Shown here piece by piece: positions 1 to 56,301 of a DNA stretch of 56,301 nucleotides. Both the position numbers and the translations under genes were made by a program. This DNA is from Bryobacterales bacterium (GTDB lineage: Bacteria > Acidobacteriota > Terriglobia > Bryobacterales > UBA6623): NCBI GenBank assembly GCA_022823865.1, contig JAJEHF010000219.1, positions 1-56,301 of the forward strand, given 5' to 3'. The notes beneath the pieces were generated by a model. It was not told the DNA's origin. It saw only the letters and a program-made list of their open reading frames with translations, and made no database searches. Every line of letters begins with the position of its first letter. Positions within the stretch are counted from its first letter, which is position 1.

Positions 1-83
1 TCTGTTCGGGCCATAGAACGGGGCTGCCCGGATTGGCGTGACGATCCGACGTTGGGCTAGCGCCCCTCGCAGGTGGTCGCTCA

Positions 84-1058
84 TTGGAAGTGAGCGCGGG
101 TGGGGGAGGTTTGTCCGCAGCCTCGGCTTGTTTCACAGTAAAGAACTCTTACGGGTCCGAGACGCCCGTCACGGACGGCGAGCGGGTCTACGCCCACTTC
201 GGCTACCTGGCAACTTGGTGCCTCGACATGGATGGCAAGGTCTTGTGGAGGCGCGACTGGAAGCCCTACAAGGTTCGCAACGATTGGGGAACGTCGGCGT
301 CGCCAGTCCTCCACGAAGGTCGGCTCTACCTGGTCAACGACAACGAGGAGCGCTCCACGCTGACCTGCGTGGACAAGCTCAACGGCAAGACCATTTGGGA
401 AGTCGAGCGCGACGAAGGCAGCAACTGGTCCACTCCGTTCGTCTGGCAGAGCGATCTGCGAACCGAGATCGTGACCACCGGCACCGACAAGGTTCGCTCC
501 TACGATCTGGACGGCAAGCTGTTGTGGGAACTGGGCGGAATGTCCTCGATCGTGATTCCCATGCCCTTCGCCGGCCACGGCATGCTCTACGTCGCCTCGG
601 GATACGTGGGCGACCAGAAGCGCCCGGTATTCGCGATCCGGCCCGGAGCCGAGGGCGATATCAGCCTCGAGGGCGGCCAGACCGAAAACGACTACATCGT
701 CTGGCACCAACCGCAGGCGGCACCGTATAACCCGTCGCCACTGCTGTACAAGAATCTCTACTACACGCTGTACGACCGCGGCTTCCTAACGTGTCACGAC
801 GCGGTGAGCGGCGAAGAGGTCTATGGCAAGCAGCGCTTCGAAGCCGGGGCGAACGCGTTCACGGCCTCGCCGTGGGCGTACAACGACTGCATCTTCTGCC
901 TCAGCGAAGACGGCGACTGCTTCGTAGCCGAGCACGGCCGCGACTACCGGCTGGTCCGCAAGAACTCCATCGGCGAGCTCTGCATGTCCACGCCGGCCAT
1001 CTCGCAGGGCAGCCTGCTGCTCAGGACCGCCCAGAACCTGTACCGCATCGGCGGCTGA
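84..1058 (+). CDS. PQQ-like beta-propeller protein, 5'-truncated
   Basis: The product has repeated propeller blades of the PQQ/BamB type, with recurring D-x-x-GK-x-(L/I)W strands (DMDGKVLW, KLNGKTIW, DLDGKLLW). The motif KNSYGSETPVTDGERVY near the N-terminus normally sits well inside longer proteins of this family (roughly 450-500 residues), so the first blades are missing. The frame cannot be extended upstream: an in-frame TGA lies at 39-41 and the other two frames also stop before base 61. The TTG at 84 is simply the first usable start and may not be used. The gene converges on rpoD with only 11 bases between the stops. It is either a 5'-truncated remnant or a frameshifted gene. The propeller assignment is clear; substrate and role are unknown. 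Confidence 0.7.
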   Translation: MEVSAGGGGLSAASACFTVKNSYGSETPVTDGERVYAHFGYLATWCLDMDGKVLWRRDWKPYKVRNDWGTSASPVLHEGRLYLVNDNEERSTLTCVDKLNGKTIWEVERDEGSNWSTPFVWQSDLRTEIVTTGTDKVRSYDLDGKLLWELGGMSSIVIPMPFAGHGMLYVASGYVGDQKRPVFAIRPGAEGDISLEGGQTENDYIVWHQPQAAPYNPSPLLYKNLYYTLYDRGFLTCHDAVSGEEVYGKQRFEAGANAFTASPWAYNDCIFCLSEDGDCFVAEHGRDYRLVRKNSIGELCMSTPAISQGSLLLRTAQNLYRIGG

Positions 1059-1069
1059 CGCCAGCCGCG

Positions 1070-2659
1070 TCAGTGCACGTTGACCGCAGTCTTGGAAGCC
1101 AAGACCGCGCGCAGGCGGCGTATGCGATCCGGGCTGCGCAGAGAGCGCAACGCCTTGGACTCGATCTGGCGGATCCGCTCGCGCGTCACAGAGAACTCCT
1201 GCCCGATCTCCTCTAGGGTGTGCTCGCGCTCGCAGTCAATGCCGAAACGCATCTTGATCACCTTCTCCTCTTTCGGGGAAAGCGTCTTGAGCACGTCGCC
1301 GGTCTCCTCCCGGACGCTGCCATCGATCACCGTGTCCACCGGCGATGAGACCCATTTGTCCTCGATCAGATCCCCTAGCGCAGACTCGCCGTCCCGGCCG
1401 ACCGGCGTCTCGAGCGACACCGGGTCGCGCGAGATGCTCTTGAGCTTTTGCACCTTTTCGGCACCGATCTCCATGCGCTCGCCAATCTCGTCGTTGGTGG
1501 GAATGCGCCCGAGCTCCTTCTCCAGTTCGCGCGAAGCACGCAGGAACTTGTTCATCGACTCGTTCATGTGAACGGGAATCCGGATCGTGCGAGACTGGTC
1601 CGCGATAGCCCGAGTGATCGCTTGGCGAATCCACCAAGTCGCGTAGGTGGAGAACTTGAAACCCCGGCGATACTCGAACTTTTCAGCCGCGCGCATGAGG
1701 CCGATGTTGCCTTCCTGCACAAGATCCAACAGGTGCAAGCCGCGGTTGACGTACTTTTTCGCCACCGACACGACAAGCCGCAGGTTGGCCTCGACCAGCG
1801 CTTTCTTGGCCTTCTCAGCCTCGACCTCGCCGGCAGCGATCATCTTGACGCAGGCGGCCGCGTTGAATTCGGCCTGCTCGGCCTGCTCGGTCGTCTGCAC
1901 GCTGGCGATCTCGCGCAGGCGCCTGCACAAGTAGCGGTTCCGCGAATGGAAGTTCTTCGGTCGCTCAGGCAGCGTCCGCAGCTCTCGCAATTCCGCCGCC
2001 AGCTGCGACAGCTCTCCGTGTTCAGCCCGGATCGCCTCGTACCACTCGTCCCACTTACCCTGCTTGAGGCGAATCGCCTGAATCGCCTGCGAGACACGTA
2101 TGGTCTGCCGCATGCGCCGCCAGTTGATCTCGCGGTAGCGCTTGCGCCCGCCGCGCAGGTTGCGATTGACCTTGGCTTGGTCAGCTTCAAGCTTCAGCAG
2201 CACGTTGTGCTTGCGCTTGACTTGAACGAACTGGTTGCGAACCTCTTTCTCCTTCTGAGCCTGGGCTTCGGGCCCCTCGTCATGGTGGGGGATGTCCACC
2301 ACTGCGGTCAGCTTGACCTCGCCCCGCTTGATTTGGTCGTAGAGCTCCAAGAACCGCTCCATCGTGTTGGTATCGCGCGAGATCGCCTTCCACATGCGAA
2401 ACTTGCCGCGCTCCATTCGCCGCGCGAGATCCACCTCCCCTTCCCGGGTCAGCAGCGGGACCGATCCCATTTCGCGCAAATAAACGCGAACTGGATCGTC
2501 GGTATAGACGGCGTCGTCGGCTTCTTGGCCCTGTAGGCCTATATCGTCCTCGGCGTCGCCGCTCTCCTGGGTCGCCTCGAGAAAACTGGCCGCGCCGTCC
2601 TCAAGACTGCTGGGCATGCCCTCTTTGGCGACTCCTATCGAGTCCTCGAATTGATCCAT
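1070..2659 (-). CDS. rpoD: RNA polymerase primary sigma factor (RpoD/SigA)
   Basis: Housekeeping sigma-70 factor directing RNA polymerase to most promoters. The 529-residue protein has region 1.2 at about 56-85 ([20 protein letters not shown]), a lysine/arginine-rich non-conserved stretch at about 90-280, region 2 beginning near residue 290 ([20 protein letters not shown], then the -10-recognition helix [16 protein letters not shown]), region 3, and a C-terminal region 4 helix-turn-helix ([18 protein letters not shown]). A short acidic N-terminus replaces a full region 1.1. The ATG at 2659 has a GAGGTG ribosome-binding site 7-8 bases upstream. It is transcribed alone; a candidate promoter and palindrome lie 260-280 bases upstream. 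Confidence 0.97.
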
Positions 2660-2975
2660 CTCAACGCACCTCGCTCTGCTGCAACCAGTCCGGCCAAGCC
2701 ACCCGTGCCACGCCAGGGCGTGGAGCAGGTTGCGCCGCTATCGGTTGATTGGTTGTCTCGTTGCTTGGCAGGAATCCAGAACTGGAACTCGCGGTCGGAT
2801 GCGTCTGTGACTCGCCTTGCTCGCGCTTGAGGCCTGGTTGTCCGCGCCAACGTCTGGGATCCGGAGCTGCCTCGACCTCTCCGAATTCACCTGCCAGCGT
2901 ACTTAGTATGGGGCATTCATTGCGTAAACGCAATATCTCCCGAAAAAAGCCCCGCGCCCGAGGTGTCCGGCGGCC
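2660..2975. other. intergenic region upstream of rpoD
   Basis: No convincing gene in 316 bases: small ORFs on both strands lack ribosome-binding sites and recognisable motifs. It holds the presumed rpoD promoter region and the palindrome at 2919-2934. Read on the minus strand just after the VOC gene, a GC-rich stretch ends in six T residues (around 2943-2965) and could act as a weak terminator, but I could not draw a clean stem. Confidence 0.4.
2919..2934 (-). promoter_or_regulatory. inverted repeat ATTGCG-N4-CGCAAT, possible operator at the rpoD promoter
   Basis: ATTGCGTAAACGCAAT is a perfect 6-base inverted repeat around a 4-base centre, in an otherwise gene-free stretch. Read toward rpoD, TTGCGT within it is followed 17 bases later by CATACT, a passable -35/-10 pair, so a protein bound here would cover the -35 element. 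The arrangement is seen; the regulatory role is inferred. Confidence 0.35.
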
Positions 2976-3446
2976 TCATCCGGTGGCCTGCTCCGCCCAT
3001 GCCTTGCTGCGACGGTCCATCTCCTCGGGTGTGACGTCCTCGACGTGCGTGGAAATCGTCCAGCGGTGCCCGAACGGGTCTCGCAGCGTGCCCGAGCGGT
3101 CGCCGTAGAACTGGTCCTGCACCGGTTGCAGCTCGGTAGCGCCGGCGGCCAACGCCCGGGCGAACAGCTCGTCGACATCTTCGACATAGACCATCAGCGA
3201 CACCGGCGTGCCTCCCACCGTCTCGGGGGACAGTGCCTGCAAGTCCGGAAATTCGCTGGCCAGCATCAGGCGCGAGCTGCCCAGCGCGAACTCGGCGTGG
3301 CCGACGCGGCCGTCGGGCATCTCCATCCGCTCGAGCTCGACGGCGCCGAACGTCTCGACGTAGAAGTCCAAGGCCGCCGCTGCGTCCTTGACGATCATGT
3401 ACGGAGTGACGGTGGCGTAGCCTTCCGGTGTGTAGTGAACTGCCAT
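2976..3446 (-). CDS. VOC-family (PhnB/glyoxalase-like) protein
   Basis: A 156-residue protein with the paired beta-alpha-beta-beta-beta modules of the vicinal oxygen chelate fold. It starts VTPYMIVKDAAAALDFYVETF and ends DPFGHRWTISTHVEDVTPEE, both typical of the PhnB/YcgJ-like branch. Members include metal-dependent glyoxalase-like enzymes and proteins of unknown substrate; substrate cannot be read from the sequence. The acidic metal ligand usually near the C-terminus of this fold is not obvious (the end reads FGHRWTIS), a known feature of the PhnB-like branch. It stands alone, divergent from the dehydrogenase at 3525. The ATG at 3446 gives the usual family length. Confidence 0.85.
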   Translation of the reverse strand: MAVHYTPEGYATVTPYMIVKDAAAALDFYVETFGAVELERMEMPDGRVGHAEFALGSSRLMLASEFPDLQALSPETVGGTPVSLMVYVEDVDELFARALAAGATELQPVQDQFYGDRSGTLRDPFGHRWTISTHVEDVTPEEMDRRSKAWAEQATG

Positions 3447-3524
3447 GGCCTGATTCAGGCTGCAATTCTACAACAGCTGGTTCGGCTGGGATGGCGCGGG
3501 GCGGGACTGAAGTAGACTCGTAGG

Positions 3525-4514
3525 ATGTTCAAGGTTTGGTCCGAGCGGCAGATCCTGCCCGATTGCCTCCCGCTGCTGGATGGCGTGGCCGAGCCGATCG
3601 GACCCGGCTCGGCTACTCCGGACAACCCGCTGGCTTGCCTGCCCAGCGCCGATTGCGTGCTCGCAGGGGGCATGCAGTACGACGGCCGCGCGATGGACAC
3701 CGCCCCCGAGTTGCTGGTGATATCGCGAATGGGCATCGGCTTCGAGAACATCGACCTCAACGCCGCCACCGAGCGCGGAATCGCGGTGACGTACACGCCG
3801 GACGGTCCGACCCTCGCCACGGCCGAGCACGCCGTGGCGCTGATGTTCGCCATCGCCAAGGATCTCAAGAAAGCGTCGCACGGCCTGGTGCACGACCGCA
3901 GGCCCGACTTTTACGGCCGACACTCCGCTGTTGAGATCCACGGAGCACAAGTCGGATTGGTCGGCCTGGGGCGCATAGGTTCCCGCGTGGCCGCGCTGCT
4001 CTCCGCCACGGGCGCTCGCGTGGCAGCCTACGATCCGTACATCGACGAGCGGAGAGCCGGGGAACTGGGCGTGGAAAGGGCGGCGGACTTGAACAGCCTG
4101 CTGGCCAGATCCGACATCGTGTCGCTGCACCTGCCCCTCAACGAATCAACACGCCACCTGATGGGCCCGATCGCGCTGGCGCAAATGAAGCCCGGCGCCA
4201 TCTTGGTCAATGTCTCTCGCGGGGGCTTGGTCGACGAGGCGGCGCTGTTGGCGGCGCTCGATAGCGGGCACGTGCGCGGGGCGGGCTTGGACGTCACCGA
4301 TCCCGAGCCTGCAGACGTGGACAACCCGCTGCTGCACCGCACCGACGTGATCGTCACCCCGCACGTCGGCTCGGCTTCGTACGCCGGGAAGCGACGGATC
4401 CTCTCGCACGCGATCGAGAACCTGCGGATGACGCTGCGACAACAGCGGCCGAAGCATCTGCTCAATCCCGAGGCGTGGGAGCAGGCGTGCGCGCGGATCG
4501 CCGAGGCGGCCTGA
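3525..4514 (+). CDS. D-isomer-specific 2-hydroxyacid dehydrogenase
   Basis: NAD-dependent oxidoreductase of the phosphoglycerate/2-hydroxyacid dehydrogenase family, 329 residues. The nucleotide-binding fingerprint GLGRIGSRVAALL is followed by an acidic residue (AYDP) typical of NAD specificity. Catalytic positions are visible: Arg in VNVSRGGLVDE, Glu in DVTDPEP, His in VTPHVGS. The N-terminal substrate domain is complete (ISRMGIGFENIDLNAATERG). There is no C-terminal ACT domain, so it is the short form rather than full SerA. The substrate could be phosphoglycerate, glyoxylate/hydroxypyruvate or another 2-keto acid. It is followed 76 bases later by the metallo-hydrolase gene on the same strand. 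Confidence 0.92.
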   Translation: MFKVWSERQILPDCLPLLDGVAEPIGPGSATPDNPLACLPSADCVLAGGMQYDGRAMDTAPELLVISRMGIGFENIDLNAATERGIAVTYTPDGPTLATAEHAVALMFAIAKDLKKASHGLVHDRRPDFYGRHSAVEIHGAQVGLVGLGRIGSRVAALLSATGARVAAYDPYIDERRAGELGVERAADLNSLLARSDIVSLHLPLNESTRHLMGPIALAQMKPGAILVNVSRGGLVDEAALLAALDSGHVRGAGLDVTDPEPADVDNPLLHRTDVIVTPHVGSASYAGKRRILSHAIENLRMTLRQQRPKHLLNPEAWEQACARIAEAA

Positions 4515-4590
4515 GCGCGACCGATCCGTCGGCAGGGTACGCCGCACCCGCTCTGCTATCGTTGGGGCAGCGCCGGGCACTGGCCGACTC

Positions 4591-5409
4591 TTGCCGCCGT
4601 CGGCAGGGCGCGGCGTCCGGGTCGGAGCGCTGGCAGCCCTGCGCATTTGCAACCTAGGAAGCGGCTCGAGCGGCAACGCCACGTTCGTTGCCACGGACGA
4701 GGCACGCGTCTTGTTCGATGCGGGCTTCAGCTGCCGCCAGATCCAATTGCGGCTGGCCGCGATCGATGTGGACTACAAGACTCTTGACGCGGTCGTAGTC
4801 TCCCACGAGCACTCAGACCACGTGCAGGGGCTCGAGACCCTGGCCCGCAAGACCGGCGTAAAGGTCTTCGTCTCGCAGCCAACGTCGGAGAAGCTGACGT
4901 GGAAGAGGGCGGCACCAGAGCTGACGACCTTCGAGGCCGGTCGCGGTTTCGAGATCGGGGATCTCGCGATCGAAACCTTTACCGTGTCGCACGATGCGGT
5001 CGACCCGGTCGGTTTCTGCATTGGCCACGGCGGCCACAAACTCTCGATTGCCACCGATCTGGGCTACATGAGCGATTCGGTCCGCTACCACTTGTTGGGC
5101 TCGGATCTTCTCGTGCTGGAATCGAATCACGACCTTGAGATGCTCAAATCGGGGCCGTACCCATGGGACCTCAAGCAGCGGGTCATGAGCCGCGCCGGGC
5201 ATCTCTCCAACACTGCCGTGGCCGAGTTCCTCTCGCAGCACTGGGACCGCCGCGCGCGGACCGTGGTGCTCGCACACCTGAGCGCGAACAACAATCACCC
5301 GACCATCGCGGAAATGGACGCTTGCAGCGCGATCAGCTCGGTCCGGGCGGACGATACCCGCGTTGTCGTCGCCTCGCAAGGCAGCCCCACGCCGGTGTTC
5401 GAGCTATAG
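4591..5409 (+). CDS. MBL-fold metallo-hydrolase, YycJ/WalJ type
   Basis: Metallo-beta-lactamase-fold hydrolase. It opens with the family signature LGSGSSGNATFV and carries the metal motif HxHxDH as SHEHSDHVQG, then further ligands in TVSHDAVDPVGF, ATDLGYMSD and LSANNNHP. This is the YycJ/WalJ branch, proposed to be an exonuclease or DNA-repair-linked hydrolase. The TTG at 4591 adds about 18 residues before the conserved LRICNLGSGSSGN; a start closer to 4630-4645 is equally possible. It ends 6 bases inside the convergent membrane protein gene. Confidence 0.88.
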   Translation: MPPSAGRGVRVGALAALRICNLGSGSSGNATFVATDEARVLFDAGFSCRQIQLRLAAIDVDYKTLDAVVVSHEHSDHVQGLETLARKTGVKVFVSQPTSEKLTWKRAAPELTTFEAGRGFEIGDLAIETFTVSHDAVDPVGFCIGHGGHKLSIATDLGYMSDSVRYHLLGSDLLVLESNHDLEMLKSGPYPWDLKQRVMSRAGHLSNTAVAEFLSQHWDRRARTVVLAHLSANNNHPTIAEMDACSAISSVRADDTRVVVASQGSPTPVFEL

Positions 5410-6381
5410 GGGCCGCAGCGGCTGGGCCTGCTCCGCGATCTGCCGCTGGATCGCATTGTCGCCAGACTCGCCGAGCCGGCAACGCGGAAGACGCAGCACT
5501 CCCGCCGCGAACTCGTACATCGCGAAGGACTGCCATCCGAGCACAGGCAGCGCCGCATAGGCCAGCCAAGGCAGTTCGAAAGGCGTTCCGGTCGAGGTTA
5601 GGCTCCACAGGCTGTGCCACTTGGCGTGCGAGAAATGGTTGAGGGCATCCAGCCAGAGCCCGCAAAGCGCGCCAGCTCCGGCGAGAGCTACCAGCCGAGA
5701 ATACTCGCGGGAACGCGCGCCAACCCAAAGACTCGGGCGCCCTCCCGCAGCGTTCCACGGCTCGAGCAACAGGAGAAAGCCCGCACTCACCAGCGGCAGC
5801 AGATGCTCGCCAAAGTCAAGGCGCGGCACGGCCAACGGGGCCAACAGCAGGACCGCGCCGGCAGCGGCGACGCTGCACGAAAGAGGCCGACCCGGCCGTC
5901 GGTCCGCGATGTCGTCGCGGCCTCTCTTGCACCAGAGAGCCAGCAGTAGGTCGGCTGTTTCGAACAGGGCCGGCCAGATGCACGCAAACGACCATCCCAG
6001 CAGCACATAGCGCCAAAGATCCGGCGGCAGGCCCGAGCGATACCATCCGGCCAGCCGCTCGTTGTACCACTCGAACGGCAGCCACAGGAAGACCGACAAC
6101 ACGGCCAGCCAGAGAAAGGCTTCTGGGCGCGACCGCAGCAGCGATCTGCCGCGGGCGGCAAACACCGCGGCGTCAACCGCCAGAACATAGCCGGTCCATG
6201 CGAGCGTGCCGACTGCGGCATGGTCGGACAACGGCAAAGCCAAGAGCGCAACGCAACCGCAGAACACGCCGAGCCCGGCCTTCCCAACGAGTCCGAAGGC
6301 GGCGACGCGAGGCATGCGCAGCCAGCGCCCGACAAGCGCCCCAGCTGCGCCGACCGCCACCGCCAAACCGATCGCTGTCAC
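5404..6381 (-). CDS. polytopic membrane protein of unknown function
   Basis: A 325-residue hydrophobic protein with about eight predicted membrane segments separated by short arginine-rich loops. One loop carries a conserved-looking aromatic stretch (WLPFEWYNERLAGWY), followed by WRYVLLGWSFACIWPALFE. I recognise no enzymatic or transporter motif. The stop overlaps the end of the convergent metallo-hydrolase by 6 bases, and the gene is divergent from the UvrC-like gene 39 bases away, so the two probably share a short promoter region. The length of the frame and its membrane pattern support a real gene; no function is assigned. Confidence 0.7.
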   Translation of the reverse strand: MTAIGLAVAVGAAGALVGRWLRMPRVAAFGLVGKAGLGVFCGCVALLALPLSDHAAVGTLAWTGYVLAVDAAVFAARGRSLLRSRPEAFLWLAVLSVFLWLPFEWYNERLAGWYRSGLPPDLWRYVLLGWSFACIWPALFETADLLLALWCKRGRDDIADRRPGRPLSCSVAAAGAVLLLAPLAVPRLDFGEHLLPLVSAGFLLLLEPWNAAGGRPSLWVGARSREYSRLVALAGAGALCGLWLDALNHFSHAKWHSLWSLTSTGTPFELPWLAYAALPVLGWQSFAMYEFAAGVLRLPRCRLGESGDNAIQRQIAEQAQPLRPL

Positions 6382-6420
6382 TGTCGGTTACTGTAGCTTC
6401 AGGTACGGCACGGCGTTCCG

Positions 6421-7563
6421 ATGACCGATCTCGAAGAAGTCCTAGACTGGCGACGTGACGCTGCATTGGACGCGGTGCCCAATTGTGGGGGAATATTCGT
6501 CGTCGAGTTCCCCGAGGGACTGCCGTACCTTGGCCGGACGGCCGCTCTGCGCAAGCGCTTGCGTCGACTGCTGCGACCGACGGATAGCGCATCGACGCGC
6601 CTGACGCTGCGCGAGATCGCCACCCGCGTGTATTACGCTCGCACCGGTTCCGCGTTCGAATCTGATGTCGCCCTCTACCGCGCGGTGAAGCGCTACCGCC
6701 CGGGCGAGAGCCGGGACTACCTCAAGCTGCGCACGGCGTTTTACGTCAAGCTTCTGCTCGGGAATCGCTTCCCGCGCAGCTGCGTGACGCGGCAGCTCAC
6801 GCGGGGGAAGTCGCTATTCTACGGCCCGTTCCCGAACCGCAACGCCGCCGAGGAGTTTCAGAACGAGTTCCTTGACCTGTTCCTCGTGCGCCGATGCACG
6901 GAAAACCTCGATCCCTCTCCTTTTCATCCAGGCTGTGTTTGGGGAGAGATGGGGCGCTGCATGCGCCCCTGCCAAGGGGCCTGTGACGATGACACCTACG
7001 CTCGCGAGGCGCAGCGCATGGCACTGTTTCTGGAAACAGACGGAGAATCGCTGTTGTGCGAATCCGAGCTGTCGCGGGACAACGCCAGCGAGAGCCTCGA
7101 CTTCGAGGCGGCCGCTAGGTTCCACGAGCTGATTGGGAGGACGAAACAGGTCCTGCGCTCGCGGGCTGCGCTGTCCAGCGAGCTGGGCTCGCTGCACGGA
7201 GCGGTGATACAGCGGTCGGCGATCCCCGCATGTCTTCAAATGACGGCAGTGTACCGGGGGTCCTTGCAGGCACCCCTTCAGCTGCACTATGACCAAGCAG
7301 CGCCGACCACTGCCGCCCTGAATGCCCAAATCCGGGCCGCCCTCTCGAACTTTGACTGGCTCGAGGCGAGCGCAGACGAGCGCCAAGACCATCTATCTCT
7401 CTTGCAGCGCTGGCACGCCAGCAGCTTTAGGAAAGGCGAATTCGTCCAGTTCGCAGACATCTCCGCCTTGCCTTGGCGCAGGCTCGCGAACGCGGCGCTT
7501 CGCGTCGCCATCGGAAGAGATCGCTCGACCAAGGACAGCGCAGCCGAACCAAGGCACCGATAG
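6421..7563 (+). CDS. short UvrC-like GIY-YIG protein with UVR motif, nuclease site altered
   Basis: The 380-residue product matches the N-terminal half of UvrC. A GIY-YIG domain at about residues 20-100 is followed by the UvrC-type segment SLFYGPFPNR, the cysteine cluster region CVWGEMGRCMRPCQGAC, and a UVR (UvrB-binding) helix near 220-240. The C-terminal RNase H-like endonuclease and helix-hairpin-helix domains of full UvrC (about 600 residues) are absent, as in Cho. In the GIY-YIG domain the first Tyr is Phe (GIF, 24-26), YLG (36-38) is kept, but aligning KRYRP with UvrC KKYRPRYN puts Leu where the catalytic metal-binding Glu should be and loses the Asn. It may be a regulatory or structural UvrB partner rather than a nuclease. 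Confidence 0.8.
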   Translation: MTDLEEVLDWRRDAALDAVPNCGGIFVVEFPEGLPYLGRTAALRKRLRRLLRPTDSASTRLTLREIATRVYYARTGSAFESDVALYRAVKRYRPGESRDYLKLRTAFYVKLLLGNRFPRSCVTRQLTRGKSLFYGPFPNRNAAEEFQNEFLDLFLVRRCTENLDPSPFHPGCVWGEMGRCMRPCQGACDDDTYAREAQRMALFLETDGESLLCESELSRDNASESLDFEAAARFHELIGRTKQVLRSRAALSSELGSLHGAVIQRSAIPACLQMTAVYRGSLQAPLQLHYDQAAPTTAALNAQIRAALSNFDWLEASADERQDHLSLLQRWHASSFRKGEFVQFADISALPWRRLANAALRVAIGRDRSTKDSAAEPRHR

Positions 7564-7667
7564 CGGACATCCTCGGCCACGCCGGGCGGCACGGCGACGG
7601 CAGCGGCCCGCCCAAGACAGCGCGGTCGGTTCGGGTGACCGGGAACATCGAGATCGCAGGCGCCTTG

Positions 7668-7673
7668 TACAAT
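7668..7673 (+). promoter_or_regulatory. candidate -10 box TACAAT
   Basis: TACAAT in the context TTGTACAATAC lies 8 bases before the ATG of the DUF3604 gene at 7682. The same GTACAAT heptamer recurs upstream of three other genes here. No good -35 is seen at 17 bases. At this distance the transcript would have almost no leader. Confidence 0.3.
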
Positions 7674-7681
7674 ACCGGGCG

Positions 7682-10297
7682 ATGTCAGGCAGTCGCTCCG
7701 TCGCAATCGCAACTCTCGCCACAGCTACCTTGGTGCCGTGGGTCTCCGTGGTGCGAGCCCAAGGCCCGCAAGGCCGAGACTACCTTTCGGCAGAGCTGCG
7801 CACGCAGGTCGAGGAACTCCAGCGGTCGGCTTCCAGCGCTTCCACCAGCGCAGAGAATCTGAAGGAACGGCTCGACACACTCTGGCCTTGGATCAACGCA
7901 TACGCGCTAACGGGAGGACCGATGCCCGTCAACGCAACGCTTCAGGTCGCCACCGCCTATCGGGCGATCGAAGCCCTTCGCTTGGACGGGGTTCGGCCCA
8001 GCGCGGGCGCGCTGGCAGCCATCGACGGACTGGTCCACGAGTTCACGATCAAGGACAAGCAGCCGGGAGCGCTTGGCACTGTCACCCTGGAAGTGGCTGG
8101 CCCAGCCCATGTAGGCGCTTGGACAACGATAAAGCAGACCTACACGGTTGGAGAAGCGTCGCTCGGACCGGGCGCCCGGATCATGGTCGCGAAGCAGTTG
8201 CAAGCCGATGGCGGGCTGGTGCAGAACTCTGACCCCGACGGTCCTCACTACCTCTCGGCAAGCACCTCCAACCGCGAGGTCAGGCTGGACAATACATCAT
8301 TCCCCTGGGTGGGGATGCACGGCGGCTTCCGGAGCCCGGCGCCCATGCCCACCTTCAAGGTGGAGGAGGGCACCCTCAAGAGCGGAGACACCGTGACGAT
8401 CGTGTACGGCGATCGCAGCGCCGGATCGGAGGGCTGGCGCCTGCAAACATTCGCCACCGATCAGGCGATGCTGCCGATCTACATCGACTTGGACGGCTCG
8501 GGCAACTTCCTGACGCCGCGCTGGCCGTCCTTTGAGATCGTGGGCGCGGGCGCCGAAGGGGTGACGGCGGTCGTGCCCTCGATCGCCGAGCCCGGCGAAG
8601 AGTTCGACTTGTCGATCCGCTGGGAGGACAGCAACGGCAATCGGGCCACGGCAGCCATGCCGGGCGCAGCGGTCACGCTCAATGGGGGGAGCTTCCGGAC
8701 CCTGGACGCAGGCGGCGACGCGCTGCAAGTGATCGAGGCCGTCCGCCTCGACGAGGAAGGCATCTACCGTTTCGAGGTCACCAGCTCGGACGGCCGGATC
8801 AAGGCGCTGAGCAACCCCGTGTGGGTGCGCAGGGATCCGCCTTACCGCCTGTACTGGGGCGAGACTCACACGCATACCGGCATGGCGGAGGGACAGGGAT
8901 TGATCGTCCGCTCGTACCGGTTCGCCCGCGAGGACGCCCGCCTGGACTTCATGGGGCTGTCCGAGCACGACATCTGGCTGGACGACCTCGAATGGCAGAC
9001 CATGCGACAGGCCGTCGAGAGCAACACGGTTCCGGGCGAGTTCGTAGCGTTCCTCGGCTATGAGTGGACGCTGCGGCGACAGTGGGGCGGGCACCACAAC
9101 GTCTTCTTCCGTTCGCCAGACGCAGGGCGCGTCGGAGCGCAGATAGCGCCCACGCTGACCGGGCTGTACGAGGGCCTGCGCTCCAGGTATGCCACCGAGG
9201 ACGTGTTGATCATCCCGCACGCCCACCAAGCGGGGGACTGGCGGACGAACGATCCGGAAATGGAGACGATGATCGAGATCATGTCGATGCACGGGACGTT
9301 CGAGTGGTTCGGCAACTACTACCTGAGACAAGGCCACCAAGTGGGCTTCCTTGCCGCGTCGGACGACCACCGCTCCCGGCCCGGCTACAGTTGGACGTCC
9401 AGCCGCCAGCCGAATTCCTCGCTGAGCCAGTTCGGCGGCCTGGCCGGCGTGCAGGCGGAAGCGAAGACCGCCGATTCGATCTTCGATTCGCTCAAACGCC
9501 GAAGCGCATATGCCGTCACGGACGCGCAGCGCATCATTCTGGAAATGGAGGTGAACGGCACGGGCATGGGCACCCGCTCGGAATACCGCGACAAGCGCAG
9601 GCTCCGCGCGAAGGTCGTCGGCACGTCGCCGATCCGCCGCGTGGCGGTCGTGAAGAACGGCGCTACGGTCTACACCAGCCGGCCGTTGAGCGTTTCGCTC
9701 TCAAGCAACGCGCAGGTGGTCGTCGGCTTCGCATCGTCGTCGGAACCGTTCTTCCGCGACAATCCCCGGGGCTACCGGCCGTGGACGGGTTCTCTCAAGG
9801 TCGCAGGCGCAAGGCTGGTCGGCATGCGCCCTCTGCACTTCGACAACCAGCACAAGGAATGGGCCCGGACTTCCGCAAGCGACGCGAACACGGTACAGTT
9901 CAGCACGGGCACGCGCGGCCAAGCCGACACGCTCCTGCTCGAGCTCGAGGGCGCATCGCCCTCGACCACGATCACGTTCGACCTAGAGGCGGGCCAAGAG
10001 TGGGGCAAGTCGCCCGTGCCGGTCCGCCCGACGCGCAAGCTGGCCGCGAAGCGCTTCCAGATCGCTCTGAGCGACCTCTCTGACGGATTCGCTCGCAGGG
10101 ACCTCTCCGACACGGTCGACCGCGATGCGGTCACGCTGGAGCTGATCGGTTCCAACCAGCCCATGGATGCCGAGATCGATTTCGCCGATACCGGCGAGAT
10201 GCAGCGCGGAGACTACTACTACGTGCGGGTGGACCAGCTCGACGGAGCAAGGGCATACTCCTCTCCGGTGTGGGTTGGAGGCGAGCCGCGGCGCTGA
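7682..10297 (+). CDS. secreted DUF3604 (PHP-like metal-dependent hydrolase family) protein
   Basis: DUF3604 protein of 871 residues. The ATG at 7682 gives a clean signal peptide (MSGSRSVAIATLATATLVPW, cleavage after VRA near 26); the frame opens further upstream but that part reads as non-coding. Residues about 60-390 look beta-rich. The PHP-like part starts at the metal motif YWGETHTHTG (His396, His398), then GLSEHD, a histidine pair in WGGHHNVFF, IPHAHQAGDW and ASDDHRSRPGY, the expected metal-ligand series. Substrate is unknown; members are often secreted hydrolase-like proteins. Followed 25 bases later by an amidohydrolase gene, suggesting cotranscription. A second DUF3604 protein lies at 15798-18779. 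Confidence 0.88.
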   Translation: MSGSRSVAIATLATATLVPWVSVVRAQGPQGRDYLSAELRTQVEELQRSASSASTSAENLKERLDTLWPWINAYALTGGPMPVNATLQVATAYRAIEALRLDGVRPSAGALAAIDGLVHEFTIKDKQPGALGTVTLEVAGPAHVGAWTTIKQTYTVGEASLGPGARIMVAKQLQADGGLVQNSDPDGPHYLSASTSNREVRLDNTSFPWVGMHGGFRSPAPMPTFKVEEGTLKSGDTVTIVYGDRSAGSEGWRLQTFATDQAMLPIYIDLDGSGNFLTPRWPSFEIVGAGAEGVTAVVPSIAEPGEEFDLSIRWEDSNGNRATAAMPGAAVTLNGGSFRTLDAGGDALQVIEAVRLDEEGIYRFEVTSSDGRIKALSNPVWVRRDPPYRLYWGETHTHTGMAEGQGLIVRSYRFAREDARLDFMGLSEHDIWLDDLEWQTMRQAVESNTVPGEFVAFLGYEWTLRRQWGGHHNVFFRSPDAGRVGAQIAPTLTGLYEGLRSRYATEDVLIIPHAHQAGDWRTNDPEMETMIEIMSMHGTFEWFGNYYLRQGHQVGFLAASDDHRSRPGYSWTSSRQPNSSLSQFGGLAGVQAEAKTADSIFDSLKRRSAYAVTDAQRIILEMEVNGTGMGTRSEYRDKRRLRAKVVGTSPIRRVAVVKNGATVYTSRPLSVSLSSNAQVVVGFASSSEPFFRDNPRGYRPWTGSLKVAGARLVGMRPLHFDNQHKEWARTSASDANTVQFSTGTRGQADTLLLELEGASPSTTITFDLEAGQEWGKSPVPVRPTRKLAAKRFQIALSDLSDGFARRDLSDTVDRDAVTLELIGSNQPMDAEIDFADTGEMQRGDYYYVRVDQLDGARAYSSPVWVGGEPRR

Positions 10298-10322
10298 TCG
10301 CACCGGTGGCTGGCGTGCGGCC

Positions 10323-11171
10323 ATGCTGATCATCGACACTCACGCCCACCTGTTCTCCGAGGATGAGAGCACCTATCCGCCCAGGCCCGAGCCGTCCAGG
10401 CCGCCCGCCGGCACAGGCACGATTTCGCGGCTCACCGAAGAGGTGGAACAGCACGAGGTCCGCGCGGTGACCATCGTGCAGGTCAGCGGATTCTACGGCT
10501 TCGACAATCGCTACATCCGGTCGGTGGCGCTGCAGAACCCGCATTGGACGGCTGGAATCTGCACCCTCGACCCCCTCGACACAGCCGCCCCCGACTTGTT
10601 GCGCCGGTTCGCCCGGGACGGCAGCATGCGCGGGCTGCGCAGCGTACCCGTCGGGGGCAACCAGCTCGACCACCCCGGGGTCAGGGCGCTGTGGCGCGCC
10701 GCCTGCGACGAGGGACTCCCGGTCAACGTGCTCGGCGGGCGGATCTTGGAAGAGCAGCTGGAGCAAATGCTGGAGGCCTTTCCCAGCCTTCCGGTGGTGC
10801 TGGATCACAGCCTCGGCCTCCGCGCGGGCAGCGACGCTCCCGAGACGCTGGCGGCACTGCAGCGCCTCTCGCGGCACCGCCACTTGTACGCGAAGCTCTC
10901 GTTCATCGCCAACGGCGAGCAGGGCTGCGCCGAGGGGCACCCCTGCTCGAGCATGCACGGCGCTGTCCGCCGGGTCATCGAAGCCTTCGGCGCCGAGCGC
11001 TGCGCTTGGGGTTCGCACTTCCCCACCGAGAAATATGCCCGCCCGCTCAGCTATGGCGAGCACTTGGACATCTTCCGCAATCATCTGGCGCTGTCGGAAC
11101 GGGACCGCAGGCTCGTGCTGGGCGAGACCGCACGCCGCATCTGGTTCCCAGAAATGGACCGTCGCCCGTGA
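10323..11171 (+). CDS. amidohydrolase-family (TIM-barrel) metal-dependent hydrolase
   Basis: A 282-residue amidohydrolase-2-type protein. The start ATG is fixed by the family opening MLIIDTHAHLFSED, where HxH supplies two metal ligands. Further expected positions are VVLDHSLGL (barrel His) and the C-terminal WGSHFPTEKYARPLSYGEH, corresponding to the usual W-(G/A)-(S/T)-D/H-P segment; the catalytic Asp is replaced by His in GSHFP. Such enzymes hydrolyse lactones or decarboxylate carboxylic acids; substrate not determinable. It lies 25 bases after the DUF3604 gene, and its stop overlaps the GTG start of miaA by 4 bases, so it is translationally coupled to a tRNA modification gene. Confidence 0.85.
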   Translation: MLIIDTHAHLFSEDESTYPPRPEPSRPPAGTGTISRLTEEVEQHEVRAVTIVQVSGFYGFDNRYIRSVALQNPHWTAGICTLDPLDTAAPDLLRRFARDGSMRGLRSVPVGGNQLDHPGVRALWRAACDEGLPVNVLGGRILEEQLEQMLEAFPSLPVVLDHSLGLRAGSDAPETLAALQRLSRHRHLYAKLSFIANGEQGCAEGHPCSSMHGAVRRVIEAFGAERCAWGSHFPTEKYARPLSYGEHLDIFRNHLALSERDRRLVLGETARRIWFPEMDRRP

Positions 11172-12142
11172 GCGGATCCTGCCTCGCGCCCGCGATCGCC
11201 ATCGTCGGCCCGACCGCGTCGGGCAAGAGCGCGCTGGCAGTGCGCATATCCGAGCGCTTCGACGCCGAAATCGTGAATGTCGATTCGGTTCAAGTCTATC
11301 GGGGCTTTGACATTGGCACCGCCAAGACACCGCCGGACGCCAGGCACGGGATCCCGCACCACCTGATCGACCATGTCGAACCGCAACGCCCTTACTCGGC
11401 GGGGGAGTTCGCGCGCGACGCCCGCGCCGTTTTGCAGCGGCTCAGGCAGCGGCAGAAACTCCCCGTGCTAGTCGGCGGCACCGGCTTTTACCTAGACGCA
11501 GTGCTCAACGGACTATTTCCCGGCCCAGGGCGGGATGCCGGCCTGCGCCGGCGCTTGCAGGAATCGGCCGCCAAGAGCCGCGCAGGGCATCTGTGGCGGA
11601 TGCTGGCACGGCTGGACCCGCTGGCGGCACGGGCCATCCATCCGAATGACTCGCCAAAGATCGTTCGAGCGATCGAAGTTTCGCTGCTCGGCAAGCGGCC
11701 CATCAGCGACCTGTGGCGGGAGGCCGGCGAGCGCTTGGAAGGCTACCGCGTGCTGCTGCTCGGCCTGAACCCACCTCGCGAAGCGCTTTACGCCCGCATT
11801 GGCGAACGCGCTCGGACGATGTTTGCCGGAGGCTTGGTCGAAGAAGTCCGGGGACTGCTGCAGAGTGGGGTCTCCGATCAGTGCTGGCCCTTTCGGGCCC
11901 TTGGCTACGCACAGTGCCTGCAGTACCTGGGCGGCAAGTCCAATCTGGACGAGGCGATCGCGGCCACGGCGATGCACACCCGGCGCTACGCCAAGCGCCA
12001 GCTGACATGGCTGCGCGGCAAGCAGCCGGGAATTCGATGGCTGGGCGACTTCGGGGATTCCGAGCGGGCCTTTGAGTGGGCGGCTGGCGAGTGCACGAGC
12101 TGGCTCGAGATCGGGTGCCAGGCGGGTCCGGACACGCAATGA
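11168..12142 (+). CDS. miaA: tRNA dimethylallyltransferase MiaA
   Basis: Transfers a dimethylallyl group from DMAPP to the N6 of A37 in tRNAs reading UNN codons. The 324-residue product has the P-loop GPTASGKSALAV, the family motif DSVQVYRGFDIGTAK, the substrate segment HHLIDH, and VGGTGFYLDA. The GTG start at 11168 overlaps the previous stop (GTGA) and places the P-loop near residue 13, as usual. The C-terminal half contains WPFRALGYAQ and TRRYAKRQLTWLR, typical of the tRNA-binding end. It overlaps the next gene by 4 bases (ATGA). Confidence 0.96.
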   Translation: MSGSCLAPAIAIVGPTASGKSALAVRISERFDAEIVNVDSVQVYRGFDIGTAKTPPDARHGIPHHLIDHVEPQRPYSAGEFARDARAVLQRLRQRQKLPVLVGGTGFYLDAVLNGLFPGPGRDAGLRRRLQESAAKSRAGHLWRMLARLDPLAARAIHPNDSPKIVRAIEVSLLGKRPISDLWREAGERLEGYRVLLLGLNPPREALYARIGERARTMFAGGLVEEVRGLLQSGVSDQCWPFRALGYAQCLQYLGGKSNLDEAIAATAMHTRRYAKRQLTWLRGKQPGIRWLGDFGDSERAFEWAAGECTSWLEIGCQAGPDTQ

Positions 12143-12975
12143 GCCGCCGCGCCCTCATCATCGGCTGCGGGTTCACGGCGCAACGCACTGCGCGGACGCT
12201 GCTGAAGGCCGGCTGGGACGTGACGGCGACAAGCCGGTCGCCCGAGAATCTGGCCCCGCTCGAAGCCGCAGGGGCTCGCTTGGTGCGCTTCGACGCGGCC
12301 CGTGAGCGGCGCATCGAAGCTGCGGCGGAGGGAGCAAGTGTGCTGCTCTCCGTGCCGACGCTCAAGCTCGACGGCCAGCTGCTCGAGCCGACTCCGAGCT
12401 TGGTTGCGGCCCTGCACGGCCAGCCACGACACCTGACGTATCTTTCGACGACCGGCGTCTACGGGGCCACGCGGAAGGTCGACGAGCGGACGCCGGCGTC
12501 GCCGCAGACCGAGCGCCAGAAACTCCGGGCCAGCGCCGAGGACGCGGTCCAGTCTCACGGCTGCAGCGCTCTCGTGTTGCGGCCCGCGGCGATATACGGT
12601 CCCGGGCGCGGGGTCCACCAAGCCATGCGAGAAGGCCGCTTCCGACTCCCTCGCGACCCATCGCGCCTGGTTTCGCGGATCCATGTCGACGACTTGGCTG
12701 CGATCGTCGCCAGGGCGCTCCAACAGCGTGTCGAAGGGGCTTATCCTGTCGCGGATGAGTGCCCGGCAGCCTCGGCGGAAGTTGCGCGCCATTGCGCCAG
12801 CTTGCTGGACCTGCCGGTCCCAGACGCCGTTGCGGACGACTGTTTGAGAGAGACGCGAAGAGCGGACCGGAGCGTGGACGGCAGCGCCATCCTGCGCTTG
12901 CTGGGAATGCGCCTGCGCTACCCCAGCTTCCGGGAGGGCATCCCCGCCTGCATCGCCGCCGAAGAGGCCGGCTGA
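12139..12975 (+). CDS. NAD(P)-dependent epimerase-like protein, YeeZ type
   Basis: Extended short-chain dehydrogenase fold of 278 residues. It begins MSRRALIIGCGFTAQRTART, a glycine-rich nucleotide-binding turn of the YeeZ form (GCGF-x-A-x-R). LTYLSTTGVYG carries the usual catalytic Thr/Tyr area of SDR epimerases, and LRPAAIYGPGRG is the second family signature. The ATG at 12139 overlaps the miaA stop (ATGA), fixing the start and indicating coupling. The physiological substrate of this branch is unknown. It is convergent with ribE, 13 bases away. Confidence 0.85.
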   Translation: MSRRALIIGCGFTAQRTARTLLKAGWDVTATSRSPENLAPLEAAGARLVRFDAARERRIEAAAEGASVLLSVPTLKLDGQLLEPTPSLVAALHGQPRHLTYLSTTGVYGATRKVDERTPASPQTERQKLRASAEDAVQSHGCSALVLRPAAIYGPGRGVHQAMREGRFRLPRDPSRLVSRIHVDDLAAIVARALQQRVEGAYPVADECPAASAEVARHCASLLDLPVPDAVADDCLRETRRADRSVDGSAILRLLGMRLRYPSFREGIPACIAAEEAG

Positions 12976-12988
12976 GTTCCGCTCGGGG

Positions 12989-13609
12989 CTATCGGCGGTG
13001 GGGTGGCGCGCCAGGCAATCCTGCCTCCAGCAGGCGATGTACGTGCTTGGCGAGCATGTCGCACTCCAAGTTGACCGAAGCGCCGACACGCGCCGCGCGC
13101 AGCGTGGTGACCTCGTACGTATGCGGAATGATCGCGCACCCGAGAACGTCCGCATCGAGTGAAGCGATCGTCAGGCTGATCCCGTCGATGGCGATGCTGC
13201 CCTTGTAGACCAAGAACTGCAGCAGATCCCCCGGCGCGCGCACCGACAGCCACCAGTTCCCGTCGCCAACCGCGTCGAGCCCCAGCACCTCGCCGGTGCC
13301 GTCGACATGGCCCAGGACGAAATGCCCGCTGAGGCGGCTCGTTGGCAGCAGCGGCCGTTCCAGATTGACAATCGATCCCGCCTCGAGAGCGCCTAGGTTC
13401 GTCCTGGCGAGGGTCTCCGGAGACAGGTCGGCGGAAAATCCCCGCTCGTCGGAGCCAACCGCCGTCAAGCAGCAGCCGTTAACAGCGACGCTCCCGCCAG
13501 TGGAAAGATCAGCGAGCACCTCTCGCGCGGCCACGACCATGCGCGCACCGGCCGAGGAGCGGACCAACTCCACCACCGCCCCCGTCTCTTCGACGATTCC
13601 GGTGAACAT
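12989..13609 (-). CDS. ribE: riboflavin synthase, alpha type
   Basis: Dismutates two 6,7-dimethyl-8-ribityllumazine to riboflavin plus the pyrimidine precursor. The 206-residue product shows two homologous lumazine-binding barrels: the first opens MFTGIVEETGAV with VNGCCLTAV, the second begins near residue 97 with GHFVLGHVDGTGEV and IDGISLTI. The MFTGI start is invariant in the family. It lies 21 bases downstream of ribD on the same strand, so ftsY-ribD-ribE form one transcription unit. No lumazine synthase or GTP cyclohydrolase gene is in the window. Confidence 0.96.
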   Translation of the reverse strand: MFTGIVEETGAVVELVRSSAGARMVVAAREVLADLSTGGSVAVNGCCLTAVGSDERGFSADLSPETLARTNLGALEAGSIVNLERPLLPTSRLSGHFVLGHVDGTGEVLGLDAVGDGNWWLSVRAPGDLLQFLVYKGSIAIDGISLTIASLDADVLGCAIIPHTYEVTTLRAARVGASVNLECDMLAKHVHRLLEAGLPGAPPHRR

Positions 13610-13630
13610 CTCTCGGTCTCCCGGCGCGCG

Positions 13631-14764
13631 TCACGAGGGCGGAGCTGGCGCATCGTTGATCACATCGGCCTCGACCGCGAACTCGTCAACGGCGACGGGT
13701 ATCGTGCGCAGGTTCTCGAGGCGAATGGCCCCCGAGCGGGAGCGCCGCCCGGCCCCCCCGACCATCGGCAGCGACTCCAGCCCGCCCAAGATCTTGGGAG
13801 CGTAGTAGAGCAAGACCTTGTTGACGATCCCAGCTTCGAGCACGGCCCAGTTCAACTTCGCACCGCCCTCGATCATCAGCGAAGTGACCTCGCGCTCGCC
13901 CAGCCAGCCAAGCAGCGCATGCAGGTCGACGCGACCGCTCGGGGAATCGAAGTCTTGAACCGTGATGTTGCGCTCCACCAGCGGCTTCCGCTTCTCGAGG
14001 CCGGCGGCCGAGGTCGTCGCGATCACCAGATCGTCGCTGACTGACTCGACCAGGCGCGAGTTGAGCGGGATGCGCAACAGCGAGTCGGCGATCACTCGCA
14101 GCAGAGCGCGCCTCCGCGGCAAGCCGGTTCGATCGGTCAGCAGGCAGTCATCCGCATGCACCGTTCCGATGCCGGTCATGATCGCGTCATGGCGGTGGCG
14201 CACCTGCTGCACGTGAGCGCGCGCTTTGTCGCTCGTAATCCAGCCCGTGTTGTCGTCCGGAGCGGCGATCTTGCCGTCCAACGTCAGGGCCGTCTTGAGC
14301 GTGACCAAGGGGCGACCCGTGCGCGCGTAGTAGAAGAAGGCTTCATTCAGGCGCTGCGCCGACGCGGCCAGTTCCCCCGCGGCTTCGTCGACCTCGACAC
14401 CGTTCTGCCTGAGCAATGCGAAGCCAGAGCCGTCCACAGCCGGATTGCGGTCCCGGCTCGCGGCCACGACCCGCGCGATGCCAGCCGCCAAGACCGCGTC
14501 CACGCACGGCGGAGTCCGCCCCTGCGTCGAGCAGGGCTCTAGCGAGACGTACAGCGTCGCGCCCCGCGCTGCCCCGCCGGCCTGTTCCAACGCCACGACT
14601 TCGGCATGCTTGCGGCCTTCGTAGGCGTGGGCGCCCTCGCCCACAGCCTTGCCGGTGGTATCGACCACGATCGCCCCGACCGCCGGGTTCGGGCTGGCCA
14701 GGCCGTACGCCGAGCGGGCCAGATCGAGCGCCCGCTCCAGCCATTGGTGGTCCTGCGGCGTCAT
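13631..14764 (-). CDS. ribD: bifunctional riboflavin deaminase/reductase RibD
   Basis: Two consecutive riboflavin steps: deamination of the diaminopyrimidine and reduction of its ribosyl side chain. The N-terminal CDA-like zinc deaminase has HAEVVALEQAG and, about 25 residues on, EPCSTQGRTPPC with the two zinc cysteines. The C-terminal dihydrofolate-reductase-like half contains LVTLKTALTLDGKIA, GWITSDKAR and MIEGGAKLNWA. At 377 residues it is a full-length two-domain enzyme. The ATG at 14764 overlaps the ftsY stop by 4 bases. Confidence 0.96.
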   Translation of the reverse strand: MTPQDHQWLERALDLARSAYGLASPNPAVGAIVVDTTGKAVGEGAHAYEGRKHAEVVALEQAGGAARGATLYVSLEPCSTQGRTPPCVDAVLAAGIARVVAASRDRNPAVDGSGFALLRQNGVEVDEAAGELAASAQRLNEAFFYYARTGRPLVTLKTALTLDGKIAAPDDNTGWITSDKARAHVQQVRHRHDAIMTGIGTVHADDCLLTDRTGLPRRRALLRVIADSLLRIPLNSRLVESVSDDLVIATTSAAGLEKRKPLVERNITVQDFDSPSGRVDLHALLGWLGEREVTSLMIEGGAKLNWAVLEAGIVNKVLLYYAPKILGGLESLPMVGGAGRRSRSGAIRLENLRTIPVAVDEFAVEADVINDAPAPPS

Positions 14765-15726
14765 CCCTCGCCTCCGCCGTCGAATAGCGAGCGCACGAAC
14801 GTCTCCGGGTCGAACTCGACCAAGTCCGCAGTCCGTTCGCCAACTCCAACCCAGCGAATGGGCACGCCAAGCTCTCTGGCGATGCCGACCACGATCCCGC
14901 CCTTGGCCGTGCCGTCCAGCTTGGTCAGCGCGATGCCGGTCACGCCGGTGGTGGCAGCAAACTGGCGGGCCTGCTCCAGTCCGTTCTGCCCGGTCACAGC
15001 ATCCAGAACCAGCAGCACTTGGTGGGGCGCCCCGGGAACGAGCCGTCCGGTGGTGCGGCGGATCTTTTCCAACTCAGCCATCAGGCCCGCCTTATTGTGC
15101 AGGCGCCCGGCAGTGTCGGCAATCACGGTGTCTACTCCCCGAGCCTTGGCCGCTTCCAAGGCATCGTAAATCACGGCGCTCGGGTCAGCGCCGGCTTGCT
15201 GGCGAATCACCGCACAGCCGGCCCGCTCGCCCCAGATCACGAGTTGCTCCGCGGCAGCGGCCCGAAACGTGTCAGCGGCGCACAGCAGAACCTCGCGACC
15301 CTCGCCCCTCAAGCGATGCGCGAGCTTGCCGACGGTAGTGGTCTTGCCCACTCCGTTCACACCTACCACGAGAATGACCTCAACGGCAGGTTTCCCGGCT
15401 TGGGGACGGGCATCGCTGTCGGCCTTGCGCAGGATCTCTAGCATGTGGCCGGCGATCAGGTCCTTGACCGCCTCGCTGTCCTGGAGCTGGCCGCCGGCCG
15501 CCCTCGAGCGCACGTCCTCAAGGATCTCGCTGGTGGTCTTGACACCCAGATCGGCGCCGATCAGGGTCATCTCGAGGTCTTCGAGCAGCTCCGGATCGAA
15601 CTCCCTGGTGCCTTCGAGAATGTCGCCGATCTGATCGGTGAAAGCCTTGCGCGTCTTCGAAACTGCCTTCCGAAAGCGCCCCAGCAGGCCTGTCTTCTCT
15701 GGCGGGGCTTCGAATAGCGAGCGCAT
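14761..15726 (-). CDS. ftsY: signal recognition particle receptor FtsY
   Basis: SRP receptor GTPase delivering ribosome-nascent-chain complexes to SecYEG. The 321-residue protein has a short N-terminus (RSLFEAPPEKTG), the NG-domain N helices (SKTRKAFTDQIGDILEG), the P-loop GVNGVGKTTTVGKLA, DTFRAAAAEQL, DTAGR, and TKLDGTAKGG with the closing loop. The long acidic A domain of E. coli FtsY is absent, common outside Proteobacteria. I place the start at the ATG at 15726; an upstream TTG/GTG extension reads as non-coding. Coupled by ATGA overlap to ribD. Confidence 0.96.
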   Translation of the reverse strand: MRSLFEAPPEKTGLLGRFRKAVSKTRKAFTDQIGDILEGTREFDPELLEDLEMTLIGADLGVKTTSEILEDVRSRAAGGQLQDSEAVKDLIAGHMLEILRKADSDARPQAGKPAVEVILVVGVNGVGKTTTVGKLAHRLRGEGREVLLCAADTFRAAAAEQLVIWGERAGCAVIRQQAGADPSAVIYDALEAAKARGVDTVIADTAGRLHNKAGLMAELEKIRRTTGRLVPGAPHQVLLVLDAVTGQNGLEQARQFAATTGVTGIALTKLDGTAKGGIVVGIARELGVPIRWVGVGERTADLVEFDPETFVRSLFDGGGEG

Positions 15727-15797
15727 TGGCAGGCACGCGGGCGGCGCGCCCACGATCGGATGACTTGATAATATCGCCAATTCGCGCCAGCGGCCGA

Positions 15798-18779
15798 CTA
15801 GGGCCGGTGGTCGATCCAGATCGGGCTCGACCACGCCAATTCGCCGTCTTGCTGCTCGATCCGCACGTAGTACCAGTGCCGGCCCGGCTGGGCGGCCACA
15901 TCCAGGTACTCGAACTGCGCCTCTTGGCGGCCGGGCTCGACCTTGTACACGTAATTGGCGTCGCGTATCAGGTGGATCGCAGCGATGTTGCCGGTACCGC
16001 GCACCCGCACCCGCGCGGGCTGGGCTTCGGAGACGACGGCGGCTTCCCCCATGAAGGCATCGCCAATGCGGAAGTCCAGCACGATGTTGTCCGTCGCTCC
16101 GTACGTCCGCCGCGCCCGGATGGCGTCATGGATGGCTTCCCGGCTGGTGTCGGGCGTGTAGACCATCGCATAGGAGATGTGCGTGGAGAAGTGGTCGGAG
16201 CTGGCGATGACGCCGATCTTGTACCCTTTCGACCAAGCGTTCCAAAACATGCCGGGCTCTTGGAAGCCCCCGGCCGCGTCGGCCTCTTCACCGTCCCGAA
16301 CGCCACGCGGAGCGTTCTTGTGCTCGTAGTTCTGCCGCGCCCCTTGGTAGATCTCGGCCACCATGTCGACCTCGGGGTCGTGGTCGCGCCAGTCAGTGCC
16401 CATGGAATTGGTGCCGGACGTGTGGGGAATCGCGATACCCCCGGTGCGGCGGGCGACCTCGTACATGAGCTTGGTCTCGTTGCGCACGCCGCTGCCGAAT
16501 CCCATCGAGCTGAATGTGAGCAGCTCGCCGTCAGGACTGTCAGGGAGCAGGAAGCGCGGGTGGGCCGGGATGAAGAACGGCACGATCGGATAGTTGCGAT
16601 GCGTGTAGATCAGGTTGCGGTGGCCGTACGGGTTGCCGGGATTGCGCTCGTACCCGTACAGAGTGGAGAACCGCTCCGGAAAGTGGTACATGTCGGCCAG
16701 CTTCTGGGTCATCGCGTTCCAGAAGTCCGTGCCGCCCGCTTGGTGATCGGTGGACGCTCCGAAGTCCATTTCCGCAGCGTCGATCATGTACCGGTAGAAC
16801 TCGGGCAGCGAGCCGTCGTCCATGCCGCCCACGTCTTGCGACAATTCCGTGTGGCGGTGCAGGTCGCCGCGCACGATCCGCAGCGAATCCCCGCCATGCT
16901 CGGTGCGGAAATTGCGGATGAAGCGGACATCGTCCGGTTCGTTGGGATGCGAGTCAGGCCGGGACTCGCCGGGCGAGGGGCGGTACGGGGACAGCCGGGG
17001 CTCCGGGCCCGCCCCGGGCAGCTCCAAGGATCCCGCCACGACCCGGTTCAGCCTGGGGCGGCTGGCAAAGGCCCACTGGCGGCTCTCGTCCGGCCAGAAG
17101 GACCACAGGCGGCCATCGGCGGCCGTCATGCCCATGCGAGTGCTCTTGCGCGCCCAGCTCTGCGGGAGCGTGATCGGCTCGGTCCAGCGCCGGCCTTCCA
17201 AGCGAGTGAGGAACGACTCCCAGTAGGACGTCGGGCGATAGGAGCGCCGGCTGTAGCGGCGCTTGAATGACATCCAGAGGTTCCCGTCGGGGTCGAAGTA
17301 GAGCTGCGGCCGGCTTTCGCCTGTGGAGCCGGCCATCGCCGGATCGTCGAAATTGACCGCGGCGGGCGTCTTCCACTGACCGCCATCGAGACACACGACC
17401 TCGATGCGCCGCGCCGCGCCGAGCGGCGTGCCCGGCTGGATTTCGCCCAAGCCCCGGCCGAGATCCTTGCCCCAGTTCACGCCAGAGGTTTCCCACGCAA
17501 TCCACGGACGCCCGCGACTGTCAACTTCAATGCTTGCGTGCGCTTCGAAGCGCGTTGTGCTCGCCACAGCCATTTCCCGCCCAAGCCCGCTGGATGGCGC
17601 GAACGATCTCGCGTACACGTCGTAACTGCCGCCGGATCCCTGGCGATAGCGGTCCCAGACTATCCACGCCGTGCCGCCCGGTCCCGCGGCCACGGCGGGC
17701 GACCAGTCGTTGGCCGCCGAATTCGTGACCGCCACCGTCTCGGACCAGCGGCCTTCGCGCAGGTACTTCAGGCGGATCTGGGAGTGGCGGCCGGCCATGG
17801 ACTGCCATGCCACGTAGATCGTGCCATCGACCGCTCGGGCCACGTGGGGCTCGATGTCGGGAAGCGGGTTGTCGGTCAAGCGATGTTGCCGACCCCACTC
17901 GTCGTCCTCCCACGCCATGGCGTAGATGTCCCAATTCCCGGGGCCGTCTTCGGACGGCCGCTGGGAGTACACCAGCCACGGCTTGTCCGCTCCGTCAACC
18001 GCGATCTGCGGACGCCACAGATCTTCCTCGGCGCGACCGACCGGAATCAGCCGGGACCAGCGGCCTTCGTGATAGCGCCGGAAGTTCAGCTCCTCGCGCC
18101 GGTCGTGATAGCTGTACCAGGTGGCGAAGAGATTGCCGGCAGAGTCAGCCGCGATGGCCGGCGAGTCGTGCTGGCGCAACTCGGTGCCGGAGAGGTCCGT
18201 GGCGGGCGGGGTTCGCTGGATAGCGACGCGGCCTCCCAGCGCGCTGGCCCACGGGCCGAACTGCATCGCCATCGGCTCGAAGGCGAATTCGCCCTGGGCG
18301 GTCCGCACGGCTACCGAAGTCGAGCGGGTGCCGCTGCCGCGAATCCACATCCCCTTGGGCAGCACTTCCTCGCGCGTGCTGGGCGTCGGGCGAGGCACAA
18401 CCGTGGAGCGCAGCAAGATCTGCACCGGTTGCGTCTGCAGCCGCCATCCCCCTTGCGGCAGAATCCGATCAGGCGGCTCCTGGCGGTGCGGCGTGAGCGC
18501 CAGGATTTCGCCGCCCTCGATCGACAGGCTGCCGTCCCATTCCTCGCCGGCGGCATCGCCGACGCCGAACAGGACCAACACCTGCCACATGTCGGCTTCG
18601 CGCGTGCCGCCCGGATGCCAGGTGAAATGGTCGAGGAAATCTGACGAAGCGGCGGCCGCCGCACCGGACTGGGAGGCGGGCGGCGACTGTGCCGGGACAG
18701 GAACGCCCACGAGCGCGCCAAGCACCGCACCCGCGACGAGCGGCTTGCACGGGCTGAGGGTGGGCCAGCGATAAGACAC
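15798..18779 (-). CDS. secreted DUF3604 protein with N-terminal sialidase-like propeller
   Basis: A 993-residue exported protein: signal peptide with hydrophobic core AGAVLGALVGVPVPAQ, then a region of about 400 residues carrying BNR/sialidase-like repeats (DSAGNLFATWYS, DGADKPWLVYSQ, GPGGTAWIVWDR, DSRGRPWIAWET). A C-terminal DUF3604 PHP-like domain starts at RGDLHRHTELS (His641, His643), with STDHQAGG, IPHTSGTN and SSDHFSTH. The last 60 residues form a beta domain. The start is GTG at 18779, backed by a perfect AAGGAGG eight bases upstream. The combination suggests a secreted hydrolase with a binding or second catalytic propeller; no sialidase catalytic set was verified. Distinct from the paralogue at 7682-10297, which lacks the BNR repeats. 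Confidence 0.87.
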   Translation of the reverse strand: MSYRWPTLSPCKPLVAGAVLGALVGVPVPAQSPPASQSGAAAAASSDFLDHFTWHPGGTREADMWQVLVLFGVGDAAGEEWDGSLSIEGGEILALTPHRQEPPDRILPQGGWRLQTQPVQILLRSTVVPRPTPSTREEVLPKGMWIRGSGTRSTSVAVRTAQGEFAFEPMAMQFGPWASALGGRVAIQRTPPATDLSGTELRQHDSPAIAADSAGNLFATWYSYHDRREELNFRRYHEGRWSRLIPVGRAEEDLWRPQIAVDGADKPWLVYSQRPSEDGPGNWDIYAMAWEDDEWGRQHRLTDNPLPDIEPHVARAVDGTIYVAWQSMAGRHSQIRLKYLREGRWSETVAVTNSAANDWSPAVAAGPGGTAWIVWDRYRQGSGGSYDVYARSFAPSSGLGREMAVASTTRFEAHASIEVDSRGRPWIAWETSGVNWGKDLGRGLGEIQPGTPLGAARRIEVVCLDGGQWKTPAAVNFDDPAMAGSTGESRPQLYFDPDGNLWMSFKRRYSRRSYRPTSYWESFLTRLEGRRWTEPITLPQSWARKSTRMGMTAADGRLWSFWPDESRQWAFASRPRLNRVVAGSLELPGAGPEPRLSPYRPSPGESRPDSHPNEPDDVRFIRNFRTEHGGDSLRIVRGDLHRHTELSQDVGGMDDGSLPEFYRYMIDAAEMDFGASTDHQAGGTDFWNAMTQKLADMYHFPERFSTLYGYERNPGNPYGHRNLIYTHRNYPIVPFFIPAHPRFLLPDSPDGELLTFSSMGFGSGVRNETKLMYEVARRTGGIAIPHTSGTNSMGTDWRDHDPEVDMVAEIYQGARQNYEHKNAPRGVRDGEEADAAGGFQEPGMFWNAWSKGYKIGVIASSDHFSTHISYAMVYTPDTSREAIHDAIRARRTYGATDNIVLDFRIGDAFMGEAAVVSEAQPARVRVRGTGNIAAIHLIRDANYVYKVEPGRQEAQFEYLDVAAQPGRHWYYVRIEQQDGELAWSSPIWIDHRP

Positions 18780-18787
18780 GGTACGAA

Positions 18788-18794
18788 CCTCCTT
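18788..18794 (-). promoter_or_regulatory. strong ribosome-binding site AAGGAGG
   Basis: Perfect Shine-Dalgarno sequence 8 bases before the GTG at 18779. It decides the start of the DUF3604/BNR gene and implies strong translation despite the GTG codon. Confidence 0.7.
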
Positions 18795-18871
18795 AAACCA
18801 GATCGAGGCAGATCCGATCCAGCGCGCCGGCTGCCGGACCAGCCAGAGCCGTCAGCCGACGCGACGGGCCG

Positions 18872-18877
18872 ATTGTA
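18872..18877 (-). promoter_or_regulatory. candidate -10 box TACAAT
   Basis: Read toward the DUF3604/BNR gene the context is GGTACAATCGG, about 93 bases before its GTG start, in the gap after the Gfo/Idh/MocA gene. One of four GTACAAT copies in upstream regions. No clear -35 partner. Confidence 0.3.
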
Positions 18878-18945
18878 CCCTGCGGCCGGCCCGGGCGACG
18901 GGGCCGCATCGCTGCGCGTTCGATTCCGCAAACCTCACGCGAGGG

Positions 18946-20067
18946 CTACGCTCCGGTCTCAATCCATCGCCGCTCCCGCGCGGAGCGCTCGATCGCGTCC
19001 AGCACTCGCTGGACGGCCAAGCCATCCTCGAATGTCGGGCGCGCGGGCTCGCCCGCATCCAAGCCAGCGAGAAAATCGGCCAGCGACTTGATGAAGGTGT
19101 GCTCGTAGCCGATCGGATGGCCGGGCTTCCAGAAATGGGGGTTGGCCTGCGGGCCCGTGGCCGGAGCCAACACCTTGCGGCGCCCCCGCAGATCCGGCTC
19201 TCCCGACATGTCGGCGTAGGTGAGGTGGTTCAAGTCCTCGAAATGGAACTCCAGCATGCCCGACTCGCCATGAGCGACGAAGCTGTTGTCGTTCTGAAAG
19301 CCGGTGGCAAAGCGGGTCGCCTCGAACGAGCCGAGCGTGCCGCTGGCGAATCTCGCCTGCACCAGCACTGCATCGTCGATATCGATCCGGTAAGTCTGGC
19401 CGTGCCTGCTCGGATCCGGCTTCTCCGGCAAGAAGGTCTCCATGGTGGCGGAGACTTCGCGAATCGGGCCCAGAAGCATCATGGCCAGGTCGAGCAGATG
19501 CGAATTGAGATCCCCATTCACGCCTGACCCCGCCGTCCGCTTCGACATCTTCCAGTTGTTCGGACGATTCGGGTCCGGGCCCCATTGCTGCAAGTACTGC
19601 GACCGGTACTGGTACACCCGGCCGATCCGCTGCTGCGCCAGCAGCCTGGCCGCGAACTCGACCGCGGGCACCCGCCGGTAGTTGAACCAAACGAAGGTCG
19701 GCACGCCCGCGGCGGCCGCGGCCATGGCCTCGGCCTCGGCAAGCGTGTTCGCGAGCGGCTTTTCGCAGAGCACCATCTTGCCGGCCTCGGCAGCCGCGAT
19801 CGCGATCTCGGCGTGCAGGTAGTTGGGCGTGCAGACATCGACCAGGTCGACATCCGGGCGTTCGATCACGCGCCGCCAGTCCGTCTCTGTTTCCTCCCAC
19901 CCCCACGCACGCGCCAATGCCTGCAACCCGGCATGGCCGCGGCCGCAGACTACCCTGCGCCGGACCTTGGTGACGTGCGGGAAGAAGTGCCCGACCTGCG
20001 CGTAGGCGTTGCTATGGGCCTTGCCCATGAAGCCGTAACCGATGAGAGCGACGTTGAGGGCCGACAT
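18946..20067 (-). CDS. Gfo/Idh/MocA family NAD(P)-dependent oxidoreductase
   Basis: A 373-residue sugar or inositol dehydrogenase-like protein. The start at ATG 20067 places the nucleotide-binding turn at the usual position (MSALNVALIGYGFMGKAHSN). The signature CEKPLANTLAEAEAM contains the catalytic-site lysine of the family, and the C-terminal beta-sheet domain is complete (NGDLNSHLLDLAMMLLGPI). Substrate cannot be read; family members oxidise hydroxyls of sugars and cyclitols. It lies 49 bases downstream of a rhamnulokinase gene, suggesting a deoxysugar or cyclitol role. Confidence 0.92.
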   Translation of the reverse strand: MSALNVALIGYGFMGKAHSNAYAQVGHFFPHVTKVRRRVVCGRGHAGLQALARAWGWEETETDWRRVIERPDVDLVDVCTPNYLHAEIAIAAAEAGKMVLCEKPLANTLAEAEAMAAAAAGVPTFVWFNYRRVPAVEFAARLLAQQRIGRVYQYRSQYLQQWGPDPNRPNNWKMSKRTAGSGVNGDLNSHLLDLAMMLLGPIREVSATMETFLPEKPDPSRHGQTYRIDIDDAVLVQARFASGTLGSFEATRFATGFQNDNSFVAHGESGMLEFHFEDLNHLTYADMSGEPDLRGRRKVLAPATGPQANPHFWKPGHPIGYEHTFIKSLADFLAGLDAGEPARPTFEDGLAVQRVLDAIERSARERRWIETGA

Positions 20068-20116
20068 GGCCGCAGAGTAGCACCGCCGGAAGTCGACCCG
20101 CCGCTGGCCGCGGCCC

Positions 20117-21586
20117 CTAGCCGGAACCGAGCGCGGCGAGCCGGCCTGCGGCCTCGTCCCAGCCGCCCGCGACTTCTGGGTTCGGCTCGAAGCGACCGAG
20201 CTCAAACGATCGGCGCACGATCTCGCGCCCTTGCGCAAGGTCGCCGATTCGTCCGGCAGCCATGCATTGCATCAATACGTTGCCAACGGCGGTGGCTTCG
20301 ACCGGGCCCGTGATCACAGGCACGCCGCAAGCGTCAGCGGCGAATTGCGAGAGCAGCTGGTTGCGAGAGCCGCCGCCGACCACGTGCAGGGCCGCCGGGG
20401 CAACGCCGGTCACTCCGGCGATGTCTCCCATCACCGAGCGATACCTCAGAGCCAAGCCTTCAAAGATCGCCCTCGCAAACTCGCCTGGAGAGCCCGGCAC
20501 GGGCTGGCCGGTGGCGCGACACTTGCGAGCGATTCTGCTCGGCATGTCGCCCGGAGGAGCGAACTCCGGATCGTCCACGTCGATCACCGAGCGGAACGGC
20601 GGGCTGGCCTCCGCATCAGAGAGCAGCTTGTCGTACTCGGTCGCGATCCCGTGCCGCGACCACTCGCGACGGCACTCCTCTAGCAGCCACAGGCCGCAGA
20701 TGTTCTTCAGCAGGCGGTTCGTGCGGCACACGCCTCCTTCATTGGTCAGGTTCTTTGCCAGCACGGCCGGGGTCACGTGGGGCTGCAGGGTCTCCACCCC
20801 CAGCAGAGACCAAGTGCCGGAACTGAGGTAGGCCCAGTTCGGGCCTTCGCCGGGCACGGCCGCGACGGCCGAGGCTGTGTCGTGCGTGCCGGGCACGATC
20901 ACTTCCATGCCGGCGACGCCGCATTCTTCGGCGATCGAGTCGCGCACGCGGCCCAGCACAGTGCCCGGCTCGATCACGGGACCGAAGATCGCGGCGGGCA
21001 GGCCGAGCGCTTCCAGCACCGGACGGGCCCAAGCGCGACGGCGCGGATCGTAGCACTGCGAGGTCGTCGCGTCCGTGAACTCGCAGGCTTGCTCGCCCGT
21101 GAACCAGTAGTGGAACAGGTCGGGCATCATCAACAGCGAACTCGCCGACTCCAAAGCCGGGCTGTTCCTCCGCGCGTAGAGCTGGAACAGGCTGTTGAGT
21201 TCCATGAACTGGAGCCCGGTCTGTTGGAAGATCTCTTCTTTCGAGATGAGCTGGAAGACCTCCGCCATCGTGCCGTTGGTGCTTGAGTCACGGTAGTGGT
21301 ACGGGTTGCCGGCCAGCTTGCCGTCACGGTCCAACAGCGCGAAGTCGACGCCCCACGTATCCACTCCGAGCGAGACAGGCTTGGCCCCCGCGGCAGCGCG
21401 GATTCCGTCCCGCATGTCGCCGAACAAGCGCAGCGGATCCCAGAAGAGCGATCCCAGCACTTCCGTGCCCGGATTGTCGAATCGGTGCAGTTCTTCGACG
21501 GCAATCTTCTCGCCATCAAAGCTCCCCAGCATCACGCGGCCGCTACCGGCCCCCAAGTCAATCGCCAAGCAGTGTTCTTGCGCCAC
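20117..21586 (-). CDS. rhaB: rhamnulokinase, FGGY kinase family
   Basis: Phosphorylates L-rhamnulose. The 489-residue protein has the FGGY kinase architecture of two actin-like domains: AIDLGAGSGRVMLGSF at the N-terminus, GVDTWGVDFALLDRDG around the sugar-binding Asp, NPYHYRDSSTNG, PGTHDTASAVAAVP for the ATP-binding turn, and HVVGGGSRNQLLSQFAADA at the C-terminal adenosine site. YHYRD and WGVDFALLD are characteristic of rhamnulokinase over other FGGY kinases. The start is GTG at 21586. No isomerase, aldolase or permease of rhamnose is adjacent, so specificity is by homology only. Confidence 0.9.
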   Translation of the reverse strand: MAQEHCLAIDLGAGSGRVMLGSFDGEKIAVEELHRFDNPGTEVLGSLFWDPLRLFGDMRDGIRAAAGAKPVSLGVDTWGVDFALLDRDGKLAGNPYHYRDSSTNGTMAEVFQLISKEEIFQQTGLQFMELNSLFQLYARRNSPALESASSLLMMPDLFHYWFTGEQACEFTDATTSQCYDPRRRAWARPVLEALGLPAAIFGPVIEPGTVLGRVRDSIAEECGVAGMEVIVPGTHDTASAVAAVPGEGPNWAYLSSGTWSLLGVETLQPHVTPAVLAKNLTNEGGVCRTNRLLKNICGLWLLEECRREWSRHGIATEYDKLLSDAEASPPFRSVIDVDDPEFAPPGDMPSRIARKCRATGQPVPGSPGEFARAIFEGLALRYRSVMGDIAGVTGVAPAALHVVGGGSRNQLLSQFAADACGVPVITGPVEATAVGNVLMQCMAAGRIGDLAQGREIVRRSFELGRFEPNPEVAGGWDEAAGRLAALGSG

Positions 21587-21747
21587 ACGGTCCCCCGCAG
21601 TAGGTGATTGTCACGCAGGGGGAAGGATTGCGGCAAGCCCGGCTGGTCTGGCATGGCGAAACGCAAGTTGGAACGCGGCCGGGAATTGATCGGGCAGAAT
21701 CCATGGACCAAGTACTATATAGCTCCAGCGGAGACTGCGGGGGATGC

Positions 21748-22686
21748 GTGGCAGAGACCGAACGAGATAGGCAGATCCGTCTTGCGGCCATTGCCTGGGT
21801 GCAGGATTTGCACAAACGGCACGGGACCATTGCATGGAGCCAGATTGACGACGGCTTTTGGTTCCGAACTGAGAGAGTCCGCCTAGCCACTAAAGCCAGG
21901 GGAATCTTCAAGCCCAAGCAAATGGAGACCCTGCTATCGATCAAGACGGTCGTTCCGAAGCCGGGGCGACGGGTCTGGTACGACGACCAGAGCATCGATC
22001 AGGCAGTCTTCGGCAAGCGTGAGCACTTCGCTTACTCGTTCATGGAGGGAGCACGATCTGATCAGGTCAACCAGTTGCTCATACAAGCCTGCGACCTCGG
22101 GCTCCCCATCATCTACTTCGTGGGAGTCGCGCCAAATCTGTACGAACCCATCGTCCCCGCCACCATCTATAGTCTCGACGCCACCTTGCGCAGGTGCTTC
22201 GTCGGCCCGGGCGACCTGGGCGAGTGCAATGCGGATGTCATCCCGCAAGGAGTCTCCGATGACGCTGACAAGCGTCGATATCGCGTGGGCTTGGCGCAAC
22301 AGCGTCTGCACCAAAGCATGTTCCGTGCGGCGGTGTTGAGGGCGTATGGCAACCGTTGCGCAATCACCGGACTCCCGGTCCCCCGCTTGCTTGATGCCGC
22401 CCACATCATTGAGGACAGAAACCAGAAATTGGGCCAGCCGGTGGTCCGAAACGGCCTGCCGCTGTCCAAGATCCACCACGCCGCGTTTGACGCCGACCTG
22501 ATCGGGATTGATCCTGACCACAGGATCCACATCTCCACTAGGCTGCTAGATGAGGACGACGGACCGATGCTTGACCTGCTCAAGGATTGCATCGGCAAGA
22601 AAATCAATCCACCCAGGCGTCCGCAAGACTATCCAGACCCAGCCCGCTTGGAAGCGCGTTTCGACCGCTTCCGTCTCAACTTCTAG
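21748..22686 (+). CDS. HNH endonuclease, McrA-like restriction-type
   Basis: A protein of 312 residues from the GTG at 21748, preceded by a G-rich ribosome-binding site; earlier starts would add residues rich in G/S that look non-coding. The N-terminal part (RQIRLAAIAWVQDL, then GIFKPKQME) matches the DNA-recognition module often found with HNH restriction nucleases. The C-terminal nuclease has Cys204 (NRCAITG), His219 (DAAHIIED), Asn235 (VVRNGLPL) and His243/244 (KIHHAAFD), the full HNH metal and catalytic set. A role in cleaving modified or invading DNA is inferred. It lies at the left side of a lower-GC patch; no methyltransferase is adjacent. Confidence 0.85.
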   Translation: MAETERDRQIRLAAIAWVQDLHKRHGTIAWSQIDDGFWFRTERVRLATKARGIFKPKQMETLLSIKTVVPKPGRRVWYDDQSIDQAVFGKREHFAYSFMEGARSDQVNQLLIQACDLGLPIIYFVGVAPNLYEPIVPATIYSLDATLRRCFVGPGDLGECNADVIPQGVSDDADKRRYRVGLAQQRLHQSMFRAAVLRAYGNRCAITGLPVPRLLDAAHIIEDRNQKLGQPVVRNGLPLSKIHHAAFDADLIGIDPDHRIHISTRLLDEDDGPMLDLLKDCIGKKINPPRRPQDYPDPARLEARFDRFRLNF

Positions 22687-22713
22687 TACGGTCGTATTAT
22701 GAACAGCTAACGA

Positions 22714-22821
22714 ATGGAAAATACTGACGGCACTGAGGAATCCACGATTACAGTTGAAGCCCTCGGTGCCCAGTACGTCTATTTCGAGGAGGCATCATGG
22801 CTGGACGTTCGCCCGAACTAA
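22714..22821 (+). CDS. very small ORF upstream of the protease operon
   Basis: A 35-codon frame (ATG at 22714, TAA at 22819-22821) beginning MENTDGTEES. It starts 28 bases after the HNH gene stop, behind a TATTAT that could be a -10 box (around 22694). Its end overlaps the start of the next small gene by 25 bases, an arrangement seen in coupled or leader peptides. No strong ribosome-binding site and no homologue I can name. It may be chance. Confidence 0.25.
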   Translation: MENTDGTEESTITVEALGAQYVYFEEASWLDVRPN

Positions 22822-23003
22822 CGAGTATTCGTGAGCAGGCACGTGCGGCACTACTTGAGGACGCCCTGAAGCGTCCAGGAATCCGCGAAGTCATGCGTGT
22901 GTACGAGGATTGGCGGCATCTTGATCGTGGACTCGAGCCCTGTCGCACGGCGACCCATGAGCCACAAGAGATCACGACCACCGATCATTCGAATCGCAGA
23001 TGA
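22797..23003 (+). CDS. small conserved-looking protein preceding a ClpP-like protease gene
   Basis: A 68-residue protein (MAGRSPELTSIREQARAALL...) with a strong ribosome-binding site (GAGGAGG at 22786-22792, four bases before ATG). It is amphipathic, mostly helical with a charged C-terminus, and ends in TTTDHSNRR. The stop is 6 bases before the ATG of the serine protease gene, so the two were built as an operon. It has no enzymatic motif; I infer a partner or regulator of the neighbouring protease. Codon use is less GC-rich than the surrounding chromosome. Confidence 0.55.
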   Translation: MAGRSPELTSIREQARAALLEDALKRPGIREVMRVYEDWRHLDRGLEPCRTATHEPQEITTTDHSNRR

Positions 23004-23009
23004 GTCGGC

Positions 23010-24026
23010 ATGCCGATATGGAGTGACATTCTTCGCCAACTGAACGAGACGGTTGCTCCTAATGGTGCTCCCGATTTTGAAAGCGTACGGCGAAAGTATC
23101 TCGCGGCCCTGCAACAACACACCGGGCGCAACGTGGTGTTGTACGCGTCGGGCTGGCTCCAGAAGGAAGCGCCTCCTGCGCTCACATCGATCAACGACGA
23201 GGACATCCATGCTTTTATGGAGGTTACTTCGGGACTGTAGAATTCCGACCTCGACTTGATTCTTCACAGCCCTGGTGGTTCGCCAGCGGCCGCCGAGGGA
23301 GTCGTTTCCTATTTGCGATCTAGGTTCCAGCACGTTCGTGTGATCGTGCCAGAACTTGCAATGTCGGCGGCGACTATGATCTCGTGCGCTGCAAACGAGA
23401 TCTTAATGGGCGAGCATTCGTTCCTCGGCCCCATCGACCCTCAACTTCTTGTCTCGACGCAGTTGGGCAGACGCTCGGTGCCAGCTCAGGCTGTTCTCGA
23501 CCAATTCGACCAGGCTCAGCGGGAATGCCAAGATCCAGCAAAGCTGTCAGCGTGGCTGCCGATGCTGGGCCAATATGGCCCCGATCCGCTGATGCAATGC
23601 GAAACAGCCCTAGAGCTTTCCAGAGAGTTGGTCAGCACGTGGCTGGACACCTATATGTTCGCTTCGATCAGCGACCCCGCTGAACGCCAAGAACGAGCAC
23701 ACTCGGTTTCCGCTTGGCTTTCGGACCACACCATGTTCAAGAGTCACAGCCGTCACCTATCGAGAAGTGAGTTGCGGCGACAAGGGCTCGTTATCTCGTC
23801 ACTCGAGGACGACGAAGCGTTGCGGGATCTGAGCCTATCGGTCTTCCACGCGACTACACATACGTTTGGAGCTACGCCTTCCGCAAAAATCGTCGAGAAC
23901 CACGCAGGACGCGCTTTCATCAAACAGTTCCGGATTCCCCAGCAGGCACCAGCACTCAAACTAGATGTCGGCCCGATACAGCCCAACGAGCCCCCTGGCA
24001 TGAATCCGCTGGCACCGACTGGCTAG
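23010..24026 (+). pseudogene. serine dehydrogenase proteinase (SDH_sah, ClpP-like), broken by in-frame TAG
   Basis: The reading frame from ATG 23010 to the TAG at 23238-23240 and the frame that continues to 24026 are the same frame, and together give a normal SDH_sah/ClpP-class protein of about 338 residues. The first piece (76 residues) ends in IHAFMEVTSGL; the second resumes NSDLDLILHSPGGSPAAAE, with the oxyanion-type Gly-Gly and, further on, the nucleophile region PELAMSAATMISC and GEHSFLGPIDPQ. A single C-to-T change of CAG would create the stop. A TTG at 23256 could restart translation but would lose the N-terminus. Recent nonsense mutation, assembly error or readthrough are the alternatives. 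Located in the lower-GC patch. Confidence 0.8.
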
Positions 24027-24377
24027 CCCGAGAGTCGTGGATACCGACCTGTAGTGGGCGTTGGACTTGCCGAGAAATAGGGCTTCTTTCTTGCTTCCGT
24101 CGGGTCCGAATCGATCATTTGCACTCCCCAGACTGTTGTTCCCCATCTCGTATCTTCCACATAGAATCCGAATCGCAACCTCCGCAGGGGACCTCTCCCT
24201 GATCGCAGGCGCTCCTGAGGTGCCTCCCAAGCGTCCACAAGATCATCCAAACACCGCTCGCATCGAAGCTCGCGCGGACGGCTCTCGTGCCACCCTTCGG
24301 GCCGGCGATGAGGCGGCGTGATTCGGCCCGGGGGCTGCAGGTCGACTCGTGTCGCAATGCTAGCGTAAGGAAGGAGC
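24027..24377. other. intergenic region without a confident gene
   Basis: Between the broken protease gene and the deoxyribosyltransferase. Frames of 89-129 codons exist on the minus strand (one reading RFGFYVEDTRWGTTVWGVQM), but they overlap each other, lack good ribosome-binding sites and show no family motif. Composition rises from the low-GC patch back to the chromosomal level across this stretch. It could be the decayed edge of an inserted segment. Confidence 0.4.
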
Positions 24378-24920
24378 GTGACTCCCGCCGTGCCCCCGAC
24401 CGGCAACCGCAAGACACTGTATCTAGCCAGCGCCTACGGGTTCTCGGCACAGCAGCGATCCGGCCCCCTGGCCGAACTCGTCGCTGCCCTCGAAAAGGCC
24501 GGGGCCGAAGTGTGGGAGCCCTTCGCGCGCAACAACACTACCAAAGACACGGACGGCGCCGACTGGGCGTACCTCGTGGGCCAAAGGGACATGCGTGATG
24601 TCCGCGAGGCCGACGGCCTCTTCGCAGTCGTCAACGGCTGCCCACCGGACGAGGGCGTGATGGTGGAACTGGGCATGGCGATCGCGTGGCGCAAGCCGGT
24701 GTTCTTGTTCCGCGACGACTTCCGGCGCTGCACCGACTCCGGTGAGTACCCCCTGAACTTGATGCTGTTCTGCGGCCTTCCCAGGCACAACTGGGAACGA
24801 TACTGGCTGACCAGCATCGAGCAGATCGCCGACCCACAAAAAGCTCTGGCCCCATGGCTGAACGGCGCCGTGTCGCGTCAAGTCACTCCCAAGCCTCCTC
24901 CCGGCCCGGGTTCTTGTTGA
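24378..24920 (+). CDS. nucleoside 2-deoxyribosyltransferase family protein
   Basis: A 180-residue protein of the nucleoside 2-deoxyribosyltransferase fold, which exchanges bases on deoxynucleosides or hydrolyses deoxynucleotides. Visible features are the N-terminal strand and loop LYLASAYGFS, WEPFARNN, and the active-site segment PPDEGVMVELGMAIA, containing the Asp and the catalytic Glu pattern. It is slightly long because of a proline-rich tail. The GTG at 24378 has AAGGAG only one base before it; the GTG at 24390, spaced better, may be the true start. It is followed 3 bases later by a PHP phosphatase gene, so the two are cotranscribed. Confidence 0.85.
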   Translation: MTPAVPPTGNRKTLYLASAYGFSAQQRSGPLAELVAALEKAGAEVWEPFARNNTTKDTDGADWAYLVGQRDMRDVREADGLFAVVNGCPPDEGVMVELGMAIAWRKPVFLFRDDFRRCTDSGEYPLNLMLFCGLPRHNWERYWLTSIEQIADPQKALAPWLNGAVSRQVTPKPPPGPGSC

Positions 24921-24923
24921 ATC

Positions 24924-25811
24924 GTGGCCAGCCCCGCATGGATGCTGTCGCTGCATGGCGGCCACAGCGGCGAATTCTGCGAACACGCTAGCGGCACGCT
25001 CCGCGAAATCATCGACGCGGCCGTAGCTGCTGAACTGAGCGCCTACGGCGTCACCGAGCACGCACCGCGTTCGGACGACCGCTTCCTGTACGACCCCGAA
25101 CGCGCCAAGGGCTACGAAGTGGAGCGACTGCACCGGGAGTTTGAGGCGTATTCGCGCGAGTCATTGAGGCTCCAGCGCCAGATGAGCGGTTCGCTGGAGA
25201 TCTTGCGCGGGTTCGAAACCGAGGCCGTTCCGACGTCAAGCTACGCCGAATCGATGCTTGCGCTGCGACGCGAGCACGAGTTCGACTATCTCGTCGGATC
25301 CGTCCACCACGTCTGTGACATTCCCATCGACGAGACCCCCCAGCACTTTCGAGAAGCCGTGGCCGCCTGCAACGGCCTAGAGCCGCTCATGGAGCGCTAC
25401 TTCAGGCTGGTAGAGGAAATGATTCGCAGCGTGCGCCCGGAGATCGTTGGCCACCTCGATCTGCCCAAGCTGCACGCGCCGCGAGGCGCCGATCTGTGCA
25501 CCCCGAGGATCCGCAGGGCCGCCGAGGCCGCGATCGAGGCCGCCAGGTCGCATTCCTGTATCCTCGACCTCAACACGGCGGGTTGGCGCAAGGGATTGCC
25601 CGAACCGTTCCCCTCCCCTTGGCTGGTGCGCCTGGCGGCCGAGGCTGGCGTGCATTTCTGTTTCGGAGACGACAGCCACGCCCCATCACAGGTCGGCTAC
25701 GGCCTCGTGCGGGCAAGACAGTACTTGCTCGACCACAGAGTCGATTCGATCACCGCTCTCAGATTGGGGCAGGGCGGCTTGGAACGGCGAAGAGTGCCGC
25801 TTGAGGCGTGA
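24924..25811 (+). CDS. PHP-domain histidinol-phosphatase-like protein (HisK/HisJ type)
   Basis: A 295-residue PHP-superfamily phosphatase. Metal-binding stretches: MLSLHGGHSGEFCEHASG at the N-terminus, YGVTEHAPR, EILRGFETEAV, VGSVHHVCD, VGHLDLPKL, and FGDDSHAPSQVG near the end. The first motif is H-x-x-H rather than the common H-x-H, which I believe recurs in this branch. Annotated histidinol-phosphatases of this type often act on other phosphate esters, and no other histidine gene is adjacent. The GTG start lies 3 bases after the preceding stop. An internal ATG (24942) is an alternative. Confidence 0.85.
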   Translation: MASPAWMLSLHGGHSGEFCEHASGTLREIIDAAVAAELSAYGVTEHAPRSDDRFLYDPERAKGYEVERLHREFEAYSRESLRLQRQMSGSLEILRGFETEAVPTSSYAESMLALRREHEFDYLVGSVHHVCDIPIDETPQHFREAVAACNGLEPLMERYFRLVEEMIRSVRPEIVGHLDLPKLHAPRGADLCTPRIRRAAEAAIEAARSHSCILDLNTAGWRKGLPEPFPSPWLVRLAAEAGVHFCFGDDSHAPSQVGYGLVRARQYLLDHRVDSITALRLGQGGLERRRVPLEA

Positions 25812-26231
25812 CTGGCTCATGACGTCAAGGCGCTGGCTGCGCAGAGCAAGTCGTCTGGAGCGGTATCCGGTTATCCCATCCCCTCCGGCGCGCTGGAAGA
25901 GACGGCTCTTGGCTCACCCTCCCTGTGCCAAGACCGAGGGCTCCGCGGGCTCTCGGTAAACCAGAACACAGCACAGCACCTCGTCCTCTTTCAGTGGCGG
26001 GTTGCTGCCGCGCGGCCCTTCTGTTCCCCGCTCGAAGTTGTCGAACAACCTTCCTTTCGAGTCGGCCTCGCGGCGCCACACGGGGACAGAGCCGCAGGCG
26101 CCACAACGGGCGCGCTCCAAGAGTCCCACGGTTGCGGAAAATGTTGTCAAATCACCCCGTTCCGCACGCTGCGCGTGCGGCTTCCGTCAGATACCCCGGC
26201 CGGATCGCACTCGCCGCCCGCGCCGAGCCGA
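25812..26231. other. gap between PHP phosphatase and TolC genes
   Basis: A 420-base stretch between convergent genes. The only candidate gene is the 78-codon minus-strand frame at 25914-26150. I find no clear hairpin with a T-run to end either transcript and no repeat. Confidence 0.3.
25914..26150 (-). CDS. small cysteine-containing hypothetical protein
   Basis: A 78-residue frame from TTG 26150 with GC-rich third positions. The sequence has Cys pairs (RCGACGS near residue 16 and LCCVLVY near 60) that could form a zinc ribbon, and a charged middle. The TTG start follows a GGGGTG stretch; a GTG eight codons in is an alternative. Frames overlap on both strands, so it may be chance. It precedes no gene on its own strand. 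Confidence 0.3.
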   Translation of the reverse strand: MTTFSATVGLLERARCGACGSVPVWRREADSKGRLFDNFERGTEGPRGSNPPLKEDEVLCCVLVYREPAEPSVLAQGG

Positions 26232-27611
26232 TCACAGCACAGCCGTTGCCGCTCGGTAGGCGGCGGTTGCCCTGTGGCAGTCCGCCAGCGCGCTCACGAC
26301 CGCGTATTGGGCGGAGGCGGCCGCCATCTCCCTCTGATTCACGATGAACAGAGTTGAGTCGCCGAGTTCGAATCGCTCCATCTCCGCTGACGCGAGGCGA
26401 CGCGCAAGGTCATACTCCGCGCGCGCCAAGTCTAGGCGCTGGAGGGCCAAATCCAGCGCCGAAGCAGCGTCACGGACTGCAACTTCCACCCTGTCTTGCA
26501 AGAAACGGAGCCTGTGAACGAGTTGCTCCTGCTTCGCGCTCTGGATCGCAATCTCCCCCCGTGCCTTGCGGCGCTGGATGGGAGACTCCAGCGTGATGCC
26601 CACGATCAATTCGTTCCCGCGCTTGCTGATCGTTCCGCTTCCCGCGTCCCGGCCGAACTGTGCCGTGAAGTTGACTTCCGGGCGGAGCTGATTGCGGGCC
26701 AGTTGCTGCACCGCGCTGATTCGCTGGACCTGCACCAGCAGACTCGAGATGTCGGGCCGCCGCTGCAGCGCCATCCTAAGGTCAGTCTCGACTGCCCCGG
26801 GTAGGAGCCTTGTCGGCTCGGGAAACTCAGGGAGCCGATCGCGCCCAGCCTGCACGATGTTGCCGCTGGCGTCGCGCAGGAACAGCGAGAGATCCAGGCG
26901 CACGGCCTGCAGGTCGCGCTCCGCCGATGCCGTCGCCGACCGTCTCAGCAGAACTGCCCGCTCGTTCTCGACGATCTCAATCTCTGCGACCTGGCCTGCG
27001 TCGACCAGCCCCTGGACCTGCTCTACCCGGTCTTCCGCCAAGGCCAGCAGGTCCGTGGCGATCGCCAGATTCTGGCCCGCAGATACCCATGTCCAATATG
27101 TTGAGGCGGCAGCCTGGAGCAGCGCCAAGCGCTGTTCTAGGATCGAGGCATCGGCGTATTCGACCGCAAGTCGTGCCAGCAGCAAATCCGTTCGCCTCTC
27201 GTCTGTCCGGCGGTTCCGGAGCAGCGGGAGCTCGATTCCCCCGCTCCATTCGCCGCGCGACAGAGTCAGCTGGCCCTCCTTCCAGGGCTCGAAGTTCCCC
27301 AACCCTCGCTTGTACCCGCCGAAGACTTCCCCGCCCAAGCCGCGCAGCGGCTGTGAGATGCCGGCGCCGCTCGTGCGGGTCTTGTAGTAGCCGAAACGGT
27401 TCGTCCCCGAGCGGGCACTCAGATTAACGTCGAAGGCCCCGTGAGATCCGAGGACTTCGCCCTCCGCTGCGGCACGCTCGGTGATCTGGGCGAGCAGAAC
27501 CGGATGGTGCCGCTCCGTCGATGCCAGGACTTCTTCAAGCAGCAAGGGCGCGCCGGGTGCTTGAGCGCTCGCCAGCCCAAGGAAGATCGCAAGCCAGAGA
27601 ATCGGGGGCAT
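26232..27611 (-). CDS. TolC-family outer-membrane efflux protein
   Basis: Outer-membrane channel of a tripartite exporter, 459 residues. A signal peptide (MPPILWLAIFLGLASA, cleavage near 16-18) is followed by the duplicated OEP repeats: long alanine/leucine coiled-coil helices (LALLQAAASTYWTWVSAGQN, VQGLVDAGQVAEIEI in repeat one; LRMALQRRPDISSLLVQVQR and VRDAASALDLALQRLDLA in repeat two). The ATG at 27611 overlaps the preceding stop as TGATG, so it is translationally coupled to the membrane fusion protein gene. Third gene of the ABC-HlyD-TolC operon. Cargo unknown. Confidence 0.9.
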   Translation of the reverse strand: MPPILWLAIFLGLASAQAPGAPLLLEEVLASTERHHPVLLAQITERAAAEGEVLGSHGAFDVNLSARSGTNRFGYYKTRTSGAGISQPLRGLGGEVFGGYKRGLGNFEPWKEGQLTLSRGEWSGGIELPLLRNRRTDERRTDLLLARLAVEYADASILEQRLALLQAAASTYWTWVSAGQNLAIATDLLALAEDRVEQVQGLVDAGQVAEIEIVENERAVLLRRSATASAERDLQAVRLDLSLFLRDASGNIVQAGRDRLPEFPEPTRLLPGAVETDLRMALQRRPDISSLLVQVQRISAVQQLARNQLRPEVNFTAQFGRDAGSGTISKRGNELIVGITLESPIQRRKARGEIAIQSAKQEQLVHRLRFLQDRVEVAVRDAASALDLALQRLDLARAEYDLARRLASAEMERFELGDSTLFIVNQREMAAASAQYAVVSALADCHRATAAYRAATAVL

Positions 27612-28924
27612 CAGCTGCTCTTCCCTACGGATCGCATATCGGCACCTGGCGCCGTTGTTGTCGGCGGGAAACCGTTGAACTGCCTCCAGATCTCGAAGCC
27701 CAGCGTGACGCGGTCAAGCAGGATCCAGCCGTTCGCGCGCACGCCTTGGCGCAGGTAGCGCTGCTCCGGCCAAGAGGGGCTAGCAGGGTCCGCCTGCACA
27801 AGGGCTCGGAATTCCCCCCGTCCGTTGTCGGAAGCATCGACGACCAGCACCTCGCCCCCGAAGGTCCCAACCGCGATTGACGGCCAGCCGATGAACTGCA
27901 ATGCCGGCCAGCCCTCGAACTGCAGGCGCACTTTGCGCCCGGGAGAAACCAGCGGGGCGTCATTGCCGTCGACCCATAGTTCTACGACGTTGTGCCCGGA
28001 CTCCGGCACGAGTTCCATGAGCACATCACCTGCTTTCACCATTTCCGCGCCTTGGCGCGCGAGCACGCGCAGAACGACCCCGTCAATCGGCGCTTGGACG
28101 CGCTGGGTCGCTTGGCGTGCGATGCGCACGTCGATCTTGGTCAGTTCGCCAAGCGCCTTCTGCTCGTCCGAGAGCGCTTGCTGCAAAGACGCCGTCGCGT
28201 CGTCAACCTGCGCCTGGCCGTCCGCCTCTGCCTTTTCCCACTCCGCTTCGGCTGCGATGCGGCTGTTGCGGGCTGCGTTGAGGTCCGCTCGCGCTTTGTT
28301 CACCGCCGCAGCGGTCTGGTCACTCTGCAACTGGGCCAGCTCGAAGTTCCTGCGCGATGAGAGCCCGCGCTGGTTGAGGAGCAGCTGTCGTTCAAGGTTG
28401 AGCTTTGCAGTCCGTTCGGCGGCCTCGGACGCCTCCAACGCGCGGGCGGCGGCGACGACCCGGTCCTCGGCAACCATGACCCTGGACTTGGCTGCTGCCA
28501 CGGCCCGGTCGCGGGTCAGCTCCAAGCGCTCGACCATGAGGCGGAGTGATTCGGCCTTCCGCAGTGCGGCCTGACGGACGCCCTCGGTGGCCTGTCGCTC
28601 CGTTTCCATGCGGTCGACCAGTGCCGGGTCGTTGTCGGAGATCTCCAGCAACACATCGCCCTTCCGAACGCGAGATCCCTCGACGATAGCCCAGCGCACG
28701 ATCCGCCCGTCGATGGGGGCCTCGACGAATTGGCGCCGTTGGACCGGATCGAACGCGACGACTTGGCCCGAGGCGGGCACCGCCTGCTGCCATGGGACCA
28801 GCGCCAGTGCGACCACGGTCGCGGCCAGCATCAGGGCCAGTATCCATGCAAGCGCCCGCAGGCTGCGGATCGAGCCGGTCCATTCCAACGCGTCGAAGTG
28901 GTCGTCATACCACGAGTCCCTCAT
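27611..28924 (-). CDS. HlyD-type membrane fusion (periplasmic adaptor) protein
   Basis: Adaptor linking an inner-membrane transporter to TolC, 437 residues. It has one membrane anchor at about 27-45 (LAWILALMLAATVVALALVP), a lipoyl half-motif with EAPIDGRIVRW, a long helical hairpin (about 100-250) rich in Ala/Arg/Glu, the second lipoyl half VQAPIDGVVLRVLARQG, and a beta-barrel domain ending WRQFNGFPP. The start at ATG 28924 is set by a GGGGGAGGA ribosome-binding site six bases upstream; an upstream frame extension reads as leader. Ends in TGATG overlap with tolC. Confidence 0.9.
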   Translation of the reverse strand: MRDSWYDDHFDALEWTGSIRSLRALAWILALMLAATVVALALVPWQQAVPASGQVVAFDPVQRRQFVEAPIDGRIVRWAIVEGSRVRKGDVLLEISDNDPALVDRMETERQATEGVRQAALRKAESLRLMVERLELTRDRAVAAAKSRVMVAEDRVVAAARALEASEAAERTAKLNLERQLLLNQRGLSSRRNFELAQLQSDQTAAAVNKARADLNAARNSRIAAEAEWEKAEADGQAQVDDATASLQQALSDEQKALGELTKIDVRIARQATQRVQAPIDGVVLRVLARQGAEMVKAGDVLMELVPESGHNVVELWVDGNDAPLVSPGRKVRLQFEGWPALQFIGWPSIAVGTFGGEVLVVDASDNGRGEFRALVQADPASPSWPEQRYLRQGVRANGWILLDRVTLGFEIWRQFNGFPPTTTAPGADMRSVGKSS

Positions 28925-29190
28925 GTCCACTCCTCCCCCTGACTGCAAGCCGTGTGTGCTGTCGGCCGGTGGGCCAAGCGGCCTCTCACCCGCCTATAGC
29001 CGTCGCTGTCTCCCTCTTCGCTGCCAAGGGAGGGCGAACACAAGCCGGATAGGCCTGAGCGCACCGTGCGCGGCAAGGCTCCCGCAGCCAGTGATCCAAA
29101 CTGCCATTCAGCGGCGCTGATGCTCCGGTCCGCGCAAGCGGACGACCAAGTGCCTCTTCTGTTGATCACTTCCGCCCCCTGGACACCGCC

Positions 29191-30993
29191 CTAGTCCGTG
29201 CGTGGGATCGACGCCGCGGCGGGGCGAGGCAACGATCCGTCAGCTTCCGCTCGCAAACGACCCTCGGGGCCATCGGTCTCGTGGAGCGAGCCGTGGTCGA
29301 GGCGAACGCTCCGGCCACACCGCGCGATTACCTCTGGGTCATTCGTCATGCATACCAGTGTCCACGGAGCCTCCGGGGCGAACAGCCTGTCACAGACCCT
29401 CTCGAAGGCCGACGCGTCGCCAATCCGGTCGAGCAGCTGGTTCACGATGATCACGCGGGGCCGCCCAGCGATCGTTCGCGCCAGCACGAGTCGCTCGGCT
29501 TGTTCGCGCGTCAGCGGCGCACCGTTGCTGAGAGTAGTCTGAAGCCCATCCGGCAGGCCAAGCACCGTTCCGAGCAGTCCTACTTGATCGAGCGCTTCGT
29601 GGACCTGTTCGATTCCCACGGTCGGACGATCTAGCGAAACGTTCCGCTCAACGGTGTCGGAAAAGACATCCGGGCCGCTAGCGAACGCCACAGTCTCGCG
29701 GAATGCCACCGGAGCAGAGTCCCGCGCGTCGAGGTCGTCTACCCGCACGATCCCTGCCTCCGGATTGCGGAGGCCAGCCAGTACCTTTGCGAGGGCGGTT
29801 CTTCCTTCACCGGCCGGACCCGTCACCGCGACCCGCTCGCCAGCCTCGATCCGGAGTGAAACGCGGTCTAAGGCCGGTTCGCCGCCGGAAGGCACGACGC
29901 TGACGTCCGACGCCTCCACCGACGCCGGTCCGCTACGCCGCCCCGGCGTCCGCGATCCTGCTCGTTCCAAGGGCAGGTCGATTACCTGGCCGAGCTTGTC
30001 GAGCGCTGCGAGCAGGTCGTAGAGAGTTTCGAGCTTCTTGCTGAATTCCGAGAACGCGCTCACAACCATGGTGATGACCACTTCTGAGGCGACAAGCTGG
30101 CCCAAGGTCAGCTGCCCGCGCATGACCAGCAAGCCTCCGATGCCCAGCAGCAGAGAAATCGACAGCGCCTGCACAACCAGAGAGCTTGCGATCTGCTGCA
30201 TCACCACGCTGAAGTGCGCCCTGCGATGGCTCAAGTACTCCTTCACCAACTCGTTCACGCGGCTCATCGAGTAACCGACTCCCGAAGTCGACTTCAGTGC
30301 GGGAACGTGGGCAGCGATCTCCTCGAGCCAAGCCGCGATGTCGTACTTTCCTTGCGACTCCTTGATGGCCGATCTGATTGCGCCCTTGCCGACGCCTAGG
30401 ACAACCCACAGCATTACCGCCAAGAGGATCAAGTCATATACCAATAAGTAGGGATGATAGACCGCCAACAGCAACATCCCGACGGTGGTCTGCATTACAA
30501 GTGAGACACCGTTCATTAGCAGGTCGGCCGCACTCTTCTGCACCGTCACGACGTCGAAGAATCGGTTCACGAGCTCTGGGCCGTTGAACCGCTCGAACGC
30601 TTCCGCCCGGACCCGAACCAACCGTTGCCCGAAGTCGGTGGCCACCCGGACAAAGAACCGCCGCTGTATGATTTCCACCGTCCACACGCGGAAGGCCTTC
30701 AGCGCCGCTGCAAAGCCCAGCGCGACCAATACAAAGATGGTCAAGATCACCAGCGGCTGCAGCAAGGACTCGAACGCGATGATGTTGACCAGGACCTGAA
30801 TCGCGACCGGTCCAACCAGCGTCAGCAGGCCAACGCCGATCGAATACACGACGACGACCCAAAGCTCCCTGCGCTCCAGCCGCAGCAGGGCAGCCAGCCG
30901 ATAACCGGGTTTCCCCTTGAAGGACGCGCCGCCCTCGCTAGGCGATCGCAACGCTTCCAGCATTGGCGGCGAGAACTTGACGTCGGAACTCAT
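29191..30993 (-). CDS. ABC exporter half-transporter with degenerate ATPase domain
   Basis: A 600-residue protein with an ABC exporter membrane domain (six segments over about 45-320) fused to a C-terminal nucleotide-binding domain whose key residues are changed. Walker A reads GPAGEGRTA with Arg398 in place of the Lys; Walker B reads VIIVNQLLD, with Asn518-Gln519 for Asp-Glu; the H-loop has Asn551 (CMTNDPE); LSGGQ is LSNGA; the Q-loop Gln looks like Ser (FASGPDVFS). ATP hydrolysis by this subunit seems unlikely. The ATG at 30993 is preferred to the TTG at 31002 by spacing from AGAGGG. First gene of an operon with the HlyD and TolC genes (266 bases before HlyD). Substrate unknown. Confidence 0.9.
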   Translation of the reverse strand: MSSDVKFSPPMLEALRSPSEGGASFKGKPGYRLAALLRLERRELWVVVVYSIGVGLLTLVGPVAIQVLVNIIAFESLLQPLVILTIFVLVALGFAAALKAFRVWTVEIIQRRFFVRVATDFGQRLVRVRAEAFERFNGPELVNRFFDVVTVQKSAADLLMNGVSLVMQTTVGMLLLAVYHPYLLVYDLILLAVMLWVVLGVGKGAIRSAIKESQGKYDIAAWLEEIAAHVPALKSTSGVGYSMSRVNELVKEYLSHRRAHFSVVMQQIASSLVVQALSISLLLGIGGLLVMRGQLTLGQLVASEVVITMVVSAFSEFSKKLETLYDLLAALDKLGQVIDLPLERAGSRTPGRRSGPASVEASDVSVVPSGGEPALDRVSLRIEAGERVAVTGPAGEGRTALAKVLAGLRNPEAGIVRVDDLDARDSAPVAFRETVAFASGPDVFSDTVERNVSLDRPTVGIEQVHEALDQVGLLGTVLGLPDGLQTTLSNGAPLTREQAERLVLARTIAGRPRVIIVNQLLDRIGDASAFERVCDRLFAPEAPWTLVCMTNDPEVIARCGRSVRLDHGSLHETDGPEGRLRAEADGSLPRPAAASIPRTD

Positions 30994-31422
30994 ATCGCTC
31001 AATCCCTCTTTAGCGGCCCATCAAGAGAGGCTCGGGCAGCCGCGCCTGCGACAGTGAGGAATACCGCCGAGCGCTTCATCATGAGCGAACGGGCTTTGCC
31101 AACACCGCAACCTGCACGCCCCACATGTCCTGCGATGGCGCAGCCATCCCAAATGTCCAGGTGGCGCTCGCCTCACTACTATTCAGCCTGGATTGTCGAA
31201 ATCGTTGCACTATACCCGCGTGGCACTGCCCTGTGTTGCTACCGAACGAGAACTCCCAATGCCGGCGCAGCCCGGGAGCGACTGGCCTGAGATGTGCCGA
31301 ATTGATGGCGCCTGTTCCAGTTCGGTCCGAGTTGGACTGCCGACGATTTCAGTGTAAGGCGTGTCGGTTTTGATTGCCTCGCGGCCACCTGTCGTGAGTC
31401 CGGACCGTTTCCGTCCGGGCCG
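30994..31422. other. gap between the ABC exporter and glutamate-synthase-like genes
   Basis: About 430 bases with no supportable gene; frames on both strands are short and lack motifs. Upstream of the exporter operon a TATAGT on the minus strand (31209-31214) could be its -10 box, without a good -35. The stretch is less GC-rich than the coding regions around it. Confidence 0.35.
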
Positions 31423-32922
31423 TCAGGCGTTTGGAGTTCGGTCAGGGTGTATTGCTGCATGAGTGCCCCAATGCCGTTCGTATCCGATCACTTCGCGCAG
31501 CGGGCGCACTGTGGAACCCTCGGTCATGATCTCGATATGGTCCGGGGATACCATCCCTGGCGCGCTGACCCCGCAGGCGCGGCTGAGCAAGGTCAGCTCG
31601 CGTCTCATGCCGACGATGAAGTTGGCTGCCCGAACGGACTTTGAGGCCGGATCCAGCCCCCGAGTCAACCAAGCGTTCTGGGTGGCCACACCCGTCGGGC
31701 AGCGCCCGGTGTGGCAGCGCTGGGCCTGGATGCATCCGATCGCCAGCATTGCCTCCCGGCCCACGTTGATCATGTCACAGCCCATGCTGATCGCATGCAG
31801 TGCGTTCGCCGGCAAGCCAAGCCTTGCAGAGCCAATGAACGCGATCCGATCATGCAGGTCGCGGAGCGCGAATTCCCGATAGACGCGGGGAAACGCCAGT
31901 CGGAACGGGAGCGCCACATGGTCGGTGAAGGTGAGCGGAGCGGCACCTGTGCCGCCTTCACCGCCGTCGATCGTAACGAAGTCCACGGATCGACCGGTTT
32001 CCGCTGTCAATCGTGAGAGATCCCGCCAGAACTCGGTCTCTCCGACAGCCGACTTGATCCCGATGGGAAGGCCGGATTCGGACGCCAGCAACTCGACGAA
32101 GTCGAGCATGCTGTCCACGTCCCCGAACGCCGTGTGGCTGTTTGGGCTGATGCAGTCGCGGCCCATCGGAATGCCTCGGATCCGAGCGATCTCCGGCGTA
32201 ATCTTCGCTGCCGGAAGCACGCCGCCGAGGCCTGGCTTGGCACCTTGGCTGAGCTTGATTTCAACGGCCCGAATGTCGTACTCTCCGACCTTTTCCTTGA
32301 AGCGCTGCAGGTCGAACTGTCCGTTCCCGTCTCGGCAGCCAAAATATCCCGTACCGATCTGCCAAATCAGCTCGCCTCCGTGGCGGTGGCAGTCCGCAAG
32401 CCCGCCCTCGCCGGTGCTCTGCAGGCAGTTCGCGAGCTTCGCTCCCTTGTTCAGCGCTTCGACGGCGGGGCCGCTCAGCGAGCCGAAGCTCATTCCGCTG
32501 ATGTTCACTAGGGATCGCGGCCGGAACCGCTTCTCTCGCTTGCGGGATTCACCCAGCACCTTCGAACACGGCAGAGGGTAATCGGGCGGATCGCCTTGCG
32601 GAGGGGCCTCCGCCGGAAAAGCCGAGTGCTTGATCAGTATGTAGTTGCTTGCGCTGTCGAGCAGATTGTCAGTGCCGAATCCAAAATTGGAGTTCTCACG
32701 TTTGGCAGTGCTGTAGACCCACCTGCGCTCGTCGCGGCTAAAGGGGCGCTCCTCGTCGTTGCTAGTGACGATGTACTGCCGAAGCTCTGGACCGACTGAC
32801 TCGAGCAGGTACCGAAAGTGCCCGATGATCGGGAAGTTCCGGACGACGGCATGCTTCTTCTGGAGGATGTCGTAAAGGACGATCGCAACCAAGACTGCGG
32901 CGGTGCCCACAAGTACGGTCAT
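31423..32922 (-). CDS. FMN-binding glutamate synthase-family protein, membrane-anchored
   Basis: A 499-residue protein with the TIM-barrel domain of glutamate synthase (GltS/GltB central part) but no amidotransferase or GXGXG domains. An N-terminal hydrophobic helix (TVLVGTAAVLVAIVLYDIL) anchors it to the membrane. FMN and substrate segments: NISGMSFGSLSG, QSTGEGGL, EIKLSQGAKPGLGG, TIDGGEGGTGAAP and IGSARLGLPANAL. The Fe-S cluster cysteines appear in IQAQRCHTGRCPTGVATQ. Such stand-alone proteins are redox flavoproteins of unsettled function. The start overlaps the stop of an unidentified upstream ORF by 4 bases. Confidence 0.9.
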   Translation of the reverse strand: MTVLVGTAAVLVAIVLYDILQKKHAVVRNFPIIGHFRYLLESVGPELRQYIVTSNDEERPFSRDERRWVYSTAKRENSNFGFGTDNLLDSASNYILIKHSAFPAEAPPQGDPPDYPLPCSKVLGESRKREKRFRPRSLVNISGMSFGSLSGPAVEALNKGAKLANCLQSTGEGGLADCHRHGGELIWQIGTGYFGCRDGNGQFDLQRFKEKVGEYDIRAVEIKLSQGAKPGLGGVLPAAKITPEIARIRGIPMGRDCISPNSHTAFGDVDSMLDFVELLASESGLPIGIKSAVGETEFWRDLSRLTAETGRSVDFVTIDGGEGGTGAAPLTFTDHVALPFRLAFPRVYREFALRDLHDRIAFIGSARLGLPANALHAISMGCDMINVGREAMLAIGCIQAQRCHTGRCPTGVATQNAWLTRGLDPASKSVRAANFIVGMRRELTLLSRACGVSAPGMVSPDHIEIMTEGSTVRPLREVIGYERHWGTHAAIHPDRTPNA

Positions 32923-33401
32923 CGCATTGGCAAGCTACCCTTCGAGGGCGGCGTCGAATGCCACCTCCCCACGCACCGAATCGTCACTGCGCACCCGCTG
33001 CATCCCCGGCATCTAGTGGTCGCTCTCATCGTAGCCCAACGCTTCCGAATGCGCGCAGTCCCAGCCACCATGCTCAACGCCCGTGTCACCAGCGCATCCC
33101 CCAGAATCGGCGCATTCGGTCTGGCGTACGTCAGCGGTGCCTCCCGCACTAGCTGATCGGACAGGTCCGACTGCTTGGGAAACTTGACGAACAACTGCAG
33201 GCGCCCGGCTGGCGTCACCGCCTTCTTCGGAGCCCACAGCGCGGAGATCTTGCCGGCGAAGCTGTCGCCGGTCAGCCTGCCTGGAACAGGCTCCAGATCG
33301 CCCGCCGAACGCTCACCCGGCAGGTGAGCTGCGGAAACCACGAATGCCCGGCCATTGCCCCAACACATCAGGACTGGGGGCCTCGCGACCCGCACTCGCA
33401 A
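32919..33401 (-). CDS. hypothetical ORF coupled to the glutamate-synthase-like gene
   Basis: A 160-codon frame whose TGA overlaps the next ATG as ATGA. The middle (LTGDSFAGKISALWAPKKA, then LQLFVKFPKQSDLSDQLV) has protein-like composition and GC-rich third positions, but the last 45 residues are Arg/Cys-rich and look out of frame. A neighbouring frame ends in CAHSEALGYDESDH, so a frameshift near 33100 is possible and this may be a decayed gene. No family recognised. Confidence 0.3.
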   Translation of the reverse strand: MRVRVARPPVLMCWGNGRAFVVSAAHLPGERSAGDLEPVPGRLTGDSFAGKISALWAPKKAVTPAGRLQLFVKFPKQSDLSDQLVREAPLTYARPNAPILGDALVTRALSMVAGTARIRKRWATMRATTRCRGCSGCAVTIRCVGRWHSTPPSKGSLPMR

Positions 33402-33787
33402 AGACTCTCCGCGGCGGAACTAACGTTGCGAGAGCATCAGGTACAACCCCTGGTCCGCACGGCAGCGTCCGGCCTAGACCAACCATTTGCAATACTCGCC
33501 TCGCTACGCAGGCCCGCCCCTCTCGAGCGACCGAACCAATGCCGCACACGCATTGGAAGGCGACTCTATCGATCTTGACGACGCCCTTGGAGCGAGATCG
33601 TTATGAGTCGGTAGGAATCGTGCCTCACCAGCGGGGGCGGGCGCACGTGCAGCAATGTCGACTTCCAACATTGAGTTTCCCCGAACACGGCGACGCCCAC
33701 GGCACGGCCCGCCGTTGCGGGTTTACCATGGTTGGCGGCGCAGCTGTCACCGGGGCGGTCGCGCAGCACGCAGTCCACGCTAGCAAG
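33402..33787. other. gap upstream of the SH3 lipoprotein gene
   Basis: About 390 bases between divergent genes. Both strands stay open in places but show no ribosome-binding site or motif, so I see no gene. It should contain promoters for the lipoprotein (plus) and the ORF at 32919-33401 (minus); I cannot assign them. Confidence 0.3.
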
Positions 33788-34846
33788 ATGGGCTCGTCGC
33801 GGCCTAGGACGCGTATGTTGCTACGGGCGATCGTCGCAGTCGTCTCCGCCTGGGCGCTGGCCGGTTGTGGCGGGGGGCCGCAAGAGCTTGCGGAGGATGA
33901 TGCGTTCTACAGCCGGAATCGCGTAGAACTGTACTCCGGGCTCGAGCCCGACGCACCCGCGATTGCCGTCTTGGACTTCGACACGCGCGCGAGAATCTTG
34001 GAGACGCACCGCAGCTTTGTCAGGCTGCGCACGGTCGATGGCCGAGAGGGCTGGGCGCCGAGGGCAATGCTGCTTGACAGCGACGTGCGAGGCCGGCTGC
34101 GTGCGCTGACGAGTCGGACTGCTGCGCTTCCCGGCCATGGACTTTACCGCTCGCGGGACACGCTCAACGTGCATACGCAGCCATATCGCTGGGCGCCGAC
34201 GTTCTACCAGTTGGAAAAAGACGAGAGCGTTGAGATGCTGGATCGAACGCTGGTCGATCGCCTGCCAGCCGCTGCGGCCACCGCCAGGACACCGCCCGAG
34301 CCAACCGGCCTGGACTACTGGTATCTCGTGCGGATTCCGAAGCTCGACCAAACCGGCTGGCTGATCGCGAACATGGCGTACGCCGACATCCCGCTCGAAG
34401 TCGCGATGCTGGCTCAAGGTCGCTCGATCGTCGCCTACTTTCCGATCGGATCGGTGGCCGACCGGGGTAGCGGCGAGGCCAAGACCACCTGGCTCTGGTT
34501 CCAATCGAGCCGCGGCGGACAAGTGCATGACTTTGACCGCATGGCCGTGCTCAGGTGGGATGCCAGACGGAGTCGTTACGTCGTGATTCGGCAGTATTCG
34601 GCCCTCGCCGGCTACCTGCCAGTCGAGGTCCGTCCGAACTTCAACTCCGAGCGTGGGACGGGTGTGGGCATCCAAGTTCTGCTAGACAATGACGGCCAGC
34701 TGCGCAGCCGGAACTATATCTACACCGCTGACCGAGTCTATCAATTGGACGAGAAACCTGTGGCCGGGACGCCGCAGCACGTTCCGCCAGGCGGCTATGG
34801 TTCGCGCTATGTCTTCGCACCTCCAGAGAGCCCCGGGCCGCAATAG
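33788..34846 (+). CDS. lipoprotein with tandem SH3-like domains
   Basis: A 352-residue exported lipoprotein: signal peptide MLLRAIVAVVSAWALAGC with the lipobox LAGC (Cys27 from the ATG at 33788; ATG 33815 is an alternative start). Two bacterial SH3-like segments follow, one at about 45-95 (LYSGLEPDAPAIAVLDFDTR ... GREGWAPRAMLL) and one at about 115-200 (LYRSRDTLNVHTQPYRWAPT ... TGWLIANMAY). The C-terminal 140 residues are beta-rich (VLRWDARRSRYVVIRQY). Probably envelope-associated, binding peptidoglycan or protein. It lies 286 bases before the SulP gene on the same strand; a functional link is unproven. Confidence 0.8.
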   Translation: MGSSRPRTRMLLRAIVAVVSAWALAGCGGGPQELAEDDAFYSRNRVELYSGLEPDAPAIAVLDFDTRARILETHRSFVRLRTVDGREGWAPRAMLLDSDVRGRLRALTSRTAALPGHGLYRSRDTLNVHTQPYRWAPTFYQLEKDESVEMLDRTLVDRLPAAAATARTPPEPTGLDYWYLVRIPKLDQTGWLIANMAYADIPLEVAMLAQGRSIVAYFPIGSVADRGSGEAKTTWLWFQSSRGGQVHDFDRMAVLRWDARRSRYVVIRQYSALAGYLPVEVRPNFNSERGTGVGIQVLLDNDGQLRSRNYIYTADRVYQLDEKPVAGTPQHVPPGGYGSRYVFAPPESPGPQ

Positions 34847-35132
34847 CGCCTTTCGATTCGCCCCCGCGGTGCCTCCGTCCAGCTTCGTTGGCAAGCGCGG
34901 GTAGGATCCCCAAGACCGCGGGAAGGGCCAGCTCTCCAGGCAGTCGCAGTCTCCAATATGAATGTCGCCACCGAGGGCCCGCAGGAACGCGTGGGGCCGA
35001 GCGCAACCAGCGCACCCGCTCCGGTTGCACCGGTCCGGACTCGCACAACAGCCGCAACGGGACAGTCCCCCCTTGCTATTTCGTGCGGTTGCCACCGCAA
35101 CTGGCCGGTCACAGCTCCGAATCCTGTATCCT

Positions 35133-36725
35133 ATGTCTCTTATGGTCGACACCGGGGACATTCCGCAAGGAAACGGATCGGGCTTTAAGCGCTACTGGGG
35201 GCCTGACCTGCTGTCAGGATTCCTGGTCTTCCTCATCGCGCTGCCGCTCTGCCTCGGAATCTCGCTGGCTTGCGGCTACCCGGCCATCGCGGGGATCTTC
35301 ACCGCAATCATCGGCGGGATCGTCGGCACCGTCTTCAGCAACTCCGAGTTGACGATCAAGGGTCCGGCGGCCGGCCTGATCGTAATCGCGATCGGGTGCG
35401 TGACGGACTTCGGCTTCACCGCGGGCCGCGATCCGGCCGCGGACATCGAGGCGTACCGCTTGGCCCTGGGGGTGGGCGTGGTCGCGGGCGTCATCCAGAT
35501 TCTCTTCGGCGTGTTCCGCTCCGGCATCTTGGGCGAGTTCTTCCCCCCGGCCGCCGTCCACGGGCTGCTCGCCTCGATCGGCGTGATTATCTTCGCCAAG
35601 CAGCTGCCCGTCACGCTAGGGCTCGGTTCGGAGGGGACCCCGCTCGAGCTGCTGGCCAGGATTCCCAGCTACTTCACTGACATGCACCCCCAAGTGGGCC
35701 TGATCGGCATCATCAGCTTGGTCATCATGTTCGGATATCCGTTCCTGAAGATTCCGGGCCTGAGGGCCATACCGGCGCCGCTCGTGGTCGTGCTGGTCAC
35801 CGTGCCGCTAGGGCTGCACTACGGCTTGGGGCGGGAGTTCCTCGTCGACGTTCCGTCCAATATGTTTGGCGCCCTGACGTTCCCGGATTTCTCCGGCGTC
35901 GCCACCGCGACAGGTGTCAAGTACATCATTCTCTTCTCGTTGATCGGCAGCCTCGAATCGCTGCTCAGCGCCAAGGCGGTCGACCAGATCGACCCGTACC
36001 GCAGGAAAACCAACTACGATGGCGACCTGCTGGCGATCGGAGTCGGGAACACGGCCTCCGCGTTGGTGGGAGGCCTGCCGATGATCTCCGAGATCGTCCG
36101 CAGCAAGGCGAACATCGACAACGGGGCGAAGACCCGTTTCGCGAACATGCACCACGGCATGTTCCTGTTGGTCTTTGTGGCACTTGCACCCGCGCTGATC
36201 AACATGATCCCTTTGGCCGCCCTCGGAGCGATGCTGGTCTTTACCGGCTTCCGGCTGGCCTCGCCGAAGGAGTTCGTGCACATGTACCACGTGGGCCGCG
36301 AGCAGCTCGTCATCTTCGTCGCCACGATCGTCGGAGTGCTGGCCACGGACCTGCTCGTAGGGATCGGGATCGGGATCTTGGTCAAAGTCATCATCCACCT
36401 CGTGAACGGCGTGCCGGTCGCCTCGCTGTTCCGGCTTCGCGCTGCCGTAGACCGTTCCGAAGATGGAGCCACCGTCACAGTGAGCGACTCGGCCGTGTTC
36501 TCGACCTGGATCGGCCTCAAGAAGCGGCTTGAGGCCCTCAAGGGCGAAACCCGGGTCCGGCTTGACCTGTCGGGGACCGCGCTCGTCGATCACACTGTCA
36601 TGGACCGGCTCCGCGAAATGGAGAAAGAATTCGAAGAAGAGGGGGCACGTCTCGAGATCCAGGGTTTGGATGGACATCGTCCCTTCTCGGACGACCCCAC
36701 TGCCGCCCGCACGAAGAAGTCCTGA
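35133..36725 (+). CDS. SulP-family anion transporter, candidate bicarbonate carrier
   Basis: SulP permease of 530 residues with 10-14 membrane segments and a C-terminal STAS domain (about 440-525, RVRLDLSGTALVDHTVMDRL). The N-terminal signature GFLVFLIALPLCLGISLACG and NSELTIKGPAAGLIVIAIG are typical. SulP proteins exchange or symport sulfate, bicarbonate or other anions; cyanobacterial BicA is one. The DabA gene starts 21 bases downstream, so bicarbonate is the natural guess. The ATG at 35133 is chosen (35142 alternative); a longer upstream frame is GC-rich non-coding. First gene of the apparent 12-kb operon. Confidence 0.92.
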   Translation: MSLMVDTGDIPQGNGSGFKRYWGPDLLSGFLVFLIALPLCLGISLACGYPAIAGIFTAIIGGIVGTVFSNSELTIKGPAAGLIVIAIGCVTDFGFTAGRDPAADIEAYRLALGVGVVAGVIQILFGVFRSGILGEFFPPAAVHGLLASIGVIIFAKQLPVTLGLGSEGTPLELLARIPSYFTDMHPQVGLIGIISLVIMFGYPFLKIPGLRAIPAPLVVVLVTVPLGLHYGLGREFLVDVPSNMFGALTFPDFSGVATATGVKYIILFSLIGSLESLLSAKAVDQIDPYRRKTNYDGDLLAIGVGNTASALVGGLPMISEIVRSKANIDNGAKTRFANMHHGMFLLVFVALAPALINMIPLAALGAMLVFTGFRLASPKEFVHMYHVGREQLVIFVATIVGVLATDLLVGIGIGILVKVIIHLVNGVPVASLFRLRAAVDRSEDGATVTVSDSAVFSTWIGLKKRLEALKGETRVRLDLSGTALVDHTVMDRLREMEKEFEEEGARLEIQGLDGHRPFSDDPTAARTKKS

Positions 36726-36746
36726 GCGGCCAGGCCTAGCATCTCG

Positions 36747-39524
36747 ATGAGTCCCGACCAAGCCCAAGCACTGCGCGAGCAGGTCCTTGAAGCGGCCCGC
36801 CCCGCAGCCCAGATCTGGCCCTTGAAGACCTTCGCCTACCGCAATCCCGTGCGCGGCTACGAAGACCTTCCGTTCGACCAAGGCGTGCGCGAGGCGGCTG
36901 GGATGATCGGAGGGGCCGGCTTTCTAGCGGGCAGCGAATATCGGGACTTTCGGCGTGCCGGCCGGATCTCTGACGCACACCTGCGCCGGGCGCTGGCCCG
37001 GCTAGGCCCTGACAATGCCGAAGGGGCTGTCCACGTCAGCGGCCGGGTCCTCGACGCGGAAGAAGTTGTCTGGGCGCAGTTAACGCAAGGCGTGGAGCCT
37101 CCGTCGCCGTCCGTGCTTGCGTGGCGGGCCAGAGAAGAGGGCAGCACGGCGCTGCTGGCGGCCGCCTCAGAGGCCTGTCCGGGGAATGGGAGTGGCAGCC
37201 AAGGCGCGGTGCCGGACCTGCCGCCGGCGAGGACCCTCAGCGACTGGGTCGCTGAGCTGGCCGGCGTGCCGGTCGTGGACTCGATCAATGACGAGATGAT
37301 CAAGTGGTCGGCGTCGTTCCTCGACGAGGGCATGGCCGGGTGGGGAATGCCTTCCCGGCAAGAGGGCTTCTATCGCTGCTGGCGCGACCTGGCGGGGCGG
37401 GACCGAACAGGTCGATTCCTGGGCATTCCCGACTTCGCGGCGAAGGTGGACGCGCTGCCGGATGCCGCCGAGGCCTGGATCCAACAGGGATTGGAGCGGC
37501 TCGGCATCCCCCCGGAACGATGGAACGAGTACCAGTCGCGCATGTTCGCGCAACTGCCGGGCTGGACCGGATTCGCGCGCTGGAGGAGCGAGAACCCGCA
37601 ATACCCGGCCCAGCGCGAGCACCCTATCGACTTGGTGGACTACCTGGCCGTGAGACTGTTCTACGAGGTCGAGCTGGTCGCCGCCGCCTGCCGCAGGGAA
37701 CTAGGCGTGGCCGGCACGTTGGACGGCATCCGCGCCCGGGCGCGCGAGGAGGCTGGGCACGAAGGGGACGCGGGGGCCCGCGACCTGGCGGTCGGCCGCC
37801 TGTACCAGCTGGCCGTGGTCCTGGGGCTGACTCCGGCCCAAGTCCGCGAGCTGGCCGGCGATGGAGCCAAGACCCTGCTGGGCTGGCTCGAGCGCTTTCC
37901 GGAGGATCAGCACGGGCCAGTTTGGCTGGCGGCCTACGAAGACACCTATGCCGACCATCTGATGGGCAAGCTGGCGGGACACAGCCGGGCGGAACGGGTG
38001 CCCAGCGCCCGGCCGGACGCGCAGCTGATCTTCTGCATCGATGCCCGCTCCGAGCCGTTCCGGCGACACATCGAGGCCTCCGGCAATTACGAGACCTTCG
38101 GCTATGCCGGCTTCTTCGGCGTTCCCTTCAGTCACGAGGCGTTCGACAGCCATGACCGCCTCGCGCTGTGCCCCGTATTGCTGAAGCCACCCCGCGCAGT
38201 CGACGAGGACCCCCGGCCCGGCGAGGAAGCACCACTGGCGAAGTATGCCTCGGGCACGCGTTGGCGGCGCTTCGGAGACGAGCTCTTCCATGACCTGAAG
38301 CAGCACCCCTTGGGCTCGTTCGTGCTGGTCGACGTGCTTGGCCTCCTGTTCAGCGTCGCCTTGGTCGGCAAGACCCTGTTCCAGCGGCCCTACGCCGCGA
38401 TCCGTGCGGTGCTGGCGAGGCGGTTCCGAGCCAAGCTGGAGACGAGCTTTACGCTGGACACGGCCGAAGTCGAATCGGTCGGGCCTAGCGGTTTCACCAT
38501 CGAGGAGAGGGCCGGTTTCGTTGGAGGCGGCCTGCGCATGATCGGGCTGACCGACCCGATGGCCCGGCTGGTGGTTGTGTGCGGGCACGGCTCGGAGTCT
38601 GACAACAATCCGTACGCGGCGGCCTACAACTGCGGCGCCTGCGGGGGAGCGCACGGCGATCCGAACGCGCGAGTGTTCGCCGCCATGGCGAACGACCCGG
38701 TTGTCCGCCGCGCAGTGGCCGAGAGCGGCCTCGAGATTCCCGACGACGTGTGGTTCGTCCCGGCCAAGCACGACACTGCCACCGACCGCGTCTCCTTCTA
38801 CGACCTGATCGACCTGCCAGCGAGCCACCGCGAGGAGCTCAGCCGGCTGGAACGGAGCCTGGCCGCGGCCGGCGCGACGCAGGCAAGCGAGCGGATCGCC
38901 AAGCTGCCGGGCGCGCCGCGAGGCCTGAGCGCGCGCCGCGCCGTGCTTCACGCGATCGGACGCAGCGTAGACTGGGCCAACCCGCGCCCCGAATGGGGGC
39001 TCTCCAGCAACGCGGCATTTCTGATCGGGAGGCGCTGGCTGACCAAGGGGCTGGATCTCGAGGCGCGGGTGTTTCTGCATTCTTACGACCCGGCCAGCGA
39101 CCCTGACGGCGGAATCCTCGAACGCATCATGACCGCTCCGCTCATCGTCGGGGAGTGGATTAACATGGAGTACTATTTCTCCACAGCGGATCCTTGGGTA
39201 TACGGAAGCGGGAGCAAGGTGATCCACAACGTGGTAGGAGGGGTCGGCGTGATGCTGGGCAGCCAAGGCGACCTGCAGGGCGGCCTGCCCGTGCAGGGGG
39301 TAATTGACGGGCCGCGCCGGTACCACGAGCCGATGCGCCTGCTAGCAGTGATCGACGCGCCGGCGGAGAGGATTTCCGCGATTATCGCGAAGCACGAGAT
39401 CCTGCAGGCTCTGTTTCACAACCAGTGGGTGAACCTGCTGGCCTTCGATGCCGACCGCAACGAGTTCCAGAGATACTGCACCGATGCGACTTGGACACGA
39501 CTGACGCTCGAGGCGGCGGCCTGA
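36747..39524 (+). CDS. dabA: DabA-type inorganic carbon transporter subunit (DUF2309/UPF0753)
   Basis: A 925-residue beta-carbonic-anhydrase-like subunit of the DAB inorganic carbon accumulation system, which hydrates CO2 vectorially at the cytoplasmic face. The zinc site is intact: Cys430 and Asp432 in FCIDARSEPFRRHIEASG, His614 in VVCGHGSESDNN and Cys629 in YNCGACGGAHGD. The spacings (2 residues Cys-Asp, 15 residues His-Cys) equal those of characterised DabA from Halothiobacillus (C351/D353, H524/C539). Classical partner DabB, a NuoL-like subunit, is not directly adjacent; instead an Mrp-type module starts 5 bases downstream. No RuBisCO or carboxysome gene lies in the window, so the carbon may serve anaplerosis or pH control. 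Confidence 0.93.
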   Translation: MSPDQAQALREQVLEAARPAAQIWPLKTFAYRNPVRGYEDLPFDQGVREAAGMIGGAGFLAGSEYRDFRRAGRISDAHLRRALARLGPDNAEGAVHVSGRVLDAEEVVWAQLTQGVEPPSPSVLAWRAREEGSTALLAAASEACPGNGSGSQGAVPDLPPARTLSDWVAELAGVPVVDSINDEMIKWSASFLDEGMAGWGMPSRQEGFYRCWRDLAGRDRTGRFLGIPDFAAKVDALPDAAEAWIQQGLERLGIPPERWNEYQSRMFAQLPGWTGFARWRSENPQYPAQREHPIDLVDYLAVRLFYEVELVAAACRRELGVAGTLDGIRARAREEAGHEGDAGARDLAVGRLYQLAVVLGLTPAQVRELAGDGAKTLLGWLERFPEDQHGPVWLAAYEDTYADHLMGKLAGHSRAERVPSARPDAQLIFCIDARSEPFRRHIEASGNYETFGYAGFFGVPFSHEAFDSHDRLALCPVLLKPPRAVDEDPRPGEEAPLAKYASGTRWRRFGDELFHDLKQHPLGSFVLVDVLGLLFSVALVGKTLFQRPYAAIRAVLARRFRAKLETSFTLDTAEVESVGPSGFTIEERAGFVGGGLRMIGLTDPMARLVVVCGHGSESDNNPYAAAYNCGACGGAHGDPNARVFAAMANDPVVRRAVAESGLEIPDDVWFVPAKHDTATDRVSFYDLIDLPASHREELSRLERSLAAAGATQASERIAKLPGAPRGLSARRAVLHAIGRSVDWANPRPEWGLSSNAAFLIGRRWLTKGLDLEARVFLHSYDPASDPDGGILERIMTAPLIVGEWINMEYYFSTADPWVYGSGSKVIHNVVGGVGVMLGSQGDLQGGLPVQGVIDGPRRYHEPMRLLAVIDAPAERISAIIAKHEILQALFHNQWVNLLAFDADRNEFQRYCTDATWTRLTLEAAA

Positions 39525-39529
39525 CTGCG

Positions 39530-40024
39530 ATGAGCGCTCTCTACACCAAGCGCCTGGCCTACTGGACAGTCGTCCTGTTCGTGCTGTGGCTGCTGCTTTC
39601 GGAGAGCTTCAACGCGTTGCACATGGCGGTTGGCCTCGGGGCGGCCTTCCTCGTGGCGCTGCTGCGGACAGACCTTCGCGCCGAGCGGGTCTATGTCATC
39701 CGCTGGTGGAGAGCGCTGCTGTACATACCATGGCTGTTCAGCCGGATGCTCGTAAGCGGCGTTCACGTTTCGTACCTCATCCTTCACCCGCGGTTGCCGA
39801 TCAAGCCCGTGCTCTTCCGCCACCGGGCCGCTTTGGGCAGCGAAGAGGCAGTTCTGCTGATGGGAAACTCCATCACGCTGACCCCGGGGACGGTCACCGT
39901 CGAGGCGGACGCAGAGGAACTGATCGTGCACGCGCTGGACGAGGACTCGACCGGGGACGTGACCAGCCAGAGGCTCGAGAGAATGGTGGCGCGGGTCTTC
40001 CCTGCCGGGGGCGGGCAGGGATGA
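39530..40024 (+). CDS. mrpE: Mrp/Mnh antiporter subunit E
   Basis: A 164-residue MnhE/MrpE (MbhA-type) subunit: two or three membrane helices (WTVVLFVLWLLLSESFN, LHMAVGLGAAFLVALL, LLYIPWLFSRMLVSGVHVSY) and a soluble C-terminal tail with GNSITLTPGTVTV, the family hallmark. It is a structural subunit of the multi-subunit cation/proton antiporter. The ATG at 39530 is 5 bases after the dabA stop, and its stop overlaps mrpF by 4 bases. The coupling to dabA is the reason to treat the cluster as one system. Confidence 0.9.
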   Translation: MSALYTKRLAYWTVVLFVLWLLLSESFNALHMAVGLGAAFLVALLRTDLRAERVYVIRWWRALLYIPWLFSRMLVSGVHVSYLILHPRLPIKPVLFRHRAALGSEEAVLLMGNSITLTPGTVTVEADAEELIVHALDEDSTGDVTSQRLERMVARVFPAGGGQG

Positions 40025-40281
40025 GTCTTCTCTTCGTCCTAGACGTCATCGCGATCCTGATCGTGATGTACCTGTACCGGGTTATCCGGGGGCCGACCGT
40101 GTTCGATCGCCTGTTGGGACTGAACGGCATTTCCACCAAGGCGATCATCCTGCTTGTCGTGATCGGAACCGTGTATGAACGCGTCGAGATGTTCGTTGAC
40201 ATCTCGACCGGCTATGCGCTGCTGAACCTTGTCGGCGTGCTGGCCATCACCAAGTACCTGACCCAGAGGTGGAGGACCTAG
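40021..40281 (+). CDS. mrpF: Mrp/Mnh antiporter subunit F
   Basis: An 86-residue three-helix subunit with the MrpF signature RVIRGPTVFDRLLGLN following the first helix, then TKAIILLVVIGTVY and YALLNLVGVLAITKYL. It matches MnhF/MrpF in length and motif. The ATG overlaps the mrpE stop (ATGA) and the stop overlaps the mrpG GTG by one base (TAGTG). Confidence 0.93.
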   Translation: MSLLFVLDVIAILIVMYLYRVIRGPTVFDRLLGLNGISTKAIILLVVIGTVYERVEMFVDISTGYALLNLVGVLAITKYLTQRWRT

Positions 40282-40580
40282 TGCCGATTGTTGTGACAGC
40301 AATGATTTCCGTCGGCCTGTTCTTCTTGGTCGTCGCGGCCGTCGGGATGGTGCGGCTTCCGGACGTATACACGCGCTCGCATGCGGTCTCGCTGACCGAC
40401 GCCCTGGGCGCATTCTTCGTCCTGACGGGACTGGCGACCTATCACGGAGTCAGTACCAATACATTCCGGATACTTGTCGTGCTCGCGCTGCTGATTCTGG
40501 TGAATCCGGTCATTTCGCACGTAACCGTGCGCGCCGCATTGCGGTCTGGCCAGAAACCCGTCGCGGAGGACCGGCGTTGA
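40281..40580 (+). CDS. mrpG: Mrp/Mnh antiporter subunit G
   Basis: A 99-residue membrane subunit with the MrpG/MnhG signature VGMVRLPDVYTRSHAVSLTD between helices 1 and 2. The GTG at 40281 has GGAGG about five bases upstream; a GTG at 40269 is possible. It is coupled to neighbours on both sides (one base with mrpF, four with the next). Confidence 0.92.
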   Translation: MPIVVTAMISVGLFFLVVAAVGMVRLPDVYTRSHAVSLTDALGAFFVLTGLATYHGVSTNTFRILVVLALLILVNPVISHVTVRAALRSGQKPVAEDRR

Positions 40581-41107
40581 CCTACTCATTCGAGCTGCCG
40601 CTGCTCGCGCTGCTGATCCTAACGGCTGCCGGGGCGATGATTGTCAAGGAACTGATCAGCGCCGTGCTGATCCTCGGAGCCTACAGTTTCTTTCTCGCGC
40701 TGGTCTGGGCTTGGCTGGGGGCGGCGGACGTCGCATTCGTAGAGGCCGTCGTCGGGGCCGGCCTAGCAACCGTGTTCTTCCTGTTGACGCTTTCCCAGAC
40801 TTCTCCAGAGGACACCCGCATCCGAAGGCCTCCTCCTCCGATTATCGCCGTGATCGCGCTTCCGCTTCTGGGTCTGCTCCTGCTGTACGCGGCGAACGAC
40901 CTTCCCGCCTTCGGAGATCCCGGATCCCCGGCCAGCGTGCATGTCTCCCCTCATTACATCGAGAACAGCCTCGCCGACACGCGCACCCCCAACGTGGTGA
41001 CGTCTGTGCTGATGGACTATCGCGTCCTTGACACCCTGATCGAGACGGTCGTTGTCTTCACCTCCGGAATTGCCTGCTGGCTTCTTCTCAGGAGGGATGC
41101 AGAGTGA
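40577..41107 (+). CDS. MbhD/MbhE-like subunit (DUF4040), equivalent to the MrpA C-terminus
   Basis: A 176-residue protein with an N-terminal DUF4040/MbhD block of three helices (KELISAVLILGAYSFFLALV, GAGLATVFFLLTLSQ) and a C-terminal MbhE-like block with ESVNVVTSVLMDYR-type sequence (TPNVVTSVLMDYRVLDTLIE) and a last helix. In Mrp antiporters these segments form the end of MrpA; here they are a separate gene, as in membrane-bound hydrogenase (Mbh) clusters. TTG start at 40577 overlapping the mrpG stop; stop overlaps mrpB by 4 bases. Confidence 0.88.
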   Translation: MTYSFELPLLALLILTAAGAMIVKELISAVLILGAYSFFLALVWAWLGAADVAFVEAVVGAGLATVFFLLTLSQTSPEDTRIRRPPPPIIAVIALPLLGLLLLYAANDLPAFGDPGSPASVHVSPHYIENSLADTRTPNVVTSVLMDYRVLDTLIETVVVFTSGIACWLLLRRDAE

Positions 41108-41556
41108 TCGAAGCTCCGTTTGGCAGTGTCATCGTACGGAGAACCGCCTCGCTGCTGGTCTCTCTGGTACAGCTATTCGCGCTCTATGTCCTCTTCTTCG
41201 GCCAGTACGGGCCCGGTGGCGGCTTTGTCGCGGGAGTGATGATCGCGGCAAGCCTGGTATTCGGCCTGCTCGTGTTCGGAGAGAGCAGTCCGACTGCGCA
41301 ACGGGCTACGCGCCTGCTGGCGGGCGACGGTGTCGGGCTGCTCCTTTTCGTCGCGGTGGGCGGGCTGTGCCTGATCGGGGGCGGCGAGTTTCTCAACTAC
41401 TCACAGGCGCCGATTCCAGGGCTCGACGGCCCGGCCCGTCGGTATCTGGGCATCCTCATGACGCAAGTCGGCGTGGCGCTAGACGTCGCCGTTGCAGCGG
41501 TCTCGATCGTGTTCAGCCTCTCGCGCGACGTCGCAGCTGGGAAGACCGATGCTTGA
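41104..41556 (+). CDS. mrpB: Mrp/Mnh antiporter subunit B
   Basis: A 150-residue MnhB-domain subunit with four helices. The hallmark FFGQYGPGGGFVAGVMIA includes the family's G-x-x-x-P-GGGFxxG signature, and RRYLGILMTQVGVALDVAVA forms the last helix pair. It starts at GTG 41104, overlapping the preceding stop, and its end overlaps the start of mrpC (41549) by 8 bases. Confidence 0.92.
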   Translation: MIEAPFGSVIVRRTASLLVSLVQLFALYVLFFGQYGPGGGFVAGVMIAASLVFGLLVFGESSPTAQRATRLLAGDGVGLLLFVAVGGLCLIGGGEFLNYSQAPIPGLDGPARRYLGILMTQVGVALDVAVAAVSIVFSLSRDVAAGKTDA

Positions 41557-41911
41557 GCTGATCGAAGCGGCTTTGCGCCGGCCCAACCTCGTCGCGTTCG
41601 TCCTGCTACTGCTGTGGGGGCTGTACATCACGATCACCCACCACAACTACGTCAAGAAGCTCGTGGGCCTGTACATCGTCCAGACCAGCGTCATCTTCTT
41701 TCTCGTAGCGACTGGATTCAAGGAAGGTGCCACCGTGCCGGTGATCACGGGAGGGAACGACGATTACGTCAACCCTCTGCCGCAGGTGCTGACGCTGACA
41801 GCAATCGTCGTCCAGATCGCGACGCTGGGCGTCTCGCTGGGGCTGGTTTCGAGGATCTACAGGAAGTTCGGGAGCCTTGACGAGGACGAGGTCTTGGAGA
41901 AGCTGGGATGA
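41549..41911 (+). CDS. mrpC: Mrp subunit C (NuoK-like)
   Basis: A 120-residue NuoK/MrpC homologue with three membrane helices: LVAFVLLLLWGLYITITHHN, KKLVGLYIVQTSVIFFLVA and TLTAIVVQIATLGVSLGLV. MrpC/NuoK subunits sit beside the discontinuous helix of the membrane arm and contribute to ion translocation. It begins inside the last codons of mrpB and ends with ATGA overlap to mrpD, indicating translational coupling. Confidence 0.92.
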   Translation: MLELIEAALRRPNLVAFVLLLLWGLYITITHHNYVKKLVGLYIVQTSVIFFLVATGFKEGATVPVITGGNDDYVNPLPQVLTLTAIVVQIATLGVSLGLVSRIYRKFGSLDEDEVLEKLG

Positions 41912-43377
41912 GCGAGCACCTCCCGGCACTGGTGTTTCTCACACCGCTCGCTACGGCGATCTGCATGCCCTTGGCCGGCCATGGACGGTCGGCAGTGTGT
42001 CGCCCCGTCGCACTGGTCGCCGTCTGCTGCATGGCGGCTCTGTCGCTGGCGAGCCTGTGGTCCGTGTCGGTTCACGGAGAGATCCGGTACTCGTTCAGCG
42101 GATGGCTGCCTCCCATCGGGATCGAATGGCTCGCGGATTCGCTTGCCGCCACGATGGTGACTGCAGTGAGCGTGCTAGGCGTGCTTTGCCTTCTATTCGC
42201 GGACGGACTCGGGGATCGCCCGCTCGGCGACCGCGCTGTCCCATACTACACGATCGTGCTGCTGCTGGTCGCCGGGCTCGCTGGCGCCATCTACGCCGGC
42301 GACTTGTTCAACATCTTCGTGTTCTTGGAAGTGGTCTCGCTGTCGGCCTACGCCCTCGTGGCCGTCCCGGGCGGCCGCGCGCTCGTATCCGCCTTCCGAT
42401 ATCTGTTGATGGGCGCCTTGGGGACCGCCTTCTACCTGCTTGGCGTGGGGTACTTCTACGCCGCGACCGGCACCCTGAACATCGCCGACCTCTCCCAGCG
42501 GCTGCCCGGCCTGCTCGACTCTAGGGCGGTCATGGGCGGTCTGATCTTCATGTTCATCGGGCTGGCTATCAAGATGGCGCTCATGCCGTTGCACGGCTGG
42601 CTTCCCGACGCCTACAGCGACGCTCCGGCCTCGACCGTGCCGCTGCTCGCAGGCTTGGTAACCAAGATCTCGCTGCTGGTCTGGGCGCGGATTCTCTACT
42701 GGGTGATGCAGCCGGGTAGTGATGGCGAGACCCTCACCATATTCACGCTGGTCAGCACATTCGGCATCCTAGCTTCGGTCGCCGGTGCTTGCCTGGCCCT
42801 CGGCCAACGCGACCTGAAGCGAATGTTCGCATATGGCGGGATCTCCCATGTGGGCCTGGTGCTGATCGGGGTCGGACAGGCGAACGAGACGGGGCTCGCA
42901 GGTGCGATGTACTACCTGCTCAACGACGCAGTGATGCAGTGCTCGTTGTTCGTTCTGGCGGGATTCCTGGCCCTGCGATACGGGGCGTCCACGCTGGACG
43001 AACTGGGTCGCGCCCACGTCCGGAACCCTTGGGCGATCGTGACGTTCGTAGCGGTTGGCCTCGGCATGGTCGGCCTCCCGCCCACGGGAGGATTCTTCGG
43101 AAAGCTGAGAATCCTGCTCGGTGCCCTAGAGGCGGACAACACCGTCGCGGCTGGCGCGGTTGTTGTCACGACGCTGATCACTCTGGGCTACTTCGCCCAA
43201 GTCTTTGAGAAGCTCGTTCGCGCGGGCAGTGAGAGCCCCTCTGATCATCAAACGGAGACGCCATGGCCGCTGCGCGCGACCATGGCTGCGCTCGTCGCGG
43301 CAATCGTGGGACTGGGCATCTGGAACGATCAGGTCGTCGCGCTGCTGGTGGACGCCACGGCATCCCTCGGGATATGA
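41908..43377 (+). CDS. mrpD: Mrp subunit D (NuoN/NuoM-like ion-pumping subunit)
   Basis: A 489-residue antiporter-like subunit with about 14 membrane helices. It retains the ion-path residues of the family: Glu141 (NIFVFLEVVSLSAY) and Lys222 (GLAIKMALMPLHGWLP), plus the helix-breaking APASTVPLLAGLVTKI segment. The start overlaps mrpC by 4 bases. It closes the E-F-G-MbhDE-B-C-D order. A 45-base gap separates it from the NuoL-like gene. Confidence 0.92.
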   Translation: MSEHLPALVFLTPLATAICMPLAGHGRSAVCRPVALVAVCCMAALSLASLWSVSVHGEIRYSFSGWLPPIGIEWLADSLAATMVTAVSVLGVLCLLFADGLGDRPLGDRAVPYYTIVLLLVAGLAGAIYAGDLFNIFVFLEVVSLSAYALVAVPGGRALVSAFRYLLMGALGTAFYLLGVGYFYAATGTLNIADLSQRLPGLLDSRAVMGGLIFMFIGLAIKMALMPLHGWLPDAYSDAPASTVPLLAGLVTKISLLVWARILYWVMQPGSDGETLTIFTLVSTFGILASVAGACLALGQRDLKRMFAYGGISHVGLVLIGVGQANETGLAGAMYYLLNDAVMQCSLFVLAGFLALRYGASTLDELGRAHVRNPWAIVTFVAVGLGMVGLPPTGGFFGKLRILLGALEADNTVAAGAVVVTTLITLGYFAQVFEKLVRAGSESPSDHQTETPWPLRATMAALVAAIVGLGIWNDQVVALLVDATASLGI

Positions 43378-43422
43378 CGCTCATGACGGACGCGGCACGC
43401 ACACAGGGGGGCGCTAGCTAGG

Positions 43423-45540
43423 ATGCCACTCTTTGCCCTGATTCCCGGCCTGCCGCTCGCCGCTTTCGTGATCCTGGCGGTAGGCGGGCGTCGCTTCGCC
43501 GACGCCAGCCACCGGGTCGGGATTCCCGCGGTCGGCCTCTCGTTCGCGCTTTCGATCGCAGCGCTGGCAGAGGTGGCCCGAAACGGAGCGCTCTCGATCC
43601 CGCTGTACCGCTTTCTGGACGTGGGCGGCCTTGTCGTCACGGTCGGCCTCTACGCGGACCAGCTCACGGTGCTGCTGCTCCCGCTCATTACGGGGGTCAG
43701 CTTCGTGGTCCATGTCTACTCGGCCCGATACATGACCGGCGACCCGAGGTACCGAAAGTTCTTCGCGGTCATCGGCCTATTCACGTTCGCCATGACGATG
43801 CTGGTCATGAGCGACAACCTGCTGGTGACCTACATGTGCTGGGAGGTGATGGGAATTTGCTCCTATCTCTTGATCTCCCACTGGGCCCACAGGCGCGAAG
43901 CGGCCCAGGCGGCGACAAAGGCGTTTCTGGTCAACGCCGTCGCCGATGTCGGCCTAGGCTTCGGCGTCGTACTCACGTTCGCCACATACGGGACTTTCAA
44001 TATCCAGGAAATCCTTGCCCAAGCTCCCGCCATGCAGGGGCAGACCCTCGGCGCGTTCGGGTTCGAGATCGAGCGGAACACCTTGATCGCGCTGTGCCTG
44101 CTCAGCGGGGCGATCGGCAAGTCGGCACAGGTGCCCATGCACGTGTGGCTGCCCTACGCCATGGAAGCGCCAACACCGGTCTCGGCGCTGATCCACGCTG
44201 CGACGATGGTGAACGCGGGGCCCTTCCTGCTCGCGCGGCTCAGCCCCCTCGTGCTGCTGGCCCCGTCGGCGATGGCAGCAATTGCGGTCGTCGGCGCGAT
44301 CACAGCACTCTACGGCGCGCTGGTCTCGCTCACCCAGTCGGACATCAAGAGGCTGCTGGCCTATTCGACTATCAGCCAGATCGGATTCATGATCTTCGCG
44401 TGCGGTGTCGGCGCATTCGGGGCCGCCATCTTCCACCTCTTGGCGCACGGATTTCTCAAGGCATACCTGTTCCTTTCCACCGGCGAATCCCTCCGGGCCA
44501 CGGGCGGCCACGCGCACGAGGGTCACAGCGTTCCTGCGGGCCGCGCCCGGTCGCTTGCGGCAGGCGCCCTGCTGCTGGCGTGCGTCCCGCCCTTAGTGCT
44601 TTTCTCCGGGCCGTACGAGCAGCTCTGGAACGCGCAGAACGCTCCTGCGGCCCAGGCCGCGTTTTGGGCGGTCGGCCTGGCAGCGGTGTTCCTGACAGCC
44701 GTGTATGCGTTCCGCGGCGTATTCGCCCTGTTTGGCGAGACAGTAGGCAAGTCCGTTCAAGCCCGTCCAAGCCTGTTTTCCGCCGCGCATCTGCCAGTTG
44801 TGGCCATCTGCGGAGTCGCGGTGACGGCGTTGCTGTCCGGGGTGTGGGCTGAGTTCAGCGAATTCCTCCGGCCGGCCCTTGGCGCGCGCTCCGTCGAGAC
44901 CGAGGCCGTGAACCTGACACTCGCACTGTCGATTTCGCTGGTCGTTGCCTTTCTGGGATGGTGCTTCGCATACTATTGCCACCTGCGTCCTGCCGCGGTT
45001 CCCTTTGGGCAGCGCGAATGGGTCAAGACTGCCTACGTGCTGTTCCTGAACAAGCTCTACTTCGACGAGATTCACCAAGCCATCGCCGTGAACCCGACGC
45101 TGAGGGTATCGCGATGGCTGCTGCGCCAACTCGACGACCGCATCATCAACCGGACCGTCCACGAAGTGGGGACAGTCGTCCGGGGCGGTGCCCGGGTGCT
45201 CGAAGGTTCGGCGGAGAGCCGCGTGATCGACCCGGCGGTGACCGGCGTGGCCAGTCTGGTGACAGGTACCGCGCGTTGGCTAGAGAGGCTGACCGAGACG
45301 GGCTTGACGGATCGCGGCCCCCGGGCAGCGGCAACCCTGCTGATTCGGATTTCTGGCTGGCTGTGGCAGGCGGTCGACCGGCAAGGGACCGGCGCAACCT
45401 TACGGCGGGCTGGCAGGGTCGAGGACGAGACCGGAGAGGCGCTGCAGCGCGTGGGGCCCAGGACGTTGCGTCACCATTTGGTAATCATCGTGTGCTGGCT
45501 GTCGCTTGCGATCGGCCTTACGTACTTGCTGGCTAACTGA
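43423..45540 (+). CDS. NuoL/MrpA/DabB-like ion-translocating subunit
   Basis: A 705-residue member of the NuoL/MrpA proton-pumping family, conserved through the core: YADQLTVLLLPLITGVSF, Glu141 (YMCWEVMGICSY), Lys233 (IGKSAQVPMHVWLPYAM), and VSALIHAATMVNAGPFL. It is longer than NuoL (613 in E. coli) or DabB (about 500-560): after the core, residues about 560-680 form a charged amphipathic tail (FLNKLYFDEIHQAI, IINRTVHEVGTVV) ending in a hydrophobic helix. It could serve as the MrpA N-terminal half, as a complex-I-type NuoL, or as DabB. Adjacent dabA makes the last role plausible. Confidence 0.88.
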   Translation: MPLFALIPGLPLAAFVILAVGGRRFADASHRVGIPAVGLSFALSIAALAEVARNGALSIPLYRFLDVGGLVVTVGLYADQLTVLLLPLITGVSFVVHVYSARYMTGDPRYRKFFAVIGLFTFAMTMLVMSDNLLVTYMCWEVMGICSYLLISHWAHRREAAQAATKAFLVNAVADVGLGFGVVLTFATYGTFNIQEILAQAPAMQGQTLGAFGFEIERNTLIALCLLSGAIGKSAQVPMHVWLPYAMEAPTPVSALIHAATMVNAGPFLLARLSPLVLLAPSAMAAIAVVGAITALYGALVSLTQSDIKRLLAYSTISQIGFMIFACGVGAFGAAIFHLLAHGFLKAYLFLSTGESLRATGGHAHEGHSVPAGRARSLAAGALLLACVPPLVLFSGPYEQLWNAQNAPAAQAAFWAVGLAAVFLTAVYAFRGVFALFGETVGKSVQARPSLFSAAHLPVVAICGVAVTALLSGVWAEFSEFLRPALGARSVETEAVNLTLALSISLVVAFLGWCFAYYCHLRPAAVPFGQREWVKTAYVLFLNKLYFDEIHQAIAVNPTLRVSRWLLRQLDDRIINRTVHEVGTVVRGGARVLEGSAESRVIDPAVTGVASLVTGTARWLERLTETGLTDRGPRAAATLLIRISGWLWQAVDRQGTGATLRRAGRVEDETGEALQRVGPRTLRHHLVIIVCWLSLAIGLTYLLAN

Positions 45541-45567
45541 TGGAACCGTGATCAAAAAGAGGCCGCT

Positions 45568-47067
45568 ATGACATCACTCTTCACAGAACACCTGATCACA
45601 TCGCTGATCGCTGTTCCCTTCGTCGGAATCGCTGTCTTGTTCTTCGTTCGGGGCGACGTGTGGGTCCGGCGCGTCGCCTTGGCGGTTTCCATGGTGGCGC
45701 TGGGATTGTCCGGGGTGCTGTGGTGGCGGTTCGATCCGTCCATCGAGGGCATGCAGTTCGTGGAGCGCACCGGTTGGATGGAGAATTTCAATATCCAATA
45801 TGCCGTCGGCGTTGACGGAATCAGCCTGATCCTAGTTCTGCTCACGACACTTCTGGGCCCGCTCTGCGTGCTCGCGTCCTGGACGTCCATCGAAAGCAAG
45901 GTCAGGGCTTACATGATCCTGATACTGCTCGTAGAGGGCGCGATGATCGTCGTCTTCACGGCGCTCGACCTGTTCCTGTTCTTCATGCTGTGGGAAGTCA
46001 CGATGGTTCCCATGTACTTCATGATCATCCTCTGGGGCGGGCCGGGCCGGATACAGGCGGGGCTCAAGTTCGTGCTCTACAGCCTGACCGGCAGCCTGCT
46101 GCTGTTGGTCGGGATTCTCGGCCTGTACTTGCAGACCGGCCGCTCGTTCGACATGCAGGCCATGGCGGGCCACGTCATTCCCGAGGACGTCCAGATCTGG
46201 ATCTTCGCATTCCTGTTCCTCGGATTTGCCATCAAGCTGCCGATGGTTCCCTTCCACTCCTGGCTGCCCGACGCCCACTCGGAGGCTCCGACCGCGGGCA
46301 GCGTGATCCTGGCGGGCGTGTTGCTGAAGATGGGCGGCTACGGTTTCCTCCGTATCTGCCTTCCGGTCCTGCCAGAAGCGGCAGCCGAGTTCGCCCCGTA
46401 CATCCTCTGGCTCTCCATCGTCGGCATCATCTACGGCGGATGTCTCGCACTGGCCCAGTCCGATCTCAAGAAGCTCGTGGCTTACTCCTCGATCTCCCAC
46501 ATGGGATTCGTGACCCTGGGCATCTTCGCATTCAACGAGCAGGGCATCGAGGGGGCCGTGATCCAGATGTTCGCCCACGGCATCTCGACCGGCGCCCTGT
46601 TCCTGGCCATCGGATTCCTGTATGACCGCACGCACAGCCGGATGATCGGCGACTACAGCGGACTGCAAAAGCCGATGCCGCGATTCGTCATTCTGCTGTC
46701 GATCTTCGCCATGGCTTCGTTCGGCCTGCCTGGCATGGGGAACTTCACCGGCGAGTTCTTGGTGCTGCTTGGCACATCCTTCGGCGGAATGCTCAAGGTC
46801 CTGCTCGCGATGAGCGGGATTGTGCTGGCTGCCGCGTATATGCTCTGGATGTTGCAGCGCGTCGCGCTGGGCAAGACGCGCGCGTCTCTCGAATCGCTGC
46901 CGGACCTGAACACGCGCGAAGTGTTTACCCTCGCTCCGCTGGTGGTCGGTGTCTTCGTGGTCGGCCTCATTCCTGGCACGCTCACGAAGAAGCTCGACTC
47001 GACTGTCAAGGGCCTGCTCGAACGCTCGCCTGCGATGATCGAGAGCTCGTCCCCGCCCGGGGGATGA
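45568..47067 (+). CDS. NuoM-like ion-translocating subunit
   Basis: A 499-residue NuoM/MrpD-type subunit, with closest features to complex I NuoM: VGVDGISLILVLLTTLLGPL, Glu143 (FFMLWEVTMVPMYF, equivalent to Glu144 of E. coli NuoM), Lys223 (FAIKLPMVPFHSWLPDAHSE), SDLKKLVAYSSISHMGFV and FNEQGIEGAVIQMF. About 14 membrane helices. It is the last gene of the cluster, 27 bases after the NuoL-like gene. With three pumping subunits (this one, the NuoL-like and MrpD) plus MrpC, the cluster resembles a full complex I membrane arm minus NuoH/A/J. Confidence 0.92.
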   Translation: MTSLFTEHLITSLIAVPFVGIAVLFFVRGDVWVRRVALAVSMVALGLSGVLWWRFDPSIEGMQFVERTGWMENFNIQYAVGVDGISLILVLLTTLLGPLCVLASWTSIESKVRAYMILILLVEGAMIVVFTALDLFLFFMLWEVTMVPMYFMIILWGGPGRIQAGLKFVLYSLTGSLLLLVGILGLYLQTGRSFDMQAMAGHVIPEDVQIWIFAFLFLGFAIKLPMVPFHSWLPDAHSEAPTAGSVILAGVLLKMGGYGFLRICLPVLPEAAAEFAPYILWLSIVGIIYGGCLALAQSDLKKLVAYSSISHMGFVTLGIFAFNEQGIEGAVIQMFAHGISTGALFLAIGFLYDRTHSRMIGDYSGLQKPMPRFVILLSIFAMASFGLPGMGNFTGEFLVLLGTSFGGMLKVLLAMSGIVLAAAYMLWMLQRVALGKTRASLESLPDLNTREVFTLAPLVVGVFVVGLIPGTLTKKLDSTVKGLLERSPAMIESSSPPGG

Positions 47068-47253
47068 GCCGAGCCGGCGGCTTGCAGCTGTTCGCGCATT
47101 TGTGTCCGGAGGCGGATCGCTCCAGCGTCAGGCTAGTCGGCTCGCGCGACACAGGCCCACCGGCCGAGCAACATGGAATACGCCCCGCGCGAGCTGCCGT
47201 CCGCACCGGCCCTCGGAAGGCAGTGCTTGGGCGCCGCAGCGCATTCCGCATAG

Positions 47254-47259
47254 TACAAT
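47254..47259 (+). promoter_or_regulatory. candidate -10 box TACAAT
   Basis: TACAAT in AGTACAATCAA lies 105 bases before the PpiD-like start, in the 297-base gap after the NuoM-like gene, which otherwise shows no gene or terminator. One of four GTACAAT copies upstream of genes. Confidence 0.3.
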
Positions 47260-47364
47260 CAAGTTGGTCCGGCGGCGCCTCCGCGAACTCGCGGAGCAGT
47301 CGCAGATTTTGTAACGCCGGCCGCGGGCGCATCGGACGATGTGCCCGCCCGCCGGAACCCCGCA

Positions 47365-49311
47365 ATGCTCAAGCTATTTCAAAACCAAGGGAAGATCCTC
47401 CGCTGGACGATGGGGATCATCCTTTTCCTAGTGGCTGGTTCCATGATCATCACGCTGGTGCCGAACGTGTTCGGCCCGGCCGGCCCGGGCGCCGCCGACA
47501 TCCTCGCCGAAGTGGATGGCGTGCCGGTCACCACTGGCGACGTAGAAGTGGAACTCCGGCAGCACCGCGCCAACAACGTCCCTGCCGCGGCGATCTCGAT
47601 GATCGCCAGCAACACGATCGATGCCCTGATCGCGGAGCGCGTCCTGTTTGCCGAGGCCGCGGCGCTCGGATTGGTCCCTACGGACGAAGAACTCGCGGTT
47701 TGGATCCGCGAACAGCTGCCGGACGTGCTGTTCCCAGATGGCAAGTACATCGGCGCGGACGCCTACCATCGGTTCGTTCGCCAGCAGTTCCGCCGCACGG
47801 TGCCCGAGTTCGAGCAAGAGATCCTCTACAACATCGCCATTTCACAGCACTTGCGGCAGCTGGTGACCGACGGCGTCAGCGTGACCGAGGAGGAACTCAA
47901 GCGGCGATTCCACGAGGAAAACGACAGCGTCCGGATCGAATGGGCAGCGGTTGACGCGGCGAGCGTGCGTGGCGAGGTCGATGCGGGTCCGGAGCAGTTG
48001 CGCGCATACTTCGACGCCAACAAGCTGCGCTACCGGCATGCGGAACGCCGGCCGCTCAAGCTGATGACGATCGGCCCCGACGCGGCGGTCAGCGATCACG
48101 AGATCAGCGACGCGGAGATCGACCTGCATTACTCGCAAAACCAATACCGCTTCGAGAATCCCGAGCGGGTCAAGGTGCGCCACATCCTGTTCATGACCAT
48201 GGGCAAGCCCGAGGCCGAAGCCGAACAGGCGCGCGCGGACGCCGAGGCCGTTCTGGAGGAGCTGCGCGGCGGGGGGAGTTTCGAGGAGCTGGCCAAGGAG
48301 CACTCCGAGGATCCGGGCAACGCCGAGAACGGCGGCGACCTGGGCTGGGTCAGCCGCGGCATGATGGACCCGGCATTCGAGGAGGCCAGCTTCGCGCTCC
48401 GAGAAACCGGGGAGATCACCCAGTCACCGGTAAAGTCGGAATTCGGCTACCACCTGATCCGGCTCGACGACCGCCAAGCGCCGAGCGTCAAGCCGCTTAG
48501 CGAGGTGCGGGACGTGATCCGCCAGGACCTGAGCGCCGAACGCGCCCAGAGCGACCGCTACAGCCTGATGGAAAGGGCCATGGCGGCCGCCGAACAGGCC
48601 GGCTCCGCGCTGGAGAGCGCCGCTGGCGAGCTAGGCCTGCCGTACCAGGACTTCGAGGCTTTCAGCCGGTCGGACCTGCCCGACCAGTTGCCCAAGGCCG
48701 CCGCCCTCGTCGAGGCCGTCTTCGAACAGCCCGTCGGCCAAGTCCTCACCGTGGCCGAGGAGGACACGTTGTACATCGGATTCGTGACTGAAGCCGTGCC
48801 CGCCCGCGACGCCGAGTACGAAGAGGTCAGCTCGACGGTCCGCGATGACTATATCGACACCGAGTCTGCCAACATCGCGCGCCAGCGGGCGGAGGACCTG
48901 GCCCAGGCTGCCAAGGACGCGTCCGGCGACCTCCCAGCAGCCGCGCGGCGCAGCAGGCTGTCCACCGCCACGACGGACTGGACCAAACGCGGAGGGGAGA
49001 TCGAAGGCCTGGGATCCATCAACGCGCTGGGAGAGGCGGCATTCACCATGACAGACGGCGAGCTGCAAGGTCCCGTGGCCGTGGGCGACCGCTGGGTCGT
49101 CTTCCGCACGGTCGGCATGCAGCCCGCCGACGAGTCCGCGCTCGCCACCGATGGCGATGCCCTGCGCCAAACCCTGCTCAACGAGAAGCGAACCATGGTC
49201 TTCGACTATTTCCGCAGCCAAAAGGTCCAGGACTACAGCGCGCAGGGGCTGGTCGTGCGGTACGCCGACCGCATCCAGCTATACCTGCAGTCCATGCAGA
49301 GCGTCACCTAG
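47365..49311 (+). CDS. PpiD/SurA-like peptidyl-prolyl isomerase, membrane anchored
   Basis: Periplasmic foldase of 648 residues. It has one N-terminal membrane helix (ILRWTMGIILFLVAGSMII, about 8-28), a SurA_N-type chaperone domain (ILAEVDGVPVTTGDVEVEL), and a parvulin domain at about 265-365: VKVRHILFMTMG, FEELAKEHSEDPGNAENGGD, LGWVSRGMMDPAFEEA and SEFGYHLIRLDD. The C-terminal part resembles the non-catalytic tail of PpiD. The ATG at 47365 is preferred over the GTG at 47341 because the membrane anchor begins right after it. Confidence 0.9.
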   Translation: MLKLFQNQGKILRWTMGIILFLVAGSMIITLVPNVFGPAGPGAADILAEVDGVPVTTGDVEVELRQHRANNVPAAAISMIASNTIDALIAERVLFAEAAALGLVPTDEELAVWIREQLPDVLFPDGKYIGADAYHRFVRQQFRRTVPEFEQEILYNIAISQHLRQLVTDGVSVTEEELKRRFHEENDSVRIEWAAVDAASVRGEVDAGPEQLRAYFDANKLRYRHAERRPLKLMTIGPDAAVSDHEISDAEIDLHYSQNQYRFENPERVKVRHILFMTMGKPEAEAEQARADAEAVLEELRGGGSFEELAKEHSEDPGNAENGGDLGWVSRGMMDPAFEEASFALRETGEITQSPVKSEFGYHLIRLDDRQAPSVKPLSEVRDVIRQDLSAERAQSDRYSLMERAMAAAEQAGSALESAAGELGLPYQDFEAFSRSDLPDQLPKAAALVEAVFEQPVGQVLTVAEEDTLYIGFVTEAVPARDAEYEEVSSTVRDDYIDTESANIARQRAEDLAQAAKDASGDLPAAARRSRLSTATTDWTKRGGEIEGLGSINALGEAAFTMTDGELQGPVAVGDRWVVFRTVGMQPADESALATDGDALRQTLLNEKRTMVFDYFRSQKVQDYSAQGLVVRYADRIQLYLQSMQSVT

Positions 49312-49340
49312 ACTCGTCTCCAAGGCTAGGAAGTCCGACC

Positions 49341-50630
49341 ATGCAGATGCAAAAGCTCGTCCCAGTCCTTCAGCGCTTTCCCAGCCGAGCTCTCGCGGAT
49401 GTTGCAGGAGCCGTCCGAGAGCGGATGGAGGCAGCCGCCTGGACCCGGCAAGTGCCGGCAGGGAGCCGCATCGCGGTCGGGGTCGGCAGTCGCGGCATCC
49501 GCAATATCGACGTGATCGCCAAGGCGGTGGTCGAGTTCTGGAAATCGCGCGGCGTCCAGCCGTTCATCGTGCCCGTGATGGGCAGCCACGGAGCGGCGAC
49601 CGCCCAAGGCCAGGCGGACGTGCTGGCCCACTACGGAATCGACGAGTCCACCATGGGCGTTCCGGTCGAGAGTTCGCTCGAGGTCGTCCGGGTGGGCACC
49701 ACGCCGGAAGGCATCGAGGTCTCGATGGACCGCCGGGCGCTCGAGAGCGACGGCGTCATGCTTTGCGGGCGGGTCAAGTGGCACACCGACTTCGAGGGCT
49801 CCTTGGAGAGCGGCATTCACAAGATGATGGCGATCGGACTCGGCAAGTGGGAAGGCGCCAAGCGATATCACAGCTGGGCGTTGAAGATCGGCATGGACCA
49901 AGTGATCCGCAGCGTCGGGTCCGCGGTGCTGGCCACGGGCAAGATGCTCGGCGGCCTGGCAATCTTGGAGGACGCCTACCACGACACTGCCGAGGTCCAC
50001 GCGCTGGGTGCCGATGGCATGGCCGAGCGTGAAGAGGAATTGCTGCGCCGGGTCAAGGGGTGGAAGCCGAACCTGCCTGTCAGCGAGGTCGACCTGCTGA
50101 TCTTGGATGAGATCGGCAAGGACATCAGCGGCGCCGGGATGGACACGAAGGTGGTCAATCGCGGCGGCGGGCACGGGCCCAACAACTGGCAGGGCGTTCC
50201 GACCGTGCATCGAATCTTCGTCCGCGACCTGTCAGGCAACACCTACGGAAACGCCATTGGAATGGGCCTGGCGGACATCGTGCACGACCGCCTCGTCAAG
50301 AAGGTCGACTTTCAGGCCACATGGGTCAACGCGCTCACATCCTCGGTCACATCGCCCGGCTTCACGCCGCTGCACTTCGCGACCGATCGCGAGTGCTTGG
50401 AGCGCGTGCTGCCGACGTGCGGCAAGCTCGACCCGGGGACGTGCTCGATCATCTGGATTCGGAATAGCCTGGATCTGTCCTACCTGCTGGCCAGCGAGAA
50501 CCTGCTGGAAGAACTGGCCGCGAACGATTCGATCTCTGTGGAGGGTGAGGCCGCCGCGCTGCCCTTTGGCCCCTCGGGCGACTTGGTCAGCCCGTTCGAG
50601 GCGTCCGCGGCGCGCCACACGGCCGCGTGA
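49341..50630 (+). CDS. LarA-like nickel-pincer isomerase family protein (DUF2088, group 22)
   Basis: A 429-residue member of the lactate racemase (LarA) superfamily. Visible family features: GSRIAVGVGSRGIRNID, VPVMGSHGAATAQGQ (cofactor-site His), GRVKWHTDFEGS and IHKMMAIGLGKWEG with a further His, then EVDLLILDEIGKDISGAGMD. The length matches the group without a C-terminal extension. Characterised LarA enzymes need a nickel-pincer nucleotide made by LarB/C/E; none of those genes is in the window, so activity and substrate are open. Located 29 bases after the PpiD-like gene, probably cotranscribed. Confidence 0.86.
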   Translation: MQMQKLVPVLQRFPSRALADVAGAVRERMEAAAWTRQVPAGSRIAVGVGSRGIRNIDVIAKAVVEFWKSRGVQPFIVPVMGSHGAATAQGQADVLAHYGIDESTMGVPVESSLEVVRVGTTPEGIEVSMDRRALESDGVMLCGRVKWHTDFEGSLESGIHKMMAIGLGKWEGAKRYHSWALKIGMDQVIRSVGSAVLATGKMLGGLAILEDAYHDTAEVHALGADGMAEREEELLRRVKGWKPNLPVSEVDLLILDEIGKDISGAGMDTKVVNRGGGHGPNNWQGVPTVHRIFVRDLSGNTYGNAIGMGLADIVHDRLVKKVDFQATWVNALTSSVTSPGFTPLHFATDRECLERVLPTCGKLDPGTCSIIWIRNSLDLSYLLASENLLEELAANDSISVEGEAAALPFGPSGDLVSPFEASAARHTAA

Positions 50631-50702
50631 CTTCAAGCTCGAGCAATTGACGGGCTGTAACCGTACGCCTTGCGCGGGGAGCCAGCGCTAGGCCTGTTCC
50701 CA

Positions 50703-51575
50703 ATGGACATCTTGCAAGCGGTCGTGCTGGCCTTGGTGCAGGCGTTCACCGAATTCTTGCCGATCAGCAGTTCGGCCCACTTGATCTTGACCCGCTGGCT
50801 GCTCGGGTGGCAAGACCCCGGCCTGTTCTTCGATGTGGCGCTGCACTTCGGCACGCTGCTCGCCCTAGCTGCGTATTTCGCTCGCACCTGGGTGCGAATT
50901 CTCGGGCTCGCGGCGGGCCGGGAAGTGCTCCGCCCCGCTGCCGGCGACCCCGACCTCGACCTCTACAAGAATCCTCGTTTGCTGTGGTATCTGGCGGCAG
51001 CGACGGTGCCGGCGGGGCTGGCCGGGCTGCTCTGGCAGGATCTCATCGAAGCGAGGCTGCGCAGCCCTGCCGTGGTCGGGTTCATGCTCATCGCAGTGGG
51101 ATGCGTGATCTGGTGGGCGGACCGCCGGTCCGTGCCTCGCAGCGATCTGGGGTCGCTTCCGTTCTACGCTGTCATGCTGCTTGGCTGCGCGCAGGCAATC
51201 GCGCTGATACCGGGAACTTCACGCTCGGGCATCACCATCGCTGCCGGATTGCTGCTAGGCCTGCAGCGCCAGGCGGCAGCACGGTTTTCCTTCCTGCTTG
51301 CTATGCCTGTCGTGCTGGGCGCATCGCTGAAGACAGGGCTGGAAACCCTCTCGGGCAGCGAGACCATGGCGGTCGCGTACGGCCCGCTAGGCGTGGGCGT
51401 GGCGGTGAGCGCAGTGGCGGGCTACGGCGTGATCGCCGGGTTCCTGCGCTTCCTGCAGGGCGCGACATTGGCACCGTTCGTTTACTATCGCGTGGCATTT
51501 GGGATAATCGTGCTAGTTCTTGCCAGTACCTCCGGGCTCCAAGAATCTCTGGCCGCGATCGGGCAAGACGGATGA
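50703..51575 (+). CDS. uppP: undecaprenyl-diphosphatase UppP/BacA
   Basis: Recycles undecaprenyl pyrophosphate to the monophosphate carrier for cell-wall and surface polymer synthesis; an integral membrane enzyme with about 8 helices, 290 residues. Both catalytic motifs are clear: ALVQAFTEFLPISSSAHLIL (the E/SSS region) and the PGTSRSGIT phosphate-binding loop, plus AARFSFLLAMPVVLGA. The start at ATG 50703 is chosen because the family begins MDILQAVVLALVQ. It overlaps ftsK by 4 bases. Confidence 0.95.
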   Translation: MDILQAVVLALVQAFTEFLPISSSAHLILTRWLLGWQDPGLFFDVALHFGTLLALAAYFARTWVRILGLAAGREVLRPAAGDPDLDLYKNPRLLWYLAAATVPAGLAGLLWQDLIEARLRSPAVVGFMLIAVGCVIWWADRRSVPRSDLGSLPFYAVMLLGCAQAIALIPGTSRSGITIAAGLLLGLQRQAAARFSFLLAMPVVLGASLKTGLETLSGSETMAVAYGPLGVGVAVSAVAGYGVIAGFLRFLQGATLAPFVYYRVAFGIIVLVLASTSGLQESLAAIGQDG

Positions 51576-53917
51576 GAATCAAGCTCCTCGTAGACAACCC
51601 GCGCTTTAACGAGATGGCGGGAGTCCTGCTGTGGATCGCCGCGGCCGGAGTGCTGTTGAGCTTGGTCTCCTACAGCCCCGCGGACCCCTCTCCCAACGTT
51701 GCGGCCGGGCCGGGCCAAGCCCGCAACTGGATGGGTTTCCCGGGAGCGTACGGCGCAGACCTCCTGCTGCAGGCGTTCGGGCTGGTCGGTTTCCTGCTGC
51801 CCGCTTGGCTAGCTAAGTTCGGCTGGAACCGGATTCGCCAACTGGAGGTCGAGAACCCGACTCGGCGCGCTGTCGGCACGGCCCTCTTGGCCGCTGTGCT
51901 ATGCACGGCGCTGCACATGCTCGGCCGGCCTGTCGATGGCACGCTACCCGACCGCTGGCATCAAACCGTCAAGGCTGGCGGCACAGCTGGCAAGGTCATC
52001 GCCGAATCGTCGATCTCGGTGCTGAATGTCGGCGGCACGATCCTGTTGTTGGCGGCGGTCGCGGCTATCGGCACCTACTTGCTGACCTCGATCCGGGCCG
52101 TCGATTTCTTCGGACGCTACCGGAAGCGCGGCCCCGCAGAACCCGAAGACGCCTCTCCGGCGGAGAACGGCGAAGGCGATCAAGCGATCCCGGTGACCAT
52201 CCGCTCCGATCTGGACTCCACACCTCCAGGGCCGGTACTTGGCACTCATCCCGGTCCAGCGCCAGCTCGGCCCAGGCTGCCCGAGCCGCGCAAGGCCCCT
52301 GAGCCCAGCCCGCAGGAGCCACCACCGATCGTGCCGTTCGAGGGCGACGAGGACGGGGACTTGGCGAGCATGCTGACTGGCCTCGGAAGCGGCCCGGCTG
52401 CCAGCGGCGACGAGGCTCCAGCTAGCGGTCCGGCAACGGAATACGTGCTGCCCACGACCGGCCTTCTCAACGCGCCGCTCGGGCGCGCGCCCTACGACGA
52501 GGCCCAGCTCCACGAGACTGGGCGTCAGATTGTCGCGAGATACGAAGAATTCGGCGTCCGCGGCGTCATCGAACGCATCAATCCCGGACCCGTGGTGACA
52601 ACCTTCGAGTTCAGTCCCGCGCCGGGCATGAAGGTCGCGCGGATCGTCAACCTTTCCGAAGAACTCTGCCTCGCCCTGAAATGCGAGTCCATTCTGATCG
52701 AGCGCATACCGGGCCGATCCACGGTCGGCATCGAAGTCCCCAACCAAGAGCGCGAGATCATTTCCTTGCGCGAAGTCATAGAGACCCCGGTCTTCGAGAA
52801 TTCCGAGTCCATGCTGACGTTCGCCCTGGGCAAGGACATCAACGGAAAAATCCACTGTGCGGACTTGGCCACGATGCCGCACCTGCTGGTTGCCGGGCAG
52901 ACGGGCTCGGGCAAGAGCGTCATGGTCAACACGGTGATCATGTCGATCCTGCTGCATGCCACGCCGGACGAAGTGCGCTTCATTCTGATCGACCCCAAGG
53001 CGGTCGAGATGACTCTGTATCGAGACATCCCGCACCTGCTCACGCCGGTCATCATCGACATGAAGGAGGCTAGCAACGCGCTCAAGAACGCGACACGCGA
53101 AATGGAGCGCCGCCTGCAGTTGCTGGCGAGGCACGGATGTCGCAACATCAGCCAATTCAACAGGTACGTCGAGCGCCAGGGCGAGGATGAGCCCAAAGAC
53201 ATCGCCGCGATCGAACTCGAAAAACTCCCCTATATCGTCGTGATCGTCGACGAGCTGGCCGACCTAATGATCCAGCATGGCAGCCACGTCGAAGGCTCGA
53301 TCCAGCGCCTAGCCCAAATGGCGCGGGCAGTCGGCATCCATCTGTTGCTCGCAACTCAGCGTCCGAGCGTGAACGTGATCACGGGCGTGATCAAAGCGAA
53401 CATCCCCGCAAGGCTATCGTTCTTGCTGGCAACGAGAGTCGATTCGCGCACCATTTTGGACGCGAATGGCGCCGAATCCCTGCTCGGCCAGGGTGATATG
53501 TTGTTCTTGCCGCCCGGCGGCGCCGGGCGCATGAGGCGCTTGCACGGCCCGCTGGTTTCCGAGGGCGAAATCGAAGCAGTGGTGTCGCACTGGAAAGATC
53601 TTGCGAGCCCGCGATACGAGACCGATTACCTGGCCTCTCCCGAAGGCGACCAAGACGAGGACGGCCCGGATGCAGATCCAGACTTCGACGATCCGATGTA
53701 CAAGGACGCGGTCCAACTCGTCTTGGAGCTGGGCAAGGCTTCGACATCCACGCTCCAGCGGCGGCTGCGCCTGGGATACGGGCGGGCGGCCCGAATACTC
53801 GACGCAATGGAGCGCGACGGCATTATCGGCCCGCCCGACGGCAGCAGGCCGCGCGACGTGCTGAAGCGGCCCGACTGGCTGGACGAGCCGGACTTGGATC
53901 GAGCCGAGCGCCAGTGA
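51572..53917 (+). CDS. ftsK: DNA translocase FtsK/SpoIIIE
   Basis: Segregates chromosome termini at the septum. The 781-residue protein has a short N-terminal membrane part with about four helices (to residue 190), a proline-rich linker (about 195-290), and the motor: alpha domain with NPGPVVTTFEFSPAPGMKVA, Walker A with Lys448 (AGQTGSGKSVMVN), Walker B region VVIVDELADLM, and LATQRPSVNVITGVIKANIP. The C-terminal gamma domain (STLQRRLRLGYGRAARILD) reads KOPS-type sites. At 781 residues it is a standard short FtsK. The ATG overlaps the uppP stop by 4 bases. Confidence 0.96.
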   Translation: MRIKLLVDNPRFNEMAGVLLWIAAAGVLLSLVSYSPADPSPNVAAGPGQARNWMGFPGAYGADLLLQAFGLVGFLLPAWLAKFGWNRIRQLEVENPTRRAVGTALLAAVLCTALHMLGRPVDGTLPDRWHQTVKAGGTAGKVIAESSISVLNVGGTILLLAAVAAIGTYLLTSIRAVDFFGRYRKRGPAEPEDASPAENGEGDQAIPVTIRSDLDSTPPGPVLGTHPGPAPARPRLPEPRKAPEPSPQEPPPIVPFEGDEDGDLASMLTGLGSGPAASGDEAPASGPATEYVLPTTGLLNAPLGRAPYDEAQLHETGRQIVARYEEFGVRGVIERINPGPVVTTFEFSPAPGMKVARIVNLSEELCLALKCESILIERIPGRSTVGIEVPNQEREIISLREVIETPVFENSESMLTFALGKDINGKIHCADLATMPHLLVAGQTGSGKSVMVNTVIMSILLHATPDEVRFILIDPKAVEMTLYRDIPHLLTPVIIDMKEASNALKNATREMERRLQLLARHGCRNISQFNRYVERQGEDEPKDIAAIELEKLPYIVVIVDELADLMIQHGSHVEGSIQRLAQMARAVGIHLLLATQRPSVNVITGVIKANIPARLSFLLATRVDSRTILDANGAESLLGQGDMLFLPPGGAGRMRRLHGPLVSEGEIEAVVSHWKDLASPRYETDYLASPEGDQDEDGPDADPDFDDPMYKDAVQLVLELGKASTSTLQRRLRLGYGRAARILDAMERDGIIGPPDGSRPRDVLKRPDWLDEPDLDRAERQ

Positions 53918-54218
53918 TGGCGCATGCGGCGCCCTCGGCCGAACGACGCAGGAAGGCACCGGAATCGGGGCCGCGCTGGGACTCACCCGGACACACGACC
54001 CGCTTGCGTTCCAATTCGGAGTGACGGTCGGCCTTGGCTTCAGGCACCGGCGGATGTCTGGCATCTTGACAAGCTGGCGCCGCCATCAACCGATGCCGCC
54101 AGAGCCACGCCCCGGCGCTCTTCAACGTTTCGCTCCCGAAGCACGAGGAGCAAGCGCGATCCGCGAGTGAGGAGAGCCAGCTTCGGCCGCACGGCCGGGC
54201 CGGGCGCCGGCAGAGACT
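53918..54218. other. intergenic region between convergent ftsK and glmM
   Basis: 301 bases without a supportable gene; frames on both strands end within them and lack ribosome-binding sites. It contains a GC-rich stretch (around 54188-54215) able to form a short hairpin but no following T-run. Confidence 0.4.
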
Positions 54219-55562
54219 TCACTGCCCGAGGTGCTTTTCGAACAGTCTCGCGATATCGGTGCAATGCTGCACCACATCTCGCTGGTTCTCCGCCTCAACC
54301 ATGACCCTGACGACCGGCTCGGTGCCCGAGTAGCGGATCACCACGCGACCGCGGCCGGCTAGCTCCAGTTCCCTGTCGGCCACCGCGTCGCGGATTTCGG
54401 GCAACTGCTCGAGCGGGCGCTTCTCCCGCACGCGCACATTGATCAGCTTCTGCGGGGAAACCTTCAGCCGGCTGCGAAGTTCGCTGCACGGCACGCCCTC
54501 TTCGACGATGGTGCGCAACACCATGAGCAAGCTCAGCAAGCCATCGCCGGTAGTGGAGTAATCGCCGAAGATCACATGGCCTGACTGCTCACCGCCCAGC
54601 GCCGCACCCGTGGACAGCATCTCGTCAATCACATGCTTGTCGCCCACCGGCGTGCGGACCAGCTTGATCCCTTGGTCCTGCAGAGCCAGTTCGAGCCCGA
54701 GGTTGGACATGACTGTCGCCACTACCAAGTTGTCCGGCAGCATGTCCCTGCGCCTCAGCGCTTGTGCCATCAGCAGCAAGACGTTGTCTCCGTTCAGCTC
54801 TCCGCCGCGCTCGTCCACGAACAGGCAGCGGTCGGCGTCGCCATCAAGCGCCGCCCCGAAGTCCGCCCCGCTAGAAACGACCTCCTCAGCCAAGCGGTCC
54901 ATGTGCAGGGCGCCGCAATCGAGATTGATGTTCCTCCCGTTTGGAGCGCAGGCAATGAACTTCACATCCGCACCGATCGCTTCGAACAAGATCGGGGCGA
55001 CCTCGGCCGCAGCACCGTTCGCACAGTCCACCACGAACCGCAGGTGCCGCGCCTGCTGCGGCACCGCACCGGCGCGCACTAGGTGCCGCGCATACTGCAA
55101 AGCGACATCGGGCTCGTCGGCGGGCTCGGTCGCTCGTGCCTGACCGGGCTGCGCGAGTAGACCCTCGACGCGCGCTTCGATCTCGGACTCAGTCTCGTCC
55201 GGCAGCTTGTAGCCGAACGGGCCGAACACCTTGATGCCGTTGTCGTCGAACGGGTTATGCGACGCCGACACCTCGATGCCCAGCGAATAGTCTCCCTGCT
55301 GCGTGGCGTGGGCCACCGCGGGCGTGGGCACTACGCCGGCGAATGCGTGCGCAACACCGCCGTCCTCCAAGCCGCCTGCCAACAGCCGCACGATGTGCAT
55401 GCTCGACACACGCGTGTCCATGCCGATGAGCACATTGGGATTCCGGGACTTGGCGATCTGGCCGGCCAATGCACGGCCAACGGCGTATACGGTCTTGTCG
55501 TCGAGTGGGAATTCGCCGGAACGGCCGCGAATTCCGTCCGTGCCGAAGAGCTCGAGAGACAT
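54219..55562 (-). CDS. glmM: phosphoglucosamine mutase GlmM
   Basis: Converts glucosamine-6-phosphate to glucosamine-1-phosphate for UDP-GlcNAc and cell-wall synthesis. The 447-residue protein shows the FGTDGIRG N-terminus, the phosphorylated Ser101 in EVSASHNPFDDNGIKVFG (Ser102 in E. coli), the magnesium loop DGDADRCLFVDE, and the C-terminal sugar-phosphate motif RYSGTEPVVRV. The ATG at 55562 gives the canonical beginning LELFGTDGIRG. It is transcribed toward ftsK; a GTACAAT box lies about 40 bases upstream. Confidence 0.97.
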   Translation of the reverse strand: MSLELFGTDGIRGRSGEFPLDDKTVYAVGRALAGQIAKSRNPNVLIGMDTRVSSMHIVRLLAGGLEDGGVAHAFAGVVPTPAVAHATQQGDYSLGIEVSASHNPFDDNGIKVFGPFGYKLPDETESEIEARVEGLLAQPGQARATEPADEPDVALQYARHLVRAGAVPQQARHLRFVVDCANGAAAEVAPILFEAIGADVKFIACAPNGRNINLDCGALHMDRLAEEVVSSGADFGAALDGDADRCLFVDERGGELNGDNVLLLMAQALRRRDMLPDNLVVATVMSNLGLELALQDQGIKLVRTPVGDKHVIDEMLSTGAALGGEQSGHVIFGDYSTTGDGLLSLLMVLRTIVEEGVPCSELRSRLKVSPQKLINVRVREKRPLEQLPEIRDAVADRELELAGRGRVVIRYSGTEPVVRVMVEAENQRDVVQHCTDIARLFEKHLGQ

Positions 55563-55601
55563 GGATTCGGGAAGCCGCCAAAGAGCGCGGAAACTCCTTC
55601 G

Positions 55602-55607
55602 ATTGTA
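55602..55607 (-). promoter_or_regulatory. candidate -10 box TACAAT upstream of glmM
   Basis: Read on the minus strand the context is CGTACAATCGA, 40 bases before the glmM ATG. One of four GTACAAT copies found upstream of genes; no -35 at standard spacing. Confidence 0.35.
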
Positions 55608-55829
55608 CGACTTTCATGCAGTTCCGATCCGGTGAAACCGCTTGGAGGGATACCAGAACTGCCCGGATTCTTCTCCCAGTTCGCTACGCGCGCTTGGCAG
55701 ACGCCGAAGCGAGCCGCCCGGTGGGGCAAGCCCCAGCGCAGCAGCGCCAGCGCCACGAGGCGCAGTCCGCCCCGCCGCTCCCGGCGTCGGTTCCATGAGC
55801 CACTGTTCCTGTTCGCAGGGATCCGCAAG

Positions 55830-56051
55830 ATGGTCTTGACCAAGCTGATTGCCCGCTTCAAGTCCAAGCTGGACGCGATTCGCTCTAACCCGACAGTCTT
55901 GGGTTGGCTGCTCGGCTTTGGCCTCGCGGCCGTGCTGGGCACGACCACCACGCAACTGTTTCGCCCCGCGAGCCAGTGTACGTTCGGAGCGCTGACGCTC
56001 GGCCGATTACGGGATACCCGAGATACCGGCGGCCCTAGGCGAAGGCCGTGA
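55830..56051 (+). CDS. small membrane ORF, possibly a remnant
   Basis: A 73-codon frame starting MVLTKLIARFKSKLDAIRSN with one hydrophobic segment at about 24-43 (VLGWLLGFGLAAVLGTTTTQ); the last 30 residues (Arg/Thr-rich) look non-coding. A weak CAGGGA precedes the ATG. It may be the start of a small membrane protein cut off by the transposon remnant that follows. The 55563-55829 stretch before it has no other gene. Confidence 0.25.
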   Translation: MVLTKLIARFKSKLDAIRSNPTVLGWLLGFGLAAVLGTTTTQLFRPASQCTFGALTLGRLRDTRDTGGPRRRP

Positions 56052-56129
56052 GCGGCGTCTTTGCGCTTCGAATTTCGCGGATTCCGGCGAAACCGCCGAT
56101 TTCGGTTCTAGGGGGCCCAAGCGTCCTAG

Positions 56130-56301
56130 CGTACGATTCCACATGCCTAGCTCAAACCCGGCTGCACGTCTACAGCGCGGACCACGTGCGCGGCCACGTC
56201 TTTTTGTGCATGCTGGCCTATTACGTGGAATGGCACATGCGCCAGCGGCTGGCCCCGCTGCTGTTCCAAGACGATGACCCGGCCGCGGCGCGGGCCCAGC
56301 G
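56130..56301 (+). mobile_element. transposase C-terminal fragment, IS4/IS1634 type
   Basis: Read in the plus-strand frame that includes RLHVYSADHVRGHVFLCMLA, the translation continues YYVEWHMRQRLAPLLFQDD, the highly recognisable end of IS1634-family transposases (the usual form is RVRAHILLCMLAYYVEWHM). It runs off the window edge. Upstream of about 56130 the homology stops although the frame stays open to a GTG at 56049, so the rest of the transposase is missing and no terminal inverted repeat is visible. It is a decayed remnant, not an active element. Confidence 0.75.

What the first reader, a model, noticed from the sequence alone, without database searches (positions are those of the whole stretch)
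35133..47067. SulP + DabA fused by operon to a full Mrp/complex-I-like membrane arm: a candidate expanded inorganic carbon pump
Eleven plus-strand genes with overlaps or gaps of 45 bases or less encode SulP, DabA (zinc set Cys430/Asp432/His614/Cys629 with the characterised spacing), MrpE, F, G, an MbhD/E-like protein, MrpB, C, D, a NuoL-like and a NuoM-like subunit. The known DAB system is two genes: DabA plus one NuoL-like DabB. Here DabA sits beside at least three ion-pumping subunits, each keeping the Glu and Lys of the ion path (MrpD E141/K222, NuoL-like E141/K233, NuoM-like E143/K223), plus a SulP anion carrier. My inference is a sodium- or proton-driven bicarbonate/CO2 uptake complex, or a bicarbonate-coupled antiporter for pH and Na+ homeostasis. 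I cannot say whether such a locus has been described elsewhere.
Basis: partly seen in the sequence, partly recalled or inferred. Interest (0 to 1): 0.87.

Follow-up and report, generated by a model that had tools for sequence, protein, structure and literature searches.

The report
DabA-capped Mrp/complex-I-like membrane complex
A gene cluster in two bacterial phyla joins a carbon-dioxide-hydrating enzyme to a long row of ion-channel proteins of the antiporter and complex I kind, and matching sequence changes suggest that they work together as one machine that takes up inorganic carbon.

Summary
Confirmed: SulP, DabA, MrpE, F, G, an MbhD/E-like MrpA C-domain, MrpB, C, D, a NuoL-like and a NuoM-like gene form one tight plus-strand array (35133-47067). 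It is not an oddity of one genome: the order DabA-E-F-G-A'-B-C-D-L-M recurs in 14 Bryobacterales relatives and 17 of 21 Nitrospirota loci (one with a 7 kb insert), against 0 of 41 lower-scoring Mrp loci. All 36 genomes with this Mrp type carry this DabA type, in one case about 260 kb away. The NuoL-like subunit lacks the TM12 lysine in 35 of 35 (and 5 of 5 Mrp-less Nitrospira) that complex I NuoL keeps in 30 of 30 genes. In the solved DAB2 complex an acid on DabA's membrane finger takes that place; DabA here keeps an acid there (Asp, 39 of 39). So DabA most likely docks on the NuoL-like tip of one Mrp/complex-I-like complex, a multi-channel relative of the DAB CO2-hydrating pump. Activity, direction and ion are inferred. 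Parts are in print; the DabA-Mrp union was not found in eight searches. No RuBisCO was detected in the host.

The parts
35133..36725 (+). SulP-family anion transporter; 21 bp before DabA
   Evidence: PF00916 182.7 bits; BicA equivalog model 120.3 bits against a cut-off of 880
36747..39524 (+). DabA (925 aa), beta-CA-like Zn protein
   Evidence: PF10070 853.7 bits; aligned to DabA2 9rd0_A
38226..38378 (+). DabA membrane 'finger' hairpin (about residues 494-544) with Asp529 (38331-38333) at the place of DabA2 Glu444
   Evidence: alignments; helices 494-517 and 521-544 in a model with low local confidence
39530..40024 (+). MrpE
   Evidence: PF01899
40021..40281 (+). MrpF
   Evidence: PF04066; PDB relatives
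40269..40580 (+). MrpG
   Evidence: PF03334; TIGR01300 above cut-off
40577..41107 (+). MrpA C-terminal-domain-like protein A' (MbhD/MbhE, DUF4040); marker of the survey (alignment A2)
   Evidence: PF13244, PF20501; NF009159 above cut-off
41104..41556 (+). MrpB
   Evidence: PF04039; PDB relatives
41549..41911 (+). MrpC
   Evidence: PF00420; NF005624 above cut-off
41908..43377 (+). MrpD, with E141, K222 and TM12 K399
   Evidence: PF00361 190 bits
43423..45540 (+). NuoL-like subunit (705 aa), proposed DabA-docking (DabB-equivalent) subunit
   Evidence: TIGR01974 494 bits; trees
44608..44622 (+). GPYEQ (residues 396-400) in TM12 of the NuoL-like subunit, where NuoL has SKDE (TM12 Lys lost)
45568..47067 (+). 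NuoM-like subunit, with E143, K223 and TM12 Glu396
   Evidence: TIGR01972 593.5 bits against a cut-off of 263.8

Best explanation
The array encodes one membrane complex of the complex I/Mrp superfamily in which a DabA CO2-hydrating head, not a redox arm, sits on the membrane arm. Proposed build: MrpE, F, G, A', B, C - MrpD - NuoM-like - NuoL-like, with DabA's finger hairpin inserted at TM12 of the NuoL-like subunit, its Asp529 completing the half-channel where NuoL normally has Lys. Ion flow down the membrane gradient through this arm would open DabA's buried zinc site and drive one-way hydration of CO2 to bicarbonate, as proposed for DAB2, but with three antiporter-like subunits in reach instead of one. 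SulP would supply or balance bicarbonate. Shown by sequence: gene order, its conservation, co-occurrence, the finger/TM12 pair. Inferred: assembly as one complex, subunit order, CO2 hydration, direction, number and kind of ions, SulP's part.
For: Zn and Asp-Arg residues kept. Collinear order in the window, 14 of 14 Bryobacterales and 17 of 21 Nitrospirota loci, 0 of 41 lower-scoring Mrp loci. Co-occurrence in 36 of 36 genomes, one about 260 kb apart. TM12 Lys absent in 35 of 35 DabA-linked NuoL of this type and 5 of 5 Nitrospira relatives; kept in 31 of 31 complex I NuoL rows (30 genes, the own one counted twice), in the own MrpA and, in the DabA-less Mrp loci, in 39 of 39 main MrpD, 37 of 37 aligned second MrpD (3 more had a gap) and 26 of 27 third subunits, the other being Arg. 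DabA finger Asp in 39 of 39. The array has no other MrpA N-domain, so the NuoL-like subunit is the only candidate partner for both DabA and Mrp. DAB2 structure and mutants: PMC13144422, parts 1-4 of 9 read.
Against: No biochemical data. The NuoL-like protein lies outside the DabB clade, nearer complex I NuoL, and keeps E144, which DabB lacks. The host has no detected RuBisCO and has a beta-CA, so the need for a pump is unclear. Nitrospira relatives keep DabA-NuoL-NuoM without the Mrp genes, so Mrp is not always needed. In 10 of 16 closely linked Nitrospirota loci the DabA-MrpE gap is 0.3-1.9 kb. No complex could be modelled; the P0004 model is weak (pLDDT 61) and Foldseek on the DabA model gave no significant match.
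Confidence: 0.6

Rival explanations
1. Two machines in one regulon: DabA with NuoL-like (and NuoM-like) is a DAB pump, while MrpE-D is a cation/H+ antiporter that sets the Na+ gradient for a BicA-like Na+/HCO3- symporter (SulP).
For: This kind of model is in print for Mrp plus bicA clusters (PMC7784846 section 12 read whole, citing Fukaya 2009, which I did not read). Nitrospira keeps DabA-L-M without Mrp in 5 of 5 loci long enough to show it, with SulP behind in 4 of them. SulP lies just upstream of DabA in 15 of 15 Bryobacterales loci, window included.
Against: The array has no second MrpA N-domain for a free Mrp; many DabA-less split Mrp loci have extra antiporter subunits, with TM12 Lys in all aligned ones but one Arg. 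SulP is far below the BicA model (120 of 880 bits) and is seen upstream of DabA on the same strand within about 1.3 kb in only 5 of 16 closely linked Nitrospirota loci. Some Na+-route residues are changed.
Confidence: 0.25
2. A pH/ion homeostasis device: DabA-linked CO2/HCO3- interconversion serves to consume or supply protons, with the arm working as H+ (or Na+) antiporter, not carbon supply.
For: Host without RuBisCO match and with its own beta-CA; a second, canonical Mrp exists in the genome, leaving this one free for another task.
Against: DAB2 does not hydrate CO2 without membrane potential and is proposed to be one-way (PMC13144422); a heterotroph, S. aureus, uses MpsAB for growth in air (PMC6689103, start of abstract seen in the listing).
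Confidence: 0.1
3. Reverse use: bicarbonate dehydration by DabA pumps ions outward; an early proposal for YbcC/NuoL complexes was ion export driven by an exergonic reaction.
For: Proposed in general form in PMC5700660 (passages seen) before DabA's function was known; three antiporter-like subunits resemble complex I.
Against: The DAB2 structure paper argues against the dehydration direction (PMC13144422).
Confidence: 0.05

Closest known systems
DAB2 / DAC (DabA2-DabB2, Halothiobacillus neapolitanus; MpsAB in Staphylococcus)
   Same: PF10070 head, Zn Cys-Asp-Arg-His-Cys set, membrane finger with an acid, partner without the TM12 Lys
   Different: Partner is a NuoL-like protein outside the DabB clade with E144 kept and R175 lost (DabB2 the reverse); finger acid is Asp, not Glu; eight further membrane genes of the Mrp/NuoM kind plus SulP
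COGNAT 'clade C' YbcC operons (ybcC upstream of nuoL, with SulP and NuoM; PMC5700660, 2017)
   Same: SulP, DabA, NuoL-like and NuoM-like genes together; multi-ion idea already voiced
   Different: Passages seen name no MrpE-G/B/C/D. Order-level relatives with that layout (type 2 here) have a distinct DabA (mostly CIDEREES), no finger acid in 22 of 22 rows, and a short NuoL that gives no TM12 alignment
Nitrospira DabA-NuoL-NuoM loci (L105, L106, L108, L110, L111; SulP behind in the last four)
   Same: Closest DabA outside the type (44-45% identity) and the same TM12/finger pair
   Different: No MrpE-D genes; trees suggest that they were lost, with a long-branch warning. DabA of L106 is split over two frames
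'Ca. Nitrospira alkalitolerans' Mrp locus (PMC7784846, 2020)
   Same: Mrp genes with NuoM/NuoL-like genes after mrpD, an nhaB and bicA nearby; L211 has a like make-up with DabA at its head (that it is the same kind of locus is inference)
   Different: DabA/DUF2309 is not mentioned in the section read; read there as an antiporter plus symporter
Mrp antiporters, Mbh/Mbs membrane arms and respiratory complex I
   Same: MrpE-F-G-MbhD/E-B-C-D gene order as in Mbh (recalled), antiporter-like subunits with Glu/Lys pairs
   Different: No redox or hydrogenase subunits in the array; DabA instead; MrpA split and its N-domain replaced by a TM12-Lys-less NuoL-like subunit

Membership tests
DAB/DAC inorganic carbon complex | PF10070 DabA | tested here: met
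   853.7 bits
DAB/DAC inorganic carbon complex | Zn set Cys-Asp-Arg-His-Cys | tested here: met
DAB/DAC inorganic carbon complex | Membrane finger with acidic residue (Glu444) | tested here: met
   Asp529; Asp in 39 of 39 DabA of this type, 8 Nitrospira rows included. Conservative change, not identical
DAB/DAC inorganic carbon complex | Partner of the DabB clade | tested here: not met
   P0004 groups apart from the DabB rows and next to complex I NuoL; DabB2 127 bits against 288 for 8e9g_L
DAB/DAC inorganic carbon complex | Partner lacks TM12 Lys | tested here: met
   0 of 35 have it
DAB/DAC inorganic carbon complex | Partner lacks the gating Glu (E144 to Ile151) | tested here: not met
   Glu kept in 35 of 35; the pair's Arg is lost instead; own MrpA also lacks that Arg
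DAB/DAC inorganic carbon complex | DIC uptake, rescue of CA-less E. coli | not testable with these tools
   bench test needed
Mrp (CPA3) antiporter | Subunits A to G | tested here: inconclusive
   B-G and the A C-domain present; no full-length MrpA, a NuoL-like protein in its place
Mrp (CPA3) antiporter | Residues of the sodium route (B. pseudofirmus) | tested here: inconclusive
   Kept: MrpA E780, D776, D771 (36 of 37), D678 equivalents, MrpB F41. Changed: MrpA E687 to Gly, MrpF D38 to Asn/Ala, MrpB H34 to Gln (36 of 37), MrpB D121 site Tyr/Ser/His/Phe in 35 of 36. The MrpF and E687 changes are shared by DabA-less split Mrp
Mrp (CPA3) antiporter | Cation/H+ antiport | not testable with these tools
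   bench test needed
Respiratory complex I | Redox arm, NuoH and NuoN in the same operon | tested here: not met
   None among the eleven genes; three other strong PF00361 hits lie together on contig C30, read as the true complex I
BicA bicarbonate symporter | BicA equivalog score | tested here: not met
   120.3 bits, cut-off 880

The most novel reading that the evidence does not exclude
A new branch of the complex I superfamily in which a beta-carbonic-anhydrase-like head replaces the redox arm: DabA plugs a half-channel of a TM12-Lys-less NuoL at the tip of a NuoM-MrpD-Mrp arm, so that CO2 hydration is coupled to the movement of several ions, giving a steeper bicarbonate gradient than two-subunit DAB can build.
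Probability: 0.4. Interest if true: 0.85.

Novelty: new variant of a known kind. Interest (0 to 1): 0.72.

Why it matters
If true, it gives complex I-type arms a non-redox partner of known chemistry, which would let long-range coupling in complex I and Mrp be studied with CO2 hydration as the read-out, and it would extend the DAB pumps to a multi-channel form found in Nitrospirota and in Bryobacterales (Acidobacteriota). The finger/TM12 pair makes the docking directly testable by two point mutants.

Tried and rejected
Rejected: 'only in this genome'; recent copy of the genome's own complex I NuoL (separate clade); remnant of the canonical Mrp (a separate Mrp lies on contig C160); TM12 Lys loss as a habit of split Mrp sets (control: Lys kept); Arg175 loss as a DAB mark (own MrpA lacks it too); MrpF Asp loss as special to this type (DabA-less loci share it).

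Led nowhere: the viral-contig scan with A2 found no relative. A2 found nothing in nine Nitrospira genomes. Foldseek of the DabA model gave no match at E 0.001 or better; 9rd0 was not among the 50 of 131 rows shown, and beta-CA hits were weak. The P0004 model is too weak to place TM12-14. Lateral-helix length did not separate the types by eye. Of 123 plasmid records with DabA only five regions were read; none showed Mrp genes. A search on Bryobacterales and sponges gave nothing of use. Phyla other than Acidobacteriota and Nitrospirota were not surveyed for the Mrp linkage.

Limits of the counts: of the 41 lower-scoring Mrp loci, four (L155, L213, L278, L283) end less than 1 kb upstream of MrpE or before it, so absence of DabA there says little. 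In the DabA tree the row named T1n_L257 is the canonical DabA of that locus, and L273, L274, L254, the type-3 rows and four of the five plasmid loci fell out of the script's length filter. In some searches the rows labelled T1 appear to include one from the second, DabA-less Mrp cluster in L275 (22 rows from 21 loci). An earlier count gave 19 Nitrospirota NuoL rows; one search shows 20. The type-1 DabA of G948 has one TAA inside the matched frame. treekit warned of long branches, among them L211 with the Nitrospira rows.
Full report
WHAT IS THERE. The window is contig C6 of a 6.07 Mb, 231-contig, 94% complete genome. The closest named relatives in a scan of GTDB r220 contigs are Bryobacterales and other Acidobacteria metagenome assemblies (14 of 23 loci; the other nine are Nitrospira). 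From 35133 to 47067 eleven genes run on the plus strand: SulP, DabA, MrpE, F, G, an MbhD/E-like protein (the MrpA C-domain, A' below), MrpB, C, D, NuoL-like, NuoM-like. All junctions are gaps of 45 bases or less, or overlaps of 4-13 bases. Upstream is a gene with a weak SH3-like match, downstream a PpiD/SurA-like gene.

ONE DabA, THREE SETS OF ANTIPORTER SUBUNITS. The genome has one DabA hit and eight PF00361 hits: three here, three on C30 and two on C160. The C160 stretch holds a separate Mrp gene set; the C30 stretch holds NuoL- and NuoM-like genes, read as complex I. There is no RuBisCO large-chain match and one beta-carbonic anhydrase. So the host need not be an autotroph, and DabA is not its only carbonic-anhydrase-type protein.

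SYNTENY. Of 100 genomes (own included) searched with PF10070, 47 have DabA, with 49 hits. I fetched the 48 hits outside the window plus two comparison regions of the own genome and typed the neighbours with models built from the window's proteins. Type 1, the full array: 14 loci (all ten genus relatives and four family relatives) plus the window. Type 2, DabA-NuoL*-NuoM*, often with SulP: 23 loci. Type 3, NuoL*-DabA pairs: 10 loci. L087 showed a DabA piece alone. Of the 17 genus and family relatives 14 are type 1, one is type 2 and two have no DabA (one of these 74% complete).

A SECOND PHYLUM. The A' protein (alignment A2) was the marker. In 396 Acidobacteriota genomes 96 match, but only the window's own copy is above 133 bits; 20 of the other loci were fetched and none has DabA in the stretch. 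In 175 genomes of the Nitrospiraceae family 12 match, one at 237 bits (G569). In 395 Nitrospirota genomes (G569 among them) 65 match, 21 of them at 229-316 bits, then a gap to 178. The 21 loci were scored for order by script: collinear DabA-E-F-G-A'-B-C-D-L-M in 17 of 21 (in L258 with a canonical dabBA pair on the other strand inside a 7 kb gap; DabA-MrpE gap under 50 bases in 6 and 0.3-1.9 kb in 10 of the other 16), in 14 of 14 Bryobacterales, and in 0 of 41 lower-scoring Mrp loci from the two phyla, where no DabA was seen (four of these are cut close to MrpE). For the four loci not collinear in the stretch fetched, and for L258's genome, one search shows a DabA of this type (1386-1426 bits) in all five genomes: G774 and G777 on the same contig behind the canonical insert, G738 about 260 kb away, G915 and G948 on other contigs (in G948 with one stop inside). 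So 36 of 36 genomes with this Mrp type have this DabA. G738 is a case of co-occurrence without linkage.

THE PAIRED CHANGE. In the DAB2 structure (PMC13144422; whole-text parts 1-4 of 9 read) DabA2's finger hairpin enters the membrane beside DabB2, and its Glu444 takes the place of Lys399/Asp400 in TM12b of E. coli NuoL; Glu444 mutants lose activity in vivo. Here the NuoL-like protein lacks that lysine: SGPYEQ-type sequence in 15 of 15 Bryobacterales, no lysine in 20 of 20 Nitrospirota, WGPYEQ in 5 of 5 Mrp-less Nitrospira. Complex I NuoL from Acidobacteriota keeps it in 31 of 31 rows (30 genes, the own one twice), as do E. coli NuoL and the own MrpA. As a control for split Mrp sets, antiporter-like subunits of the DabA-less loci keep Lys in 39 of 39 main MrpD, 37 of 37 aligned second MrpD (3 with a gap) and 26 of 27 third subunits, the other being Arg. 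On the DabA side the finger residue is Asp in 15 of 15, 16 of 16 and 8 of 8 rows of the three sets; type 3 has Glu in 10 of 10 and type 2 no acid in 22 of 22. One odd DabA (L254, CIDEREES motif, no such partner seen nearby) also has Asp. So the lysine is missing where a DabA with a finger acid goes with this NuoL type, which is the main evidence that DabA docks on the NuoL-like subunit. The gating pair E144/R175 is broken too, but on the Arg side (Glu kept, Arg lost, 35 of 35), opposite to DabB2; since the own MrpA also lacks the Arg I give this little weight.

FAMILY TREES. P0004 matches respiratory NuoL/NdhF best (8e9g_L 288 bits; DabB2 127 bits). In quick ML trees the type-1 and Nitrospira NuoL form one clade (SH-aLRT 99-100) apart from complex I NuoL and from DabB. 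Our DabA is 44-45% identical to Nitrospira DabA and 33-35% to types 2 and 3. In both trees the Mrp-bearing L211 is sister to the Mrp-less Nitrospira (98 and 89), so the Mrp genes were probably lost there and not newly gained; the program warned of long branches at just this join, so this is a lean, not a result.

SODIUM OR PROTON. Against the B. pseudofirmus Mrp (PMC9568556, passages seen), equivalents of MrpA D678, D771, D776, E780 and MrpB F41 are kept, while MrpA E687 is Gly, MrpF D38 is Asn or Ala, MrpB H34 is Gln in 36 of 37 rows and the MrpB D121 site is Tyr, Ser, His or Phe in 35 of 36. MrpB Arg112 and Asp127 mark this type (33 and 35 of 36); Arg113 is also common in DabA-less loci. The MrpF and E687 changes are shared with DabA-less split Mrp sets, and a Glu one turn earlier is kept as in Mbs. 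Sodium coupling is therefore open.

MECHANISM. Most likely one complex: DabA head on the NuoL-like tip of a NuoM-MrpD-Mrp arm, with ion flow driving one-way CO2 hydration (0.6). The main rival is DAB plus a separate Mrp feeding a BicA-like symporter (0.25). An argument for one complex is that the array holds no second MrpA N-domain. Models: DabA pLDDT 76.5 with the finger as two helices of low local confidence; NuoL-like pLDDT 61, complex I L-like overall. Neither settles docking.

WHAT IS KNOWN. PMC5700660 (2017, passages) already reported ybcC upstream of nuoL with SulP and NuoM genes and guessed at several translocated ions. PMC7784846 (2020, section 12 whole) reported Mrp plus NuoM/L-like genes with bicA and nhaB in Ca. 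N. alkalitolerans and an antiporter/symporter model; DabA is not mentioned there. In L211 a CitMHS/ArsB/NhaB-family gene and SulP follow the array, so that locus may be of the same kind; this is inference. PMC10880623 (2024, passages) reviews DACs without the words Mrp or NuoL in its main text. Other papers seen in passages: PMC13399641, PMC9080137, PMC8115632. I found no paper joining DabA to Mrp genes in searches of an open-licence library (listings; only the papers named here were opened); the 2019 DAB paper, which I recall, was not read.

Noticed in passing
Type 2 loci, e.g. L039-L048, L050, L052-L054, L057, L073-L076: Type 2 DabA has mostly CIDEREES instead of CIDxRSE, no acid at the finger site, and a short NuoL-like partner that gives no TM12 alignment: perhaps a third way to build the DabA-NuoL joint.
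   Followed up: partly
L257, L258, L307: Two Nitrospirota genomes carry both DabA types side by side, with a canonical dabA/NuoL pair (finger Glu, NuoL with Gln for E144) on the other strand between type-1 DabA and MrpE.
   Followed up: partly
L275: A DabA-less Mrp cluster and a DabA-Mrp cluster lie back to back in one Nitrospirota locus, a natural pair for comparison.
   Followed up: no
L254 3782-8143: A long DabA in G582 with the type-2 zinc motif but a finger Asp, and no NuoL or Mrp match in the 16 kb stretch.
   Followed up: no
L063 from 15758: In G006 NuoM-type genes, read as complex I, lie directly upstream of SulP.
   Followed up: no
window 7322-10297 (+) and 15798-18779 (-): Two large proteins with DUF3604 matches, the second weak; the first also matches the CehA/McbA metallohydrolase model below its cut-off.
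   Followed up: no
window 49341-50630 (+): Nickel-pincer-cofactor isomerase of NCBIfam group 22, above cut-off.
   Followed up: no
L163 (Nitrobacter hamburgensis plasmid): A duplicated cassette of transporter subunit, hypothetical protein, DUF2309 protein and PII beside carboxysome genes.
   Followed up: no
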